From the NCBI GenBank assembly GCA_002324875.1, contig NTJG01000007.1:62001-126000 (forward strand): 64,000 nucleotides of DNA, given 5' to 3'. Under the pieces are notes generated by a model that had not been told where the DNA came from, ran no database searches, and saw only the letters and a program-made list of their open reading frames with translations. A program made the translations under genes and the position numbers. Position 1 is the first letter of the stretch, and each line of letters opens with the position of its first letter. This document shows positions 1 through 64,000 of the stretch, piece by piece. This stretch comes from Lysobacteraceae bacterium NML93-0793. Lineage in GTDB: Bacteria > Pseudomonadota > Gammaproteobacteria > Xanthomonadales > Xanthomonadaceae.

Positions 1-75
1 GGTTTGAACCAATCATCAGCGAGTTCGCTTGATAAGCTGTTCGCGTCCTTGCAAGAATCGCTATTCGGGGTCTAG
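1..75 (+). CDS. hsdS: Type I restriction specificity subunit, 3' end only
   Basis: An open frame enters from the left edge and stops with TAG at 73-75. The 24 visible residues end in LDKLFASLQESLFGV. This resembles the usual C-terminus of HsdS proteins, where a central or distal conserved helix carries an LD-LFASLQ pattern. HsdS provides the DNA target recognition of type I restriction-modification complexes. The call is supported by hsdR lying 1.8 kb downstream on the same strand. Most of the gene, and presumably hsdM, lies outside the window. The next gene starts 3 bp after this stop, so an operon is likely. The fragment is too short to give the recognition type. Confidence 0.6.
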   Translation, partial: GLNQSSASSLDKLFASLQESLFGV

Positions 76-78
76 CTG

Positions 79-909
79 ATGCACGGAGAGTTCATCTCAG
101 TATGGCGCGACTCATGGCGAGAGGTTTGGGAGCCCCTGATTTTCTCTGAAGGCGTGCCGGCGGATATTGGCTGCGAGCTATATCGAGGACTAGTCGACGC
201 GCTTCGTGTCAGGCCATCGGCAGAGGAGATAGCCGACACCGTAGATGATCCGAAACAAGGCCTGGATGCTTTTCGCGCCGTCGAATCAGACGAGTTGGCA
301 GGCGAGCGGCAACTGGTTGCCTTCTTCGAGAATGCGTATGGGGTCTTGGATGAACTGGATGTTGAAGCGCTTACAGAGCGTTACTTCGTTCTGTTGCAGA
401 AATTCATAGATAAGTACAGCTTGAGATATGACCTTCGATCTCCGTGTTTGTTGTGCCCGACGCTGCCCGGTTTTTTTTCTGGCTTGTTGCGTGATCTGAA
501 GGCCGCGGCCTCAGACGACGAGCACCTCGCCCTTCTCATTCATGATCTCGAAGAATCCATTAGAGACTTGCGTCTTGACCCCTCTGCTGGACGCATAAAG
601 ACCAGCATTCAGAAGCAAGTCAACATGCTTGAAGCGCTGGGGCGCAGCTGTTCTGGAGCGGACGCAGGCCAGTTGGGCGCAATGTGCGGGCAGATCAACT
701 CATGGCCCCATCCGACGATCAAGAAGGCGCTCTCCGCCTTGTATGGGTTTGCATCTGAGTTTCCGGGTATCCGACACGGAGGCAACCCGCAAAGCGCACT
801 GCGCGAAGTAGAAATGCGGGATCTGATCGCTGTCCTGATCGTGTTCACCGGTTTCTCGCCGTACCTCCGGGATGGTTTCGATGCGAACTCGGTGTACTTC
901 GGTTCTTGA
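79..909 (+). CDS. Unknown protein inside a type I RM operon, abortive-infection-like C-terminus
   Basis: I do not recognise this 276-aa protein with certainty. It is soluble, with no signal peptide or membrane segment, and is largely helical and acidic. Near the C-terminus it has an FPGIRHGG stretch followed by a hydrophobic helix (residues about 232-265). This loosely recalls the RHG-plus-helix ending of abortive-infection and DUF4145-type HEPN proteins, but no clear R-x4-6-H catalytic motif is visible. It begins 3 bp after hsdS and ends just before the Fic gene, so it is cotranscribed with the restriction genes. Base composition is visibly lower in GC than in the downstream genes, suggesting separate acquisition. 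A role in defence or in guarding the RM system is inference from position only. Confidence 0.6.
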   Translation: MHGEFISVWRDSWREVWEPLIFSEGVPADIGCELYRGLVDALRVRPSAEEIADTVDDPKQGLDAFRAVESDELAGERQLVAFFENAYGVLDELDVEALTERYFVLLQKFIDKYSLRYDLRSPCLLCPTLPGFFSGLLRDLKAAASDDEHLALLIHDLEESIRDLRLDPSAGRIKTSIQKQVNMLEALGRSCSGADAGQLGAMCGQINSWPHPTIKKALSALYGFASEFPGIRHGGNPQSALREVEMRDLIAVLIVFTGFSPYLRDGFDANSVYFGS

Positions 910-911
910 TC

Positions 912-1916
912 ATGTCTCCCTACCAGCCGCCCTTCCAGCTGACCCACCGCATGACCGCTCTGGTCGCGGACATCGCAGAGCGGCTGGGCGCATGGAAGGC
1001 GGCCAACCGCGACACGCTGTTGCCGGCGTTGCGGCGCGGCAACCGCATCCGCACGTTGCAGGCTTCGCTGGCGATCGAGCAGAACACACTGAGCGTGGAG
1101 CAGGTGACGGCGGTGCTGGCCGGCAAGCCGGTGTTGGGCTCGCCGAAGGAGGTGCAGGAGGTGCGCAATGCCTTTGCGGCCTACGAGGCGATGGAGCGCT
1201 GGCAGTCGCATCGCCTGGGCGATCTGCTCGCCGCCCACAGCTTGCTGATGGCCGGACTGGTGGACCGGCCCGGCACGCTGCGCGGCGGCGATGTCGGGAT
1301 CTGGCGCGGGGGCAAGCTGCTTCATATGGCGCCGCCGGCGAGCCGGGTGCAGGCGCTGGTGAAGGATCTTCTAAGCTGGCTGCGCAAGACCGATGCGCAT
1401 CCGCTGGTCGCGTCGGCCGCATTCCATTACGAGTTCGAATTCATCCATCCCTTCGACGATGGCAACGGTCGCATGGGCCGGCTGTGGCAGACCCTGATCC
1501 TGGCGCACTGGCAGCCGGTGCTCGCGTGGCTGCCGGTGGAAACGGTCATCAAACATCGCCAGCAGGACTATTACGCGCAGCTGGGGGAGGCCGACGCGCG
1601 CAGCGACTGCAGCGGCTTCATCGAGTTCATCCTGCAGGCGATTGCCGACAGCCTGGACGAGGCGATCGCCGCAGAGTTGACGGTAGAAACGCCGGTAGAA
1701 ATGTCGGTAGAAGCGCCGCCGCGCTCGCCGGCCCGGGTGCTGGCCGTGCTGCGCCAGCAGCCGGGTCTGACCCTTGCGGACGTGTCGCGGGCGACAGGGC
1801 TGTCGCTGCGCACGGTGGAGCGGGTGGCCGCCCGGCTGCAGGCCGAGGGCAGGCTGCGTTATGTCGGCCCGAAGAAGGGCGGGCGATGGGACGTGCTTGA
1901 GAAGGGGGCGCGGTGA
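912..1916 (+). CDS. Fic family protein with N-terminal inhibitory motif and C-terminal winged helix
   Basis: Fic enzymes transfer AMP or another phosphate-containing group to hydroxyl side chains. The catalytic motif HPFDDGNGRMGR starts at about residue 179, with His179 as catalytic base. An N-terminal SLAIEQN motif fits the [S/T]xxxE[G/N]-type inhibitory helix of class II Fic proteins, so the enzyme is probably autoinhibited. The C-terminal ~60 residues look like a winged-helix DNA-binding domain (LTLADVSRATGLSLRTVERV). ATG at 912 is preferred; a TTG at 906 in the same frame is possible. The gene overlaps the upstream stop region closely and overlaps hsdR by 4 bp (GTGA), which indicates translational coupling. 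Fic genes inside type I RM operons recur, but their function there is not settled. Confidence 0.85.
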   Translation: MSPYQPPFQLTHRMTALVADIAERLGAWKAANRDTLLPALRRGNRIRTLQASLAIEQNTLSVEQVTAVLAGKPVLGSPKEVQEVRNAFAAYEAMERWQSHRLGDLLAAHSLLMAGLVDRPGTLRGGDVGIWRGGKLLHMAPPASRVQALVKDLLSWLRKTDAHPLVASAAFHYEFEFIHPFDDGNGRMGRLWQTLILAHWQPVLAWLPVETVIKHRQQDYYAQLGEADARSDCSGFIEFILQAIADSLDEAIAAELTVETPVEMSVEAPPRSPARVLAVLRQQPGLTLADVSRATGLSLRTVERVAARLQAEGRLRYVGPKKGGRWDVLEKGAR

Positions 1917-4900
1917 GCAACTTCCAGTTTCTGCAGCAGGAATTCAAACCCCTCCTTGATCCGGCCAAGGGCGCGGAGCAGCTGGTCCATTCCGACCCGC
2001 GCGCCTGTTGCATGCGCACCCGCCATGCGCTGGAGCAGGCGGTGCACTGGCTGTACGCACACGATGCGACGCTGCGGATGCCATACGACAACGGGCTCGG
2101 TCTGCTGTTGACGCAGCCCGCGTTCGAGCAGTTGCTGCCGCCGCATATCCACCAGAAGGCGCGGCTGATTCAGAAGCTGGGCAACCAGGCCGTGCACGGC
2201 AACCAGCGCGTGGGCAGTGGCGATGCGATGCGCCTGGTGCGCGAGTTGTTCCATGTGCTGTTCTGGCTAGCGCGGACCTATACCCGCGCCAGCGATCCGA
2301 AGTACATCTCCGCCGAATGGGACGAGACGCAGGTGCCCCACCTGGTCCGCGCCGACGAGGCGGTGGCCTTCACCCGTGACGAGCTGGACAAGCAGGAAGC
2401 GAAGTTCCGCCAGCAGATCGAAGCCCAGCACGGCGAGCTGGAAGCGCGCGAGGCGCGCATCGCCGAGACCGCCGCCACTCTGGCAGAGCGCGAGGCGGCG
2501 ATCGCGGCGCTGGACGCCGAGCTGGCGGAAGCGCGTCGGGAGCTGGCCGAGGCCAAGGCCGCCAACCTCGCGGTGCCGGATGCGCACGACTACCACGAGG
2601 CCGACACCCGCCGTTTCTTCATCGATGTACTGCTGCGCGAGGCGGGTTGGGTGGTGGGCGCCAATGCATCGGCCGAGGTGCCGGTGACCGGCATGCCCAA
2701 CCAGAAGGGCGAGGGCTTCATCGATTACGTCCTGTGGGGCGCGGACGGCAAACCGCTGGCCGTGGTGGAGGCCAAGCGCAGCTTCAAGGATCCGGATATC
2801 GGTCGCCAGCAGGCCCGGCTGTACGCCGATTGTCTGGCGCAGTCGCACGGCCAGCGACCTCTGATCTTCTACAGCAACGGCCACCACACCTGGCTATGGG
2901 ACGACCAGCGTGCACCGCCGCGCGAGGTGCAGGGCTTCTACACGCGCGATGAACTGGAACTGGCGATCCGGCGCCGCACCCTGCAACAGGACTTGGGCGC
3001 ATTGCAGGTCAACCGCGAGATCGCGGGACGCGAGTACCAGCTGCGCGCGATCCGGGCGATGGCGGAGTCACTCGCGTCTGGCCGCCGCGCCGGCCTGCTG
3101 ACCATGGCGACGGGCACCGGCAAGACGCGCATGTCGATCGCGCTGGTCGAGCTGCTGATGCGCGGCAACTGGGTCAAGCGGGTGCTGTTCCTGGCGGATC
3201 GCAAGGCGCTGGTGCGGCAGGCCGCCAATGCGTTCAAGACGCAACTTCCGGATTCCAGTCCGGTGAACCTGGTGAGCGACAAGGACGGGCAGGGGCGGGT
3301 GTATCTGTCGACGTACCCCACGATGATGGGGCTGATCGAGCAGATGGATGGGGACCGCCGCAAGTACGGCGTCGGGCACTTCGATCTGATCATCATCGAC
3401 GAGGCGCATCGCAGCGTGTACCAGAAGTACGGTGCGATCTTCCGCTACTTCGACAGCTATCTCGTGGGCCTGACCGCGACGCCGCGCGACGAGGTGGACC
3501 GCGATACCTATCACTTGTTCGGCCTGGAGACCGGCGTCCCCACCGATGCTTACGGACTGGAGGAAGCCGTGGCGGACGGGTATCTGGTGCCGCCTCGCGC
3601 GCACTCGGTGCCGATCCGGTTCGTGCGCGAGGGCATCCGCTACGACGAGTTGCCACCGGACGAGCAGGCGCATTGGGAATCGCTGGACTGGGGCGACCAT
3701 GACGAGGTGCCGGACGAGGTGGCGGCTTCGCAGGTCAACAAGCAGCTGTTCAACGAAAGCACGGTCGACCTGATGCTCAGGCATCTGATGCAGCACGGGC
3801 TGAAGGTGGATGGCGGCGATCAGCTCGGCAAGACCATCATTTTCGCGGTCAACCAGCCGCACGCGGTCTTCATTGCCAAACGCTTCGACCATCATTACCC
3901 GCACTACAAGGGCGAGTTTGCGCGGGTGGTGACGCACGCGGTGACCTATGCGCAAAGCCTGATCGACGACTTCAGCCTGGCGACCAAACTGCCCCAGATC
4001 GCCATCTCCGTCGACATGCTCGACACCGGCATCGACGTGCCCGAGGTCGTGAATCTGGTCTTTTTCAAGGCGGTGCGCTCCAAGGTCAAGTTCCTGCAGA
4101 TGATCGGCCGCGGCACGCGGCTGTGTCCGGATCTGTTCGGACCTGGGCTGCACAAGACCGAGTTCCACATCTTCGATTTCTGCGCCAATTTCGAGTACTT
4201 CAACGAGTTCCCGGCTGGCGCCGCTGCGCCCGTTGGCGAGCCGCTGGGCAAGCGTCTGTTTACGCGGCGGCTGGAGCTGATGGCGCTGCTGCCGGAGACC
4301 GCTGAACCGCCGAAGAAATGGGCGGCAGACGCGGCCGCCGACTACAGCGCACTGCCGGCGCTGCGCCAGAGTGTGATCGCGCAGCTGCATGGCGAAGTGG
4401 CGAAGATGAATCCGGACAATTTCATCGTCCGCCTCGAGCTGGCGCATGTGACGCGCTATGCGGAGCGCGCGCAGTGGGACGCGCTGGACGAGACAGCGAT
4501 TGCCGATCTGCGCGCACACGTCGCAGGACTGCCGAGCCAGCAAGAGCCCGAGCACATCACGGCCAAGCTGTTCGACCTGGTGTGCGTGAGCCTGCAGATC
4601 GCACTGATCAACGCAACGCGCGATTTCCTCGGCTACCGGGACCGCGTGATCGAGGTCGCGAGTGGGCTTGAAGCGCATGCTGCGATCCCGTCGGTCCGGG
4701 AACAGCTTGCGCTGATCCACGAAGTCCAGAGCGAGGGATTCTGGGAAGGCGTCACGCTCTCGATGATCGAGGAGGTGCGCCTGAGACTCCGGGCGCTGGT
4801 GAAGTTCATCAAGAAGCGTCCCGGCGATCCGGTCTATTCGATGCTGACCGACACGATCGGCGAATCGGCCGAAGTGGGCCTGGAGAGCTTCAGCACCGGT

Positions 4901-5377
4901 ATCAACCTGGCGCAGTACAAGCGCAAGGTGGAAGCCTATATCCGCGCCAACGAGCACCACATCGCCATCGCCAAGCTGCGTTACAACAGGCCGCTGACGC
5001 AAACGGATCTGGAGGAGCTGGAGCGGTTCGTCTACGGAGCAGAGGTGGTGGGCGGGCGCGAGGCATTCGAACAGCATTACGGCAGCGACCGCCCCCTGAC
5101 GGTGTTCATCCGCTCGCTGGTCGGACTGGATCGCAACGCCGCCAAGGAGGCGTTTGCGCAGTTCCTCGACGCCAACCGGTACAGCAGCCAGCAGATCCGG
5201 TTCGTGGAGATGGTCATCGACCGATTGACCCAGCAGGGCGTCATGGATCCCGGTTTGTTGTACGAGCCACCGTTCACCGCGATCCATCACGAAGGCGTTG
5301 AGGGCGCATTTGCGCATGCTGACGCAGATTCGATATTCCGCATCGTGAATGAAATCAACGAGCGGGCCGCGGCGTAA
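1913..5377 (+). CDS. hsdR: Type I restriction enzyme R subunit
   Basis: This is the 1154-aa motor and nuclease subunit of a type I RM complex, which translocates DNA and cleaves it when the site is unmethylated. The order is: an N-terminal DUF4145-like helical domain (residues about 20-130), a coiled coil (about 160-215), then a PD-(D/E)xK nuclease with D271 and E286-x-K288 (VVEAKR). The superfamily 2 helicase follows, with Walker A MATGTGKT at about 398, DEAH at about 496, GLTATP, and the motif VI-like QMIGRGTRL. A C-terminal EcoEI_R-type domain ends the protein. The length suits the EcoEI-like group. It starts at GTG 1913, which overlaps the Fic stop. It appears intact. Confidence 0.93.
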   Translation: MSNFQFLQQEFKPLLDPAKGAEQLVHSDPRACCMRTRHALEQAVHWLYAHDATLRMPYDNGLGLLLTQPAFEQLLPPHIHQKARLIQKLGNQAVHGNQRVGSGDAMRLVRELFHVLFWLARTYTRASDPKYISAEWDETQVPHLVRADEAVAFTRDELDKQEAKFRQQIEAQHGELEAREARIAETAATLAEREAAIAALDAELAEARRELAEAKAANLAVPDAHDYHEADTRRFFIDVLLREAGWVVGANASAEVPVTGMPNQKGEGFIDYVLWGADGKPLAVVEAKRSFKDPDIGRQQARLYADCLAQSHGQRPLIFYSNGHHTWLWDDQRAPPREVQGFYTRDELELAIRRRTLQQDLGALQVNREIAGREYQLRAIRAMAESLASGRRAGLLTMATGTGKTRMSIALVELLMRGNWVKRVLFLADRKALVRQAANAFKTQLPDSSPVNLVSDKDGQGRVYLSTYPTMMGLIEQMDGDRRKYGVGHFDLIIIDEAHRSVYQKYGAIFRYFDSYLVGLTATPRDEVDRDTYHLFGLETGVPTDAYGLEEAVADGYLVPPRAHSVPIRFVREGIRYDELPPDEQAHWESLDWGDHDEVPDEVAASQVNKQLFNESTVDLMLRHLMQHGLKVDGGDQLGKTIIFAVNQPHAVFIAKRFDHHYPHYKGEFARVVTHAVTYAQSLIDDFSLATKLPQIAISVDMLDTGIDVPEVVNLVFFKAVRSKVKFLQMIGRGTRLCPDLFGPGLHKTEFHIFDFCANFEYFNEFPAGAAAPVGEPLGKRLFTRRLELMALLPETAEPPKKWAADAAADYSALPALRQSVIAQLHGEVAKMNPDNFIVRLELAHVTRYAERAQWDALDETAIADLRAHVAGLPSQQEPEHITAKLFDLVCVSLQIALINATRDFLGYRDRVIEVASGLEAHAAIPSVREQLALIHEVQSEGFWEGVTLSMIEEVRLRLRALVKFIKKRPGDPVYSMLTDTIGESAEVGLESFSTGINLAQYKRKVEAYIRANEHHIAIAKLRYNRPLTQTDLEELERFVYGAEVVGGREAFEQHYGSDRPLTVFIRSLVGLDRNAAKEAFAQFLDANRYSSQQIRFVEMVIDRLTQQGVMDPGLLYEPPFTAIHHEGVEGAFAHADADSIFRIVNEINERAAA

Positions 5378-5862
5378 CGAACGAGGGAGGAAGTATCTGT
5401 TCCAGGTTCACTTCTCTTTACCGCTATAGCGGACGCAGGACGCGGTGTCGGCCGGCGAGATGGCGGACACCGCCACGCAGACGATGCCCGTTGTGGGCCA
5501 CGCGATCTTCGATCACGCGGCCGAAGTGCAGAGAATCCTGCTGCAGTTGAGCACGAGCGCATCGATGGCGGCGCTCCGCTCTCGAACCAGGTGCGGAAGC
5601 GCCGGCGGCTTGGGGCGTGCTGCCTTTGCGTCGCACCTTGCGACGCGTCCAGTGGCCTGTCGGCGTTCGGCCGCACTGACCTTGCCGGTGTGAGAGTTGA
5701 CAGACATGGCGTCTGTTCGCTCTCGGATACGGAGCGGCTGGAGCAGCGCGACGCCGATGCAGATCGCGCTGGCGTGGCTGTGGCCGAGCTGGTGTTGCCG
5801 GCCGACGCGGTGCAAGCGCTCAAACGCTTCGGCGTGAGGGTTCGTTTCCGGCACTCCTTTAG
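5378..5862. other. Stretch without a recognisable gene
   Basis: This stretch lies between hsdR and the hipBA regulatory region. It holds only short, unconvincing frames on both strands. No hairpin terminator with a T-tract stands out after hsdR. Confidence 0.5.
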
Positions 5863-5993
5863 GGCTCTTATATGAGCCATTGAGTGCCGAAAAGCCGTTG
5901 AAGGTTCATAGATGATCTCTTGACAGATAGTCTTATAAGCTCTTATATGGCCCAAAAAGCGCGATTTCGCGTTCAAGGGTGCTGATATGAGCC
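5863..5993 (+). promoter_or_regulatory. hipBA promoter with three operator-like repeats
   Basis: A sigma70-like promoter has TTGACA at 5920-5925 and TTATAT at 5943-5948 with 17-bp spacing. A 16-bp motif, GGCTCTTATATGAGCC, occurs at 5863-5878 with perfect GGCTC/GAGCC arms. Close variants lie at 5938-5953 (overlapping the -10) and at 5978-5993 (13 of 16 bases, overlapping the start codon). Their spacing around the promoter fits autoregulation by the HTH antitoxin. That HipB is the binder is inferred. Confidence 0.55.
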
Positions 5994-6370
5994 GCTATCC
6001 GGAAGGTTCGATGCCATCCCCCGAGGCCATCCAGCGCGCCCTCGGCGCGCGGCTGGCCGGCTTGCGGCTGGGCCGCAACCTCACCCAGGCGCATCTGGCC
6101 CGGGAGGCGGGGGCGTCGGTCAGCAGCATCAAGCGCCTGGAGGCGGGTGAGAACACCTCGGTGAACACCTTGCTGCGGGTGCTCGCGGTGCTCGGCCTCG
6201 ACGGGCGCTTGCTGGACAGCCTGCCGGATCCGGCGGTGCGGCCGGTCGAGCGGGTGCGGCACGGAGGCCGCGAGCGTCGCCGTGCGCGCGAGACGCAGGC
6301 GCCGGCCAAGGCGACAGATTGGGCCTGGGGTGACGACGGCGATGACGACGCCGGGGAGACGGGCGCGTGA
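5987..6370 (+). CDS. hipB: HipB-type antitoxin, XRE-family repressor
   Basis: This 127-aa protein has a lambda-repressor-like helix-turn-helix at residues about 18-68 (LTQAHLAREAGASVSSIKR, then LEAGENTSVNTLLRVLAVLG). In the family this protein binds operators at its own promoter and neutralises the HipA kinase. Its C-terminal tail is charged and probably flexible. The start at 5987 lies within the third operator-like repeat; ATG 6011 is an alternative that keeps the whole HTH. It overlaps hipA by 4 bp (GTGA), the usual antitoxin-toxin arrangement. The palindromic sites upstream suggest self-repression. Confidence 0.85.
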   Translation: MSRYPEGSMPSPEAIQRALGARLAGLRLGRNLTQAHLAREAGASVSSIKRLEAGENTSVNTLLRVLAVLGLDGRLLDSLPDPAVRPVERVRHGGRERRRARETQAPAKATDWAWGDDGDDDAGETGA

Positions 6371-7674
6371 CCGATGCGACCGTCCGGCTCTGGGGGCGGG
6401 ACATCGGCGCGGTGAGCTGGCTGGCCGAGCGCGGGGTGGCGGCGTTCCAGTACATGCCGGAGTTCGTCGACAGCGGCATCCAGCTGGCGCCGATCGAGAT
6501 GCCGCTGCGGTCCGAGCCCTACGAGTTTCCGGGTCTGCCCCGGGAGGCCTTCAAGGGCCTGCCCGGGATGCTGGCCGACGCGTTGCCGGACAAGTTCGGC
6601 AATGCACTGATCGATGCCTGGCTGGTGGCGCAGGGCCGGGCGGCCGGTGGGTTCAACCCGGTCGAGCGGCTGTGCTACATCGGCACCCGCGGCATGGGCG
6701 CGCTCGAGTTCCATCCGATGCTGCCCGGCGTGGCCAGGCGATCGCGCCCGGTCGACATCGATGCGCTCACACGCCTGGCCAGCGACGTGCTCGATCACCG
6801 CGGGCAACTGGCTGGCGTGCTGGGCGGCGAGGACGACCAGGAGGCGCTGGAAGACATCCTGCGCGTAGGCACCTCGGCCGGCGGCGCCCGCGCCAAGGCG
6901 ATCCTGGCCTGGAACCCGCAGAGCGGGGAGTTCCGCTCCGGGCAGGTCAAGGCGGGGGAGGGGTTCTCGTACTGGCTGCTGAAGTTCGACGGCATTTCCG
7001 GCAATCGCGACAAGGAGCTGGCCGATCCCCAGGGCTTCGGCCTGGTGGAGTACGGCTTCCACTTGCTGGCCGTGGCCGCCGGCATCGACATGAGCGAATG
7101 CCGCGTCCACCGCGAGGGCGGGCGGTCGCACTTCATGACCCGCCGCTTCGACCGCAGCGCCAGCGGCCGCAAGCTGCACATGCAGTCGCTGGCGGCGATG
7201 CGGCATTTCGATTTCAACGCGGCCGGCGCTTACGCGTACGAGCAGGCCGTGGAGACCATCCGCAGGCTGGGCCTGCCGGCGCTGGATGTGGAACAGCAGT
7301 TCCGCCGTGCGGTGTTGAACGTGCTGATCCGCAACCAGGACGACCACGTCAAGAACATCGCCTTCCTGATGAACCGCGCGGGTGAGTGGCGGCTGTCGCC
7401 GGCCTTCGACGTGAGCTACGCCTACAACCCGGACGGCAGTTGGACCCACCAGCACCAGATGAGCCTCAACGGCAAGCGCGATCATTTCGAGCTGGATGAT
7501 CTGGTGCGGTTCGGCGTGTTCTGCGGCTTCAAGCCGCCGCGGGCGCGGGGGGTGATCGAGGAGGTGCACGCGCAGGTTGCCCAGTGGATGCGGTTCGCCG
7601 AGCAGGCGGGGGTGGACGAGCGCATGGCGGCGGCGATCCAGCGCAGTCTGCGGCTGGGGATCGTCGGCCGGTGA
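6367..7674 (+). CDS. hipA: HipA-type serine/threonine kinase toxin
   Basis: This 435-aa protein has the HipA fold: an N-terminal HipA_N subdomain (residues about 1-120), then the kinase core. The catalytic loop reads NQDDHVKN at about 323-330, with Asp325 the likely catalytic base. The metal-binding motif is in SPAFDVSY, with Asp348. In Escherichia coli HipA phosphorylates glutamyl-tRNA synthetase and induces persistence; whether this homologue shares that target cannot be read from sequence. The GTG start at 6367 overlaps the hipB stop, so the two are translationally coupled. The key residues appear intact, so it is probably active. Confidence 0.88.
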   Translation: MTDATVRLWGRDIGAVSWLAERGVAAFQYMPEFVDSGIQLAPIEMPLRSEPYEFPGLPREAFKGLPGMLADALPDKFGNALIDAWLVAQGRAAGGFNPVERLCYIGTRGMGALEFHPMLPGVARRSRPVDIDALTRLASDVLDHRGQLAGVLGGEDDQEALEDILRVGTSAGGARAKAILAWNPQSGEFRSGQVKAGEGFSYWLLKFDGISGNRDKELADPQGFGLVEYGFHLLAVAAGIDMSECRVHREGGRSHFMTRRFDRSASGRKLHMQSLAAMRHFDFNAAGAYAYEQAVETIRRLGLPALDVEQQFRRAVLNVLIRNQDDHVKNIAFLMNRAGEWRLSPAFDVSYAYNPDGSWTHQHQMSLNGKRDHFELDDLVRFGVFCGFKPPRARGVIEEVHAQVAQWMRFAEQAGVDERMAAAIQRSLRLGIVGR

Positions 7675-7747
7675 CGGCGCCATCGCTCCGGCGGACCATT
7701 CACCCTGGCCATGCAACGCGGCGGGCCTTTGAGGAGCGGCGTTCTAT

Positions 7748-7903
7748 GGAAGGTCTGAATAACTACCGTCATCCCCGCGAAAGCGGGGATCCAGCGACTT
7801 CAAGCCATCGAAAATCAAAGACGCTGGATTCCCGCTTGACTGGCCATGCGCCTATTGAGAGCCGCGGGAATGACGGGCAAAGGCGGAAGTGTTCAGACCT
7901 TCC
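7748..7903. repeat. MITE-like hairpin element, copy 1
   Basis: This 156-bp element has perfect 12-bp terminal inverted repeats: GGAAGGTCTGAA at 7748-7759 and TTCAGACCTTCC at 7892-7903. Internally it has GTCATCCCCGC...GCGGGAATGACG and CCAGCGACTTC...GACGCTGG arms, so most of it could fold into one long hairpin. It has no coding capacity. Copy 2 lies at 8733-8889. Confidence 0.8.
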
Positions 7904-8038
7904 CTAGCAGGAACACCCGCGCCAGGTTCACGTTCTGTCGTTGGACCAGATGACAAGTGGGGCGGGGGGCGACCGCCTGCGCAGTTCCGGCACGAGACTT
8001 GCATGGGCTCCCGCCGAACCACTCACCGAGCCTTCTGC

Positions 8039-8347
8039 ATGTCACCCAGCGCGCAGTCCACTGTCATCACCGGCCCATGGACGGCGCCTGCGGTATCCGA
8101 GACCCGAACACCCGAGCGTCGTCGTACGCCCGGGCCCAGCGCACCCGGTCCGAGGGATGGCCTGGCGCCGCCGCAGCTGGTCACGCTGGAAGCGCTGGAG
8201 ATCTTCGGCTGGCGGCTGGCCTTCGTACGCCGCCCGCTGTTCCAGGCGCCGATTCCGGTGCTGTTCGACCGGGACGGCACGCGGCACGTGGTGATCCGCG
8301 ATGACGGCACGCTGGACGAGCACCCCACGTTGAAGCTGCGCAGCTGA
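8039..8347 (+). CDS. Small conserved-looking hypothetical protein
   Basis: This 102-aa protein has a proline-rich, probably disordered N-terminus and a compact C-terminal half (residues about 45-102) with VTLEALEIFGWRLAFVRR followed by a segment rich in valine and arginine. I know no function for it. The C-terminal half reads like a conserved short domain. I chose ATG 8039 because the upstream part of the frame runs through the preceding repeat. It has no signal peptide or membrane segment and stands alone between repeats and small genes. Confidence 0.5.
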   Translation: MSPSAQSTVITGPWTAPAVSETRTPERRRTPGPSAPGPRDGLAPPQLVTLEALEIFGWRLAFVRRPLFQAPIPVLFDRDGTRHVVIRDDGTLDEHPTLKLRS

Positions 8348-8458
8348 GGCGTTGTGCACCTGCGACGCCCTGCTTAAACGCTGCGCCGAAGGTGGGATGT
8401 GTGAGCGCGTTTCACACGCGCGGGTTCACCATGCGCCGTCCCCATTCGAGCGCCGCCC

Positions 8459-8743
8459 ATGCATCCGAACGACAAGGCCGCCTATGCGGCGGCGCTGGCT
8501 GATCTGGAAGCCGAACTCACCCGCATCGAGGGCCGGCAGGACGCCAAGCTGCGCAAGATCGCAGCGCCGTGCAATGCGGCGCTCGCCTTGCGTGAGCACC
8601 TGGCCCAGGGCGATGTGGTCTGGTTGAACCAGCAACTGCACCGCATCGCCCGCGCGCACGGGTTGCCGGACGAGTGCGTGCTCGAAGACGACCAGACGTT
8701 TGCGGGGCAGACGCTGGACACGGGCGAGCCGGGGAAGGCCTGA
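8459..8743 (+). CDS. Small hypothetical protein, helical
   Basis: This is a 94-aa, mostly alpha-helical protein with an early coiled-coil-like stretch (DLEAELTRIEGRQDAKLRK). It has one cysteine at about 40 and one near 75. I do not recognise the family. The last codons and the stop lie inside the left end of the second MITE-like element (8733-8889), so insertion of the element may have replaced the native C-terminus. The protein could be a few residues longer or shorter in relatives. Confidence 0.45.
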   Translation: MHPNDKAAYAAALADLEAELTRIEGRQDAKLRKIAAPCNAALALREHLAQGDVVWLNQQLHRIARAHGLPDECVLEDDQTFAGQTLDTGEPGKA

Positions 8744-8889
8744 ACAACGTCCGTCATCCCCGCGGCTCTCGACAGCCGCACGGCTGGCCGAGCGGGGATC
8801 CAGCGACTTCAATTCCTTGAGAACCAAAGGCGCTGGATTCCCGCATTCGCGGGAATGACGGCCAAAAGCAGAGCAATTCAGACCTTTCC
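8733..8889. repeat. MITE-like hairpin element, copy 2
   Basis: This second member of the family at 7748-7903 has ends GGAAGGCCTGAA (8733-8744) and TTCAGACCTTTCC (8877-8889). It shares the inner GTCATCCCCGC / GCGGGAATGACGG and CCAGCGACTTC / GCGCTGG arms. It supplies the stop codon of the gene before it. Confidence 0.8.
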
Positions 8890-9328
8890 TGGGCGTGTCG
8901 TCCAAGGCTTGAGTTGGCCATGGGGCGCGCGCGCGGCTCGCGTCCGAGCCGCATGCCGGTTCCGGTGCCCGCAACAGGCAATCGCCTGCCGTGTGATGAC
9001 GCAGGGCGATGCGTCGAGGTGGCACCGGCGACCTGGATGGGGCTGGCGTGGCCCCGGCCGCGTGCCCGCCTCGTTGCGCGCCTCGGCCAAAGCAGCCGCC
9101 GCCGCTGCCGGCATCCATCGCGGTGTGCGTGCCGATGCCGCGGAGACAGGGGACTTCCGCCTGCGCGGGAATGGCGAGCCCAGGTTTCACACGGTCAAGC
9201 TCGCTGTGCCGCGAAATGCATCGCTGTGCACTTTGCGCACGCGCGCGTCCGCTCCGGCGGCGGGCTTTCACGAGCCGCGTGCCAGGGCTGCGCTTTCTTC
9301 TGCGTCCCGCCCGCAGAGAGCCCGCCCC
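8890..9328. other. Intergenic, no gene seen
   Basis: A plus-strand frame runs through this stretch into the hemerythrin gene. Its sequence has no family features and probably is not translated. A short GCGCGGGAATGGCGAG stretch near 9166 resembles part of the MITE-like repeat. Confidence 0.4.
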
Positions 9329-9853
9329 ATGCGCGATATCCTCAAGACCCTCGCCGACGAACACGACCAGCTGAAAACGCTGTTCGAGCAGATCAACGCC
9401 ACCACCGACCGCGCGGAGAAGACGCGCACCGAGTTGCTGGAGAAGATCGAGGCGAACCTGATTCCACATGCGAAGTGGGAGGAGCTGGTGTTCTACCCGG
9501 CGTTCGCCGAGCGCGCCTCGCACGACCAGCTGCTGCAACACGCCGAGGCCATCCAGGAGCATCGCGCCGTCGAGCTGACGGTGCTGCCGGATCTGCATGC
9601 GTCGGAGAAGACCTCGCGCCAGTTCGCCGGCTCGGTGAAGGTGCTGGCGGAGTTCATCACCCATCACGCGGACGAAGAAGAGAAGGAAATGTTCAAGGCC
9701 GCGCGCCAGCTGTTCACCGCCGAGGAGAGGGCGAAGCTGGACGAGGAGTACGAGGCCTGGAAGGCCTCGCCGGCGGCCGCGGGCCTCACCTTCCACGCCA
9801 AGGCCAAGACGGCCTTGAAGTCGATCGCGCGGAATCCGAAGGCGCCCGGCTGA
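9329..9853 (+). CDS. Hemerythrin HHE domain protein
   Basis: This 174-aa protein has a hemerythrin-like four-helix bundle. Candidate iron ligands are His12 (LADEHDQL), a histidine in LIPHAKWEE with nearby glutamates, EAIQEHRAVE, and HHADEEEKEMF near residue 112. Family members bind a non-haem di-iron centre and act in oxygen or nitric-oxide sensing, iron storage, or repair of iron-sulfur centres. Which of these applies is not visible. I chose ATG 9329, where homology to the HHE domain begins, although the frame stays open upstream. No partner gene is adjacent. Confidence 0.85.
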   Translation: MRDILKTLADEHDQLKTLFEQINATTDRAEKTRTELLEKIEANLIPHAKWEELVFYPAFAERASHDQLLQHAEAIQEHRAVELTVLPDLHASEKTSRQFAGSVKVLAEFITHHADEEEKEMFKAARQLFTAEERAKLDEEYEAWKASPAAAGLTFHAKAKTALKSIARNPKAPG

Positions 9854-10158
9854 CAGGCTCCGTACGGGCGAAACATGCGCTGGTGGGTCGGCCGGCATTC
9901 GGGCTGCTGCGCCAGGGTGGGACGCGGCGGAGCGGGGCAGGGAAGGTGCGAACGGTGATGCGCCGGTAGCGCCCCCTCGTCCTGCTGCGAACGAGCATTC
10001 CTGACCGTGCGACCGCATCACCGGTCCGGTGCGGTCGACGGTCTCGACGGTCCGCTCGGCGCCGGAACACTGACTGCGGTGCGACACTCTGTCGCATGGC
10101 GGCCATCGTCGCCCGGCCCCATATCGGACGGCGCCAATTCCTAACCCGGAAGCAGCCC
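9854..10158. other. Intergenic, no gene seen
   Basis: This gap of about 305 bp precedes a small membrane gene. I see no RNA gene, strong hairpin or convincing promoter. Confidence 0.4.
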
Positions 10159-10332
10159 ATGTACGACTGGTTTCCCATCGTCTTCATCGTCTTCAAGGTG
10201 GTCGTGCTGGGGGTGGGCATGTTCTTCGCCATCAAGTGGCACCACGACCAGGCCAAGAAGGACGCCCGCGAGAAGGAAGAGCGGGAGCGGGCCGCGGCGC
10301 AGAAGCAGACCGACGACACCGGCACGCCCTGA
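10159..10332 (+). CDS. Small single-span membrane protein
   Basis: This is a 57-aa protein. Residues about 4-25 form one hydrophobic segment (FPIVFIVFKVVVLGVGMFF). A histidine-containing junction (KWHHDQ) and a strongly charged, lysine/glutamate-rich tail follow. ATG 10159 is preferred over an upstream in-frame start because the membrane segment then begins at the N-terminus. The function is unknown. It converges with ilvE across a hairpin. Confidence 0.6.
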   Translation: MYDWFPIVFIVFKVVVLGVGMFFAIKWHHDQAKKDAREKEERERAAAQKQTDDTGTP

Positions 10333-10390
10333 GGCGCCGTCGGACCCTGCGCACTCCGCCCGAACACGCGGTCGTCGCCGCCGAACGCAG

Positions 10391-10413
10391 AACGGCCCGC
10401 GTGGCGGGCCGTT
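10391..10413. terminator. Intergenic hairpin between convergent genes
   Basis: A perfect 10-bp stem AACGGCCCGC/GCGGGCCGTT encloses a GTG loop. It lies between the small membrane gene (plus) and ilvE (minus) and probably serves both. No long T-tract follows on either strand. Confidence 0.6.
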
Positions 10414-10434
10414 CCGGGTGCACGGGGCAGGGGG

Positions 10435-11532
10435 TCAGACCAGCTGCGTCAGCCAGCCGTGGCGGTCGGGCACGCGGCCGTACTGGATGTCGAGCAGGTC
10501 CTTGCGGATCGCCATCGTCACCTCGCCCGGCGATGCGTCGGCGTCGCCCACGCTGAAGTCGTGGCCCTTGAGCACGCCGATCGGCGAGATGCTGGCCGCG
10601 GTGCCGCAGGCGAAGACCTCGGCGATGTCGCCCGAGCGCACACCGTCGATCCACTCGCTGATCTCGACGCGGCGCTCGGTCACGGCGTGTCCGCGATCGC
10701 GCAGCAGCGTGATCACGCTGTCGCGGGTGATGCCTTCGAGGATGCTGCCGGTGAGCGCGGGTGTGATCATGCTGCCGTCTTTGCGCACCAGAAAGACGTT
10801 CATGCCGCCGAGCTCTTCGACGCAGGTGTTGGTTTCCGCATCGAGAAACAGCACCTGGGCGCAGTCGTTGGCGACGGCCTCGCGCTGCGGCAGCAGCGAC
10901 GCGGCGTAGTTGCCGCCGCATTTGGCCGAGCCGGTGCCGCCGCGGCCGGCGCGTGCGTAATCGCGCGACAGCCAGATCGAGACCGGCTTGATGCCGCCCT
11001 TGAAATACGCGCCGGCCGGGCTGGCGATCACGTAATAGGCCACCCGCCGGGCCTGACGCACGCCGAGGAAGTCCTCGTTGGCGATCATGAAGGGCCGGAT
11101 GTACAGGCTGGACTCGCCGCCGCCCGGCACCCAGTCCTGGTCGGTGCGCACCAGCTGGCGGATGGATTCGACGAACAGGTCCACCGGCAGTTCCGGCAGG
11201 GCCATGCGCCGCGCGGAATGCTGCAGGCGGCGGCCGTTGGCGTCCGGGCGGAACGTCCAGATGGACCCGTCGGCATGGCGGAAGGCCTTCATGCCTTCGA
11301 AGATTTCCTGGCCGTAGTGCAACACCGCCGCGGCCGGCGAAAACGTCAGCGGGCCGAAGGGCCGCACGTGGGCATCGTGCCAGCCGGCATCGACGGTCCA
11401 GTCGATGGCCACCATGTGATCGGTGAAGTGCGTGCCGAAGCCGGGGTCGGCGAGGATGGCCTCGCGGTCGGCCTGCTGGCGCGCCTGCTGCGACGGAACG
11501 ATGCGGAAGGTGTGGATCGGCTCGGTGGTCAT
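10435..11532 (-). CDS. ilvE: Branched-chain amino acid aminotransferase
   Basis: This PLP enzyme catalyses the last step of leucine, isoleucine and valine synthesis and the first of their degradation, using 2-oxoglutarate/glutamate. The 365-aa protein matches the long class IV subgroup. Lys204 in GTGSAKCGGNYA is the expected Schiff-base lysine, and EELGGMNVF and GTAASISPIG are further family motifs. The start at 11532 gives a typical N-terminus; the frame continues upstream but without homology. It stands alone, convergent with the gene before it, with a hairpin just after its stop. No leader peptide or attenuator is evident. Confidence 0.93.
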   Translation of the reverse strand: MTTEPIHTFRIVPSQQARQQADREAILADPGFGTHFTDHMVAIDWTVDAGWHDAHVRPFGPLTFSPAAAVLHYGQEIFEGMKAFRHADGSIWTFRPDANGRRLQHSARRMALPELPVDLFVESIRQLVRTDQDWVPGGGESSLYIRPFMIANEDFLGVRQARRVAYYVIASPAGAYFKGGIKPVSIWLSRDYARAGRGGTGSAKCGGNYAASLLPQREAVANDCAQVLFLDAETNTCVEELGGMNVFLVRKDGSMITPALTGSILEGITRDSVITLLRDRGHAVTERRVEISEWIDGVRSGDIAEVFACGTAASISPIGVLKGHDFSVGDADASPGEVTMAIRKDLLDIQYGRVPDRHGWLTQLV

Positions 11533-11822
11533 GCGGCGCGGCTCTTGTGTGGACGGCGTGGACGCGTCGTGTCGCGGCCTCGCCCGGCGTCGGGTGGACG
11601 TGGATGGTACCGGCGATGCCCGGCAACGTCGCGCCCGGCGCCGTGGACCGTGCGCCTTACAGTGAAGCGCCGGCGCGTCTGCCTGGTTTCCGGATGGTTG
11701 CCTCGCGCGATCGGCGTCGATCTGCAGGGGCAGGGCGCTCGTGGGCGCATCGTCCACTGTGCGCCCACGGCCGCGCTGTGCATCATGGCCCCGCGCCCCG
11801 CCCGGGGCTCCCGGATCCGCCA

Positions 11823-12017
11823 ATGGCACCGACCCGCAACCGCGATTTCGCAGGCAACAAGGCCTATCTGCCCAGCAAGCCCTGCGCGGTCTGCGGCCGC
11901 ACGATGACCTGGCGCAAGGCCTGGGCGAAGACCTGGGACGAGGTGCGGTATTGCTCCGAGCGCTGCAGGCGCAACAAGGGTGCAGCACCCGCGGCGACGT
12001 CGGCACGCGATGGCTGA
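11823..12017 (+). CDS. DUF2256 zinc-ribbon-like protein
   Basis: This 64-aa protein has four cysteines in two pairs (C21-x2-C24 and C44-x3-C48) around a basic, tryptophan-rich core (MTWRKAW). This is the DUF2256 pattern and probably a small zinc-binding fold. It overlaps the photolyase-like gene by 8 bp. DUF2256 genes commonly sit beside cryptochrome/photolyase-like genes, so a shared role in light or DNA-damage response is likely though unproven. ATG 11823 gives the family-length protein; the longer upstream frame has no homology. Confidence 0.85.
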   Translation: MAPTRNRDFAGNKAYLPSKPCAVCGRTMTWRKAWAKTWDEVRYCSERCRRNKGAAPAATSARDG

Positions 12018-13590
12018 GCCCGGCGTCCGCCATCTGGTCGTCGTGCTGGGCGACCAGCTCGATGCGTCGGCTGCCGCCTTCGACGGCTGCGATCCGGCGC
12101 GCGATGCGATCTGGATGGCGGAGGTCGCCGAGGAGTCCACCCATGTCTGGTCGACCAAGGCGCGCACGGCGCTGTTTCTGAGCGCGATGCGCCACTTTGC
12201 CGAGGACCGGCGTGCCGACGGCTGGACGGTGCATTACCGCTCGCTGGACGATGCCGGCAATCGCGGCACGCTGGGCGGGGAACTGGCGGAAGCGATCCAC
12301 CGTCTGCGACCGCAAACCGTGCGGCTGACCGCCCCGGGCGACTGGCGCGTCCTGCAGCAGCTGCGCGAGACGGTCGCATGCGCGGGTGTGCCGCTGACGA
12401 TCGAACCGGACCGGCACTTCTACTGCGACGTCCGCGCCTTCGCGGCCTGGGCGCGCGCACAGCCGGAACTCCGGCTGGAATTCTTCTACCGCGAGATGCG
12501 TCGTCGGCACGGCGTGCTGATGGACGGCGACGCGCCCGCAGGCGGCCGCTGGAACTTCGACGCCGAGAATCGTGCGCCGTTCGATGCCCAGGGGCCGGGT
12601 GCGATCCCGGCGCCGTCGCAGGTCGAACCCGATGCGATCGCGCGCGAGGTGCTCGCGCTGGTGCGTACGCGGTTCGCCGATCACCCGGGTGGGCTCGACC
12701 ACTTCGCCTGGCCGGTCACCCGCGCGCACGCCTTGGAGGCACTGGCGCGGTTCGTCGACGAACGCCTGCCGGCCTTCGGCCGCTGGCAGGACGCGCTGTG
12801 GCCCGAGGCGCCGTGGCTGTGGCATTCGCAGATCGCGTCGGCGTTGAACCTCAAGCTGCTGGCGCCGCGCGAGGTCGTCGACGCGGTAGAGGCGGCGTAC
12901 CGCGCGGGCCGAGTGCCGCTGGCTGCGGCCGAAGGCTATATCCGCCAGATCCTCGGCTGGCGCGAATACGTGCGCGGCGTGTACTGGACGCAGATGCCGC
13001 ACTACGCGGATTCGAACGCGTTGCAGGCCACCGGCGATCTGCCCGGGTTCTACTGGACCGGCGATGCACCGATGCCGTGCCTGGCCGATGCGCTGCGGCA
13101 GACGCTCGATCTGGGCTACGCCCACCACATCCAGCGGCTGATGGTGATCGGCCTCTACGCTCAACTGCTGGGCGTCGAACCGGCCCAGGTGCATCGCTGG
13201 TTCCTCGCCGTCTACGTGGACGCGGTGGAGTGGGTGGAGATGCCCAACGTGCTGGGCATGAGCCAGTACGCCGACGGCGGGCTGATGAGCAGCAAGCCCT
13301 ACATCGCCAGCGGGCGCTACATCGAGCGCATGAGCGCGGGCAGCTACTGCCGAGGTTGCGCCTTCGATCCGGGCCAGCGCACCGGGCCGCAGGCCTGCCC
13401 GTACACCCGCCTGTACTGGGATTTCATGCTGCGCCACGAGCCGCTGCTGGCGGCGAACCCGCGCACGCGTCTGCAGGTGCGCGCACTCGAGCGGCTGGAT
13501 GCGGACGAGCGCGCGGTCATCCGGCGCGAGGCCGACGCGTGGCGCGAGGCGGCCGTGCATCGCAGCCGGCCGCCTGCGCGTACGGCCTGA
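12010..13590 (+). CDS. Photolyase-related flavoprotein (FeS-BCP / CryB type)
   Basis: This 526-aa protein has an N-terminal alpha/beta domain (LVVVLGDQLDASAAAF) for the antenna chromophore and a helical FAD-binding domain (EGYIRQILGWREYVRG). The C-terminal part has SYCRGC and QACPYT cysteines, plus an upstream one in APMPCLAD. Together these could bind a 4Fe-4S cluster as in prokaryotic (6-4) photolyases/CryB. It is likely a repair enzyme or blue-light receptor. The start at 12010 lies within the end of the DUF2256 gene, suggesting coupled translation. Length and motifs look intact. Confidence 0.88.
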   Translation: MAEPGVRHLVVVLGDQLDASAAAFDGCDPARDAIWMAEVAEESTHVWSTKARTALFLSAMRHFAEDRRADGWTVHYRSLDDAGNRGTLGGELAEAIHRLRPQTVRLTAPGDWRVLQQLRETVACAGVPLTIEPDRHFYCDVRAFAAWARAQPELRLEFFYREMRRRHGVLMDGDAPAGGRWNFDAENRAPFDAQGPGAIPAPSQVEPDAIAREVLALVRTRFADHPGGLDHFAWPVTRAHALEALARFVDERLPAFGRWQDALWPEAPWLWHSQIASALNLKLLAPREVVDAVEAAYRAGRVPLAAAEGYIRQILGWREYVRGVYWTQMPHYADSNALQATGDLPGFYWTGDAPMPCLADALRQTLDLGYAHHIQRLMVIGLYAQLLGVEPAQVHRWFLAVYVDAVEWVEMPNVLGMSQYADGGLMSSKPYIASGRYIERMSAGSYCRGCAFDPGQRTGPQACPYTRLYWDFMLRHEPLLAANPRTRLQVRALERLDADERAVIRREADAWREAAVHRSRPPARTA

Positions 13591-13662
13591 AACCGGCGGT
13601 CTGCGTTACAGTCGCCGCGGTCGGCGGCAAGGTGTCGCCGTCATGGCCTGCGGATTTTCACG

Positions 13663-14220
13663 ATGCCCCGGATACTCGGTATTTCCGGCAGCCTGCGCGC
13701 TGCGTCCTACAACACCGGCCTGCTGCGCGCGGCCCGGGACACGGCCGGCGAGGACGTCACGATCGACGTCGCCACGCTGCACGGCATCCCGCTCTACGAC
13801 GGCGATCTGGAAACACGCGAGGGCATTCCCGAGGCCGTCGAGGCGCTGAAGGCGCGCGTGCTGGCCAGCGACGGCCTGCTGCTGGTGACGCCCGAGTACA
13901 ACAATGGCATCCCGGGCGTGTTCAAGAATGCGATCGACTGGCTGTCGCGCCCCGGCAGCGGCATTCCCGCGCTGTTCGGCGACCGGCCCGTCGCGGTGAT
14001 CGGTGCGTCGCCGGGCGGTTTCGGCACGATCCTGGCGCAGAACGCCTGGCTGCCGGTGCTGCGGACGCTGGGCTGCCGGCACTGGGCCGGCGGGCGTCTG
14101 CTGGTCTCGCGCGCCGGCCAGGCCTTCGATCCTGACGGCACGTTGCAGGACGAGAAGGTGCGCGGGCAGCTGGCGGCATTCGTCGCGGCGTATGCCGCAC
14201 ACCTTCAGGCCTCGCGCTGA
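13663..14220 (+). CDS. NADPH-dependent FMN reductase family protein
   Basis: This is a 185-aa flavodoxin-like protein. The N-terminal loop GISGSLRAASYN binds the FMN phosphate. TPEYNNGIPGVFKNAIDWL is the second hallmark of the NADPH-dependent FMN/azo/chromate reductase family, and ASPGGFGT follows. It reduces flavins, quinones or metal oxyanions at the expense of NAD(P)H; the physiological substrate cannot be told. It has no signal peptide, so it is cytoplasmic. It is followed 6 bp later by tadA on the same strand. Confidence 0.88.
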   Translation: MPRILGISGSLRAASYNTGLLRAARDTAGEDVTIDVATLHGIPLYDGDLETREGIPEAVEALKARVLASDGLLLVTPEYNNGIPGVFKNAIDWLSRPGSGIPALFGDRPVAVIGASPGGFGTILAQNAWLPVLRTLGCRHWAGGRLLVSRAGQAFDPDGTLQDEKVRGQLAAFVAAYAAHLQASR

Positions 14221-14727
<507 letters not shown>

Positions 14728-14733
14728 GCGCAC

Positions 14734-15201
14734 TCAGATCAGCGGGCTGCGCCGGTTGGCCTTGCGATGCGCGTCGTCCATCTCCTCGTTGACCGCACGC
14801 ACCGCCATCGCCGCCTCGCGTGCGAGCAGCAGGCTCGCGGCGAACATCGCCAGCACGCCCAAGGCGGCGAGCACTGTGGGCGCGTAGGCGAAGCGGTGAT
14901 CGAGGAAGGAGTCACCGGCCACGCTGAGGCTGGTGCCGACGAAGCAACTGATCGCCAGATAGAGCAGCTGGCTGCCGCGCAGGATGATGTGGCTGCGCCG
15001 ACGCTGCAGCGCGATGCGCGCTTCGAGCACGCGCCGGTCGTCGACGTCGGTGAGGGATTCGTCGGCAAGCTCGCGCAGCAGCGCACGGGTGCGGTCGATC
15101 ACCCTTGCCAGGCGCGAATTGGCCGAGCCCAGCAGCGCCGCCGTGGCGGTGAGGAAGAACGCCGGCGCGAGCATCGCCGTCAGGATGGCGTAGTGGGTCA
15201 T
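14734..15201 (-). CDS. DUF2721 family membrane protein
   Basis: This 155-aa protein has three hydrophobic segments: one near the N-terminus ([17 protein letters not shown]) and two in the C-terminal half around a soluble basic region ([15 protein letters not shown]). The pattern is that of DUF2721, whose function is unknown. I chose ATG 15201 because the first membrane segment follows at once; an upstream in-frame start would add 32 residues without homology. It is divergent from orn and convergent with tadA. Confidence 0.75.
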
Positions 15202-15299
15202 CTCGGGACTCGAGAAAATCTGGTTCGGGAACACGTGGCCGGAGCCTTCGGAAACGACTGGGCTATCATGCGCCGTCACGTCCACGAACGCGAACACCC

Positions 15300-15860
15300 A
15301 TGACGGAAAAACTCGGCGACGGCAGGCTGATCTGGATCGATCTGGAAATGACCGGGCTCGACACCGATCACGATCACATCCTCGAGATCGCGACCATCGT
15401 CACCGATGCCGAGCTCAACATCCTGGCCGAAGGCCCGGAGCTGGCGATCAAGCAGTCGCTCGACACCCTCGAGTCGATGGACGACTGGAACCGCAACCAG
15501 CACACGCGCTCAGGCTTGTGGCGCAGATCGCTGGAAGAGGGCGTCGGGGTGGCGGAAGCCGAGGCGCGCACGCTGGCCTTTCTCGGTCAGTGGCTGTCAC
15601 CTCGCAGCTCGCCGATGTGCGGCAATTCCATCTGCCAGGACCGCAGGTTCCTGCACCGTCAGATGCCGCAGCTGGAGAAATTCTTCCATTACCGCAACCT
15701 CGACGTGTCGACGATCAAGGAACTCGCGCGCCGTTGGGCGCCGCAGGTGCTCGGAGGATTCACCAAGCATTCGGCGCACACCGCGTTGAGTGACGTGCGG
15801 GATTCGATCGACGAACTGCGGCACTACCGTCGGCACATGGCGGCACTCGCGAAGGACTGA
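15300..15860 (+). CDS. orn: Oligoribonuclease
   Basis: This 3'-5' exoribonuclease degrades two- to five-nucleotide RNAs, including the pGpG released from cyclic di-GMP breakdown, and is essential in many gammaproteobacteria. The 186-aa DEDDh protein shows D14 and E16 in WIDLEMTGL, the second motif in [11 protein letters not shown], and the H..D motif in [11 protein letters not shown]. Length and motifs are standard. The disrupted gene after it starts 4 bp downstream, so the two were probably cotranscribed. Confidence 0.95.
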
Positions 15861-15863
15861 GCG

Positions 15864-16070
15864 GTGGAGCAGGGGCTGGAGCGCGCGGATGCGCGCCTGC
15901 GCGTGTTTCCGGATGCGCGCGCGATATTCGCGCCGGAGCAGGAATGGCTGGCGCGTCATCTGCATCCGCTGGTGTCGATCGATCTAGGCGCGATCGAGCC
16001 CGAATGGTCGGGGTGGATCCACCTGCTCAGTCCGCTCGAGCCCTGCGAAGGCTATGTCGGCGACCACACC
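15864..16070 (+). pseudogene. Conserved hypothetical gene, 5' half, split by the transposon
   Basis: A frame from GTG 15864 encodes 69 residues and is then cut by the transposon's left inverted repeat at 16071. Past that point it runs seven codons into transposon DNA before TAA. Joined to the piece at 33391-33915, after removing the transposon and one copy of the 5-bp duplication, it gives one continuous 243-aa frame across the junction VGDHT/GAAHN. The reconstructed protein is acidic, rich in tryptophan and tyrosine, and without a signal peptide. Its family is unknown to me. Its position 4 bp after orn suggests it was the second gene of that operon. Confidence 0.85.
16066..16070. repeat. Target site duplication, left copy (ACACC)
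   Basis: The five bases directly left of the transposon are ACACC. The same five follow its right end at 33386-33390. Tn3-family insertions make 5-bp duplications. Confidence 0.95.
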
Positions 16071-16104
16071 GGGGTTCAGCCGAGATACACGTAAAAATGC
16101 CCCA
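16071..16104 (+). repeat. Left terminal inverted repeat of the transposon
   Basis: It begins GGGGTTCAGCCGAGATACAC and continues to a CCCCA at 16100-16104. It matches the right repeat at 32 of 34 positions, the two differences being AC versus GT at positions 19-20. Similarity decays after position 34. Confidence 0.95.
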
Positions 16105-16136
16105 CAGAACTCAAATAATTCTTTCGGTGCAATGAC

Positions 16137-16559
16137 TTAGCCGATATTTATCTTCTCGGCCGGTTGCGCCAGAAGATCGAGCGTCGGGCACGGTGCGCCT
16201 GTCACCACGTGGCGACACTCCTCCACCAAATGCTCAAGGTCGACTTCCAATTGTCGTAGCTCATCCAGACGCCGCCGTACCTCGGCCAATTTCTTTTCGG
16301 TCAGCCGCCGAGTCTGCTCGCAAGCGCGTTGGCCTTTGACCTCCAACAGCCCCGCTATCTCGTCGAGACTGAATCCCATCGCCTGTGCTCTGCGAATGAA
16401 CTGAAGTCGGCCGACTTCGTTGGGCCCGTACCGGCGGACGCTGCCCATTGGGCGCTCAGGCTCCGGCAGCAGGCCTCGCCGCTGGTAGTAACGGACCGTT
16501 TCGACATGCACACCAGCGGCCGCGGCCAGCCGGCTGATTGTCATTACGTGGGTGGCCAT
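16137..16559 (-). CDS. merR: Mercury-responsive regulator MerR
   Basis: This 140-aa MerR-family activator has an N-terminal winged HTH (TISRLAAAAGVHVETVRYY), a dimerisation helix and the three cysteines that bind Hg(II) in MerR: C80, C115 and C124 (CRHVVTGAPCP). This pattern separates it from the ZntR/CadR type. I set the start at 16559: it has a GGAG Shine-Dalgarno, and an upstream ATG at 16610 would place the operator inside the gene. It is divergent from merT across a textbook mer operator. Without Hg it should repress, and with Hg activate, merTP. Confidence 0.9.
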   Translation of the reverse strand: MATHVMTISRLAAAAGVHVETVRYYQRRGLLPEPERPMGSVRRYGPNEVGRLQFIRRAQAMGFSLDEIAGLLEVKGQRACEQTRRLTEKKLAEVRRRLDELRQLEVDLEHLVEECRHVVTGAPCPTLDLLAQPAEKINIG

Positions 16560-16563
16560 CAGC

Positions 16564-16594
16564 TTGACTCCGTACTTAGGTACGGAGATTACCA
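16564..16594 (+). promoter_or_regulatory. mer operator-promoter
   Basis: The -35 is TTGACT (16564-16569) and the -10 is TTACCA (16589-16594), with the 19-bp spacing typical of MerR-activated promoters. Between them lies a perfect dyad CTCCGTAC-TTAG-GTACGGAG (16568-16587), closely like known mer operators. merT begins only 7 bp after the -10, so the transcript may be leaderless. Confidence 0.9.
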
Positions 16595-16601
16595 TGCGGG
16601 T

Positions 16602-16958
16602 ATGGTCCAACCTCCCCCACAGTCCTCCCTGCCCGCCCTCTTGGGCGCCGCCGTCGCGGCCATTGGCGCGTCCGTGTGTTGCGTCGTGCCCCTGGTGCTG
16701 GTCCTGTTGGGTATCAGCGGTGCCTGGATCGCCAATCTCACTGCCCTGGACGCGTGGCGTCCGTGGTTCAGCGCGGCCACGTTGGTGTGCCTGGGCTGGG
16801 CGTTCTGGATGCTCTATGGCCCGGCCTCGCGCTGTCGCATCGACGGCGCCTGCGTCGATCCCTCGCGATTGCGACGCCGCCGGCGCTGGCTATGGATCGC
16901 TACCGGCCTGATCGCTCTGCTGCTGCTCTTTCCCTACTACATCGGTTGGTTCCTGTAG
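16602..16958 (+). CDS. merT: Mercuric ion inner-membrane transporter MerT
   Basis: MerT passes Hg(II) from periplasmic MerP into the cytoplasm. The 118-aa protein has three hydrophobic segments, the vicinal cysteine pair C26-C27 in the first (ASVCCVVP), and a second pair, C77 and C83 (RCRIDGAC), in the cytoplasmic loop. These are the four functional cysteines of MerT. The start at 16602 aligns with known MerT N-termini and lies 7 bp past the -10, leaving almost no leader. merP follows after 9 bp. No mercuric reductase gene is present to detoxify imported Hg. Confidence 0.92.
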   Translation: MVQPPPQSSLPALLGAAVAAIGASVCCVVPLVLVLLGISGAWIANLTALDAWRPWFSAATLVCLGWAFWMLYGPASRCRIDGACVDPSRLRRRRRWLWIATGLIALLLLFPYYIGWFL

Positions 16959-16967
16959 GAGTCCCAC

Positions 16968-17261
16968 ATGCGCAAGATTCTTCTCAGTTTGGTATTCACG
17001 GCATGGATGGGCTTGGCTTGGGCGGCTACCCCTAAGCAGGTCGTCCTGCAGGTGGAGAACATGACCTGCCCGGCGTGCAGCATCACGATCGAAAAGGCGT
17101 TGGATACAGTGCCGGGCGTGACGGCGAAGCGTATTGACACCCGAGCCGCCACCGTGACGGTGGCATTCGATGCCGAGCGCACCAACGCGGCCGCCATCGC
17201 GAAGGCCATCACCGACGCCGGTTTTCCAGCCACTGCAAAGGCGAAAGCGAACGGTGGCTGA
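16968..17261 (+). CDS. merP: Periplasmic mercury-binding protein MerP
   Basis: This 97-aa protein has a signal peptide ending near residue 19-20 (GLAWAA) and a heavy-metal-associated domain with the NMTCPAC site (C34, C37). It binds Hg(II) in the periplasm and hands it to MerT. It starts 9 bp after merT and overlaps the following GDCCVxC gene by 8 bp, so the three are one transcript under MerR. It looks intact. Confidence 0.92.
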   Translation: MRKILLSLVFTAWMGLAWAATPKQVVLQVENMTCPACSITIEKALDTVPGVTAKRIDTRAATVTVAFDAERTNAAAIAKAITDAGFPATAKAKANGG

Positions 17262-17475
17262 GGTGCAGTTGCAAAGCACGCTCACGTGCCCGACATGCGG
17301 GCACCAGGCGACCGAAACCATGCCCACTACGGCGTGCCAATTCTTTTACGAGTGCTCGGCCTGCCACACGCTCCTGCGCCCGAAAACAGGCGATTGCTGC
17401 GTGTTCTGTTCCTACGGCACGGTACCGTGCCCGCCCATCCAGCAACATAGTCCCTGCTGTGGCAGTACCGGTTGA
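17254..17475 (+). CDS. GDCCVxC-domain cysteine-rich protein
   Basis: This 73-aa protein has an N-terminal CPTCGH and a CSAC, then the GDCCVFCSYG motif that names the family and a CPP-CC tail. In all it has about a dozen cysteines. Such proteins occur beside merT/merP genes and are probably cytoplasmic or membrane-proximal Hg binders; direct evidence for the role is not known to me. The GTG start at 17254 overlaps the merP stop. It ends 6 bp before the convergent tnpA stop, so the mer operon has no room for merA here. Confidence 0.85.
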   Translation: MAEVQLQSTLTCPTCGHQATETMPTTACQFFYECSACHTLLRPKTGDCCVFCSYGTVPCPPIQQHSPCCGSTG

Positions 17476-17481
17476 CCCACG

Positions 17482-20442
17482 CTACGCCGCCAGGGCCAGC
17501 TCGATTTCGTACGGTTCCGGAAGCGCGTCCACGTCGATCAGGTAATCGCCGAACCGCTTCACGTGGCTGGTCACGTAGGGACTGAGCGCCGCCACGTCCT
17601 CCGGGGTGATCTTCCAACCCGCTCGCATCAGCGTCTTGATGATGCGGGTCTGTTCGACCACGTTATGAAAGATGACGGCGTTGGCGACCAGGTCGTTGTA
17701 CTTGACCGCCTTCTCCTGTTCGAGCGGGTCGTTATCGGCGATCACACCCTCTCCGCCGAAGAAGAAATACTTCGAAAACCCATTATAGGCTTCGACCTTG
17801 TTGGTGGAGGCCGTGATCTGTTCGCGTAGCTCGCGATCGGAAATGTATTGCAGCAGGAACAACGTGCGCACCGCAGCACCGAGTGCCCGGAAGGCCTGGT
17901 ACAGGCGGTTCTTGCGGCTGTAGTTGCCCAGCTTGCGCAGCAGCGTCGAGGCCGCGATCTTGCCGGACTTGATCGATAGCACGACCTGCATCAGATCCTT
18001 CCAGTGGGTCTCGATCAGGTCCCAGTCCACATCTTCCCGGAACAGCGCATCGATGTGCTCGTAGCGGCTGTCCTCGTCCGGACGGAAGAACCGGTAGTCG
18101 CGCCAGTTGCGGATGCGCGGCATCAGCTGGATGCCCAGCAAGTGCGACAGCCCGAATACCGGCAGCGACTGACCCTGGGTATCGGCATGGACGGTGTCGG
18201 GTTGGATGTCGGAGGTGTTCTTCAGCAGCCCGTCGATGATGTACACCGCTTCCCAGACGCCGCACGGGATGAAGTGACTGAAGAGCGCCACGTAGGTGTC
18301 GGACACATGGTGATAGGCAATGCCGCCGTAGCCGCCATAACGGATGTGGTACGACGCCAGCAGGTTCTGGTCGTACAGGTCGTACTTGGTGCCGTCGGCC
18401 GCGGCGCGCTTGCCATCGCCCCAGAATTTGGGAAGCTGCAGGCCGGCGTAACTGTTGATGATGTCGCGGCAGGCCGCTGCCAGCTTGTTCGCATCCACGT
18501 GACGGCGATTGACGAACGACAGCATGTGCGCCGACGCAGCGCCTCGCAGATGCCGTGCGGCCTGGGCCGGGCCGAGGTTGCAACCATAGGTAAACGCCGT
18601 CAGCACGTAGCGTTCGGTGGGCTGGTCGATCTTGGTGTCGGACCCGGACAGCGGTCCGAAATGCCGCGGCCAGCGGGTCCAGTGCGCCACGTCACAGAGG
18701 ATCTCGATGACACTGCGCTCGCGCAGGCGGTCGAGGATCGCGGTCTCCAGGGCGCGAGCGCCGCTGCTCATGTCCTTGGCCTTGTGGCGCTTGAGCACCG
18801 GAAACCCGTCGTCGCCGATGATCACCTGGCCGTTCTCCAGGTAACCCTGATCCGTCAGGTCCGCGACTTGCATCAGCTTGGACTGCAAGGCATTGACGAA
18901 TCCCACCGCGGAGGCCGGTAAACCCACTTGGCGACAGTAGTCGTCCAGCAACGGCTCGCACTGCTCCCAGGGCAGCAACTGCTCGCGGTAATCGGCGTAG
19001 GTTTCCGAACCGCGCACGGCCACGTCGCCGGATTTCAGTTCGTTGGCCAGTGAGGAGAACACGCACACCTCGAACAGGCGGCGGTGGATGCGTTCCTCGC
19101 CCTGCTCGGTGCGGTGGGTGATGGTCTTTCGCCAGAGCTGGGTCGTGAACGCCAGATCGACCGGTTCGTCCAGCCAGTCGCCGCGGGCACGCTCCTGCGA
19201 CAGGATCAGCTCGATCGCGTCGATCAACGAACGGTCTTCGGTGGTGGATTCCAGGTCCAGCATGCGCACCATGCGCAGGATGGTGGCGCGGTGGCTCTTG
19301 TAGAACGGCCACAGCAGCGGCAGGTGGTTGTCGCCGCTGTGGGCGGCGATGGCATCGCAGTCAGCCTGCAGGGTCTGGACGCCCCCGCGCGTGCTGACCA
19401 GGCGGCGAATCTCCCGTCCTGCGTCGGTGTCGCCCGGGTGACGGTCGAGCACCTGGATCACATCCGACATCGTGGCGACGATGGCCTCGGTCTTCTCGCG
19501 GTAGCGCGCACGCAGCCGCTCCAGTTCCTCCTTGCCGCGGTTGTGGAGATTGCCCATGCGTTTGATGAACATCTCAGCTAGGTCGTCGCGGGTCTGCACC
19601 CGGGCGCGATGGATCAGGCACAGCAGCAGCGCGTGTCGTTTGGCCGGGCCGAAATCGCGCAACTCGGCAGCGTCCAGTACCCGGGCTTCGGCGGCGAAGT
19701 GCTTGCGCTTGAGTTCCGGCACGTCCGCCAGGTGCCGTTCGCTGCCGACCAACTCGTCCAACGCCGCGATGTGGTCGAGCAGTTCCTGGAAGTGCTGCAG
19801 AGAAGATCGTTTCGGCAGCCGCTTGATGGCCTGCAGCGGGCTCTTGATGCGAGCGTCGGTGACGACCAGCAGATCGTCCAGCCGTTGCTTCTCGTCCGCC
19901 GTCAGCCGCTTGTCGATGAGGGCGAAGTAACGGCCATTGACCAGGGTGCGAACTCGGCGGGCCAGGCGATCCAGGGCGGAAAACGCAGGCAGCTCGATGC
20001 GGTCGCGCACGAGTTGTTCGATGGCCACGTTGATCAGGTCGGCCGGGTTGTCCATGACGGCCGCGGCTTCGTGGATGGCGCGTGCCGCCACGTCGAGGCC
20101 GCCGTCGGCATAGGCCCGGACTTGCAGATAGGCCCGGATGCGCTGGAAGTAGCGGTAGCGCTTGTTCGGCGCGATCTCGGCGGGCTTGACCTGGATCCGG
20201 TACCGCAGCGCATTGCGCAGGTGCCGGATGACCGCGGCGGGCACTTCATCGATTGCGGGGAAATAGCCCAATCGCTGGAAGGATTTCAGCAGCAGCGCCA
20301 AGGTCAATCGGTGACCCGGTTGCCGAGCGTTGTCGGCGATGAAGGCCAGTTCGTCGTCGGTCGGCGTGTAGGCCGCGATCAGTTCCCGGACGACAGGATT
20401 GCGCTTGAATTGCGGGTATGCGGTCCGTTCGATCGATGCCAT
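17482..20442 (-). CDS. tnpA: Tn3-family transposase
   Basis: This 986-aa DDE transposase catalyses replicative transposition between 34-bp-type inverted repeats. The N-terminal DUF4158 region binds the repeats. The C-terminal catalytic domain shows D in AADGTKYD, D in HADTQGQ and E in NKVEAYNGF. The start is ATG 20442, with a GAGGA ribosome site between it and the recombinase stop. It lies 16 bp downstream of the tyrosine recombinase on the same strand and is probably cotranscribed with it and the MerR regulator. The full length is open and the motifs intact, so it is likely functional. Confidence 0.95.
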   Translation of the reverse strand: MASIERTAYPQFKRNPVVRELIAAYTPTDDELAFIADNARQPGHRLTLALLLKSFQRLGYFPAIDEVPAAVIRHLRNALRYRIQVKPAEIAPNKRYRYFQRIRAYLQVRAYADGGLDVAARAIHEAAAVMDNPADLINVAIEQLVRDRIELPAFSALDRLARRVRTLVNGRYFALIDKRLTADEKQRLDDLLVVTDARIKSPLQAIKRLPKRSSLQHFQELLDHIAALDELVGSERHLADVPELKRKHFAAEARVLDAAELRDFGPAKRHALLLCLIHRARVQTRDDLAEMFIKRMGNLHNRGKEELERLRARYREKTEAIVATMSDVIQVLDRHPGDTDAGREIRRLVSTRGGVQTLQADCDAIAAHSGDNHLPLLWPFYKSHRATILRMVRMLDLESTTEDRSLIDAIELILSQERARGDWLDEPVDLAFTTQLWRKTITHRTEQGEERIHRRLFEVCVFSSLANELKSGDVAVRGSETYADYREQLLPWEQCEPLLDDYCRQVGLPASAVGFVNALQSKLMQVADLTDQGYLENGQVIIGDDGFPVLKRHKAKDMSSGARALETAILDRLRERSVIEILCDVAHWTRWPRHFGPLSGSDTKIDQPTERYVLTAFTYGCNLGPAQAARHLRGAASAHMLSFVNRRHVDANKLAAACRDIINSYAGLQLPKFWGDGKRAAADGTKYDLYDQNLLASYHIRYGGYGGIAYHHVSDTYVALFSHFIPCGVWEAVYIIDGLLKNTSDIQPDTVHADTQGQSLPVFGLSHLLGIQLMPRIRNWRDYRFFRPDEDSRYEHIDALFREDVDWDLIETHWKDLMQVVLSIKSGKIAASTLLRKLGNYSRKNRLYQAFRALGAAVRTLFLLQYISDRELREQITASTNKVEAYNGFSKYFFFGGEGVIADNDPLEQEKAVKYNDLVANAVIFHNVVEQTRIIKTLMRAGWKITPEDVAALSPYVTSHVKRFGDYLIDVDALPEPYEIELALAA

Positions 20443-20458
20443 GCAGATCCTCAGTCGG

Positions 20459-21412
20459 TCATGGGGGTGGGAGGGCCGGTGATTGCAGACCGACTTCGAT
20501 ACGCTGCCGTGCGAAGGGATCGCCACCGTCGAGATAGCGCATGGCCGAGTGCATGTCGCGCCAGCCGACGTATTCCATCAGCGCCTTCACGTCCCAGCCG
20601 TTCGCATTGGCCCAACCGGCGAAACCGCGGCGCAGGGAATGGCTGCTGTAGGTCGCGGCATCTGGGAGCCCCGCCGCGGCGAGCAGGCTGCGCAGCAGCG
20701 GGATCAGGCTGTTCGGATGCAGTGGCGTCTCGCTCACACGGCCCCAGCGGTCGATACCGCGGAACACCGGCCCCTCCGTCAGGGCGGCCGTGGTCGTCCA
20801 ATCCACGATCGCAGTCACCGGGCACAATCGCGATAGCGCTGGCACCTTGTAGCTGGTGCCCGAGGCCTGACGGTCGCCTTTGCTGCGCGGCAGGAAACAG
20901 GTCATCCCGTCGCCCGGGACTAGACGCAAGTGTTCGACTTGCACGCGGATCAGTTCATCGCCGCGGAAGCCGCGCCAGAAGCCGAGCAGGATCAGGGATC
21001 GGTCGCGGCGATGGCGCAGCTCGTCCGCGCGATCGCCGCGTTCGCGGGCGACCGAGATCGCAGTGCGGAGCCAGTCGTCGACCTGTGTCAGTCGGGTCAG
21101 TTGCAACGGCTCGGCCTGCTTCTCCACCGAGGGGTGCACCGTCTGGATGCCCTTGAGCACTTTGCGCACCAATGGCGCGCGGGTGGGATCGACGAACCCG
21201 TGCTCGCGATGCCAGGACGCCAGCGCAGCTAGCCGCTGTCGGAGCGTGTTGTTCGCCAACAGCGCGGCGTGATCGGCCAGATAACGGGCCACGCTGTCCG
21301 GCGTGGCTGGCAGGTGGCCGCCCCATTCGACCTCGAAGTGCCGCAGCGCCGAGGCGTAGCTGCGCTGCGTGTTCTCGCGTTCGGCGGCCTTTAGGTACCG
21401 TTCCAAGGTCAT
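20459..21412 (-). CDS. Tyrosine recombinase (cointegrate resolvase of the transposon)
   Basis: This 317-aa protein has an N-terminal SAM-like core-binding domain and a C-terminal catalytic domain. Its motifs are R in FRGDELI, K in PRSKGD, H-x-x-R in SSHSLRRGF, W in YVGWRD and the nucleophile Y in AMRYLD. It replaces the serine resolvase of classical Tn3 elements and most likely resolves cointegrates made by tnpA. Its ATG (21410-21412) overlaps the TGA of the upstream MerR-type regulator, an ATGA coupling. The long upstream extension of the frame was rejected because it overlaps that regulator. Confidence 0.88.
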   Translation of the reverse strand: MTLERYLKAAERENTQRSYASALRHFEVEWGGHLPATPDSVARYLADHAALLANNTLRQRLAALASWHREHGFVDPTRAPLVRKVLKGIQTVHPSVEKQAEPLQLTRLTQVDDWLRTAISVARERGDRADELRHRRDRSLILLGFWRGFRGDELIRVQVEHLRLVPGDGMTCFLPRSKGDRQASGTSYKVPALSRLCPVTAIVDWTTTAALTEGPVFRGIDRWGRVSETPLHPNSLIPLLRSLLAAAGLPDAATYSSHSLRRGFAGWANANGWDVKALMEYVGWRDMHSAMRYLDGGDPFARQRIEVGLQSPALPPP

Positions 21413-21840
21413 GGGCGGCACCCCGGATCGGCGCACGAAGTCACATCGTGGCCCGTGTGCCGCAGTGCCCCCAGGATGGTGCATGTTCCGCGCTCGCCGC
21501 CAGCGCACTGGGCAATCACTCGCTCCAGTTCGCCCGCCATGCGGGTCAGCGCCTCGATCCGCTGATGGATGTCGGCCAAGTGCACGCGCGCCAGCGCATC
21601 GACGTCGCCGCACGACAGCTTCGGATCGTCATTCAGGCGCAGCAGGCTGCGGATCTCCTCCAGGCTGAAACCCAGCTCGCGCCCGCGGGTAACGAACCGC
21701 AACCGCTCCACGTCTGCCTGCGCGTAGACGCGATAGCCGCTCCCCGTCCGGTTTGGCGATGGGACAAGTCCCACCCGCTCGTAGTAGCGGACGGTTTCCA
21801 GGTGGCAGCCGCTGGCGGCGGCGGCTTCACTGATCTTCAT
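21409..21840 (-). CDS. MerR-family divalent-metal regulator heading the transposition operon
   Basis: This 143-aa protein has a MerR HTH (AAASGCHLETVRYYERVG) and a ZntR/CadR-like sensor region: C77, C112 and C120 (CAGGERGTC). Its extra C-terminal tail has two more cysteines (C136, C141). It is divergent from the cation transporter gene at 22017 and shares a 19-bp-spaced promoter with it, so it should activate that gene and the czc block in response to Zn, Cd or Co. It overlaps the recombinase gene by 4 bp, making it the first gene of a regulator-recombinase-transposase operon. A close relative, without the tail, is at 58492. Confidence 0.88.
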   Translation of the reverse strand: MKISEAAAASGCHLETVRYYERVGLVPSPNRTGSGYRVYAQADVERLRFVTRGRELGFSLEEIRSLLRLNDDPKLSCGDVDALARVHLADIHQRIEALTRMAGELERVIAQCAGGERGTCTILGALRHTGHDVTSCADPGCRP

Positions 21841-21852
21841 GCGTAATCCCGC

Positions 21853-21883
21853 TCGACTCTGTAGCGGCTACGGACTTTACCCT
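21853..21883 (+). promoter_or_regulatory. MerR-type operator-promoter of the transposon czc block
   Basis: The -35-like TCGACT (21853-21858) and the -10 TACCCT (21878-21883) are separated by 19 bp. An imperfect dyad ACTCTGTAGC / GCTACGGACT spans 21856-21876. The same architecture occurs at 58457-58487. It probably controls both the transporter operon and the regulator-recombinase-transposase operon. Confidence 0.8.
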
Positions 21884-22016
21884 GTGCTGATTCTCACTGC
21901 CACCTGGTCAAGGAATTCCCGGATCGCCGATGGAATGGGCCTGCCTTTGAACGCGGCCGATCCTGCTATTGGGTCGATCACGATCGAAATCTTGACTGTG
22001 GCCAACGGAGCTTGTG

Positions 22017-22679
22017 ATGTCTGATTGCCGCGGGTGTGGAAAGGTTGTGAACGTGGCGTCGATGCAGGACTCACAGCGGCGCACCTTGAAAATTGTGCTG
22101 GCCATCAATCTCGCCACCTTCGTCATGATGATGGGCGCGGCCTGGTTCAGCCGCTCTTCCTCACTGCTTTCGGGTGGGCTGGACAACCTGGGCGACGCAT
22201 TCACATACGCCGTGAGCCTGGCCGTCGTTGGCTCGTCCCTGCAGATGAAGGCCAAAGTCGCTTTCCTCAAAGGGCTGTTGATCTTGGGCGCAGCAGTTGC
22301 GGTCGCGGCCCAGATCGCATGGCGACTCAACAATCCAGGCGTGCCTGTATTCGAGGCGATGGGGGTGGCGGGGGTGTTGAACCTGGCGGCCAACGCATAC
22401 TGCCTCTGGCTGCTGACCCCGCATCGAAACGGTGACATCAACCTGTCATCCGCGTGGGAGTGCTCCCGGAACGATATCTATGAAGGCTGCGCGGTCTTGC
22501 TGGCGGCTATTGCGGTATGGGTGTTCGGGGCGGGCTGGCCAGACTTGGTAATCGCCTCCGCCTTGCTGCTGCTGTTTCTGCGATCCGCCGTTCGAGTGAT
22601 GCGCGGTGCGCTGCAGGAACTCCGGGGCACCAGATGCGTGCCGTGCCAGGAAGAGAGTGGCGGGCCTGCAGTCGGTTGA
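22017..22679 (+). CDS. Membrane cation transporter of the MerR-linked family
   Basis: This 220-aa protein has about six hydrophobic segments and an N-terminal CxxC (DCRGCGK). SGGLDNLGDAFTYAVSL in TM2 recalls the metal-site helix of cation diffusion facilitators, although the protein is shorter than standard CDF proteins and lacks their cytoplasmic domain. NLSSAWECSRNDIYEG in the fourth loop is conserved with the homologue at 57774-58397. It is divergent from its MerR regulator in both places. It probably exports divalent metal such as Zn, Cd or Co. The start at ATG 22017 has GGAG upstream; a GTG one codon earlier is possible. Confidence 0.75.
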   Translation: MSDCRGCGKVVNVASMQDSQRRTLKIVLAINLATFVMMMGAAWFSRSSSLLSGGLDNLGDAFTYAVSLAVVGSSLQMKAKVAFLKGLLILGAAVAVAAQIAWRLNNPGVPVFEAMGVAGVLNLAANAYCLWLLTPHRNGDINLSSAWECSRNDIYEGCAVLLAAIAVWVFGAGWPDLVIASALLLLFLRSAVRVMRGALQELRGTRCVPCQEESGGPAVG

Positions 22680-22702
22680 GGTCTTCGACCGGCGTTGTAA
22701 TT

Positions 22703-22714
22703 GTATCCGGATAC
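22703..22714. promoter_or_regulatory. Perfect 12-bp palindrome upstream of the czc genes
   Basis: GTATCCGGATAC lies in the 58-bp gap between the cation transporter and the czcI-like gene. It could be an operator or part of a promoter. No binder is assigned. Confidence 0.3.
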
Positions 22715-22737
22715 GCGAGACTGATATTTTGCGAAAG

Positions 22738-23082
22738 ATGTACCGCGCCCTTCCCCGACTGAGAGGCTTTATCGCCGCGCTGCTTGTCGCAGTGATGGTG
22801 ATCGTGCCTGTGGCCGATGCTTTCGTTTGCTCGTTCGAAGTCGACACTCACGCAGCGAGCGATCACGCTGGACCTGCGCCCCAGGATGAGGCTGGTGAGG
22901 GCGACGCTCCGGAAAGCGCGCATGGTGGTTGTGTCCACAACCATTGCCATCATTCGACAGCCAATTTCTTTGGCAGTGCCGCCGTTGTTTACCCCGCCGC
23001 GCACGTCGTTCAGCACGCACAGCATGACCCAGGTCGTGCATCTGCGCTGTCCGAAGGACCGATGAGACCTCCGCAGAGCTGA
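22738..23082 (+). CDS. CzcI-like small periplasmic metal-resistance protein
   Basis: This 114-aa protein has an N-terminal signal or anchor segment (FIAALLVAVMVIVPVADAF) and a histidine/cysteine cluster, GGCVHNHCHHS, near residue 70. Its position directly ahead of czcC and its size match CzcI, a small periplasmic protein of uncertain regulatory or metal-buffering role. Sequence identity cannot be judged here. ATG 22738 is chosen because the signal peptide follows; the longer upstream frame overlaps the transporter gene. Confidence 0.55.
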   Translation: MYRALPRLRGFIAALLVAVMVIVPVADAFVCSFEVDTHAASDHAGPAPQDEAGEGDAPESAHGGCVHNHCHHSTANFFGSAAVVYPAAHVVQHAQHDPGRASALSEGPMRPPQS

Positions 23083-23137
23083 CGTGCCGTGCCCGTCATG
23101 ACGGGCTCCCACGTCAACTTTTGCTTCTGGAGTTCCC

Positions 23138-24397
23138 ATGCTCACGCAACTTGTCCGACCGTTCCTTGCGGTCGGGTTGCTGGTGACTGCCTTGCTGTTC
23201 GCCTCGCCATCGGTGGCGGTCGAACCGGTCGTCGACACCGCCCCGACCTACGAAGATATGATCGCTCGACTTGACGCACTGCCGTCATCACTCGAGGCCG
23301 TTGCCCGATACGACGCGGCCGTCGCTCGCGCCGACCAGGCGCGCGCCTTGCCCAACCCCTCCATCGCGTACGACATGGAGAACGTTTACGGCACCGGTCC
23401 GTACAACGGCATCGGCAACGCCGAAACGACCCTGTCGATCAACCAACCTCTCGAACTGTTCGGCCAGCGAAGCGCCCGGGTCCAGGCGGCGCGCTCTGAC
23501 GCCGATGCTGCGGGCCTGCGACGCGAACAAGTCCGCTGGCAGGTCGCAGCTCAGGTGGCGCTGGTCTACGCGGAGGCCGAAGCCGCGGCACGGCGACACG
23601 AGCTCGCGGCCGAGGCCCTTTCGCTGGCCGAGCAGGATGCGCGCGGGGTCGCCGCCATGGTCGAACAAGGGCGTGAAGCCACCCTCCGGGACATCCAGGC
23701 GCAGAGTGAGGTCGCGTCCGCCAGGGCTGCGGTTGATGAGGCCAGCGCCCTTCGGGACGCCGCCTTTGCGCGGCTGTCGGCGATAGCCCTCCTGGACCGG
23801 CCGGTCCAGGCCATCGGCGCGAGCCTGCTTGACCGCGCGCCGGGGACGCCGCAAGCAGGCGACGCCGATCCGTTGGCGGTCCAGGTCGCCCAGGCTGAAC
23901 TCGTCACCGCCGGTCGGCTGGTGACGGTCGAAAGGCGCCGCGCCCGCCCGGATGTCAACGCCTCTCTTGGCATGCGCCGATATCGGGACACCGGCGATGA
24001 GGCGTTCACGGTCGGCATCGAACTGACCGTCCCGCTGTTCGATCGCAACCGGGGCGGTATCCGCGCTGCCTACGCTGAGGAGCGAGCCGCCGAAGCCCGG
24101 CTGATCGCGCAGCAGCAGGAAGCGCGAGCAGGCCGGTTTGCCGCCGAGGCGGCGCTTGCCGCGTCCGGCAGCCGCACGCGCGCCGCCGACAACGGCGTCG
24201 CAGCCGCGGAAGAGGCCTATCGCCTGTCCCGCATCGGCTTCGAGGCCGGCCGCATCTCGCAGCTGGAGCTTCGCAGCACACGTGCGGCGCTGATCGCCTC
24301 GCGCAACGCCGCCGTGGACGCGCGGATCGCGCGCGTCCGTGCCGAAATCGACCTGGCGCGCCTGGAAGGCCGCGCCCCGTTTGGAGATTCCCGATGA
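23138..24397 (+). CDS. czcC: CzcC-type outer-membrane efflux channel
   Basis: This 419-aa TolC-family protein forms the outer-membrane duct of the tripartite Co/Zn/Cd efflux pump. It has a signal peptide (residues 1 to about 27, ending ASPSVAVE), long amphipathic helices and two outer-membrane efflux repeats. It overlaps czcB by 4 bp (ATGA), and czcA follows. The set is driven from the MerR-controlled side of the transposon. A partial second czcC lies at the right edge of the window. Confidence 0.9.
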   Translation: MLTQLVRPFLAVGLLVTALLFASPSVAVEPVVDTAPTYEDMIARLDALPSSLEAVARYDAAVARADQARALPNPSIAYDMENVYGTGPYNGIGNAETTLSINQPLELFGQRSARVQAARSDADAAGLRREQVRWQVAAQVALVYAEAEAAARRHELAAEALSLAEQDARGVAAMVEQGREATLRDIQAQSEVASARAAVDEASALRDAAFARLSAIALLDRPVQAIGASLLDRAPGTPQAGDADPLAVQVAQAELVTAGRLVTVERRRARPDVNASLGMRRYRDTGDEAFTVGIELTVPLFDRNRGGIRAAYAEERAAEARLIAQQQEARAGRFAAEAALAASGSRTRAADNGVAAAEEAYRLSRIGFEAGRISQLELRSTRAALIASRNAAVDARIARVRAEIDLARLEGRAPFGDSR

Positions 24398-25575
24398 AAA
24401 CCGATACCAGGCGACTGATGATGTTCGCCGCGGCGTTCCTGTTCGCCGTCCTCGTAGGCTACGGCCTTGCGAAGCTCACCGGCGGGCAGGACGCTGGCCC
24501 CAGCCCTGCGGGTCATGTCGACGGTGGCGGCCAAGACGAACATGGCGATGAAGAGGCCGAGGGCGAAGAAGGCTTGGTGGTCCTCACGCAACCGCAGATC
24601 GAAGCGTCGGGCATCCAGGTCGTGGCTTTGGGCCGCGGCGGTGGCGGCGAGACACGCCTGAGCGGTCGCGTCGAGTCCACCGTTGGCGCCCGGGCTGCCG
24701 TTGCAGCCTCCGTTGGCGGCCGCGTTGAGCGCGTCGTCGTGGCGCCTGGCACCCCCGTGCGCGCCGGCCAGCCGCTCGCCGTGATCGTCAGCGGCGAAGC
24801 GGCGACCATGCGGGCAGGCGCCGATGCCGCACGCGCGGAGGCCCAAGCGGCCCGGTTGGTGTATCAGCGCGACCAGTCCCTGGTCACCCAGGGCGTGGTC
24901 GCACGGCAGGAACTCGAAGCCTCGCGCGCGCGCTCGCTGGCAGCCGATGCGACTGCGCGGGCTGCCGCGGCCCAAGTCGCCGCGGCCGGCTCACCGGATG
25001 CAGGCGGCCGCGTGACCATCACCACTCCCGTGGCCGGCATCGTCGGCGCGGTGCAGGTGACGCCAGGCGGCTTCGTCGCCGCGGGTGACCTCGTGGCGAA
25101 AGTGTCCGATCCTGCGCAGACCGAACTGGTCTTTTCCGCGCCGCCCGCGCTCGCCGCGCAGATCGCGCCTGATGCGCGCATCGAAGTTACCGGGGCCACG
25201 GAGAGCTTCAGCGCCGTCGTGATCGGCGTGGCCGCCGACGTACGCGAACAGGGCGGCATGGCGATTATCCGTGCACGCCCTGAATCCGGGACGCTGCCGC
25301 CAGCGGGTTCACCGGTGTCCGGTGTCGTGGTGGCGGCAGGCCAGGACGACACGCTGACCGTGCCGGTCGATGCCGTGCAGACGGTGGAAGGTCGCTCGGT
25401 TGTGTTCGTGACCGATGAAAAAGGCTTCCGCGTAACCCCTGTGCTCGCAGGCCGCCGCGCAGGCGACCGCGTCGAGATCCTCAACGGGCTGTCGGGCGAC
25501 GAGCGCGTCGCTGGCAGCAACGCGTTCCTGCTGAAAGCCGAACTCGCCAAGGGCGAGGCCGAACACGGCCACTGA
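24394..25575 (+). CDS. czcB: CzcB-type periplasmic adaptor
   Basis: This 393-aa HlyD/RND membrane-fusion protein joins CzcA to CzcC. It has an N-terminal membrane anchor (MMFAAAFLFAVLVGYGL), then an acidic, histidine-containing linker (DGGGQDEHGDEEAEGEE) that may bind metal. Lipoyl-like halves, an alpha-hairpin and a beta-barrel follow. It starts 4 bp inside czcC and ends 9 bp before czcA, so it is in the same operon. The tail ends in EAEHGH, also metal-friendly. Confidence 0.9.
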   Translation: MKTDTRRLMMFAAAFLFAVLVGYGLAKLTGGQDAGPSPAGHVDGGGQDEHGDEEAEGEEGLVVLTQPQIEASGIQVVALGRGGGGETRLSGRVESTVGARAAVAASVGGRVERVVVAPGTPVRAGQPLAVIVSGEAATMRAGADAARAEAQAARLVYQRDQSLVTQGVVARQELEASRARSLAADATARAAAAQVAAAGSPDAGGRVTITTPVAGIVGAVQVTPGGFVAAGDLVAKVSDPAQTELVFSAPPALAAQIAPDARIEVTGATESFSAVVIGVAADVREQGGMAIIRARPESGTLPPAGSPVSGVVVAAGQDDTLTVPVDAVQTVEGRSVVFVTDEKGFRVTPVLAGRRAGDRVEILNGLSGDERVAGSNAFLLKAELAKGEAEHGH

Positions 25576-25584
25576 GGACCCGAC

Positions 25585-28500
25585 ATGTTCAAGATCATTA
25601 TCGAAACAGCGGTCCGTTTCCGATGGGCCGTGGTCTTCGCCGCGGCGGTCATCGCTGTCTACGGCTTGTTCCAGCTCGGCAGGCTGCCCGTCGATGCGGT
25701 GCCGGACATCACCAACCGGCAGGTGCAGATCAACACCATTGCGCCCGCGCTCGCCCCGGGCCAGATCGAGCGCCAGATCACCTATCCGCTTGAAACCGCG
25801 CTGGCGGGCATCCCCGGACTGACCAGTACGCGCTCGCTCTCGCGCAACGGGTTCTCGCAGGTTACGGCGATCTTTACCGACCAGACCGACATCTACTTCG
25901 CGCGCCAGCAGGTGGCCGAGCGCATGCGCGAGGTGCAGGAGGATCTTCCCGAGGGCGTGACGCCGATGATGTCGCCGGTCACCACGGGCCTCGGCGAGGT
26001 GTTGATGTGGACGGTGGACTACGTGCCGTTCGACCCGGCGAACGTCAGTAAGCCGAACGAGCCCGGCTGGCAGGCCGAAGAGGTCTACCTGACTCCGGAA
26101 GGCAACCGGCTTGCGACGGCACAGGAGCGCGCAACCTACCTGCGAACGGTGCAGGACTGGATCATCGCACCGCAGATGCGCTCCACCGCCGGCCTTGCCG
26201 GTGTCGATACGATCGGCGGCTACGTCAAGGAATACGCCGTCCGCCCGAATGCCGAGCGGCTGGCGGCCTACGGTATCGGCCTGGGCGAGCTGGTGCAGGC
26301 TCTGGAACGCGCCAACGTCCAGGCCGGTGCGGGCATCGTCCAGCGCGCTGGCGAGGGCCTGATCGTTCGCGCAGATGCGCTGGCGCAGACCGTCGACGAT
26401 CTGGCACAGGCGCCGGTCGCCAACCGCGACGGCCTTGTGATCCGCGTCGCGGACGTGGCCAGCGTCGGCATCGGACAGGCGCCACGGCTGGGTGCCGCGA
26501 CGCGGGACGGCCACGAAGCGGTGCTCGGGACGGCGTTGATGATCGCCGGCGGCAACAGCCGCACGGTGGCACTCGCGGCCGCGGAGCGCCTGACCGAAGT
26601 CAACCGCTCACTGCCCCCGGGCATCGTCGCCGAGCCGGTGCTCGACCGGAGCGTGCTGGTCAATTCCACGGTCAGGACGGTAGCCAAGAACCTGACCGAA
26701 GGGGCACTGCTCGTCATCGTGGTGCTGTTTCTGCTGCTGGGCAACATACGGGCGGCGGCGATCACCGCACTGGTGATCCCGCTGTCGTTCCTGTTCGCGG
26801 TGATCGGCATGAACCGCTTCGGGATCAGCGGCAATCTGATGAGCCTGGGCGCACTCGACTTCGGCATCCTCGTCGACGGTGCGGTGATCGTGATCGAGGC
26901 CACCCTGCTCATGCTCGGCCAGAAACGGGCCGAACTGGGACGCGCACTGTCCGCAGGCGAGCGAGTGGGCGTGGCGATCCGGGCAGCACGCAAGATGGTG
27001 CGACCGGCGGCGTTTGGTCAGCTCATCATCCTGCTGGTGTTCGCGCCGATCCTCACGCTGGAGGGCGTGGAGGGCAAGACGTTCCAGCCGATGGCCGCGA
27101 CCTTCATGCTCGCCCTGGTCGGCGCGTTCATTCTCTCTTTCACCTTCGTGCCGGCGATGGCCGCGCTGTTCGTGCGTGATCCCAAGCCCCGGCCCGCGCA
27201 AGCAGCGCCGCGTGACGAAGGCGAGCACGACGGCGAACACGAGACCCGAATCATCCGTTTCGTGCGTGGCAAGGCCGAACCGGTCATCCGCGCTGCGGTG
27301 ATGCGGCCGCGCCGCGTGCTGATCGGGGCGGTCGCCATGCTCGCCATCGGCTTCGCCGCATTCGCTTCGTTGGGCCGGGAATTCATGCCGACCCTCGACG
27401 AGGGCAACTTGGCGATGCAGGCCTTGCGGGTGCCTTCCGCCTCGCTGGAGCAGTCGCTGGCGATGCAACTTGCGCTGGAGAAAGCCATCACCAGCGAGCC
27501 GGAGGTCGAGACGATTTTCACGCGGACAGGCACGGCCGAGGCCGCAATCGATCCGATGCCGGTCAACATCTCCGATAGCGTGATCGTCCTCAAACCAAAA
27601 GCCGAGTGGCCGGACAGGTCGCTCGACAAAGAGGCGCTGCTCGGCCGACTTGAGTCCATTGTCGACAAACAGATCGGCAATGCATTCGAGTTCAGCCAAC
27701 CCATCGAACTACGCTTCAACGAGCTGATTTCCGGCGTGCGTACCGACCTTGCCGTGATGGTGTACGGCGACGACTTCGACGTGCTGCAGCCTGTCGCGGA
27801 ACGCATCTCGGTCCAACTGCGCGGCATCGACGGCGCAGCCGACGTTCGCGTGGAGCAGGTTTCTGGCTTGCCTACGTTGACCGTGCGGGTCGATCATGCG
27901 GCCGCGGCGCAGTACGGCCTGAGCGCGGCGGACATCAGCGAGGCGCTGGCGACTGGCGTTGGTGGTACCACGGCCGGTCAGATCTTCGAGGGCGATCGCC
28001 GCTTCGATGTGGTGGTGCGGTTCGAAGAGGACGCACGCAACGATCCGGCGCAGCTCGCCGCCTTGCCGGTGGTCGCGCCCGACGGCACCGTGGTTCCGCT
28101 GTCCTCGGTCGCGCGCATCGATGTCAGCGAAGGTCCCAACCAGATCAGTCGCAACAACGGCAGCCGCCGCATCGTGGTCCAGGCCAACGTGCGGGGTCGG
28201 GATCTGGGCGGCTTCGTCGAGGAAGCACAGGCTGCCGTTGCGGGCGTTTCCTTGCCCAGCGGCGTCTATCTGGACTGGGGTGGCCAGTTCGAGAACCTGC
28301 AGCGTGCCGAAGCACGTCTGGCTCTGGTGATCCCCATTGTGTTCCTGATGATCGGCAGCCTGCTCTACATGGCACTCGGGTCGATCCGCGAGGCAGCGCT
28401 GGTGTTCCTCTGCGTGCCGCTGGCGCTGGTCGGCGGCGTCCTGGCACTGCTGGTGCGCGGCATGCCGTTTTCGGTGACGGCGGCGGTGGGCTTCATCGCC

Positions 28501-28818
28501 GTCTCCGGTGTTGCCACGCTCAACGGCCTGGTTCTGATGCAGGCCATCCACGAACGGCTCGAGGCTGGAGATGCGCCACTGGAAGCGGCGACCACCGGCG
28601 CCGCCAACCGTCTGCGCGCCGTGCTCACGACGGCGCTGGTGGCCATCGTCGGCTTCATTCCAATGGCGATCGCGGTCGGTGCCGGCGCCGAAGTGCAGAA
28701 GCCGCTGGCCACCGTCGTCATCGGCGGGCTGATCACGGCGACCGTGCTGACGCTGCTGGTGCTGCCCACCTTCGCGGCGCGGGCCATCGCGCATCGTCCG
28801 AAGCGGCACGCGACATGA
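25585..28818 (+). CDS. czcA: CzcA-type heavy-metal RND exporter
   Basis: This 1077-aa RND proton/metal antiporter of the inner membrane expels Co, Zn or Cd through CzcBC. It has twelve membrane segments and two large periplasmic loops. The TM4 signature LDFGILVDGAVIVIE, with D425, is close to the HME1 (Zn/Co/Cd) class rather than the Cu/Ag class. LGREFMPTLDEGNLAMQ is a further family motif. It follows czcB by 9 bp and overlaps the next gene by 4 bp (ATGA). It appears complete. A paralogue is at 59491-62700. Confidence 0.93.
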   Translation: MFKIIIETAVRFRWAVVFAAAVIAVYGLFQLGRLPVDAVPDITNRQVQINTIAPALAPGQIERQITYPLETALAGIPGLTSTRSLSRNGFSQVTAIFTDQTDIYFARQQVAERMREVQEDLPEGVTPMMSPVTTGLGEVLMWTVDYVPFDPANVSKPNEPGWQAEEVYLTPEGNRLATAQERATYLRTVQDWIIAPQMRSTAGLAGVDTIGGYVKEYAVRPNAERLAAYGIGLGELVQALERANVQAGAGIVQRAGEGLIVRADALAQTVDDLAQAPVANRDGLVIRVADVASVGIGQAPRLGAATRDGHEAVLGTALMIAGGNSRTVALAAAERLTEVNRSLPPGIVAEPVLDRSVLVNSTVRTVAKNLTEGALLVIVVLFLLLGNIRAAAITALVIPLSFLFAVIGMNRFGISGNLMSLGALDFGILVDGAVIVIEATLLMLGQKRAELGRALSAGERVGVAIRAARKMVRPAAFGQLIILLVFAPILTLEGVEGKTFQPMAATFMLALVGAFILSFTFVPAMAALFVRDPKPRPAQAAPRDEGEHDGEHETRIIRFVRGKAEPVIRAAVMRPRRVLIGAVAMLAIGFAAFASLGREFMPTLDEGNLAMQALRVPSASLEQSLAMQLALEKAITSEPEVETIFTRTGTAEAAIDPMPVNISDSVIVLKPKAEWPDRSLDKEALLGRLESIVDKQIGNAFEFSQPIELRFNELISGVRTDLAVMVYGDDFDVLQPVAERISVQLRGIDGAADVRVEQVSGLPTLTVRVDHAAAAQYGLSAADISEALATGVGGTTAGQIFEGDRRFDVVVRFEEDARNDPAQLAALPVVAPDGTVVPLSSVARIDVSEGPNQISRNNGSRRIVVQANVRGRDLGGFVEEAQAAVAGVSLPSGVYLDWGGQFENLQRAEARLALVIPIVFLMIGSLLYMALGSIREAALVFLCVPLALVGGVLALLVRGMPFSVTAAVGFIAVSGVATLNGLVLMQAIHERLEAGDAPLEAATTGAANRLRAVLTTALVAIVGFIPMAIAVGAGAEVQKPLATVVIGGLITATVLTLLVLPTFAARAIAHRPKRHAT

Positions 28819-29399
28819 CCCCGAATCTGGCCCGGCAAAGGAGTGTTCTACGGCAGGTCTTGCTGTGGAACCTCGCGCTGTTCGCAGGACTGGGAGTGGC
28901 GGGCTGGGTGGCCGATTCCAGCGCGCTGCTCGCCAATGCCCTCGACAACGGTTCGGACGCAGCCGTCTATCTGCTGAGCTACCTTGCCCTCGAGCGCCGA
29001 CCCGCCTGGAAGCGGAGAGCGGCGAACGTGTCGGGGGTCCTTCTGTTGATCTTCGCGGGTATGGTGCTGGCGGACGTGGTCCGGCGATGGATGTATGGGG
29101 CCGAGCCGCTCGGCCCCGTCATGATCGGACTGGCGCTCGTCGCCGGAGCCATCAATCTGTGGTGCCTGGTGCTGCTGCGCCGCCTCCGTTCCGACGACGT
29201 GAACATGAAGGCGGCCGAAACCTTCAGCTTCAACGACTTCATTTCGAATGGCGGCGTAGTCGTGGCGGGTGTTCTGGTGCTCTGGCTCGGTTCGTCCTGG
29301 CCGGATCTGGTGGCGGGTGCATTGATTGCTGGTGTCGCGTTCAAAGGCGGCATCGAGATCCTGCAAAGCGTCCACGAAGACAAGCGATCCGATGGATAG
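28815..29399 (+). CDS. Short CDF-like cation transporter linked to czcA
   Basis: This 194-aa membrane protein has about five or six hydrophobic segments and resembles the transmembrane half of cation diffusion facilitators. LLANALDNGSDAAVYLL carries the Asn/Asp pair of the metal site, and ETFSFNDFISNGGVVVAG resembles TM5. It lacks the usual cytoplasmic C-terminal domain. It overlaps czcA by ATGA. A homologue sits next to the other czcA (58896-59489), so it belongs to the czc module, probably moving metal from cytoplasm to periplasm for CzcCBA to expel. Confidence 0.75.
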   Translation: MTPNLARQRSVLRQVLLWNLALFAGLGVAGWVADSSALLANALDNGSDAAVYLLSYLALERRPAWKRRAANVSGVLLLIFAGMVLADVVRRWMYGAEPLGPVMIGLALVAGAINLWCLVLLRRLRSDDVNMKAAETFSFNDFISNGGVVVAGVLVLWLGSSWPDLVAGALIAGVAFKGGIEILQSVHEDKRSDG

Positions 29400-29489
29400 A
29401 GTTCGGCTGCGCCGTCGTTGCCTGCCGACGGGTGTATGCACAAAACGCTTGCGCAGGCAAGACACCAGCCCTGGAATCGAGGGAGAACG

Positions 29490-31988
29490 ATGATGACCGG
29501 GAAGCTCCGCATCGACCTGCAGATCCTGCTACCGCAGGTGCCGGACGAGTCCGACGCCTGCGTCAGGCGGCTGATCCACGATTTGGAAAGCCGCGATGGC
29601 ATTGTGCAGGTGCACTTGCGCCCGGGATCGGACGGCACGCCGACGCAGTTGTGCGTCCACCATGACCCGGACGTCGTGCCACTCGCCCGCATCCGCGAGG
29701 TGGTCGAGCGTGCCGGCGCGGCGATCAGCGAACGCTACGGTCATGCCCTGTGGGAAGTGAAGGGCATTGGCCACCAGCGTCGTGCGCGCACCGTCGGCGA
29801 GCAACTCAGGTCGCTCGAGGGTGTGCTGGAAGCCGAGGCCAGTGCGGCGGGCATCGTCCATGTCGAGTTCGACCGCCGAGAGGTGTCCGAAGCGCGCATC
29901 CTGAAGGTGTTGGCCGGCATGCAGGTCGTTCCGGTCAGGACCCCGGGTGAGGATCAACCTGCACATGGAGGAGATGACGTGCGCCACGCGCACCGCGAGG
30001 GCGGTGACCATGTCCACGGCACGGGTGGCGGGGCGCACGCACATGGGGGGCTACTGGGCCCGAACACCGAGCCGATCTTTGCGCTGACCTGCGGCACCTT
30101 GCTGCTCGCCGGCTTCCTGGTGGACAAGTTTGTTGCTGGCGCGCCCGCCTGGCTGCCGTTGGCCTGTTATGTCGCGGCGTACTTTTTTGGCGGCTTCTAC
30201 ACGCTGCGCGAGGCGTTCGACAACCTGCGCCTGAAGCGTTTCGAGATCGACACGTTGATGTTGGTGGCGGCGGCAGGCGCGGCCGCGCTCGGCTCGTGGG
30301 CCGAGGGCGCGTTGCTGTTGTTTCTGTTCAGTCTCGGACACGCCCTGGAGCATTACGCGATGGGCCGGGCGAAGCGCGCCATCGAGGCCCTGGCCGAACT
30401 CGCCCCGCCCACCGCGACCGTACGACGCGACGGCCGGATCCAGGAGATCGCGGTCGAAGAACTGCTGGTTGGCGATGTGGCTCTGGTCAAGCCGAACGAA
30501 CGCCTGCCCGCCGACGGCTTTCTCGTACTCGGCACCTCCAGCGTGAATCAGGCGCCGGTGACCGGCGAGAGCATCCCGGTCGACAAGCGGCCCGTGGATG
30601 ATCCCGCGACCGCGCGCACCCGACCGGATAGCGTGGATGCGGCCTCGCGGGTGTTCGCGGGGACGATCAACGGCAGCGGCGCCATCGAGGTGGAGGTCAC
30701 GCGCAAGTCCACCGATTCGGCCTTGGCGCGCGTGGTCCAGATGGTCAGCGAGGCCGAGACACGTAAGTCGCCGACCCAGCGCTTCACCGACCGGTTCGAG
30801 CGCATCTTCGTACCTGCGGTGCTGGTCTTGGCCTTCCTGCTGCTGTTCGCGTGGGTAGTCGTCGACGAACCCTTTCGCGACAGCTTCTACCGCGCGATGG
30901 CGGTGCTGGTGGCCGCCAGTCCCTGCGCGCTGGCCATTGCGACGCCCAGCGCGGTGCTGTCAGGCATTGCCCGCGCGGCCCGCGGTGGTGTGCTGATCAA
31001 GGGCGGCGCGCCTTTGGAAGAACTCGGTTCGCTCAGCGCGATGGCCTTCGACAAGACGGGCACCCTGACCGAAGGGCGTCCGCGCATCACCGATGTCATC
31101 CCCGTTGACGAAGTAACGGAAGAGGAACTGCTCACCGTTGCAACCGCAGTCGAATCGCTCAGCGACCATCCGCTGGCCGCAGCGATCGCCCGGGATGGCC
31201 GCGAGCGACTCGGCGGACGTGAGATCCCCTCTGCCAGCGACCTCGAAAACCTGGTCGGACGGGGCGTCACCGCCACCTTCGACAGTGAGACGGTGTGGAT
31301 TGGCAAGGCCGAGATGTTCGGCACCGAAGGCGTCGCTCCGCTGGGGGAATCGGCGGCTGCCGCCATCGCACAACTTCGCGCTGCAGGGCGCACCTCGATG
31401 GTCGTCAGGCAGGGGTCGCGCGATCTCGGGGCCATCGGCCTGCTCGATACCGCGCGGGCGGGTGCGCCTGAAGCGCTGAAGGCACTGCGTGAACTCGGCA
31501 TCACCCGCATGATCATGATCTCCGGCGACCACCAACGGGTCGCCGAGGCGATCGCCTCGGAAGTCGGCCTTGATGAAGCCTGGGGCGACCTGATGCCCGA
31601 GGACAAGGTTGAGGCCATACGCAAGCTGCGCGCGCAGGACAAGGTCGCGATGGTGGGTGACGGCGTCAACGACGCGCCGGCGATGGCCAGCGCCACGGTC
31701 GGCATCGCGATGGGCGCCGCTGGTTCGGATGTCGCACTGGAGACCGCGGATGTCGCGCTGATGGCCGACGACCTCCGCCACCTGCCATTTGCGGTGGACT
31801 TGAGCCGTCACACGCGCAAGGTGATCCGTCAGAACGTGTTCGTCAGCCTGGGCATTGTCGCATTCCTCGTGCCGGCAACGATCCTGGGCTTGGGGATCGG
31901 ACCAGCAGTCGCTATCCACGAAGGATCCACCTTGCTCGTGGTGTTCAATGCGCTACGTCTGTTGGCGTACCGAAGCCACGTTGGCTAG
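29490..31988 (+). CDS. P1B-4-type metal-exporting ATPase (CzcP/CoaT-like)
   Basis: This 832-aa P-type ATPase exports divalent metal from the cytoplasm. Residues 1 to about 150 hold two divergent ferredoxin-like modules without CxxC. A histidine-rich linker follows (HAHREGGDHVHGTGGGAHAHG). The transport site is SPC (477-479) rather than CPC, and the HEGST motif at about 810 is typical of the P1B-4 group, which handles Co, Zn, Cd or Fe. The phosphorylated Asp521 is in DKTGT, and the hinge is GDGVND. The start at ATG 29490 has GGGAG upstream. It is the last gene of the transposon's czc block and apparently intact. Confidence 0.9.
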   Translation: MMTGKLRIDLQILLPQVPDESDACVRRLIHDLESRDGIVQVHLRPGSDGTPTQLCVHHDPDVVPLARIREVVERAGAAISERYGHALWEVKGIGHQRRARTVGEQLRSLEGVLEAEASAAGIVHVEFDRREVSEARILKVLAGMQVVPVRTPGEDQPAHGGDDVRHAHREGGDHVHGTGGGAHAHGGLLGPNTEPIFALTCGTLLLAGFLVDKFVAGAPAWLPLACYVAAYFFGGFYTLREAFDNLRLKRFEIDTLMLVAAAGAAALGSWAEGALLLFLFSLGHALEHYAMGRAKRAIEALAELAPPTATVRRDGRIQEIAVEELLVGDVALVKPNERLPADGFLVLGTSSVNQAPVTGESIPVDKRPVDDPATARTRPDSVDAASRVFAGTINGSGAIEVEVTRKSTDSALARVVQMVSEAETRKSPTQRFTDRFERIFVPAVLVLAFLLLFAWVVVDEPFRDSFYRAMAVLVAASPCALAIATPSAVLSGIARAARGGVLIKGGAPLEELGSLSAMAFDKTGTLTEGRPRITDVIPVDEVTEEELLTVATAVESLSDHPLAAAIARDGRERLGGREIPSASDLENLVGRGVTATFDSETVWIGKAEMFGTEGVAPLGESAAAAIAQLRAAGRTSMVVRQGSRDLGAIGLLDTARAGAPEALKALRELGITRMIMISGDHQRVAEAIASEVGLDEAWGDLMPEDKVEAIRKLRAQDKVAMVGDGVNDAPAMASATVGIAMGAAGSDVALETADVALMADDLRHLPFAVDLSRHTRKVIRQNVFVSLGIVAFLVPATILGLGIGPAVAIHEGSTLLVVFNALRLLAYRSHVG

Positions 31989-32240
31989 ACACGGCAGGGC
32001 TCATGAAGAGAGCCTGCGCGCCCTTGACCGCTTTTGCTTCTCGTCAGCACGCTGCCGGCCATGATTCTGACAACCGGAAATGCAGCGCTTACCGTGCGCT
32101 AGCACGTGGCGGCACATTCCAGTTTCGTACTGAATGACACCCCTTGGTGCAGGTCTCAGGCAGCTGACACGGGATAAACCACTATTATCCCGCTTAAAAG
32201 CACGGTCAAATTACCGCTCGTTCCGTATTTTGATTAGTAT

Positions 32241-32270
32241 GTAATTACGTGGTATGTAATACATTACGAA
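32241..32270. promoter_or_regulatory. AT-rich palindromes upstream of the KfrA-like gene
   Basis: GTAATTAC (32241-32248) and ATGTA-A-TACAT (32254-32264) are perfect palindromes in an AT-rich island, followed by CGAAATAG. KfrA proteins repress their own promoters through inverted repeats. Related AT-rich palindromes occur at 42510-42537 and 44215-44243. A recombination (res) role is also possible. Confidence 0.5.
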
Positions 32271-32286
32271 ATAGTCGGAGGGCGCG

Positions 32287-33327
32287 ATGGCACGCGGCGG
32301 CCTGTACAAGAGCGACATCCAGAAGGCCCGCGATACGCTGCGGGCGCAGGGCAAGCACCCGTCGGTGGACGCCGTGCGAGTGGCGCTGGGCAACACCGGC
32401 TCCAAGACCACGATCCACCGCTATCTGAAAGAGTTGGAGGAAGAGGAAGGGCAAGGCCTTGGCGCCAAAGTCGCAGTCAGCGATGCATTGCAGGATCTCG
32501 TCGGCCGGCTCTCCGGGCGCCTGCACGAGGAGGCCGAGGCGGTCGTCGTCGAGGCTCGTCAGCGCTTCGAGGTGCAACTGCAGGAGCGCAGCCAGGCGCT
32601 GGAGCGTGCCCAGCAGGAAGCGGCCGCGCTGGGCGCCCAGCTTCAGCGCGTTGAAACCGCCTTGCACGAGGAAAAAACCGTGCACGCCGCTACCCAGCAG
32701 GCCTTGGCCGAACGGGTGACGGAGGTCGCGCAGCTCAGCGAACGCATCGCTGGCCTGACCACACGGCTGACAGAGCACGAGGCACACGCGCAGTCACTGG
32801 AACAGAAGCACCAGCACGCCCGCGAGGCGCTGGAGCACTACCGGACCTCGGTAAAGGAGCAGCGCGAGCAGGAGCAACGCCGCCACGAGCACCAGGTGCA
32901 GGAGCTGCAGGTCGCGCTGCGTCAGGCCAACGAAGCGCTGACCGCCAAAAACCACGAGCTGGTGCAGCTCAACCGCGACAACGGGCAGTGGCTGGAGCGT
33001 CACACCCGCCTGGAGCGGGAGCTGGCGCAGATGCGTCAGGCAGCGGACGAGCAGCGGAAGGAACTAGACGCGCTGCGGCTTACAGCTGCCGAGCACCAGG
33101 CCCTGCAGACCCGCTGGGCGCAAGATACCCAGACGCTGGAAGCCGCACGGGTGGAATTGGCCAGTGCTCGCGCCGATCTAACGAAGGAGCGGGAGCGTCG
33201 CGAACAGGCAGAGGCCGAGGCGTTGCGGGCCGACGTGCGTATGACCACGCTGGAGCAGTTGCTGGCGCAACTGCGACCCGATCGCGCTGACGGAACTAGC
33301 GCCCAAAAAAATCCGGCAACCAAATGA
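32287..33327 (+). CDS. KfrA/TnpT-like coiled-coil DNA-binding protein
   Basis: This 346-aa protein has an N-terminal KfrA-type winged-helix domain (residues about 8-50: KARDTLRAQGKHPSVDAVRV, then GSKTTIHRYLKEL). A continuous coiled coil of about 270 residues, rich in E, Q, R and A, follows. In the Tn4651 subgroup a protein of this build, TnpT, assists the tyrosine recombinase at the res site. Here it stands alone at the right end, 11 kb from the recombinase, with GGAG before its ATG. An unlinked frameshifted relative is at 43203-44133. A plasmid-partition-like role is the alternative. Confidence 0.8.
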   Translation: MARGGLYKSDIQKARDTLRAQGKHPSVDAVRVALGNTGSKTTIHRYLKELEEEEGQGLGAKVAVSDALQDLVGRLSGRLHEEAEAVVVEARQRFEVQLQERSQALERAQQEAAALGAQLQRVETALHEEKTVHAATQQALAERVTEVAQLSERIAGLTTRLTEHEAHAQSLEQKHQHAREALEHYRTSVKEQREQEQRRHEHQVQELQVALRQANEALTAKNHELVQLNRDNGQWLERHTRLERELAQMRQAADEQRKELDALRLTAAEHQALQTRWAQDTQTLEAARVELASARADLTKERERREQAEAEALRADVRMTTLEQLLAQLRPDRADGTSAQKNPATK

Positions 33328-33351
33328 ATCTACAAGGGAAAACAGATTGTA

Positions 33352-33385
33352 TGGGGCATTTTTACACGTATCTCGGCTGAACCCC
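33352..33385 (-). repeat. Right terminal inverted repeat of the transposon
   Basis: Read on the minus strand from 33385 it begins GGGGTTCAGCCGAGATACGT and ends with CCCCA, matching the left repeat at 32 of 34 positions. The flanking bases are ACACC. Confidence 0.95.
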
Positions 33386-33390
33386 ACACC
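33386..33390. repeat. Target site duplication, right copy (ACACC)
   Basis: This is identical to the five bases at 16066-16070 on the other side of the transposon. Confidence 0.95.
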
Positions 33391-33915
33391 GGCGCGGCGC
33401 ACAACGCCTGCACCCGTGAGAACTGGCTGGCGTTTCGACTGGACGCGGACGACCGCTATCGCTTTCTGGGTGAGCGGGGCTATTTTCTGCTCGAGCACGC
33501 AGTCGGCGACGCGCCTGTGGACGCGGATCTCCATGCGGAGATGCAGGCGCACTACGCGGTGCAGCAGGCCAGTTACGAGGCGTCGATCCAACGCTACCGC
33601 CGCTATGGCGTGCCGACCTATCCCGATGCGGACGATCCACTCACGCGCAGTGACTGGGACAACGGCTGCGTGCTCCAGCAGCTGGGCGGGACCACCGGTT
33701 ACGGCAACTGGACCGACTGCCCCACGGAGCCCGACGCGTTCGTCATGGACACGGCTGATTCCGACAACGTGTTTCCGCGCATGCGCGACGGGCGGCCGTT
33801 CCGCTTCATCGCATCCACGGCCGGCTATCCCTGGCAGGAGACCGGCGCCGACAGCATCCTGCTGTTCTACGAGCCCGAGTCGCGCACCGTGCTGCTCACC
33901 TTCGACTGGACCTGA
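33391..33915 (+). pseudogene. Conserved hypothetical gene, 3' part, split by the transposon
   Basis: This piece encodes 174 residues in the same frame as the left piece (15864-16070). It starts GAAHNACTRENWLAFRL and ends FDWT before the stop at 33915. It contains a YPDADDPLTRSDWDNGC segment and a GGTTGYGNWTDCP segment that look conserved, plus a C-terminal beta-rich part. Start codons exist within it (for example ATG 33517), but the N-terminal 69 residues are lost, so it is probably non-functional. No function is recognised. It converges with the mscS-type gene. Confidence 0.85.
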
Positions 33916-33960
33916 CGGCGGGTCGCCAAGCGCGCAGCGTGCCGCGCGCTCGCGCTCGCC

Positions 33961-34851
33961 TCACGCGGCCGCGTCGCGCTGCGGTTCGCGCAGCGTCTGT
34001 ACCGGCGCCGGCGCGGGCAGCGACGTGCGCTGGCCGTCCTGGTCGTAGAGGTACACGTGTGTGTCGCGCTGGGGATACGGAATGTTGATGCCGGCCGCGT
34101 CGTAGGCCACCTTGATGCGCTCGAGCAGCGTGGTCTTGGTGCCGAACCAGTCGGACGATCTGACGAAGCAGCGGATGCCCAGATTCACCGCGTTGTCGCC
34201 GAGTTCGTACACCACCACGTCGGCACCCGGTTCGTCGAGCACACGCGCATCCGCGCGCACCTGCTCGAGGGCCACACGGCGCGCGGTCTCGATGTCGTCG
34301 CCGTAGCCGATGCCGATCACCAGCTCGACGCGGCGGATGCCCTGGGTGGTGAGGTTGGTGATGACGGCCGAGGTGATCAGGTTGTTGGGAATGGTGTGGA
34401 GCTGCTTGTCCGGACCTTCCAGCACGCTCTGGAAGATGCGCACCTCGCGCACGGTGCCGGTCTGGCCCGCGGCCGTAATCACGTCGCCGACATGGAAGGG
34501 ACGCAGCGTCACCAGCATCACGCCGGAGGCGATGTTGGACAGGGAATCCTTGAGCGCCAGACCGATGGCGAGACCGGCCGTGCCGATCACCGCGAGCAGC
34601 GGCGCGGTCTGGACGCCCAGCGTGCCGAGGGCCACGACGACCACGATCACGACGGCGGCGATGTAGGCCACGTTGCGCAGGAAATTGCCCAGCATCGGGT
34701 CGAAGCCGAAGCGGGTGAGGGTGCTCGGCACCATTCCGGTCAGTCGCCGTGCGAGCCACAGGCCGATCACCAGCACCGCCGCTGCCTTCAGCAGCGTGGG
34801 ACCCCACAGCACCAGCAGCTGGTTCCAGTGCACGTTCTCGAATTGCAACAC
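33961..34851 (-). CDS. MscS-family mechanosensitive channel
   Basis: This 296-aa inner-membrane protein has three N-terminal hydrophobic segments. The last is the glycine/alanine-rich pore helix (LLAVIGTAGLAIGLALKDS). A beta domain and the cytoplasmic alpha/beta domain follow (PFHVGDVI, TIPNNLI). It opens under membrane tension to release solutes on hypo-osmotic shock. I chose GTG 34851, which has GGAG 9 nt upstream; the longer frame adds a basic stretch without homology. A hairpin terminator for ppsA lies just upstream. Confidence 0.88.
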   Translation of the reverse strand: MLQFENVHWNQLLVLWGPTLLKAAAVLVIGLWLARRLTGMVPSTLTRFGFDPMLGNFLRNVAYIAAVVIVVVVALGTLGVQTAPLLAVIGTAGLAIGLALKDSLSNIASGVMLVTLRPFHVGDVITAAGQTGTVREVRIFQSVLEGPDKQLHTIPNNLITSAVITNLTTQGIRRVELVIGIGYGDDIETARRVALEQVRADARVLDEPGADVVVYELGDNAVNLGIRCFVRSSDWFGTKTTLLERIKVAYDAAGINIPYPQRDTHVYLYDQDGQRTSLPAPAPVQTLREPQRDAAA

Positions 34852-34911
34852 GGCCGTTCTCCGTCGATGGGTTGGCGGCGGGCCTGCGCGACGCGACCCG
34901 GACAAACACGA

Positions 34912-34931
34912 AGCCCCGCCGGAGCGGGGCT
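34912..34931 (-). terminator. ppsA terminator hairpin
   Basis: An 8-bp stem AGCCCCGC/GCGGGGCT with a tetraloop lies 48 bp after the ppsA stop and ahead of the mscS-type gene. A short T-containing run (TCGTGTTTG) follows on the minus strand. Confidence 0.7.
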
Positions 34932-34978
34932 CGTAGACCGCATCACATTGACCGACGCGGCATTAAGGGCACGTCGTC

Positions 34979-37363
<2,385 letters not shown>

Positions 37364-37471
37364 GAGGAAACTCCGTGTCGCTTGGATCGAGGGGACCGGG
37401 CAGGCCCGGTATGGAACGGCTATTTTAGCCTTCCCGGGCGCGAAGGCGCTCGTCGCACGACTGGAAAGCGC

Positions 37472-38293
37472 ATGTCCGCCACGCGTCCCGTGTTCTATGT
37501 CTCCGATGGCACCGGTATCACTGCCGAGACCATCGGCCACAGCCTGCTGACGCAATTCAGCGGCACGCAGTTCAGCACCAACCGCATTCCGTTCGTCGAC
37601 AGCATCGAACGCGCACGCGAGGTGGCCGCCCTGATCCGGGCGCGCGGCGAAGCGATGGAGGTGCGGCCGATCGTGGTGAGTTCCTGCGTCGATCCGAACC
37701 TGGCGCTGGCTCTGGGCGAGAGCGGGGCACTGGTGCTCGACGTGTTCGCACCGTTCATCGAGCCGCTGGAGCGTGAGTTGCTGGAGACGCGCGAGTCGCG
37801 GGTGGGTCGCGCGCACGGCATGGTGGATTTCGACACCTACCACCGCCGCATCAACGCGATGAATTTCGCGCTTACCCACGACGACGGCATGTCGGTGGAC
37901 TACGACGAAGCCGATGTGATCCTCGTCGCCGTGTCGCGTGCGGGCAAGACGCCGACCTGCGTGTATCTGGCGCTGCATCACGGCGTGCGCGCGGCGAACT
38001 ATCCGCTGACCGAAGAGGACCTGGAGCACGACCGGCTGCCGCCGCGGCTTCGGGCGCATCGCAGCAAGCTCTTCGGACTGACGATCGATCCGGTGCGCCT
38101 TGCGCAGATCCGCCAGGAGCGGCGGCCGAACTCGCGCTACGCGAAGCTCGAAACCTGCAAGAGCGAGGTCGTGGCGGCCGAAGCACTGTTCCGCGCCGAG
38201 CGCATTCCGGTGCTGAGCACCACGCATACCTCGATCGAGGAGATCTCCAGCAAGGTGATGTCGACGCTGGGCATCGAGCGCGTGATGTACTGA
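37472..38293 (+). CDS. ppsR: PEP synthase regulatory kinase/phosphorylase
   Basis: This 273-aa DUF299 protein switches PpsA off and on by ADP-dependent phosphorylation and Pi-dependent dephosphorylation of a threonine next to the catalytic histidine. Visible motifs are [19 protein letters not shown] at the N-terminus and a P-loop-like [14 protein letters not shown] near residue 155. The start at 37472 gives the standard N-terminus. It is divergent from ppsA, as in other proteobacteria, which supports both assignments. Confidence 0.93.
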
Positions 38294-38377
38294 GCCGCCG
38301 CGCCGGCCATCGTGGCCGCGGTGGTCAGGGTGCGTCAATGTCTGCCGGGTTCACCTGCCGCGCGGTAGCATCGATCC

Positions 38378-38884
38378 ATGCAGAACGTAATGACACGCCG
38401 GCCGCGACTTCCCGCCCTGGGACGGTTCGGCTGGCTGATGGCGCTGTATGCGGAAAACCACGGGCGCCTGGTGCGCTTGTTCGATCCCGGGCACCTCGCG
38501 CCGGGGCAGTACCTGTCGCAGGTGGAGGGCGCGCTGTCGGTGCGCCTCGACGTGCTCGCCCAGCATGCCTACACCACCGAACTGCGATTGAGCTACACGA
38601 TGCTCGACCCGGCCACCGGGGAGCCGGATCCGTCCGCCTACCTGCGTTTGTATCGCGACGCCGGTCAGGTGGAAGCCACGCATTGCTATGTGGGACGACG
38701 CTGGCAGGACGTGATCGGCATGTTTCCGCCGCCGTCGGAAGTGGTGGATCACCGCACGCGGATGAACACCTTCCTCGGCAAGTGGCTGCAGTATCTCCAC
38801 GACCAGGGGCATGGGCTTGCAACCTTGCGTCGAAATCCGGATGATGCGCGCCTCGATCGCAACGAGGCCGGCGCCACCGGCTGA
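38378..38884 (+). CDS. DUF1249 family protein
   Basis: This 168-aa cytoplasmic protein shows the DUF1249 pattern: an N-terminal LMALYAENHGRLVRLF, a central ELRLSYTMLDPAT, LRLYRDAGQVEATHC, and a C-terminal NTFLGKWLQYLHDQGH. Its molecular role is unknown. In gammaproteobacteria the family lies near nucleotide-second-messenger genes, but no such partner is seen here. The start is ATG 38378; an internal ATG five codons later is possible. It stands 84 bp after ppsR on the same strand. Confidence 0.88.
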   Translation: MQNVMTRRPRLPALGRFGWLMALYAENHGRLVRLFDPGHLAPGQYLSQVEGALSVRLDVLAQHAYTTELRLSYTMLDPATGEPDPSAYLRLYRDAGQVEATHCYVGRRWQDVIGMFPPPSEVVDHRTRMNTFLGKWLQYLHDQGHGLATLRRNPDDARLDRNEAGATG

Positions 38885-38978
38885 CACGTTCTCCGGAACG
38901 GACGCAGCGGACGAAGGAAGTGCGAAATTCTGTTGACGTTGCCGATACGGAACACTACAATTTCGCGCTCCCAAACGT

Positions 38979-39054
38979 GGGGCCATAGCTCAGCTGGGAG
39001 AGCGCCTGCATGGCATGCAGGAGGTCGGCGGTTCGATCCCGCCTGGCTCCACCA
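38979..39054 (+). tRNA. tRNA-Ala (GGC)
   Basis: This 76-nt cloverleaf has acceptor stem GGGGCCA/TGGCTCC with encoded CCA. The anticodon arm is CCTGC-ATGGCAT-GCAGG with anticodon GGC, reading GCC codons. The T arm contains GGTTCGATCC. Confidence 0.97.
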
Positions 39055-39112
39055 CAATTTGTCCGATGGTCGTAACGGCCTGATCATCGGAATGACGCAA
39101 GACGGTTTCTGC

Positions 39113-39188
39113 GTCCCCATCGTCTAGAGGCCTAGGACACCACCCTTTCACGGTGGACACCGGGGTTCGAATCCCCGTGGGGACGCCA
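39113..39188 (+). tRNA. tRNA-Glu (TTC)
   Basis: This 76-nt cloverleaf has acceptor stem GTCCCCA/TGGGGAC, discriminator G and encoded CCA. The anticodon arm is CCACC-CTTTCAC-GGTGG with anticodon TTC, reading GAA/GAG. It lies 58 bp after tRNA-Ala in the same orientation, probably one transcript ended by the next hairpin. Confidence 0.97.
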
Positions 39189-39201
39189 CTTTTCACGCAA
39201 G

Positions 39202-39229
39202 CGGGCAGCTCGGAAGAGCTGCCCGTTTT
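39202..39229 (+). terminator. Rho-independent terminator of the tRNA operon
   Basis: A perfect 10-bp stem CGGGCAGCTC/GAGCTGCCCG with a GGAA tetraloop is followed by TTTT. It lies 14 bp after tRNA-Glu. Confidence 0.92.
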
Positions 39230-39730
39230 GCGTTGGGCGCGTCTCGGGAACGCGGAGTCCGCAGCGGCGTTGCGGCGTGTTGGACGCCTGGGCGGTACCA
39301 GCGCTGTCGTCGTCGGCCATCGATGGCCGGAGTGTTCGATCCGTTCGCGAGGTACGCACGGTCCCGTGTGCCTTCGAGGCGCCCGGACGTGATATCTGGC
39401 GCTGCGACCGCATTCCTCGCGCGCGAGCGCGTTCGTCCAGAGATGGCGTGATGCGCAGCGCTCGGCACGCATCACGAGATGACGTGTTGCCGAGCACGCA
39501 GCGTTCGATCTGACTCAATGCGCCTGTAGGAATGCGCGCGCGACGACTGCTGCGGCGAAGCCATCGCATATGCCCGATTCGAAGCCCGGCTCTTCTGCAG
39601 GCGCCCGCTCGATCGCGATCCGCCCCGACGCAACCTCGCCCTAGCGCGCACCCGCCGAGAGGGCGGGGCGCCTGGATGAAGCGTTCGCGCGAATCATTGC
39701 TGATCCGTACGTGGCACTACGTACGTCCAA
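39230..39730. other. Intergenic, no gene seen
   Basis: This gap of about 500 bp separates the tRNA terminator from the dcp promoter. Short frames exist but none has family features. A small inverted pair TACGTGGCACTACGTACG lies near 39708-39724. Confidence 0.4.
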
Positions 39731-39739
39731 TGTTATAAA
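39731..39739 (+). promoter_or_regulatory. Extended -10 element of dcp
   Basis: TGTTATAAA (TG-n-TATAAA) lies 74 bp before the dcp start in otherwise GC-rich DNA. The -35 region is weak, as allowed for extended -10 promoters. Confidence 0.45.
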
Positions 39740-39812
39740 TTCACAGGAATAGCCTTCGGTCCGGCGCTGTCGGATCGATGCCACCCGTGACGTCCAGCTT
39801 CGGAGCAACAAC

Positions 39813-41939
39813 ATGGTTCTACGTGCGTGTCTTCTGTCCACCGCGATCGCGGCGACGCTTCTGACCACCAGTCTGCCGAGCGCGGCGCAAAGCGCCGAAA
39901 CCCGCGCAGAGCAGAGCGCCAATCCGCTGACCGCGGCGTGGAACACGCCCGATGGCGTGCCGCCGTACGACCGCATCCGCCCGGAGCATTACGAGCCGGC
40001 ATTCGATCTGGCCATCGCCGAGGCACGCGCGGAGAGCCAGCGCATCGCCAACGACCCGGCGGCGCCGACGTTCGAGAACACGATCGAAGCGATGGAGCGG
40101 GCGGGGCGGCAGTTGTCCCGGGTGTCGAGCACCTTCTTCACCGTGGCCTCGGCCGACGCGACGCCGGCCAACCAGGCGATCCAGAAGAACGTGGCGCCGA
40201 AACTGGCGCGTCTCTCGAACGAGATGATGCTCGACCAGAACCTGTTCCAGCGCGTGGACGCGCTCTACAAGACGCGCGCGGATCTCGGCCTGACGGCCGA
40301 GCAGACGCGCCTGCTCGAGCAGACCCACAAGCGCTTCGTGCGCGCGGGTGCTGCGCTCTCGCCAGATGCCCGCACGCGTGTGGCGGCGATCAACGAGGAA
40401 CTGGCGAATCTGGGCGTGGCCTTCGGCCAGAAGCTGCTGGCCGACCAGAAGGCCAATGACGTCTTCCTGAGCGAGGCCGAGGTGGAGGGCCTGCCGGCCG
40501 ATCAGCGCAGCGCGGCGGCCGCGGCCGCGAGCGCCGCGGGACAGCCGGGTGCCTTCCTGTTTCCGGCGACGCGTTCGTCGGCCGAGCCGTTCCTGACGGC
40601 CGCACCGAACCGCGATGCGCGCGAGAAGATCTGGCGCGCCTTCACCTACCGCGGCGACAACGACAACGCCAACAACACCAGCGAGGAAATCAAGCGCCTG
40701 GTGGAACTGCGGATCGAGCGCGCCGAACTGATGGGCGCGGCGAGCCACGCGGACTTCGTGCTCGAGGATTCGATGGCCAAGACCACCGATGCCGCGATGG
40801 AGCTGCTGATGGCGGTCTACCAGCCGGCGCTGGTGCGTGCGCAGGAAGAGCTGCGCGACATCGAAGCGTTGGCCGCGAAGGACGGCATCACCGATGTCCA
40901 GCCCTGGGACTGGCGTTACTACGCCGAGCAGGTGCGCCGCGAGCGCTTCGCGCTGGACGAGGCCGAGGTCAAGCAGTACATGCCGCTGGACGGCATCGTC
41001 GACGCGATGTTCGAGACCACGCAGAAGCTGTTCGGCCTGACCGCGCACGAGCGCACGGACATTCCGGTGTATGCGGACGGTGTGCGCGTGTTCGAGATCC
41101 GTGAGGCGGACGGCAGCAAGATCGGTCTGTTCTACGCCGACTGGTTCGCACGGCCCACGAAGCGCCCGGGTGCCTGGATGAACAGCATCCGCGTGCCCAA
41201 TGGCTTGCTCGGCGACACGCCGATCGTCGTCAACAACCAGAACATCACGCCGCCTGCGCGCGGTGAGCGGGCACTGATCTCGCTGGACGAGGCGCAGACC
41301 TTGTTCCACGAGTTCGGCCACGGTCTGCACGGCCTGCTGTCGACGGCGCGCTATCCGAGCCTGTCGGGCACGGCGGTTCCGCGTGACTTCGTCGAGTTCC
41401 CGTCCCAGGTGTACGAGCACTGGATCACCGAGCCGACGATTCTGCGCGCGCATGCCCGCAACGCCGCCGGCGAGCAGATGCCCGAGCCGATGCTCGAGGC
41501 GCTGCTCAAGGCGCAGACCTTCAACCAGGGCTTCCTGACCGTGCAGCAGCTGTCGTCGGCGATTCTGGACATGCGCCTGCACCAGATGACCGAGCTGCCG
41601 CAAGACTTCGACGCGCGTACGTGGGAGGCGGCGCAGCTGCGCGAGCTGGGCGTGCCGGAGGAAATCGGCATGCGTCACCGCCTGCCGCATTTCAGCCACA
41701 TCTTCGACGGTGGCTACTCGGCCAGCTATTACGCCTACACCTGGGCCGAGGCGATGGACGCCGACGGCTTCGACGCGTTCAAGGAAGCCGGCAACGTCTT
41801 CGACCCGGAGCTCTCCGCCAAGCTGCGCCGTGAAGTCTACGAAGTCGGCAACACCCGCGACCCGGCTGAAAGCTACCGTGCGTTCCGCGGTCGCATGCCG
41901 ACCGCCGACGCGCTGCTGCGCAACCGCGGCCTGAAGTGA
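39813..41939 (+). CDS. dcp: M3-family peptidyl-dipeptidase Dcp
   Basis: This 708-aa zinc metallopeptidase removes C-terminal dipeptides from oligopeptides. The active site HEFGHGLH has H499, E500 and H503, with a downstream glutamate as third ligand. Unlike cytoplasmic Dcp, this protein has a clear signal peptide (residues 1 to about 26, LLTTSLPSAAQSAE), so it is probably periplasmic. The C-terminal GGYSASYYAYTWAEAMDAD is the family substrate-binding segment. It is monocistronic, with an extended -10 upstream and a strong hairpin after the stop. Confidence 0.93.
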   Translation: MVLRACLLSTAIAATLLTTSLPSAAQSAETRAEQSANPLTAAWNTPDGVPPYDRIRPEHYEPAFDLAIAEARAESQRIANDPAAPTFENTIEAMERAGRQLSRVSSTFFTVASADATPANQAIQKNVAPKLARLSNEMMLDQNLFQRVDALYKTRADLGLTAEQTRLLEQTHKRFVRAGAALSPDARTRVAAINEELANLGVAFGQKLLADQKANDVFLSEAEVEGLPADQRSAAAAAASAAGQPGAFLFPATRSSAEPFLTAAPNRDAREKIWRAFTYRGDNDNANNTSEEIKRLVELRIERAELMGAASHADFVLEDSMAKTTDAAMELLMAVYQPALVRAQEELRDIEALAAKDGITDVQPWDWRYYAEQVRRERFALDEAEVKQYMPLDGIVDAMFETTQKLFGLTAHERTDIPVYADGVRVFEIREADGSKIGLFYADWFARPTKRPGAWMNSIRVPNGLLGDTPIVVNNQNITPPARGERALISLDEAQTLFHEFGHGLHGLLSTARYPSLSGTAVPRDFVEFPSQVYEHWITEPTILRAHARNAAGEQMPEPMLEALLKAQTFNQGFLTVQQLSSAILDMRLHQMTELPQDFDARTWEAAQLRELGVPEEIGMRHRLPHFSHIFDGGYSASYYAYTWAEAMDADGFDAFKEAGNVFDPELSAKLRREVYEVGNTRDPAESYRAFRGRMPTADALLRNRGLK

Positions 41940-41991
41940 TCCGGTTCCTGCCTCGCGGTTCTTGATCGCGATGCAGGGCAGGGTGACCTCG

Positions 41992-42027
41992 CAAGGGCGA
42001 TACGCCAGGCGCGTATCGCCCTTGTTG
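41992..42027 (+). terminator. dcp terminator
   Basis: A perfect 14-bp stem CAAGGGCGATACGC/GCGTATCGCCCTTG with a 5-nt loop lies 52 bp after the dcp stop, followed by TTG. Confidence 0.85.
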
Positions 42028-43202
42028 CGTTCTGCGATGCAGCCGCGATCCGGACGCCCCGATCCCCGTCATCGAGGCGGGTCGGCGCCGGCAGGCGGCG
42101 CGCACAGCGCGATCAATGCACGCGTTCCGGAGTCGGCGCCCGTCTCGGCTGCAGGCGCCGGCCGGAGGGCGGCATGCAAGCGACCCGGTCCATGGGTTGC
42201 TGGTCGTCGATGCCATCCAGAGCGCTGCATTGTGACCGGCATGCAACGGAGTTCTTGGGAGTCGATCGAGCCGATGGCGCCAACTCCGATCAACCGCGCT
42301 GCGATCACCGCGTCGCCTCACTGGCGGCGTCACCGCGCCGGCCGCGACGGCCGACAACAGAAGCAACGCCTCGGCGCGCGCGGCTCCCAGTACGCATTGC
42401 ACAAGCGCGAGAGTTCACCGTCGTTCGTGCTCACGGGCTGGGTGGCGCATCGCACGGGCAAGATTCCAAGTTCGGCGAGGGCCAAGACGCCGATGGTCAC
42501 ACGCTCTGTGTTTTACATAATGTACATTATGCGAAGTTATGGCCGCTTCCGAGGCGTGGTTATCGCGGCCGCGAGCAGCTGGCTGTCAGCACCAATCCTC
42601 CGCAGCAGGACCTCTCATCGCGTGTCACCCCATCTCGTCGATCAGACCGGTCAGCTTGAGCGTGGAACTGGTTTCAGCCGTCTCCCGAGAGTGTTCGAAG
42701 ATTGCCGGGCACCTGGCACAGTCACCAATCCGTAAGTCTGCAAGACTTCTACGGACGATTGGCGTCCGACCACAACCGAAACTCCGAGACGTCTCGCCCC
42801 GATGGGCACCGCACTCTTAAGTGCCCTGCGCACGCACTAATCGTGTACATCTCACGCACCCAGGCGTGTACCCCAAAGTCTCCAACGCACAAACGTGTGT
42901 ACACATTTGCGACTTCCGCAGTTTTGGGTGTCCACTAATCCCGGAGTCGTGATCCGGACGGTTTGCTGACGCCGGATGTTTGCCGCGCTAATGAGTGCTG
43001 CGAGTCAGATTTCGAGCTGGTAGAAGCTCCTTCGGCCTCCGACTCGGCTACGACGAGATCCATCTCGCGCGAGGCCAAGCGTCAGATCTTGATCAAGCCG
43101 ATCCTATTGGTCCCACAGGTTCTTGTCCCCCCGGATCAGACCGGCAACGCAGTCCAAGGCAGAATGTGGGGGGCTGCGCGTCTTGGCGCGACGAGCCGAG
43201 CT
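42028..43202. other. 1.2-kb region without a convincing gene
   Basis: Frames here lack family features and composition varies. It becomes AT-richer around 42500-42540 and 42840-42930. It contains the dif-like palindrome at 42510-42537 and an imperfect hairpin at about 42726-42766 (CCAATCCGTAAGTCT.../...CGATTGG). The remains of a mobile element begin at its right edge. Confidence 0.5.
42510..42537 (-). other. dif-like / XerCD-type recombination site
   Basis: On the minus strand the 28-mer consists of ACTTCGCATAA, central TGTACA and TTATGTAAAAC. It contains the 16-bp perfect palindrome CATAATGTACATTATG. From memory it agrees with the E. coli dif 28-mer at 22 positions, with the inner parts of both arms conserved. 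It could be the chromosomal dif, a site used by an Xer-exploiting element, or a recombinase site related to the AT-rich palindromes at 32254 and 44226. Confidence 0.45.
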
Positions 43203-44133
43203 TTAGGGCTGGGCCGACTCCTTCTCCTTCTTCTTCGCAGGTTTGCGCGCCTTCGCGGTGGGAGATCGTTGTCGCCACGCCGCTTCCAGCGCTGCTGGCA
43301 GATCATTGAGCTTCGCGAGTTGCTGCTCTAGAGCGTCGGCACGTGCCCGCTGGACACCCGCTTCCCGACGCGCCTCAACGGCCTCCGCTCTTGCCCGCTC
43401 GGCGCTCTGAGACGATGATCTTTCAGCAGATGCGTGTGCACGATTGGTGGCTGCTATCTGGCTTCTCAATTCTTTGGCCTCTTGGCGAGCGAGATCGACT
43501 TCGCGGTGAGCACGATCCTCGACTGCACGAACGTGCTGCGCCAAGCCTTCGCGCTCCGCCCGAGCCTCTTCAGCCACGGCTTGTAAGCGATTCTCAGCTG
43601 TTTGGCGGGCGACTTCAGCGTCTGACGCTCTTTTGAGCGCGGCATTCCGCTGACACTCCTGTTCTTTGATCTTTCCTTCAAGCTGGCTGACCAAGCGCTG
43701 CATTTCGATCGTTCGGGCAGTCGCCAGACGTTCGGATTGGGAAGCCTGTGCTGCCGCGCTGCGCAAGGACACCGCTTCGGCGGCAAATCCTTCGCGCTCT
43801 TGACTCAACGCCTGTTGAGCGTTCTGCAGGTCGGCCTGTTGGAGGGCAAAGCCGTTCTCGGCTTCAGACCGGGCATGCTTGAGAGCCAGCCCCCACCACT
43901 CCCCCGCCAGCTTGGCAAACAGCCTCAGGTGCCTCGGGCGCCGAGAGGCTGCGCTGATGAGTGTCCAGCCGTGCACCAAGCCCACGCCACCAAGTCTCCA
44001 GCCATCGCGTGACAGTGTTCGGGGACCCGGTGCCCAGGTGCGAGCGAATGCGCTCGACGGTAGGTCGCTCTCCGGTGCCGACGATCTCGTCAGCAGCCAT
44101 GTGAACGTCGGATTCGGTGATGCCTCGAGCCAT
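43203..44133 (-). pseudogene. KfrA/TnpT-like gene with a single-base frameshift
   Basis: The N-terminal part (from ATG 44133) has the KfrA DNA-binding domain (MARGITESDVHMAADEIV, then GSPNTVTRWLETWWRGLG). The C-terminal part, in another frame, has a long coiled coil and a lysine-rich tail (AKKKEKESAQP). Translation switches frame at the T-run (A-run 43917-43919 on the plus strand). Removing one base joins ...SAPEAPEAV to AKLAGEWWGLALKHAR, the expected family continuation. The total length of 931 nt fits one extra base. It is divergent from the recombinase at 44238, the tnpT/tnpS arrangement of Tn4651-like elements. A sequencing error is the alternative. Confidence 0.75.
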
Positions 44134-44214
44134 GGAAGTGCCTCCTACGCGGCCGCCCTACTCTGTTGATTGTGTACTCGCGATAAGTGATGATTATCGC
44201 TAGTAGACGCTCTA

Positions 44215-44243
44215 TTTCATAGCATATATTACATAATATGAAA
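44215..44243. promoter_or_regulatory. Divergent AT-rich palindromic site, possible res core
   Basis: TTTCATA (44215-44221) and TATGAAA (44237-44243) form outer arms. ATATTA-CA-TAATAT (44226-44239) is a nested perfect palindrome. It sits between the divergent kfrA/tnpT-like gene and the recombinase, where Tn4651-type elements place their res site and promoters. The recombinase ATG lies inside the right arm. Confidence 0.55.
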
Positions 44244-45317
44244 CGAAATAACACATTGCCGGCCAACACAGCGACGGTCACCAGCCTTGTGCTGCCAGAA
44301 CAACTGGCCCACCATGCCGCCGATGCGGTTCGCGAATTGCTCGCCGAAGCGGCCGCTGCCAACACGACGCGCAGCTATGCGACCGCCCTACGCTACTGGG
44401 CTGGCTGGCACCAAGGTCGTTACGGCATCGAATTGGCGCTGCCTGTCAGCGAGGCTGTGGTGATCCAGTTCCTGGTCGATCACATCCAGCGCAAAAACAA
44501 GGCCGGTCTGGTCAGCGAACTGCCTTCCGCGCTAGATCAGGCACTGGTGGCCGCTGGCCTCAAGGCCAAGGTCGGGCCGCTCAAGCTCTCGACCGTGGTC
44601 CAACGCGTGGCCGTCCTGTCCACAGCACACAAGCTCAAGCGCCTGGCCAACCCCTGTGAGCTGCCCAGTGTCAGGACGCTTCTAAGCCGAGCCCGACGTG
44701 CTGCGGTCAAACGTGGCGAGCGACCCACCAAGAAGACCGCCATCACGCGTGCAGAGCTCGAGGCCATGCTGGCCACCTGTGACGATAGCCTTGAAGGCCT
44801 GCGTGACCGCGCCCTGCTCTGCTTTGGGTTCGCCAGCGGTGGGCGCCGGCGTAGCGAGATCGCAGCGGCCGACATGCGTGACCTGCGCAAGGTTGGAGAT
44901 GACGGCTATATCTATCGGCTGGAGTACTCGAAGACCCAGCAGGCTGGGGCGAAAGCGGATTCGACGCCGGACAAGCCGATCCTGGGGCGCAGCGCTGAGG
45001 CGCTCTCGACTTGGCTTGAAGCGGCAGAGATTCGTGAGGGAGCGATCTTCCGGCGGATCTGGAAGGATCGAGTTGGCCCTGCCCTGCTCCCTGGCTCGGT
45101 GGCGTCGATCGTGAAGCGCCGTGCCCGTCTGGCCGGGTTGGAAGGCGACTTCGGGGCGCACAGCCTACGATCGGGGTTTGTGACCGAGGCCGGCAAGCAA
45201 GGCGTCCCACTCCCCGCCGTGATGGCGATGACCGAGCATCGTTCCGTGGCGAGCGTGATTGGGTATTTTCAAGCAGGTGCAGCAGAGGACAATCCGGCAG
45301 GCCGTCTTCTCAAATAG
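44238..45317 (+). CDS. Tyrosine recombinase, TnpS-like
   Basis: This 359-aa site-specific recombinase has a core-binding domain (residues about 30-130) and a catalytic domain. The latter has Arg in GGRRRSEIA (about 202), H-x-x-R in GAHSLRSGF (about 306-309), His in MTEHRSV and nucleophile Tyr in VIGYFQAG (about 341). It appears intact. Its divergence from a KfrA/TnpT-like gene across a palindrome matches the cointegrate-resolution module of Tn4651-like transposons. No transposase or matching inverted repeat is seen nearby, so the module is a remnant or has been recruited by the defence-like genes that follow. Confidence 0.85.
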   Translation: MKRNNTLPANTATVTSLVLPEQLAHHAADAVRELLAEAAAANTTRSYATALRYWAGWHQGRYGIELALPVSEAVVIQFLVDHIQRKNKAGLVSELPSALDQALVAAGLKAKVGPLKLSTVVQRVAVLSTAHKLKRLANPCELPSVRTLLSRARRAAVKRGERPTKKTAITRAELEAMLATCDDSLEGLRDRALLCFGFASGGRRRSEIAAADMRDLRKVGDDGYIYRLEYSKTQQAGAKADSTPDKPILGRSAEALSTWLEAAEIREGAIFRRIWKDRVGPALLPGSVASIVKRRARLAGLEGDFGAHSLRSGFVTEAGKQGVPLPAVMAMTEHRSVASVIGYFQAGAAEDNPAGRLLK

Positions 45318-45401
45318 GGCCATCGCGCCCCAATGGCTGCCGACTCGGAATCGTGGCCTTCCGGCGTGCACCATTATCTGACTAAGTTCTGAGCTGATCC
45401 A

Positions 45402-48400
45402 ATGATGCCGATCTCCACACCTCCTGCCGACCGCACCTTCTTCGACCTGCCAACGGATGAGAAGTCCAACATCGAGACCGCCGAGTTCCTGGCCAACTTT
45501 CGCTACGGGTCCAGAACAGGCTGGTCCGCGCTGTTGGAGTCCGAGCGCGTGCTCATCGTCTCCGAAGCCGGCATGGGCAAGACGTACGAATGCCAACGCC
45601 AGCAGAAGAGGCTGTGGGACGACGGCCGACCGTCGTTCTTCCTGGAGCTGGCCGTACTGGCGACGGATCCGTTGGAACGACAGTTTTCCGTGGAGGAACA
45701 ATCCCGTTTCGATGCCTGGAAGGCGGCCCAGACCGAGCGCGCGTTCTTCTTCCTGGACTCCGTCGACGAACTCAGGCTCACCCAGCGTTCGTTCGACGCG
45801 ACGCTCAAGCGATTCGCATCAGCTTTGGGCGCCGCCCTCGACCGCGCATGCATCGTGTTGACATCGCGGCCCACCGTGCTCGATCTGGAGATCGTCCGCA
45901 GTCGGCTCCCGGTGACGCGGCCGGAGGAAATGTTCGTGCCGGAGGAATACTTCGCCAACGTGGCGATGAGCGTTGAGAAAACGCCGGTCGCGCAAGTGAT
46001 CCCGGAATGGCGCTTTGTCGCCCTGTCCGGGCTGGACGAACAGCAGATGCGCGCGCTCGCCGCCGCCGAGGGGGTGGACGATCCTGAGGCCTTACTCGCT
46101 GCCATCAACGCGCATCACGCGCACGATTTCGCGAAGCGGCCGCTGGATTTCCTGGAGCTGTGCGGGGACTGGAAGATCCACGGGCGCATCCGCAGCCACC
46201 GCGACCAAGTGGACAACAGCATCGGCATCAAGCTACGCCCCCGTGGCGACCGGCAGGAGCGAACACAGTTGTCGCCGCAGCGGGCACGCGAGGGTGCAGC
46301 ACGTCTCGCGCTGGCCGCCCTGCTCTCGAGGAAGTTGACGCTGTGGCACAGCAGCGACAACGATCGCGGACGCGGTGACGCGACCTTGGAGCCGGCCAAG
46401 GTTCTCATCGACTGGGCCAACGACGAGGTGCAAACGCTGCTCGAGCGACCACTATTCGGATTCGCGACCTACGGGCGGGTGCGGTTCCACAATCGTTCCA
46501 TCATCGAGTTCCTTGCCGCGGAAAGATTGCAGCAGCTGATGGAACGCGGCCTGCCGATACGAGCATTGATGCGCCTGCTGTTTGCGACGACGCCTGAGGG
46601 GCAACGTATCGTCAAGCCGTCGCTGCAGCCGGTTTCCGCCTGGCTTGCGCTACAGGTTTCGATCGTGTTCTCCGAAGTCCTCGCGCGCGACCCCAGCCTG
46701 CCGCTGCGATACGGTGACCCCGGTTCGCTGAGCCCGGCGCAGCGCACGCAGGCGCTGGAACGATACGTCGAGACGTACGGCGCCGATGGCTGGCGCGGCC
46801 AGCGCATCCCAAGCCTGCAGCTGCAGCGGCTCGCGACGACGGACCTTGACGCGGCCGTGGAACGGCTTTGGAAGCGCGGCATCACCAATCCCGAAGTCCG
46901 CGAGACGTTGCTCGAGCTGATGGCCGCCGGACGGATGGTCCGCTGCTCGGACATCGCCCACGGCGTGGTGACCGATCCCGTCAACGACGTGCGTGATCGC
47001 CTGCATGGGTTGCTGGTCCTTGCGGAGCTGGACGATCCGCGGTTGCCTGCGCTGCTGGATGCCGTTGTATCACCGGCGCCCGAATGGCCCGAGCAACTCG
47101 CACGACTGGTCATCCAATACCTGCTCCCGCAGCATCTTTCGGTCCCCCAACTCGTCCAGGCGCTCGCGCGCCTGACCACGAAGTCCCGCGACATCGGTGG
47201 TGTTTCGACGATGCTGCCGCTGGTGATCGCCAAGATGGACCTCGACCCGACTGGCTGGTTGGAATTGCAGCAAGGCCTTGCCGCGCTCGTGTCGGGAGCA
47301 AGCCATTGGGACGAACGGCATTTCCGGGTTAGCTCCGATCGCCAGGACCTGGTGCCCGCACTGCTGGTTGCGTGCCGTCGCCGTCTGGAGATGGGACGAG
47401 CCGCCGCCGATCTGTTCGATGCCATCGCCCTAGCTGGGCTGCTGGCAAGGCACGATCACGATGCGGGCGGAGACAGCAAAACTCTGAAGGCGGCGCTCGG
47501 CGAGGCGTCGAGCGACGTGCGTGCCGGCGTGTTCTGGGCGACCGACCACCTGGTTCGGACGCACCACCCAAAGGGCGAACGTGAGCCGTTCTTCCGGCTG
47601 TTCCAGTTCGGGTCGCACGGCGCGTACCAACTCGATTTGAAGCGGGATGCGGACTGGGTGCTGCGGGCCCTGTCGGATCCCGCCCGGTCGTCGCTCGATC
47701 GCGAAGTGGCCTTGGAGATCGCCCTCCAGTACTCGGGCAGTCAGCCCGACCGCACGGACTGGGCGAGGCAACTCATCGAGTTATCTAGCAGCAGCTCCGT
47801 GCTCCACGATCGCGCGAAGGCCTTCCTGGACTCGATCGAGAATCCGCCGCCCCCACCTGCGTGGCAGCGCGAAGACCAGAGGCGCAGCGAGAAGGCGCGT
47901 CGCAAGCAGGCAAGCAACCTGGCCAGTTGGCGGCTGTTCTGGCGCGAGCTGGACAACGATCCGGAGACCGCATTCTCGGTCGACAAGATCGACAACACCA
48001 CTTGGCACCTATGGCACGCGATGGCGAAGGATTCGTCCGACCAGTCGTTCGCCGGATGGAATCGCGGATTCATCGAGCGCGTGTTCGACAAGGCCATGGC
48101 CGATCGCTTCCGGACGGCGCTCGCGGCAGCGTGGCGCAAGGACCGACCCACCCTGAAATCGGAACGACCGCCCGAAGAGCGCAACAGCTACCTGATGCGA
48201 TGGCGTATGGGCCTCGCCGGCCTGTACGCCGAGGCCGAGGATGCGTCATGGGCCGTCAGACTTACTGCCGAGGAAGCCGATCTCGCGTGTCGCTACGCAC
48301 TGATTGACTTGAGCCGGCTCCCGCCGTGGCTTGATGCCGTCATCCAGGTTCATCCGACCGTCGTCGATGCCGCCATCGGCAATGAGCTCTCGGCCGAACT

Positions 48401-49694
48401 CGAGGACACGGACGAGAAGCACGCCTCGCTGCTGCAGGAAATCTCCAACACGTCCACACCGATCGTCTCATTCTTCCTGCCACGGATCCGGACGTGGCTC
48501 AAAGCGGTGCTCGCCGACCAGGACACCGCCGTCGCGGGGATGGACAAGGTGGGACGCGCCATCACCCTGCTGCTGGAACATGGTCTCGCCGAAGACGCAG
48601 CCGATGTCCTCGACGTCGGGAGAATGCGGTTGCAAGGAACGCCCGACCCCTCGGAGACCAAGTTCTGGTTGCCGATCCTGGCGCGACTGGATCCAGCGGA
48701 ATGCGTCGACACCATGGAACGACTGGCCGGGGCGATTCCGCCCGCAAAGCACTCCGTGGTCGTCGACTGGATCGCAGCCCTGTTCGGCAACAACGGATCC
48801 GAGGCGGACCTGTCGCGCTTCGAAACCCAGCCGGACCTGCTGCTGCGACTCGCCAGGATGGCCAATCGGCACGTCAGATTCGTCGACGATCTGAACCACG
48901 AAGGCGTCCACTCCATGGGTACCCGCGACTATGCTGAGCGCGGCAGGAGCGTGCTTGGCAATCGACTGCTAGGCGCCAAGGGTGCAGGCGCGTGGGAAAT
49001 GAAGATGCAGTTCGCCAACGATCCGGACGTCGTGCACTTTCAGGACCGGATCCGGGCGGTCGCACTGGAGCAACTGGCCGAGGACTGGGACACCGTCATC
49101 CTGGATGAAACGGACGTCGTGCGGCTGGAAGCCGAACATGACTTCTCGCCCACCAGTCGCGTCGAGATGGCCGCACTGCTCAACGCGCGGCTGTGCGACC
49201 TCGACGATCTTCTCGTGGGCGACACGTCCCCGCGCGAACTCTGGGCGATCATTACCCAGGAACGGGTGCTGCGGAAATCACTTGCCGGAGAGCTTAAGAA
49301 TCTGGCCCGCGGGGCGTATCTCGTCAATCAGGAGGCCGTCACCGGCGACGAGAAGGAAACTGACATTCGCCTCGCATCCACCAAGGAGCCGCTCGAGGCG
49401 GTCATCGAACTCAAGATCGGCGAGAACGGCTATTCGTTCACTGATCTGCAGCAGGCGCTCCACACGCAGCTAGCAGGCAAGTACATGGCACCAGAACACC
49501 GGCGGGTCGGATGCCTGCTAATCTCGATCTCCGGCGATCGGCATTGGCTGGATCCCGTAACCAAGACGCGCATGGAGTTCGAGGAGGTCGTTTCCCGGCT
49601 CGACATTGAAGCGAAGGAACTGGCGGCCAACCTCGGCTACGGGGCCCACCTCGTGGCGAAGGGACTGGATCTGCGCCCCAGGAAAGCAACATAG
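45402..49694 (+). CDS. STAND/NACHT-like NTPase with helical repeats and C-terminal PD-(D/E)xK nuclease motif
   Basis: This is a 1430-aa soluble protein. The N-terminal NTPase has Walker A SEAGMGKT (54-61) and Walker B FFFLDSVDEL (D119, D122). An FHNRSIIEFLAAERLQ segment near 362 resembles the end of NACHT modules. Residues about 400-1200 are helical and rich in leucine and acidic residues, like HEAT/ARM-type sensor repeats. Near the C-terminus D1321-x14-E1336-L-K1338 (TDIRL...VIELK) fits a PD-(D/E)xK nuclease. The build suggests a sensor that triggers nucleic-acid cleavage, as in antiphage STAND proteins, but with the effector at the C-terminus. That role is inferred. It starts 84 bp after the recombinase, with a DUF4238 gene following. 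Confidence 0.75.
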   Translation: MMPISTPPADRTFFDLPTDEKSNIETAEFLANFRYGSRTGWSALLESERVLIVSEAGMGKTYECQRQQKRLWDDGRPSFFLELAVLATDPLERQFSVEEQSRFDAWKAAQTERAFFFLDSVDELRLTQRSFDATLKRFASALGAALDRACIVLTSRPTVLDLEIVRSRLPVTRPEEMFVPEEYFANVAMSVEKTPVAQVIPEWRFVALSGLDEQQMRALAAAEGVDDPEALLAAINAHHAHDFAKRPLDFLELCGDWKIHGRIRSHRDQVDNSIGIKLRPRGDRQERTQLSPQRAREGAARLALAALLSRKLTLWHSSDNDRGRGDATLEPAKVLIDWANDEVQTLLERPLFGFATYGRVRFHNRSIIEFLAAERLQQLMERGLPIRALMRLLFATTPEGQRIVKPSLQPVSAWLALQVSIVFSEVLARDPSLPLRYGDPGSLSPAQRTQALERYVETYGADGWRGQRIPSLQLQRLATTDLDAAVERLWKRGITNPEVRETLLELMAAGRMVRCSDIAHGVVTDPVNDVRDRLHGLLVLAELDDPRLPALLDAVVSPAPEWPEQLARLVIQYLLPQHLSVPQLVQALARLTTKSRDIGGVSTMLPLVIAKMDLDPTGWLELQQGLAALVSGASHWDERHFRVSSDRQDLVPALLVACRRRLEMGRAAADLFDAIALAGLLARHDHDAGGDSKTLKAALGEASSDVRAGVFWATDHLVRTHHPKGEREPFFRLFQFGSHGAYQLDLKRDADWVLRALSDPARSSLDREVALEIALQYSGSQPDRTDWARQLIELSSSSSVLHDRAKAFLDSIENPPPPPAWQREDQRRSEKARRKQASNLASWRLFWRELDNDPETAFSVDKIDNTTWHLWHAMAKDSSDQSFAGWNRGFIERVFDKAMADRFRTALAAAWRKDRPTLKSERPPEERNSYLMRWRMGLAGLYAEAEDASWAVRLTAEEADLACRYALIDLSRLPPWLDAVIQVHPTVVDAAIGNELSAELEDTDEKHASLLQEISNTSTPIVSFFLPRIRTWLKAVLADQDTAVAGMDKVGRAITLLLEHGLAEDAADVLDVGRMRLQGTPDPSETKFWLPILARLDPAECVDTMERLAGAIPPAKHSVVVDWIAALFGNNGSEADLSRFETQPDLLLRLARMANRHVRFVDDLNHEGVHSMGTRDYAERGRSVLGNRLLGAKGAGAWEMKMQFANDPDVVHFQDRIRAVALEQLAEDWDTVILDETDVVRLEAEHDFSPTSRVEMAALLNARLCDLDDLLVGDTSPRELWAIITQERVLRKSLAGELKNLARGAYLVNQEAVTGDEKETDIRLASTKEPLEAVIELKIGENGYSFTDLQQALHTQLAGKYMAPEHRRVGCLLISISGDRHWLDPVTKTRMEFEEVVSRLDIEAKELAANLGYGAHLVAKGLDLRPRKAT

Positions 49695-49763
49695 CGCCGC
49701 CCGCGCTCGGCTCAAGACGCGTGCACCGCATGAGCCCGGCGCATCACCATCCCGCGAACGGAT

Positions 49764-50617
49764 ATGGCCACCAACAAGAACCAGCATTTCGTGCCTCCTG
49801 CTACCTGAGGGCATTCACCGCCGGCGGCGACAACAAGATCATCAACATCTTCAATATCGATCGCGATGGCTACATCGCAGACGCCCCGGTGCGGAGCCAG
49901 TGCTCCGGCGATTACTTCTATGGCCAGGACCAGCGTCTGGACGATGCTATCCGCCATGTCGAGGAAACCTATGGCGCGGAAGCGCGGTCGCTCATCGCCG
50001 GATGCAGCACACTGAGCAGGAAGTCGGCGTTCGTGCTGCGGTCCTTCTGGGTACTCCAACACCTGCGCACCGAGGCGGCGTCTGTGCGTTTCGCGCAGAT
50101 GACGCGCCAACTTGCCGATGCCATCGGCGAAGGCGAGGGTTTCGCAATGTCGATCAAGGAGGCCGTGTTGCTGGCGATGAGCTTCTATGTCGACCAGCTT
50201 CAATGCACCGACGACCTCGACATCTGTGTCGTTCGCAATATTTCCGGCGTTCCGTTCATCACGTCCGATGATCCGGCCGTGCTCACCAACCGCTGGCACT
50301 TCCACCGGCAATGGCACCTGACCAGGTCGTTCGGTCTCGGCTCGACCGGCATGATCGGCTTGCTTCCGCTGAGCGAAGACCTGCTGTGCGTCCTGTATGA
50401 CCCGGAGCTCTACGAGCTTGCGTCCGTCAATGGCTTCCTGGAGACGGCGTCGAGCGACGACGTCGCGATGTTGAACGAACATCAGATCCTCAACTACCAT
50501 GCGAACCTGTATGCACGCGATGCCAACGAGCATCCTCGACCGCGATGTTCGCGGCCAGCCTCGGCGCGCCATCCTCCTGCACGACCCAGGTGCGCTGCTC
50601 TATGCGGCGGCCGTTGA
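49764..50617 (+). pseudogene. DUF4238 protein gene with a frameshift near its start
   Basis: From ATG 49764 the frame reads MATNKNQHFVP, the standard DUF4238 beginning, but stops at 49806-49808. One base shift at about 49794-49800 joins it to the frame CYLRAFTAGGDNKIINIF, which continues to 50617. The body includes VPFITSDDPAVLTN, another family hallmark. The 854-nt span fits loss of one base. DUF4238 proteins occur in defence islands and with toxins; their activity is not known to me. The last ~40 residues (RPRCSRPASARHPP) do not look like the family and may be foreign. A sequencing error at the start is possible. Confidence 0.65.
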
Positions 50618-50786
50618 GGATCATCACCGGGATCACGAGGCCACTGTCCTCCGCGCGCCGCCAACGCGTGGCCCGGTCCGAATCGCGCAGATCTTCGAAC
50701 GCACCGGAGGTCGCGGAATGCCGGCGGTGCCCGCAGGGTTCAAAGGCAGATCTTGTCCAGGATGATCAGGATCGACACGAGGCCAG
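50618..50786. other. Debris region, no gene seen
   Basis: This lies between the DUF4238 frame and the TetR remnant. Frames open on the minus strand across 50520-50800 but match nothing I recognise. Confidence 0.35.
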
Positions 50787-50980
50787 CCAGCAGGACAAGA
50801 AGTACGCTCCCAGCAGATCCTCGACGCCGCCTTGGCAGAGTTCGGCCAGCACGGGGTTGCCGCCACCCGGATAGAAGATATCGCTCACGCGGTCGGCTTG
50901 TCCAAAGGCGGCATCTGACTACCTCACAGACCCGTGAGGTGCACAAGCGGTTGCTGATGGACATACTGCGCCCCGCATGA
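50787..50980 (+). pseudogene. Remnant of a TetR-family regulator
   Basis: The frame from 50787 reads QQILDAALAEFGQHG, then ATRIEDIAHAVGLSKGGI. This is a clear TetR N-terminal helix-turn-helix, which stops at 50916-50918 where YxHFxxK is expected. A shifted frame then gives REVHKRLLMDILRP, resembling the following helix, so indels have broken the gene. No ligand domain remains. A 27-codon frame at 50977-51060 with a signal-like sequence (HLMLLAAALGLTV) may be the start of a once-adjacent exporter gene. Confidence 0.65.
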
Positions 50981-51180
50981 ACCGTACGGCTCTGGCGCTG
51001 TGCCGCTGCGCGCACCTGATGCTGCTCGCCGCCGCACTCGGCCTGACCGTCCGGGGATAGCGCAGGCCACGCTGCCGACACGGGACGAGATGGCCTTGCG
51101 TCATGGGCGCGACCGGCCAGGTGACCCGGACCGGCGCGCATATCGCGGGCATGACCCGCTCCTGCGGAACGCGGGCCGGA
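50981..51180. other. Debris after the TetR remnant
   Basis: This holds a short truncated signal-like frame ending at 51060 and otherwise no recognisable gene. It separates the decayed region from the convergent efflux operon. Confidence 0.35.
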
Positions 51181-52224
51181 TCAACCAGGCCGGGCTTGCG
51201 CGGCAGCGGTACGCGAACGTCCAGCCCCGGGAATCAGCAGCTTTTCCAGCAGTGCGGTCAGCAGCGCCGCCGCCACCGCGCCGCCCAGGGTCAGCACCAC
51301 CCGGGTCAGCACGGCGTAGCCCGGCTCGCTGGTGGTCAGCGAACTGCTCACCAGCACCACCGCGGCCGAGAACGCGAACTGGTACACCATCGGCGGCTGG
51401 CGGCCGTGCATCATCCGGCTGCCGAAATACAGGCCCGCGAGCATGACCAGCAGCAGCACGATCGGCAGGTGGGCGATGAAGGTCAGGCAGAACAGCAGCA
51501 GCAGGGCCACCAGCGCCCCGAGGATGGTCGCGACCACGCGCTGGCGCGCCTCCTCGAAGTAGGCCTGGCGGGTGGGAAACACGAGCACGAACGTGGCCAC
51601 GACCGCCAGGATCATGTTGCTGGCGTCGATGACCGAGTACAGCCAGAAGCACAGCAGCAGTTGCACGCCGGCGCGGATCGCCGCCGCCCGCACGTGGTGG
51701 CCGGGCGCGGGCACGTACGCCTCGATCATCCGCTCCCGGGTGCGCGGCGGAAACACCAGATACAGCGCGGGAATGATCAGCAGGGTGGCCAGGGCGGCCT
51801 CGGTCATGCTGTCGCGCATCGCCTCCATGCCCGCGATCGAACTCATGCCCATGACCGACATCAGCACGGTCATCAGGATCACCAGCATGCCGATCGGATT
51901 GCCGGTGCGCTGGATCAGGTAGAACCCGGCGAAGAACAGCAGCGCCATCAGCATGATCAGCACCATCGGCATGGGTTTGGCCAGCGAGACCAGCGCCGCC
52001 ACCAGCCAGACCATCACGATCAGCGCGATCGGACCGCCGAACGCCTTCTTCGGGTCGAACGCCTTGCGCATGCCGGCCATCAGGCCGACCGGGAGCGCCG
52101 CCAGCAGCGCCGGAATGGCGGTCTGCAGCACCGGCGCCAGTGCGAAGCCCACGACCGCCGCCGACGCCAGCCGGATCGCGAACAAGGGGTCGTCAGCTGC
52201 TTCCGGGCGCGGGGCGACGTACAC
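51181..52224 (-). CDS. DUF2955/FUSC-like inner-membrane transporter
   Basis: This 347-aa protein has about ten hydrophobic segments in two blocks (residues about 15-160 and 190-330) around a short soluble loop. This is like DUF2955 proteins related to the fusaric-acid/aromatic-acid exporter family. It lies 9 bp after the HlyD-family gene and is certainly cotranscribed with it; such pairs export aromatic acids, dyes or antibiotics. The GTG start at 52224 has AAGG upstream. The substrate is not predictable. Confidence 0.8.
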   Translation of the reverse strand: MYVAPRPEAADDPLFAIRLASAAVVGFALAPVLQTAIPALLAALPVGLMAGMRKAFDPKKAFGGPIALIVMVWLVAALVSLAKPMPMVLIMLMALLFFAGFYLIQRTGNPIGMLVILMTVLMSVMGMSSIAGMEAMRDSMTEAALATLLIIPALYLVFPPRTRERMIEAYVPAPGHHVRAAAIRAGVQLLLCFWLYSVIDASNMILAVVATFVLVFPTRQAYFEEARQRVVATILGALVALLLLFCLTFIAHLPIVLLLVMLAGLYFGSRMMHGRQPPMVYQFAFSAAVVLVSSSLTTSEPGYAVLTRVVLTLGGAVAAALLTALLEKLLIPGAGRSRTAAAQARPG

Positions 52225-52233
52225 CTTGGCGGC

Positions 52234-53448
52234 TCAGTAGAGGTAGCTGGCGATCGACTGGGCGCGATGCAGGCCCCTAGCGATCCATGCGACCGGGTTG
52301 TCGGTGCCGCTGGTGTAGACCACCACGCTGACCTTCGCGCCGGCATGCACCTGCGACGGCCATTCCTGTTCCGGATCGAGTTCAACCCGCACCGGGAAGC
52401 GCCGGGCCGGCTCGAACCAGCGCGTTTCCGGCGCGTTCTGGAGCAACCCGCCGGCGCTGGCGCGGCCCGGGTCGATCGCCCCGGCGATGCTGTGCACCTG
52501 CCCCTGGAAGATCGTGCCGGGCACCGCGTCGAACAGGATGCCGACCCGGTCGCCGGGCGCGATGTTGCCGAGCTGGTTCTCGCGCAGGTCCGCGGTCACC
52601 CAGGCGCCGCCGGTGTCGACGAAGGTCAGGGCCGGCGAGCCGGGGGCGGCGTACTGGCCCACCGCCAGCTGCAGGTTGGTGACCCTGCCGTCGCGCGGCG
52701 CTTCGACGGTGGCGTACAGCAGGTTCAGCTGCGCCTGCTCCAGTTGCAACCGGGCGGAGCGGATTTGCGGATTGTCGATGCCGCCGCTGCCCAGCTGCAG
52801 TTCGGCGCTGCGCAGTCCGGCCTGGGCCGCCTCCAGCTGCGCCTGCGCGGTGCGCAGCGAAGCCCGCGCGTTGTCGGCATCCGCGCGCGAGACCAGTTGC
52901 TGCCCGGCCAGGGCCAAGGTGCGGGCGGTCGCGGTGCGGGTGTTGTCCAGGTGCGCGCGTGTGCGAACCACCTCCGCTTGCGAGGCGGCAAGGCCGGCGG
53001 AGGAGGCGTCGATGCCCTGGGTTGCCTGCGCCAGCGCCGCCTCGGCCTGGTGCACCGCCAACTCGAACGGGCGCGGGTCTAGCGCGAACAGCGGCGTCCC
53101 CCGGGCCACGGCCTGGTTGTCGTGCACGAACACCTGCTCGACCTGGCCACCGACACGCGGCGTGATCTGGGTGACGTAGGTGGAGACGGTGCCACGGGAG
53201 GTGTACGGAGCGTGGCGGTCGGTCAGCACGTACCAGCCCGTCAGCACCACCAGCAGCACCAGCACCAGCAAGGCGACCTTCTTCGCCGGATTGCGCGGCG
53301 CGGGGGCGGAACCCGGGGCGGGTGCCGTTTCCGCGGCCGGCGGCGTCGGCTCCGTGGCCGCCGCGGCGCCTCCGGCATGCGCTGGCGGCGGGGCCGGTGG
53401 TTGCGCGCCCCCGCGTCCGCCGGACGGGGGGGCAGGTGTCTGGCTCAT
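52234..53448 (-). CDS. HlyD/EmrA-family membrane fusion protein
   Basis: This is a 404-aa periplasmic adaptor. A long proline/alanine-rich cytoplasmic tail (residues 1 to about 50) is followed by one membrane anchor (VALLVLVLLVVLTGWYVL), then lipoyl and alpha-hairpin domains (RVGGQVEQVFV, then GTPLFALDPRPF) and a C-terminal barrel. It connects the DUF2955 transporter to an outer-membrane channel, which is not encoded next to it. It is divergent from a TetR-family gene across a 121-bp gap with a palindromic operator, so TetR repression is likely. Confidence 0.88.
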   Translation of the reverse strand: MSQTPAPPSGGRGGAQPPAPPPAHAGGAAAATEPTPPAAETAPAPGSAPAPRNPAKKVALLVLVLLVVLTGWYVLTDRHAPYTSRGTVSTYVTQITPRVGGQVEQVFVHDNQAVARGTPLFALDPRPFELAVHQAEAALAQATQGIDASSAGLAASQAEVVRTRAHLDNTRTATARTLALAGQQLVSRADADNARASLRTAQAQLEAAQAGLRSAELQLGSGGIDNPQIRSARLQLEQAQLNLLYATVEAPRDGRVTNLQLAVGQYAAPGSPALTFVDTGGAWVTADLRENQLGNIAPGDRVGILFDAVPGTIFQGQVHSIAGAIDPGRASAGGLLQNAPETRWFEPARRFPVRVELDPEQEWPSQVHAGAKVSVVVYTSGTDNPVAWIARGLHRAQSIASYLY

Positions 53449-53532
53449 CGTGAATCCTCCCTATCCACGCCTGGTCCGCGCGTGGTCGATCGTACATGGG
53501 ACGTCGCTGCTTGGCAGCCGCCGGCAATTATA

Positions 53533-53546
53533 GTACGATACCGTAC
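53533..53546. promoter_or_regulatory. TetR-type operator between divergent efflux and regulator genes
   Basis: A perfect inverted repeat GTACG-ATAC-CGTAC lies in the 121-bp gap. It abuts TATAAT on the minus strand (53527-53532), the likely -10 of the HlyD gene. Its position suits repression of both directions by the TetR protein at 53570. Confidence 0.7.
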
Positions 53547-53569
53547 CGTTTTACACCAACCGGCCCTGA

Positions 53570-54289
53570 ATGCCTCCCGACAGATCCGCCCCCCGCGCCG
53601 GGGACCGTCCGCCTTCGCCGCGCACGCCGCCGTCCGCGCGCGGCAGGCTTGCGGCATCGGGCGGCCGCCCCCCGCGGGCGGTCTCCGAACAGACCGCCGG
53701 GCGCATCATCGACGCGGCGAAGACGCTGTTCCTGCGCGAGGGCTACGAAAAGACCAGCATGGACGCACTGGCGGCGGCACTGGGGATGTCGAAGCGGACC
53801 CTGTACGCGCGCTTTCCCGGCAAGGCCGAGCTGTTCCGTGCGGTAGTGCATTCGGTCGCCAAAAGCCACCTCCTCGCCACCGAATCCATCGACGTGGCGA
53901 GGCGCAGCCTGCGCAGCCAACTGCTGGCAGTGGGCGGGCGCCTGATCGAGGCCGTGCTCGACCCGGACATGGTCGCCATCGAGCGGGTGATCGCCGGCGA
54001 GGCGCACCAGTTCCCGGAACTGGCCACCCTGCTGAGCGACCTGCGCAGCGAACGCGTGATCGGACTGGTCGCCGGCCTGCTGCGGCATTCGGGCGTGCGC
54101 GGCCGCATGGGCAACGCCGAGGCCCGGCGCGACGCCGAGATCTTCGTGGCCCTGGTCGCGCTGCCGCCGCTGCGCCGGGCCGTGCTCCGCGCCGGTGACC
54201 ACGACGATCCGGAACAGGCCGCGCGCATGCTGCGGCGCCGCGTCGACATCTTCCTGCACGGCATTGCCGGCGCCGGCCGGCAACAATAG
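53570..54289 (+). CDS. TetR-family repressor of the efflux operon
   Basis: This 239-aa protein has a basic, disordered N-terminal extension of about 40 residues. The TetR HTH follows (RIIDAAKTLFLREGYEKTSM, then LAAALGMSKRTLYARFPGK), then a helical ligand-binding domain of the AefR/TetR_C type. The start at 53570 lies just after the operator; a later start would trim the extension. It is divergent from the HlyD/DUF2955 pair, which it probably represses until an inducer binds. The next gene follows after 7 bp. Confidence 0.88.
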   Translation: MPPDRSAPRAGDRPPSPRTPPSARGRLAASGGRPPRAVSEQTAGRIIDAAKTLFLREGYEKTSMDALAAALGMSKRTLYARFPGKAELFRAVVHSVAKSHLLATESIDVARRSLRSQLLAVGGRLIEAVLDPDMVAIERVIAGEAHQFPELATLLSDLRSERVIGLVAGLLRHSGVRGRMGNAEARRDAEIFVALVALPPLRRAVLRAGDHDDPEQAARMLRRRVDIFLHGIAGAGRQQ

Positions 54290-54296
54290 TCGCGAC

Positions 54297-55370
54297 ATGC
54301 CGGATACCACCGCCACACCGGGGCACCCGAAGCGCAGGGCCATCGCGCGCGCGGCCGTCGGCGCGTTGCTGGCGCTGGCCATCTCGCTGGCCGGGCTGTG
54401 GGGCGCCTTCGCGCTGTGGTTCCAGCTGCCGGCATCCGCGCCGGTCCGCATCGCCGCGATCACCGCATGGTGCCTGCTGGGCATGGCGGCGCTGTCCACG
54501 CTCCCTGGCAGCCGGCGCTGGCGCCGCCGGGTGCTGCCGCTGTTCGGACTGGCCCTGCTCGGCCTGCTGGCCTGGTGGAGTACGCTGGCGCCCTCGCACG
54601 AACGCGACTGGGCGGACGACGTGGCGCGGCTGCTGGAAACCGACGTGGAAGGCAGCCGGGTGACGCTGCACAACGTGCGCAACTTCGACTGGCGCAGCGA
54701 GGCGGATTACACCCCGCGCTGGGAAACCCGCGCGTACGACCTCGACGACCTGGTCTCGGCGGACCTGGTCCTGTCCTACTGGATGGGCCCGGCGATCGCG
54801 CACACGCTGGTCTCGTTCGGGTTCGGCGACGGCGAACGGGTGGTGTTCTCGCTGGAGATCCGCAAGGAGCGCCACGAGCGCTTTTCCGCCATCGGCGGCT
54901 TCTTCCGCCGCTTCGAGCAGGTGCTGGTGGCTGCGGACGAACGCGACATCGTGCGCGTGCGCAGCAACGCGCGCGGCGAGGACGTCTACCTGTACCGGCT
55001 GGCGGTTGCGCCCGACGCGCTGCGCGAACTGTTCCTGGGCTACACGGCGGAGGCCAACCGGCTGCGGCACGAACCGCGCTTCTACAACACCCTGACCAGC
55101 AACTGCACCACCATCGTGTTCGATCTGGCGCGGAAGATATCGCCTGGCCTGCCGCTGGACTACCGGCTGCTGCTGTCGGGGTATTTCGCCGAGTACGTCC
55201 ACGATCTCGGCGGCCTGGCGCCGGGCCACGGATTCGCCGAACTGCAGGCGCGCGGCCGGATCGTCGCGCGGGCGCGGGCCGCGGACGCCAGCGGCGAGGA
55301 CTTCCCGCAGGCGATCCGGCGCGGCGTGCCCGGCATCCCCGCGCGCTCGCCGCACCGGGAGGCGCGATGA
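54297..55370 (+). CDS. DUF4105 (Lnb-like) membrane protein
   Basis: This 357-aa protein has three N-terminal membrane segments within the first ~100 residues. A periplasmic DUF4105 domain follows, with RAYDLDDLVSADLVLSYW, then IAHTLVSFGF and the conserved YNTLTSNCTTIVFDLAR containing a likely catalytic cysteine. The family is cysteine-protease-like and related to the lipoprotein N-acyltransferase Lnb. It overlaps the next gene, a lipoprotein hydrolase, by ATGA, so the two probably act together at the cell envelope. Start ATG 54297 is 8 bp after the TetR stop. Confidence 0.8.
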   Translation: MPDTTATPGHPKRRAIARAAVGALLALAISLAGLWGAFALWFQLPASAPVRIAAITAWCLLGMAALSTLPGSRRWRRRVLPLFGLALLGLLAWWSTLAPSHERDWADDVARLLETDVEGSRVTLHNVRNFDWRSEADYTPRWETRAYDLDDLVSADLVLSYWMGPAIAHTLVSFGFGDGERVVFSLEIRKERHERFSAIGGFFRRFEQVLVAADERDIVRVRSNARGEDVYLYRLAVAPDALRELFLGYTAEANRLRHEPRFYNTLTSNCTTIVFDLARKISPGLPLDYRLLLSGYFAEYVHDLGGLAPGHGFAELQARGRIVARARAADASGEDFPQAIRRGVPGIPARSPHREAR

Positions 55371-57457
55371 CCACGGCAGGATCGCGGCGGTGCCGACGCG
55401 CCGGGCGCCTGGCGGCGGCGCTGTTGGCGCTCGCGCTGCTGCCCGGCTGCGCGATGCTCAGGGATTTCCAGCCGTCGGTCGAAGTCAGGCCGATGAACGC
55501 CGGCGAGTACATCGCGATGAAGCGCGGCGACATCCTGACCAGCGGTGCGTTGAGCACCGCGACCGTGCAGACGATCAGCGTCGCCGGACTGGAGCAGGAC
55601 GGCTGCGCGCAGCCGTCCATGGACTGCATCGCCGCGCTGGGCGAGGCGAGCGGCATCGGCGACGAACACCGCATCTCGGCGCTGACCGAACTGTGGCTGC
55701 AGCACGCGATCGCGCTGTCGTCCGGACGCGCGCCGGCACCGCCGCAGGCGCGCGTCGACGCCTGGCTGGAGGTTGCGCGGCACGCATACGCCTATCTGTT
55801 CTTCACCCCCCGGACCCCGGGCGACCGCGCGTTCGAAGACCGCCAGACCCAGGTCATCGACTACTACAACCACGCGGTGCAGGAAGCGACGACGCGGCTG
55901 TTCCAGCACTGGCAGGCGGTCGACCAGGCCACCGCCATCGACGACATCCTGCGCGAGGCCGGATGGACCCTGCACAGCGACCTGTCGGGCGTACGCCTGC
56001 CGGGCGGCGCGGCCATGCCGGACGAGGTGGTGCCGGCGTCCGCGCTGTTCTTCGGCGGCCTGCGCAGTACCTACCGGCGCGACGGATTCGGCGCCGAACT
56101 GGTGGCGGTGGTCGAGGACGGCCGCGGCGCCGCGGCGCCCGCGCCGGAGGATGAGGCGCCGGACGCGGAACGGCGCACGGAGGAAACAGGGGCGGACGCG
56201 GGGGAGGCGCCGCGGCGGCGGCCACCGGGCTTCAGCGAGATGCCGTCGCCGGCGATGACCGTGCTGGCCCACTTCCCCGGCGACGACCTGCGGCAGGTGC
56301 TCGCCACCCGCGAGGTCGAACTGAACGTGCACGACCCCTACCAGGAGGCCACCGTCGAACTGCATGGCCAGACGGTGCCGCTGGCCGCCAACTTCACCGC
56401 CGGCTACGGCCTGTGGCTGGCGCGTTCGGGTTTCTCCAGGCAGGCCCTGCAGACCCTGCTGGGCCGCGAGCAGGGCATCGACCGGCCGCACCTGTACCTG
56501 ATGCAGCCCTACGACCCGGACCGCAGGATCATCCTGATGCTGCACGGACTGGCCAGCAGCCCCGAAGCCTGGGTCAACGTGGCCAACGAGATCCTCGGTG
56601 ACGAGACCCTGCGCCGGGAGTTCCAGGTCTGGCAGGTCTACTACCCGACCAACATGCCGATCGTGCTCAACCACGCGGCGATCCGCCGCGCCCTGGCCGA
56701 GACCCTGCGCACGTTCGATCCCGAGGGCACGGCGGCCGCTTCGAACGACATCGTGCTGATCGGCCACAGCATGGGCGGGGTGCTCACGCGCCTGCTGGTG
56801 TCCTCGGCGGACGAGGAACTGTGGGACTGGCTGCTGCACGAACGCGAACTGGACGAGGACCGGGAGGCGCTGGTCCGCACGCGGCTCGACCCGATAATGC
56901 GTTTCGAGCCGTTCCCGGGCGTGAGCCGGACGATCTTCATCGCCGCGCCCCATCGCGGCACCCATGTGGCCACCAACCGCCTGGCGCGCTGGCTCGCGCG
57001 CCTGATCCGGCTGCCGCTGACCCTCCTGGAAGGCCTGGACGATGCCGTGCAGGCCCTGGCCGGCAGCGGCGACGAAGGGGCGGGGCCGAATGCGGCCCTG
57101 CCCAACAGCATCGACAACCTGCGCATGGACGACCCCTTCATCCAGGCCGCCGCCAAGCTGCCGATTTCGCCGCGGGTGCGCTACCACTCGATCATCGCCC
57201 GGAGCCTGCCCGAGGTGCCGCTGGAAGAGTCCGACGACGGCCTGGTGCCGTACTGGAGCGCGCACCTGCCCGGCGCACTGTCGGAGCAGGTGATCGTCTC
57301 CGGCCACAGCGTGCAGGAAACCGCGCCGGCGATCCTGGAGATCCGCCGCATCCTGCACGAGGACCTGGCCGCGACCGAACCCGGGCCCGGGCCGGAACCT
57401 GTTCCAGCCACACCCGGCGATGCGGATGTGGCGGACGTTCCGGTCGCCTCACCCTGA
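55367..57457 (+). CDS. Lipoprotein alpha/beta hydrolase
   Basis: This 696-aa protein has a lipoprotein signal peptide (LALALLPGCAM, lipidated Cys28). The helical N-terminal half includes a charged low-complexity stretch near residues 250-285. The C-terminal alpha/beta hydrolase has the nucleophile elbow GHSMGG (Ser468) and an earlier LMLHGLASSPEAWVNV oxyanion region. AAPHRGTHVA and SGHSVQ near the end supply further core elements. It is probably an envelope esterase or lipase. It is translationally coupled to the DUF4105 gene and has an upstream GGGAGG ribosome site. Confidence 0.85.
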   Translation: MTTAGSRRCRRAGRLAAALLALALLPGCAMLRDFQPSVEVRPMNAGEYIAMKRGDILTSGALSTATVQTISVAGLEQDGCAQPSMDCIAALGEASGIGDEHRISALTELWLQHAIALSSGRAPAPPQARVDAWLEVARHAYAYLFFTPRTPGDRAFEDRQTQVIDYYNHAVQEATTRLFQHWQAVDQATAIDDILREAGWTLHSDLSGVRLPGGAAMPDEVVPASALFFGGLRSTYRRDGFGAELVAVVEDGRGAAAPAPEDEAPDAERRTEETGADAGEAPRRRPPGFSEMPSPAMTVLAHFPGDDLRQVLATREVELNVHDPYQEATVELHGQTVPLAANFTAGYGLWLARSGFSRQALQTLLGREQGIDRPHLYLMQPYDPDRRIILMLHGLASSPEAWVNVANEILGDETLRREFQVWQVYYPTNMPIVLNHAAIRRALAETLRTFDPEGTAAASNDIVLIGHSMGGVLTRLLVSSADEELWDWLLHERELDEDREALVRTRLDPIMRFEPFPGVSRTIFIAAPHRGTHVATNRLARWLARLIRLPLTLLEGLDDAVQALAGSGDEGAGPNAALPNSIDNLRMDDPFIQAAAKLPISPRVRYHSIIARSLPEVPLEESDDGLVPYWSAHLPGALSEQVIVSGHSVQETAPAILEIRRILHEDLAATEPGPGPEPVPATPGDADVADVPVASP

Positions 57458-57566
57458 ACCCGGAAAATTCCGAGTATGAGAACCACCGCTCTTGGCAGGA
57501 AGCTGTTCTTCGATACTACCGATAACGCTCCCTAGTCCACTAACCTGCTCCATCCCGTCTTGTTCC

Positions 57567-57596
57567 AACGTCCGCTTCCGGCCAGAAGCGGACGTT
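57567..57596. terminator. Strong hairpin in the 316-bp gap after the hydrolase gene
   Basis: A perfect 12-bp stem AACGTCCGCTTC/GAAGCGGACGTT has a 6-nt loop. It lies about 110 bp after the hydrolase stop, in a 57458-57773 gap that holds no gene. There is no clear T-tract, so it may be an interspersed hairpin rather than a terminator. Confidence 0.45.
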
Positions 57597-57773
57597 CTGG
57601 CTGACCCGAACTGCCGCTTCGAATCCACTCTTTCAGAGGGTCGGCAGGGATTCGTGTAAAAAACGGCCAAAGGTGAGCTAACTGCCTGTCATAGCTGACT
57701 TTCTTGGCCGCTCCAGCCACGCGTCAGAACGGAGCATTTCTTCTTCGAGGACCGGACAACGGGCCGTAACTCG

Positions 57774-58397
57774 TTATTTCACCTCGTCCCGGTAACTCCG
57801 CCAAGCCATGCGGAGTACCCGAGCGGAGGACCGCAGAAACATCAGCAACAGTCCACCGGCGATGACCAGATCGGGCCAGCCGGCATCGAACAGCCACACG
57901 CCGGCGGCTGCCAGCAGCACCGCAACACCCTCGTACAGGTCATTGCGCGAGCACTCCCAGGCCGATGACATGTTCACGTCGCCAAAGCGGTACGGGGTAA
58001 GCAGCCACAGGCACAAGGCGTTGAACGCAAGATTGATCACGGCGGCGATGCCGATGGCCTCGAAGATCGGCACCTCCGGGTGGGCCAGGCGCCAGCCGAT
58101 CTGGATGGCGACCGCAACCGCGGCACCGAGGATCAGCAATCCCTTGAACAACGCCACCCTGGCCTTGGCGCGCAGGCTCGCGCCGATCACTGCCAGGCTC
58201 AGCAGATAGGTCAACGCATCACCGAGGTTGTCGAGGCTGCCCGACAGCAACGAGGACGAGCCGCTGTAGATCGCTGCGGTGATCATCATCATGAAGCTGG
58301 CGATGTTGATTGCCAGCACGATCATCAACACGCGCCGCTGCCCCGCCTCCAGGGCGCGGATATCCACCGTGCTTCCGCAGCCGCACGAATCACTCAT
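57774..58397 (-). CDS. Membrane cation transporter, chromosomal copy
   Basis: This 207-aa homologue of the transposon gene at 22017 has an N-terminal SCGCG, a LSGSLDNLGDALTYLLSL TM2, NMSSAWECSRNDLYEG and six hydrophobic segments. It is divergent from a MerR-type regulator, with a MerR-style promoter between them, so it is probably induced by divalent metal. The start at 58397 has GGAG nine bases upstream; the ATG two codons earlier is too close to it. It ends in a 316-bp gap before the hydrolase gene. Confidence 0.75.
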   Translation of the reverse strand: MSDSCGCGSTVDIRALEAGQRRVLMIVLAINIASFMMMITAAIYSGSSSLLSGSLDNLGDALTYLLSLAVIGASLRAKARVALFKGLLILGAAVAVAIQIGWRLAHPEVPIFEAIGIAAVINLAFNALCLWLLTPYRFGDVNMSSAWECSRNDLYEGVAVLLAAAGVWLFDAGWPDLVIAGGLLLMFLRSSARVLRMAWRSYRDEVK

Positions 58398-58456
58398 GAT
58401 CATGTCTCCGAGTCGAGCGGGCGTCCGAGGATTTGCGGCCCGCTTCCAGGTCGGCG

Positions 58457-58487
58457 ATCCTAAACCCCGGAGTCGCTACAGAGTCAA
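58457..58487 (-). promoter_or_regulatory. MerR-type operator-promoter, chromosomal copy
   Basis: On the minus strand TTGACT (58487-58482) and TAGGAT (58462-58457) are separated by 19 bp. They enclose a partial dyad starting CTGTAGCGACTCCGG. This matches the layout at 21853-21883, and the regulator start lies 5 bp away on the other strand. Confidence 0.8.
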
Positions 58488-58491
58488 GCCC

Positions 58492-58887
58492 ATGAAGATC
58501 GGAGAGGTCGCGGAGCGCAGCGGGTGCCATCCCGAAACCGTGCGCTACTACGAGCGCATCGGGTTGTTGCCTGCCCCGCCGCGCACGGCGGGCGGGTATC
58601 GCGACTACCGTCCCGCCGACGCGGATCGGCTGCGCTTCATCAGCCGCGGACGCGAACTGGGCTTCTCGCTGGAGGAGATCCGCAGCCTGCTGGGCCTGGC
58701 CGAAGACGACGGGTTGTCCTGCCAGGATGTCGACCGTCTTGCCCGCGGGCACCTGCTGGACATCCGGAACCGGCTAAACGACCTTCAGCGGATGGCCTCG
58801 GAGCTCGAACGGGTGATTGGCAGTTGCAGCGGCGGCGAGCGCGGCCAGTGCGCCATCCTCGACACGCTGCGCCACCCGCCATCCTAG
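58492..58887 (+). CDS. MerR-family divalent-metal regulator, chromosomal copy
   Basis: This is a 131-aa MerR protein with HTH GEVAERSGCHPETVRYYERIG and sensor cysteines C77, C112 and C120 (CSGGERGQC), as in the transposon regulator at 21409 but without its two-cysteine tail. It most likely activates the divergent transporter at 57774 in response to Zn, Cd or Co. ATG 58492 is chosen to leave the operator outside the gene; the longer upstream frame crosses the operator. It is convergent with the czc operon. Confidence 0.88.
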   Translation: MKIGEVAERSGCHPETVRYYERIGLLPAPPRTAGGYRDYRPADADRLRFISRGRELGFSLEEIRSLLGLAEDDGLSCQDVDRLARGHLLDIRNRLNDLQRMASELERVIGSCSGGERGQCAILDTLRHPPS

Positions 58888-58895
58888 GTCGGCAC

Positions 58896-59489
58896 TCAAG
58901 CGTCCTCTTCGCCACGGGCATCCTGCAGGATCTCGATGCCCCCTTTCAGGGCGATCGCCGCCACTGCGAGCCCCACGACGAGGTCGGGCCAGGCCCGCCC
59001 GGTCCACAGCACCAGTCCGCCACCCACGAGCACGCCTGCGTTGGCGATGAAATCGTTGGTGCTGAAGGTCGTCGCGGCACGCACGTTCACATTGGCCTGC
59101 CGGATTTTCTTGAGCAGCCACACGCATGTCGCGTTTACCAGGCCGGCCCCCAGCGCCATCACCATCATCGTCGTACCAATGGGCTCGGCGTCACCCAGGA
59201 ACCGACGGCCCACGTCGACCAGGATCCCAGCGGCGAACAGGATCAGCAGCCAGCCGGACACTTTGGCCGCCGACCGTTTCCAGGCTTGTGAGCGACTGAG
59301 TGCGAGCAGGGTGATGATGTAGACGGCGCTGTCGGACGTATTGTCCAGTCCATTTGCGATCAGAGCGCTTGAGCCGGCGGCGACGCCCGTGACCCCGAAC
59401 CCCGCGGCAAGCGCGAGGTTCAGGGCGAGGACGATCAACAGGATCCGGCGCTGGTGCGCGTCGTGTATCTCGATCTTCTCTTCACTCAA
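58896..59489 (-). CDS. Short CDF-like cation transporter linked to czcA, chromosomal copy
   Basis: This 197-aa membrane protein is homologous to 28815-29399: it has SALIANGLDNTSDSAVYIITL and TTFSTNDFIANAGVLVGG and no cytoplasmic CDF domain. I place the start at TTG 59489, one base after the czcA stop, with GGAGG upstream. ATG 59561 would lie 72 bp inside czcA. It is the last gene of the czcC-czcB-czcA operon here, the same relative place as in the transposon. Confidence 0.72.
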   Translation of the reverse strand: MSEEKIEIHDAHQRRILLIVLALNLALAAGFGVTGVAAGSSALIANGLDNTSDSAVYIITLLALSRSQAWKRSAAKVSGWLLILFAAGILVDVGRRFLGDAEPIGTTMMVMALGAGLVNATCVWLLKKIRQANVNVRAATTFSTNDFIANAGVLVGGGLVLWTGRAWPDLVVGLAVAAIALKGGIEILQDARGEEDA

Positions 59490-59490
59490 C

Positions 59491-63657
<4,167 letters not shown>

Positions 63658-63661
<4 letters not shown>

Positions 63662-64000
63662 GGGGTTGCTCCTTGGTTGTCTTGCGGGCCCGGGCCGGCG
63701 ACGAATGCCTGGCCGGTCAGCCGCTGGATCTCGATCAGGGCGCGCTGGGCTTCCAGCGCAGCTGCCAGCTGTTGCTGCCGTGCGGCGGCGCGCTCCGCCT
63801 GCAGGCTCGACCACTCCAGATAACTGGCGGCGCCTGCGCGGTACGCGGTGGCGGCCGCTGCTTCGGCCTTGGCCAGACGTGGAAGCACGTCCTCACCCAG
63901 CCGCTGTGCTTCCAGGCGGGCCACCCCGAAGCGGCCATGCGCCTCACCGAGGGTGGAGTAGAGCGACAGCCCCACGGCCTCCCGTTCGATTTCCAGCGCT
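63658..64000 (-). CDS. czcC: CzcC-type outer-membrane efflux channel, 3' end only
   Basis: The C-terminal ~113 residues of a TolC-family protein enter from the right edge. The long helix (EAAAATAYRAGAASYLEW, then SLQAERAAARQQQLAAALEA) and ALIEIQRLTGQ are typical of the last coiled-coil pair. Its stop overlaps the czcB start by ATGA. The rest of the gene, including its signal peptide and the operon promoter, lies outside the window. Confidence 0.82.

Follow-up and report, generated by a model that had tools for sequence, protein, structure and literature searches.

A mobile NACHT protein with a predicted C-terminal nuclease looks to be a member of the antiphage family HyoA

What does a protein that joins NTPase motifs to a nuclease motif do for its host, and is it a new kind of defence protein? 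The question is raised by a 64,000-nucleotide stretch of contig NTJG01000007.1 from Lysobacteraceae bacterium NML93-0793 (the window, at its full length), which holds an intact open reading frame (ORF) with an ATG start and zero internal stops, here called hyoA (Table 1). The original prediction described a candidate new defence protein, and its reading of the motifs was accurate. SEAGMGKT spans residues 54–61 (Walker A, K60), FFFLDSVDEL spans residues 115–124, and the C-terminal motif D1321-x14-E1336-x-K1338 is present, with codons at 49362–49364 (D1321) and 49407–49415 (E1336-x-K1338); Q1356 and Y1361 lie further on. The long helical middle that had been proposed also appears in the structure model, which is helical from about residue 406. 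As a prediction, this domain order is well supported: a NACHT/STAND NTPase at the N-terminus, then a long helical solenoid, and last a nuclease.

Table 1. Features at and around hyoA, in window coordinates
Feature	Position	Strand	Basis
Divergent ORF, plasmid 'DNA-binding protein' match	43203..43985	-	47% identity over 217 aa
Tyrosine recombinase, 359 aa	44238..45317	+	Phage_integrase 50.9 bits; Cre match E 4e-5
hyoA-family gene: NACHT NTPase + predicted C-terminal PD-(D/E)XK nuclease	45402..49694	+	1430 aa; NF058534 match
NACHT NTPase core, residues 43-160	45528..45881	+	Walker A at 45561-45584
Presumed sensor: helical solenoid, residues ~420-1190	46659..48971	+	Secondary structure, HEAT_2, fold matches
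PD-(D/E)XK nuclease domain (predicted), residues 1287-1430	49260..49691	+	Conservation, predicted fold
DUF4238 ORF	49721..50617	+	DUF4238 88.6 bits (Pfam); GTG 49721 start

Pfam recognizes the NTPase of the hyoA protein weakly, with NACHT at 13.2 bits against a cut-off of 26.7 and nSTAND3 likewise sub-threshold. Within alignment A4, NACHT was matched at E up to 1 by 11 of the 21 members, the hyoA protein included (best E 8e-7). A model of residues 1–1193 (mean pLDDT 84.0) is helical past residue ~406 except for a short hairpin at 634–645, and structure comparison matches its N-terminal fold to NLRC4, NOD2 and Avs4. The top Foldseek match for this front part is Avs4 (8dgf) bound to a phage portal. 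Walker A K60, Walker B D119 and the acidic pair that follows it, D122/E123, are invariant in 35/35 aligned sequences, namely the hyoA protein and 34 homologues picked among the best 120 of 1187 found, and also in a 61-row alignment of the N-terminal end. A TSRP-type sensor (T154/R156/P157) and a winged-helix segment (YGRVRF..RS..) are conserved as expected of STAND/NACHT proteins. The solenoid shows a HEAT_2 match in 2/21 aligned members at E up to 1 and fold matches of the importin/karyopherin type, which are common for helical repeats. It is presumed to be the sensor.

The C-terminal end was modeled over residues 1130–1430 (mean pLDDT 90.8), giving the succession helix, three strands, helix, strand, helix, strand. 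The predicted fold matches restriction-type nucleases, and in the predicted structure a mixed alpha/beta core carries D...(D/E)xK on its central strands, as in PD-(D/E)XK enzymes. As modeled, the protein would have an NTPase-type front and a nuclease-type back, as the original prediction had it. Foldseek alone found zero matches for the nuclease end at E 0.001; a sequence search of solved structures with the hyoA protein gave no convincing match (best E 0.21), and a profile search of solved structures gave one weak match only, to mS109 (E 0.011). A STAND regulator whose degenerate nuclease-like domain binds nucleic acid without cutting it would agree with a predicted nuclease fold and weak Foldseek support, but not with the conservation. 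E1311, D1321, E1336, K1338, Q1356 and Y1361 are invariant in the same 35/35 sequences, the nuclease residues are invariant too in a 61-row alignment of the C-terminal end, and both NTPase and nuclease residues are unchanged in 13/13 usable further members at 22–46% identity (13 of 15 loci; L005, with a homologue split over two frames whose longest piece fell below the length filter, and L004, where the wrong ORF was taken, were set aside). Catalytic-type residues that stay invariant down to 22% overall identity are unexpected for a dead domain, and a non-cutting regulator is very unlikely.

The claim to novelty did not survive. The NCBIfam model NF058534, 'NACHT domain-containing antiphage protein HyoA' (an equivalog), gives the protein a score of 1451.9 bits, where 1200 is the cut-off, and spans residues 10–1427 on model positions 2–1430 of 1430, nuclease included. 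This full-length match rules out a new protein family, and the protein looks to be a real member of an already named antiphage family, yet no new kind of system. PADLOC 2.0 (2023), whose library presumably includes AVAST models, returned no family for the hyoA protein at E 1; together with the sub-threshold Pfam matches, this blank explains why the protein can look new. All 21 members of the alignment, the hyoA protein included, match the HyoA model at E 0.01. Higher-scoring HyoA members have the same domain order and nuclease residues, whereas the subgroup of the hyoA protein is only about 22% identical to several of them (L016–L018). A second NACHT domain-containing antiphage family, EruA (NF058535), is matched by 13/21 aligned members (best E 4.4e-43) but not by the hyoA protein itself at E 0.01, which is accordingly not assigned to EruA. 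A family missing from the match list of the alignment was not taken as excluded. No antiphage paper on HyoA was found among the literature matches listed, nor one on EruA, where the bacterial EruA is, according to the abstract, an E. coli regulator. The reading as a defence NTPase with a C-terminal nuclease holds as a prediction, and a well-supported one, on the strength of the NCBIfam name, the fold comparisons and the gene's spread to plasmids and across species.

That spread is patchy. In the genus survey, 4/52 genomes had a hyoA match, the genome of the window included (3 above the cut-off; the fourth copy is split over two contigs), and in the class survey 20/369 had one (6 above the cut-off, own included). 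Relatives occur in 66/72,556 plasmid records, 33/66 of them typed conjugative, with a single place covering at least 80% of the hyoA protein in 22/66. Near-identical copies of hyoA lie in genomes G032 and G041. The G032 copy is identical base for base (4293/4293), while the left chromosomal flank in G032 is just 84.7–84.9% identical to that of the window. An identical gene beside a flank of about 85% identity indicates that hyoA moves, and it has spread horizontally and recently. Patchy distribution, mobility and invariant nuclease residues together rule out a housekeeping regulator. A collection of phage genomes gave two hyoA matches, both in Acinetobacter records; the one inspected is full of bacterial-type genes, and the two were not counted as phage-borne copies. 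In a viral collection, a relative at 37% identity lies on two near-identical, putatively viral contigs.

The mobile-element recombinase claimed to lie directly ahead of hyoA is there, a tyrosine recombinase gene ending 84 bp upstream. Its product is 89% identical to the site-specific integrase of a conjugative Xanthomonas plasmid. The divergent ORF beyond it, without a Pfam match at E 0.01, likely encodes an accessory protein of the recombinase, and the pair is found together on that same plasmid (89% and 47% identity). We presume a likeness of this pair to TnpS/TnpT of Tn4651-type transposons.

Such company raises the idea of another role for the same switch and nuclease, namely guarding against incoming plasmids or transposons, or maintaining their own mobile element, instead of acting on phages. 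The plasmid-borne relatives, half of them on records typed conjugative, the adjoining recombinase common to Xanthomonas plasmids, and the near-identical copies in different genomes would all fit. However, NCBIfam labels the family antiphage, the best front-part structural match is the portal-bound Avs4, and defence genes commonly ride mobile elements anyway. We consider this role unlikely.

The tRNA loci of 4/4 relatives (G044, G045, G014 and G012; ~20 kb each) contained no match to 43118–57800 over 150 bases at E 1e-15; G014 has a hyoA homologue elsewhere in its genome. A search for words of at least 16 bases common to the tRNA side of the island and its right edge, such as could mark a tRNA attachment site, found none. 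In G044, the nearest of the four, tRNA and peptidase genes lead into DNA that lies at 17636–33385 in the window. The segment at about 38115–42032 (tRNA-Ala, tRNA-Glu and peptidase genes) sits in G044 directly beside this block and in opposite orientation, so that the hyoA island lies next to a rearrangement breakpoint.

Other mobile DNA was seen in the window and its relatives. A Tn3-family transposon occupies 16071–33385, with inverted repeats at 16071–16096 and 33360–33385 (26 bases compared) and a flanking duplication of 5 bp. Within it, an open frame of 1031 codons contains a Tn3 transposase domain (about 17542–18705, minus strand); G044 is 98% identical to the window over 17636–33385. In G041, a Tn3-type inverted repeat with 4 mismatches (L015:4418–4443) lies upstream of a partial hyoA copy, a hint that in this genome a Tn3-family transposon may carry hyoA. 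Window positions 50437–57935 reach up to 72% GC, contain an Lnb_N-domain gene, are 99.97% identical in G032 and end sharply at 57935. At 57774–62700 lie a minus-strand cation efflux gene and an AcrB-family pump gene, perhaps for metal resistance.

Does hyoA act with its downstream neighbor? The original prediction placed a DUF4238 gene directly behind it. An ORF is indeed present, but in the frame of the ATG at 49764 assigned to it, a stop follows after 14 codons. The product from that ATG begins, we assume, like a DUF4238 start; the Pfam match lies in a different frame, read from the GTG at 49721, and the ORF has no usual start in frame. G032 shares the DNA around this start, and G041 yields the same product. 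To judge from its sequence, the gene is probably inactive here.

In G032, the DUF4238 ORF is interrupted by a Tn3-family transposon (L012, about 5476–10938), the hyoA beside it being unchanged. This transposon, which we take to resemble Tn5393, bears a resolvase along with two genes of aminoglycoside phosphotransferase type, and its insertion shows what looks like a 5-bp target duplication.

That hyoA and DUF4238 work as a two-gene system is suggested by their adjacency on one strand and by the pair being kept in G032 and G041, whose copies are near-identical. Those two are the only ones of 10 other hyoA-bearing genomes to have DUF4238 beside hyoA, and the proposed pairing failed in the other eight, where DUF4238 is absent (7/10) or on another contig (G269). 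It was not found by tblastn in the other sampled hyoA neighborhoods, and the DUF4238 region had no match to phage records at the DNA level. Genomes and sampled neighborhoods without an adjacent DUF4238 led to its rejection as the partner of hyoA, and with the irregular start and the interrupted G032 ORF they leave a two-gene system most improbable. Passages of PMC9122126 describe strong T7 resistance from a DUF4238 protein alone. DUF4238 being a known T7-defence gene, two such genes for defence may at one time have sat in the island; the T7 resistance also lends the pairing some appeal.

Neighborhoods of the homologues gave a divided answer on the claimed defence-island setting. The locus of Lysobacter concretionis (L004) is a clear defence island, in which a hyoA homologue at 70% identity is followed by an Mrr-domain gene and Hachiman HamA (381.5 bits) and HamB (1866.5 bits); on a Rhizobium plasmid, a HEC-05 type gene is second after hyoA. 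PADLOC counts, however, fail to separate neighbors from controls, with 104 families in 121 proteins near homologues and 86 in 118 in control stretches, and therefore provide no evidence for a defence island. The 121 proteins come from 176 neighbor ORFs and are about 130 aa or longer; two stretches from G032 (L011 and L012) and L047, a duplicate, were set aside. Among the families listed, neighbor ORFs matched ThsB, RT_UG29 and RmrA, while the listed control matches look like generic helicases and RtcR. An MzaA match at L039 covers 375–629 of a 629-aa protein that is probably the housekeeping RpoD, an RpoD match being in the same set.

When the neighbor ORFs were compared at E 1e-3, six between-locus pairs emerged, of which two joined the two viral contigs. 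No gene was common to more than two loci among the 176 neighbor ORFs of 16 neighborhoods (the near-identical viral contigs taken as one) and four window ORFs. No partner gene is seen, in that no neighbor match joins more than two loci as called by a crude ORF caller. This simple caller missed the known DUF4238 ORF of G032, so DUF4238 was redone with PF14022 on whole genomes and with tblastn.

We think it likely that the hyoA protein is an antiphage receptor of the HyoA family, probably acting alone, that cuts DNA with its C-terminal nucleases upon infection. At rest, the NACHT NTPase would keep the protein closed. The HEAT-like central solenoid would bind a putative phage-made molecule, and ATP-driven opening and oligomerization could then bring the PD-(D/E)XK nucleases together. 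DNA would be cut, the phage stopped and the infected cell probably killed. This model builds on the order of the domains and their predicted folds, on catalytic residues that are conserved, on membership of the HyoA family and on the recent horizontal spread; from these we infer the sensor position, the trigger, oligomerization, DNA as the substrate and an abortive outcome.

The domain order itself had been called notable, a fair remark. Avs proteins (AVAST, for example Avs4) carry their effector at the N-terminus, whereas that of the hyoA protein is C-terminal, no domain being predicted before residue about 40. Passages of PMC12169576 and PMC13092281 likewise describe bacterial NACHT proteins, and the latter NACHT-bearing systems, with an N-terminal effector, in one of the two papers with a C-terminal sensor. 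The clade 6 proteins bNACHT25 and bNACHT32, as described in PMC12169576, also combine NACHT with a PD-(D/E)XK DNase and degrade DNA on infection, but their DNase is N-terminal and an NCH1 domain C-terminal, the reverse of the order here.

With the hyoA protein, the HyoA family gains a member that is well conserved and was transferred recently, and whose NTPase, solenoid and nuclease parts offer residues for one-by-one testing. The remaining interest lies in how a receptor whose effector sits behind its sensor is switched on. The nuclease-last order allows direct testing of how a STAND receptor hands its signal to the effector. Tentatively, HyoA-type receptors could be back-to-front STAND switches, with the sensor solenoid between the NTPase and the nuclease, in which activation would have to reach the effector through the sensor itself, unlike the N-terminal effector ring of Avs and animal NLRs. 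If true, NLR-like immunity would have a second geometry of activation.
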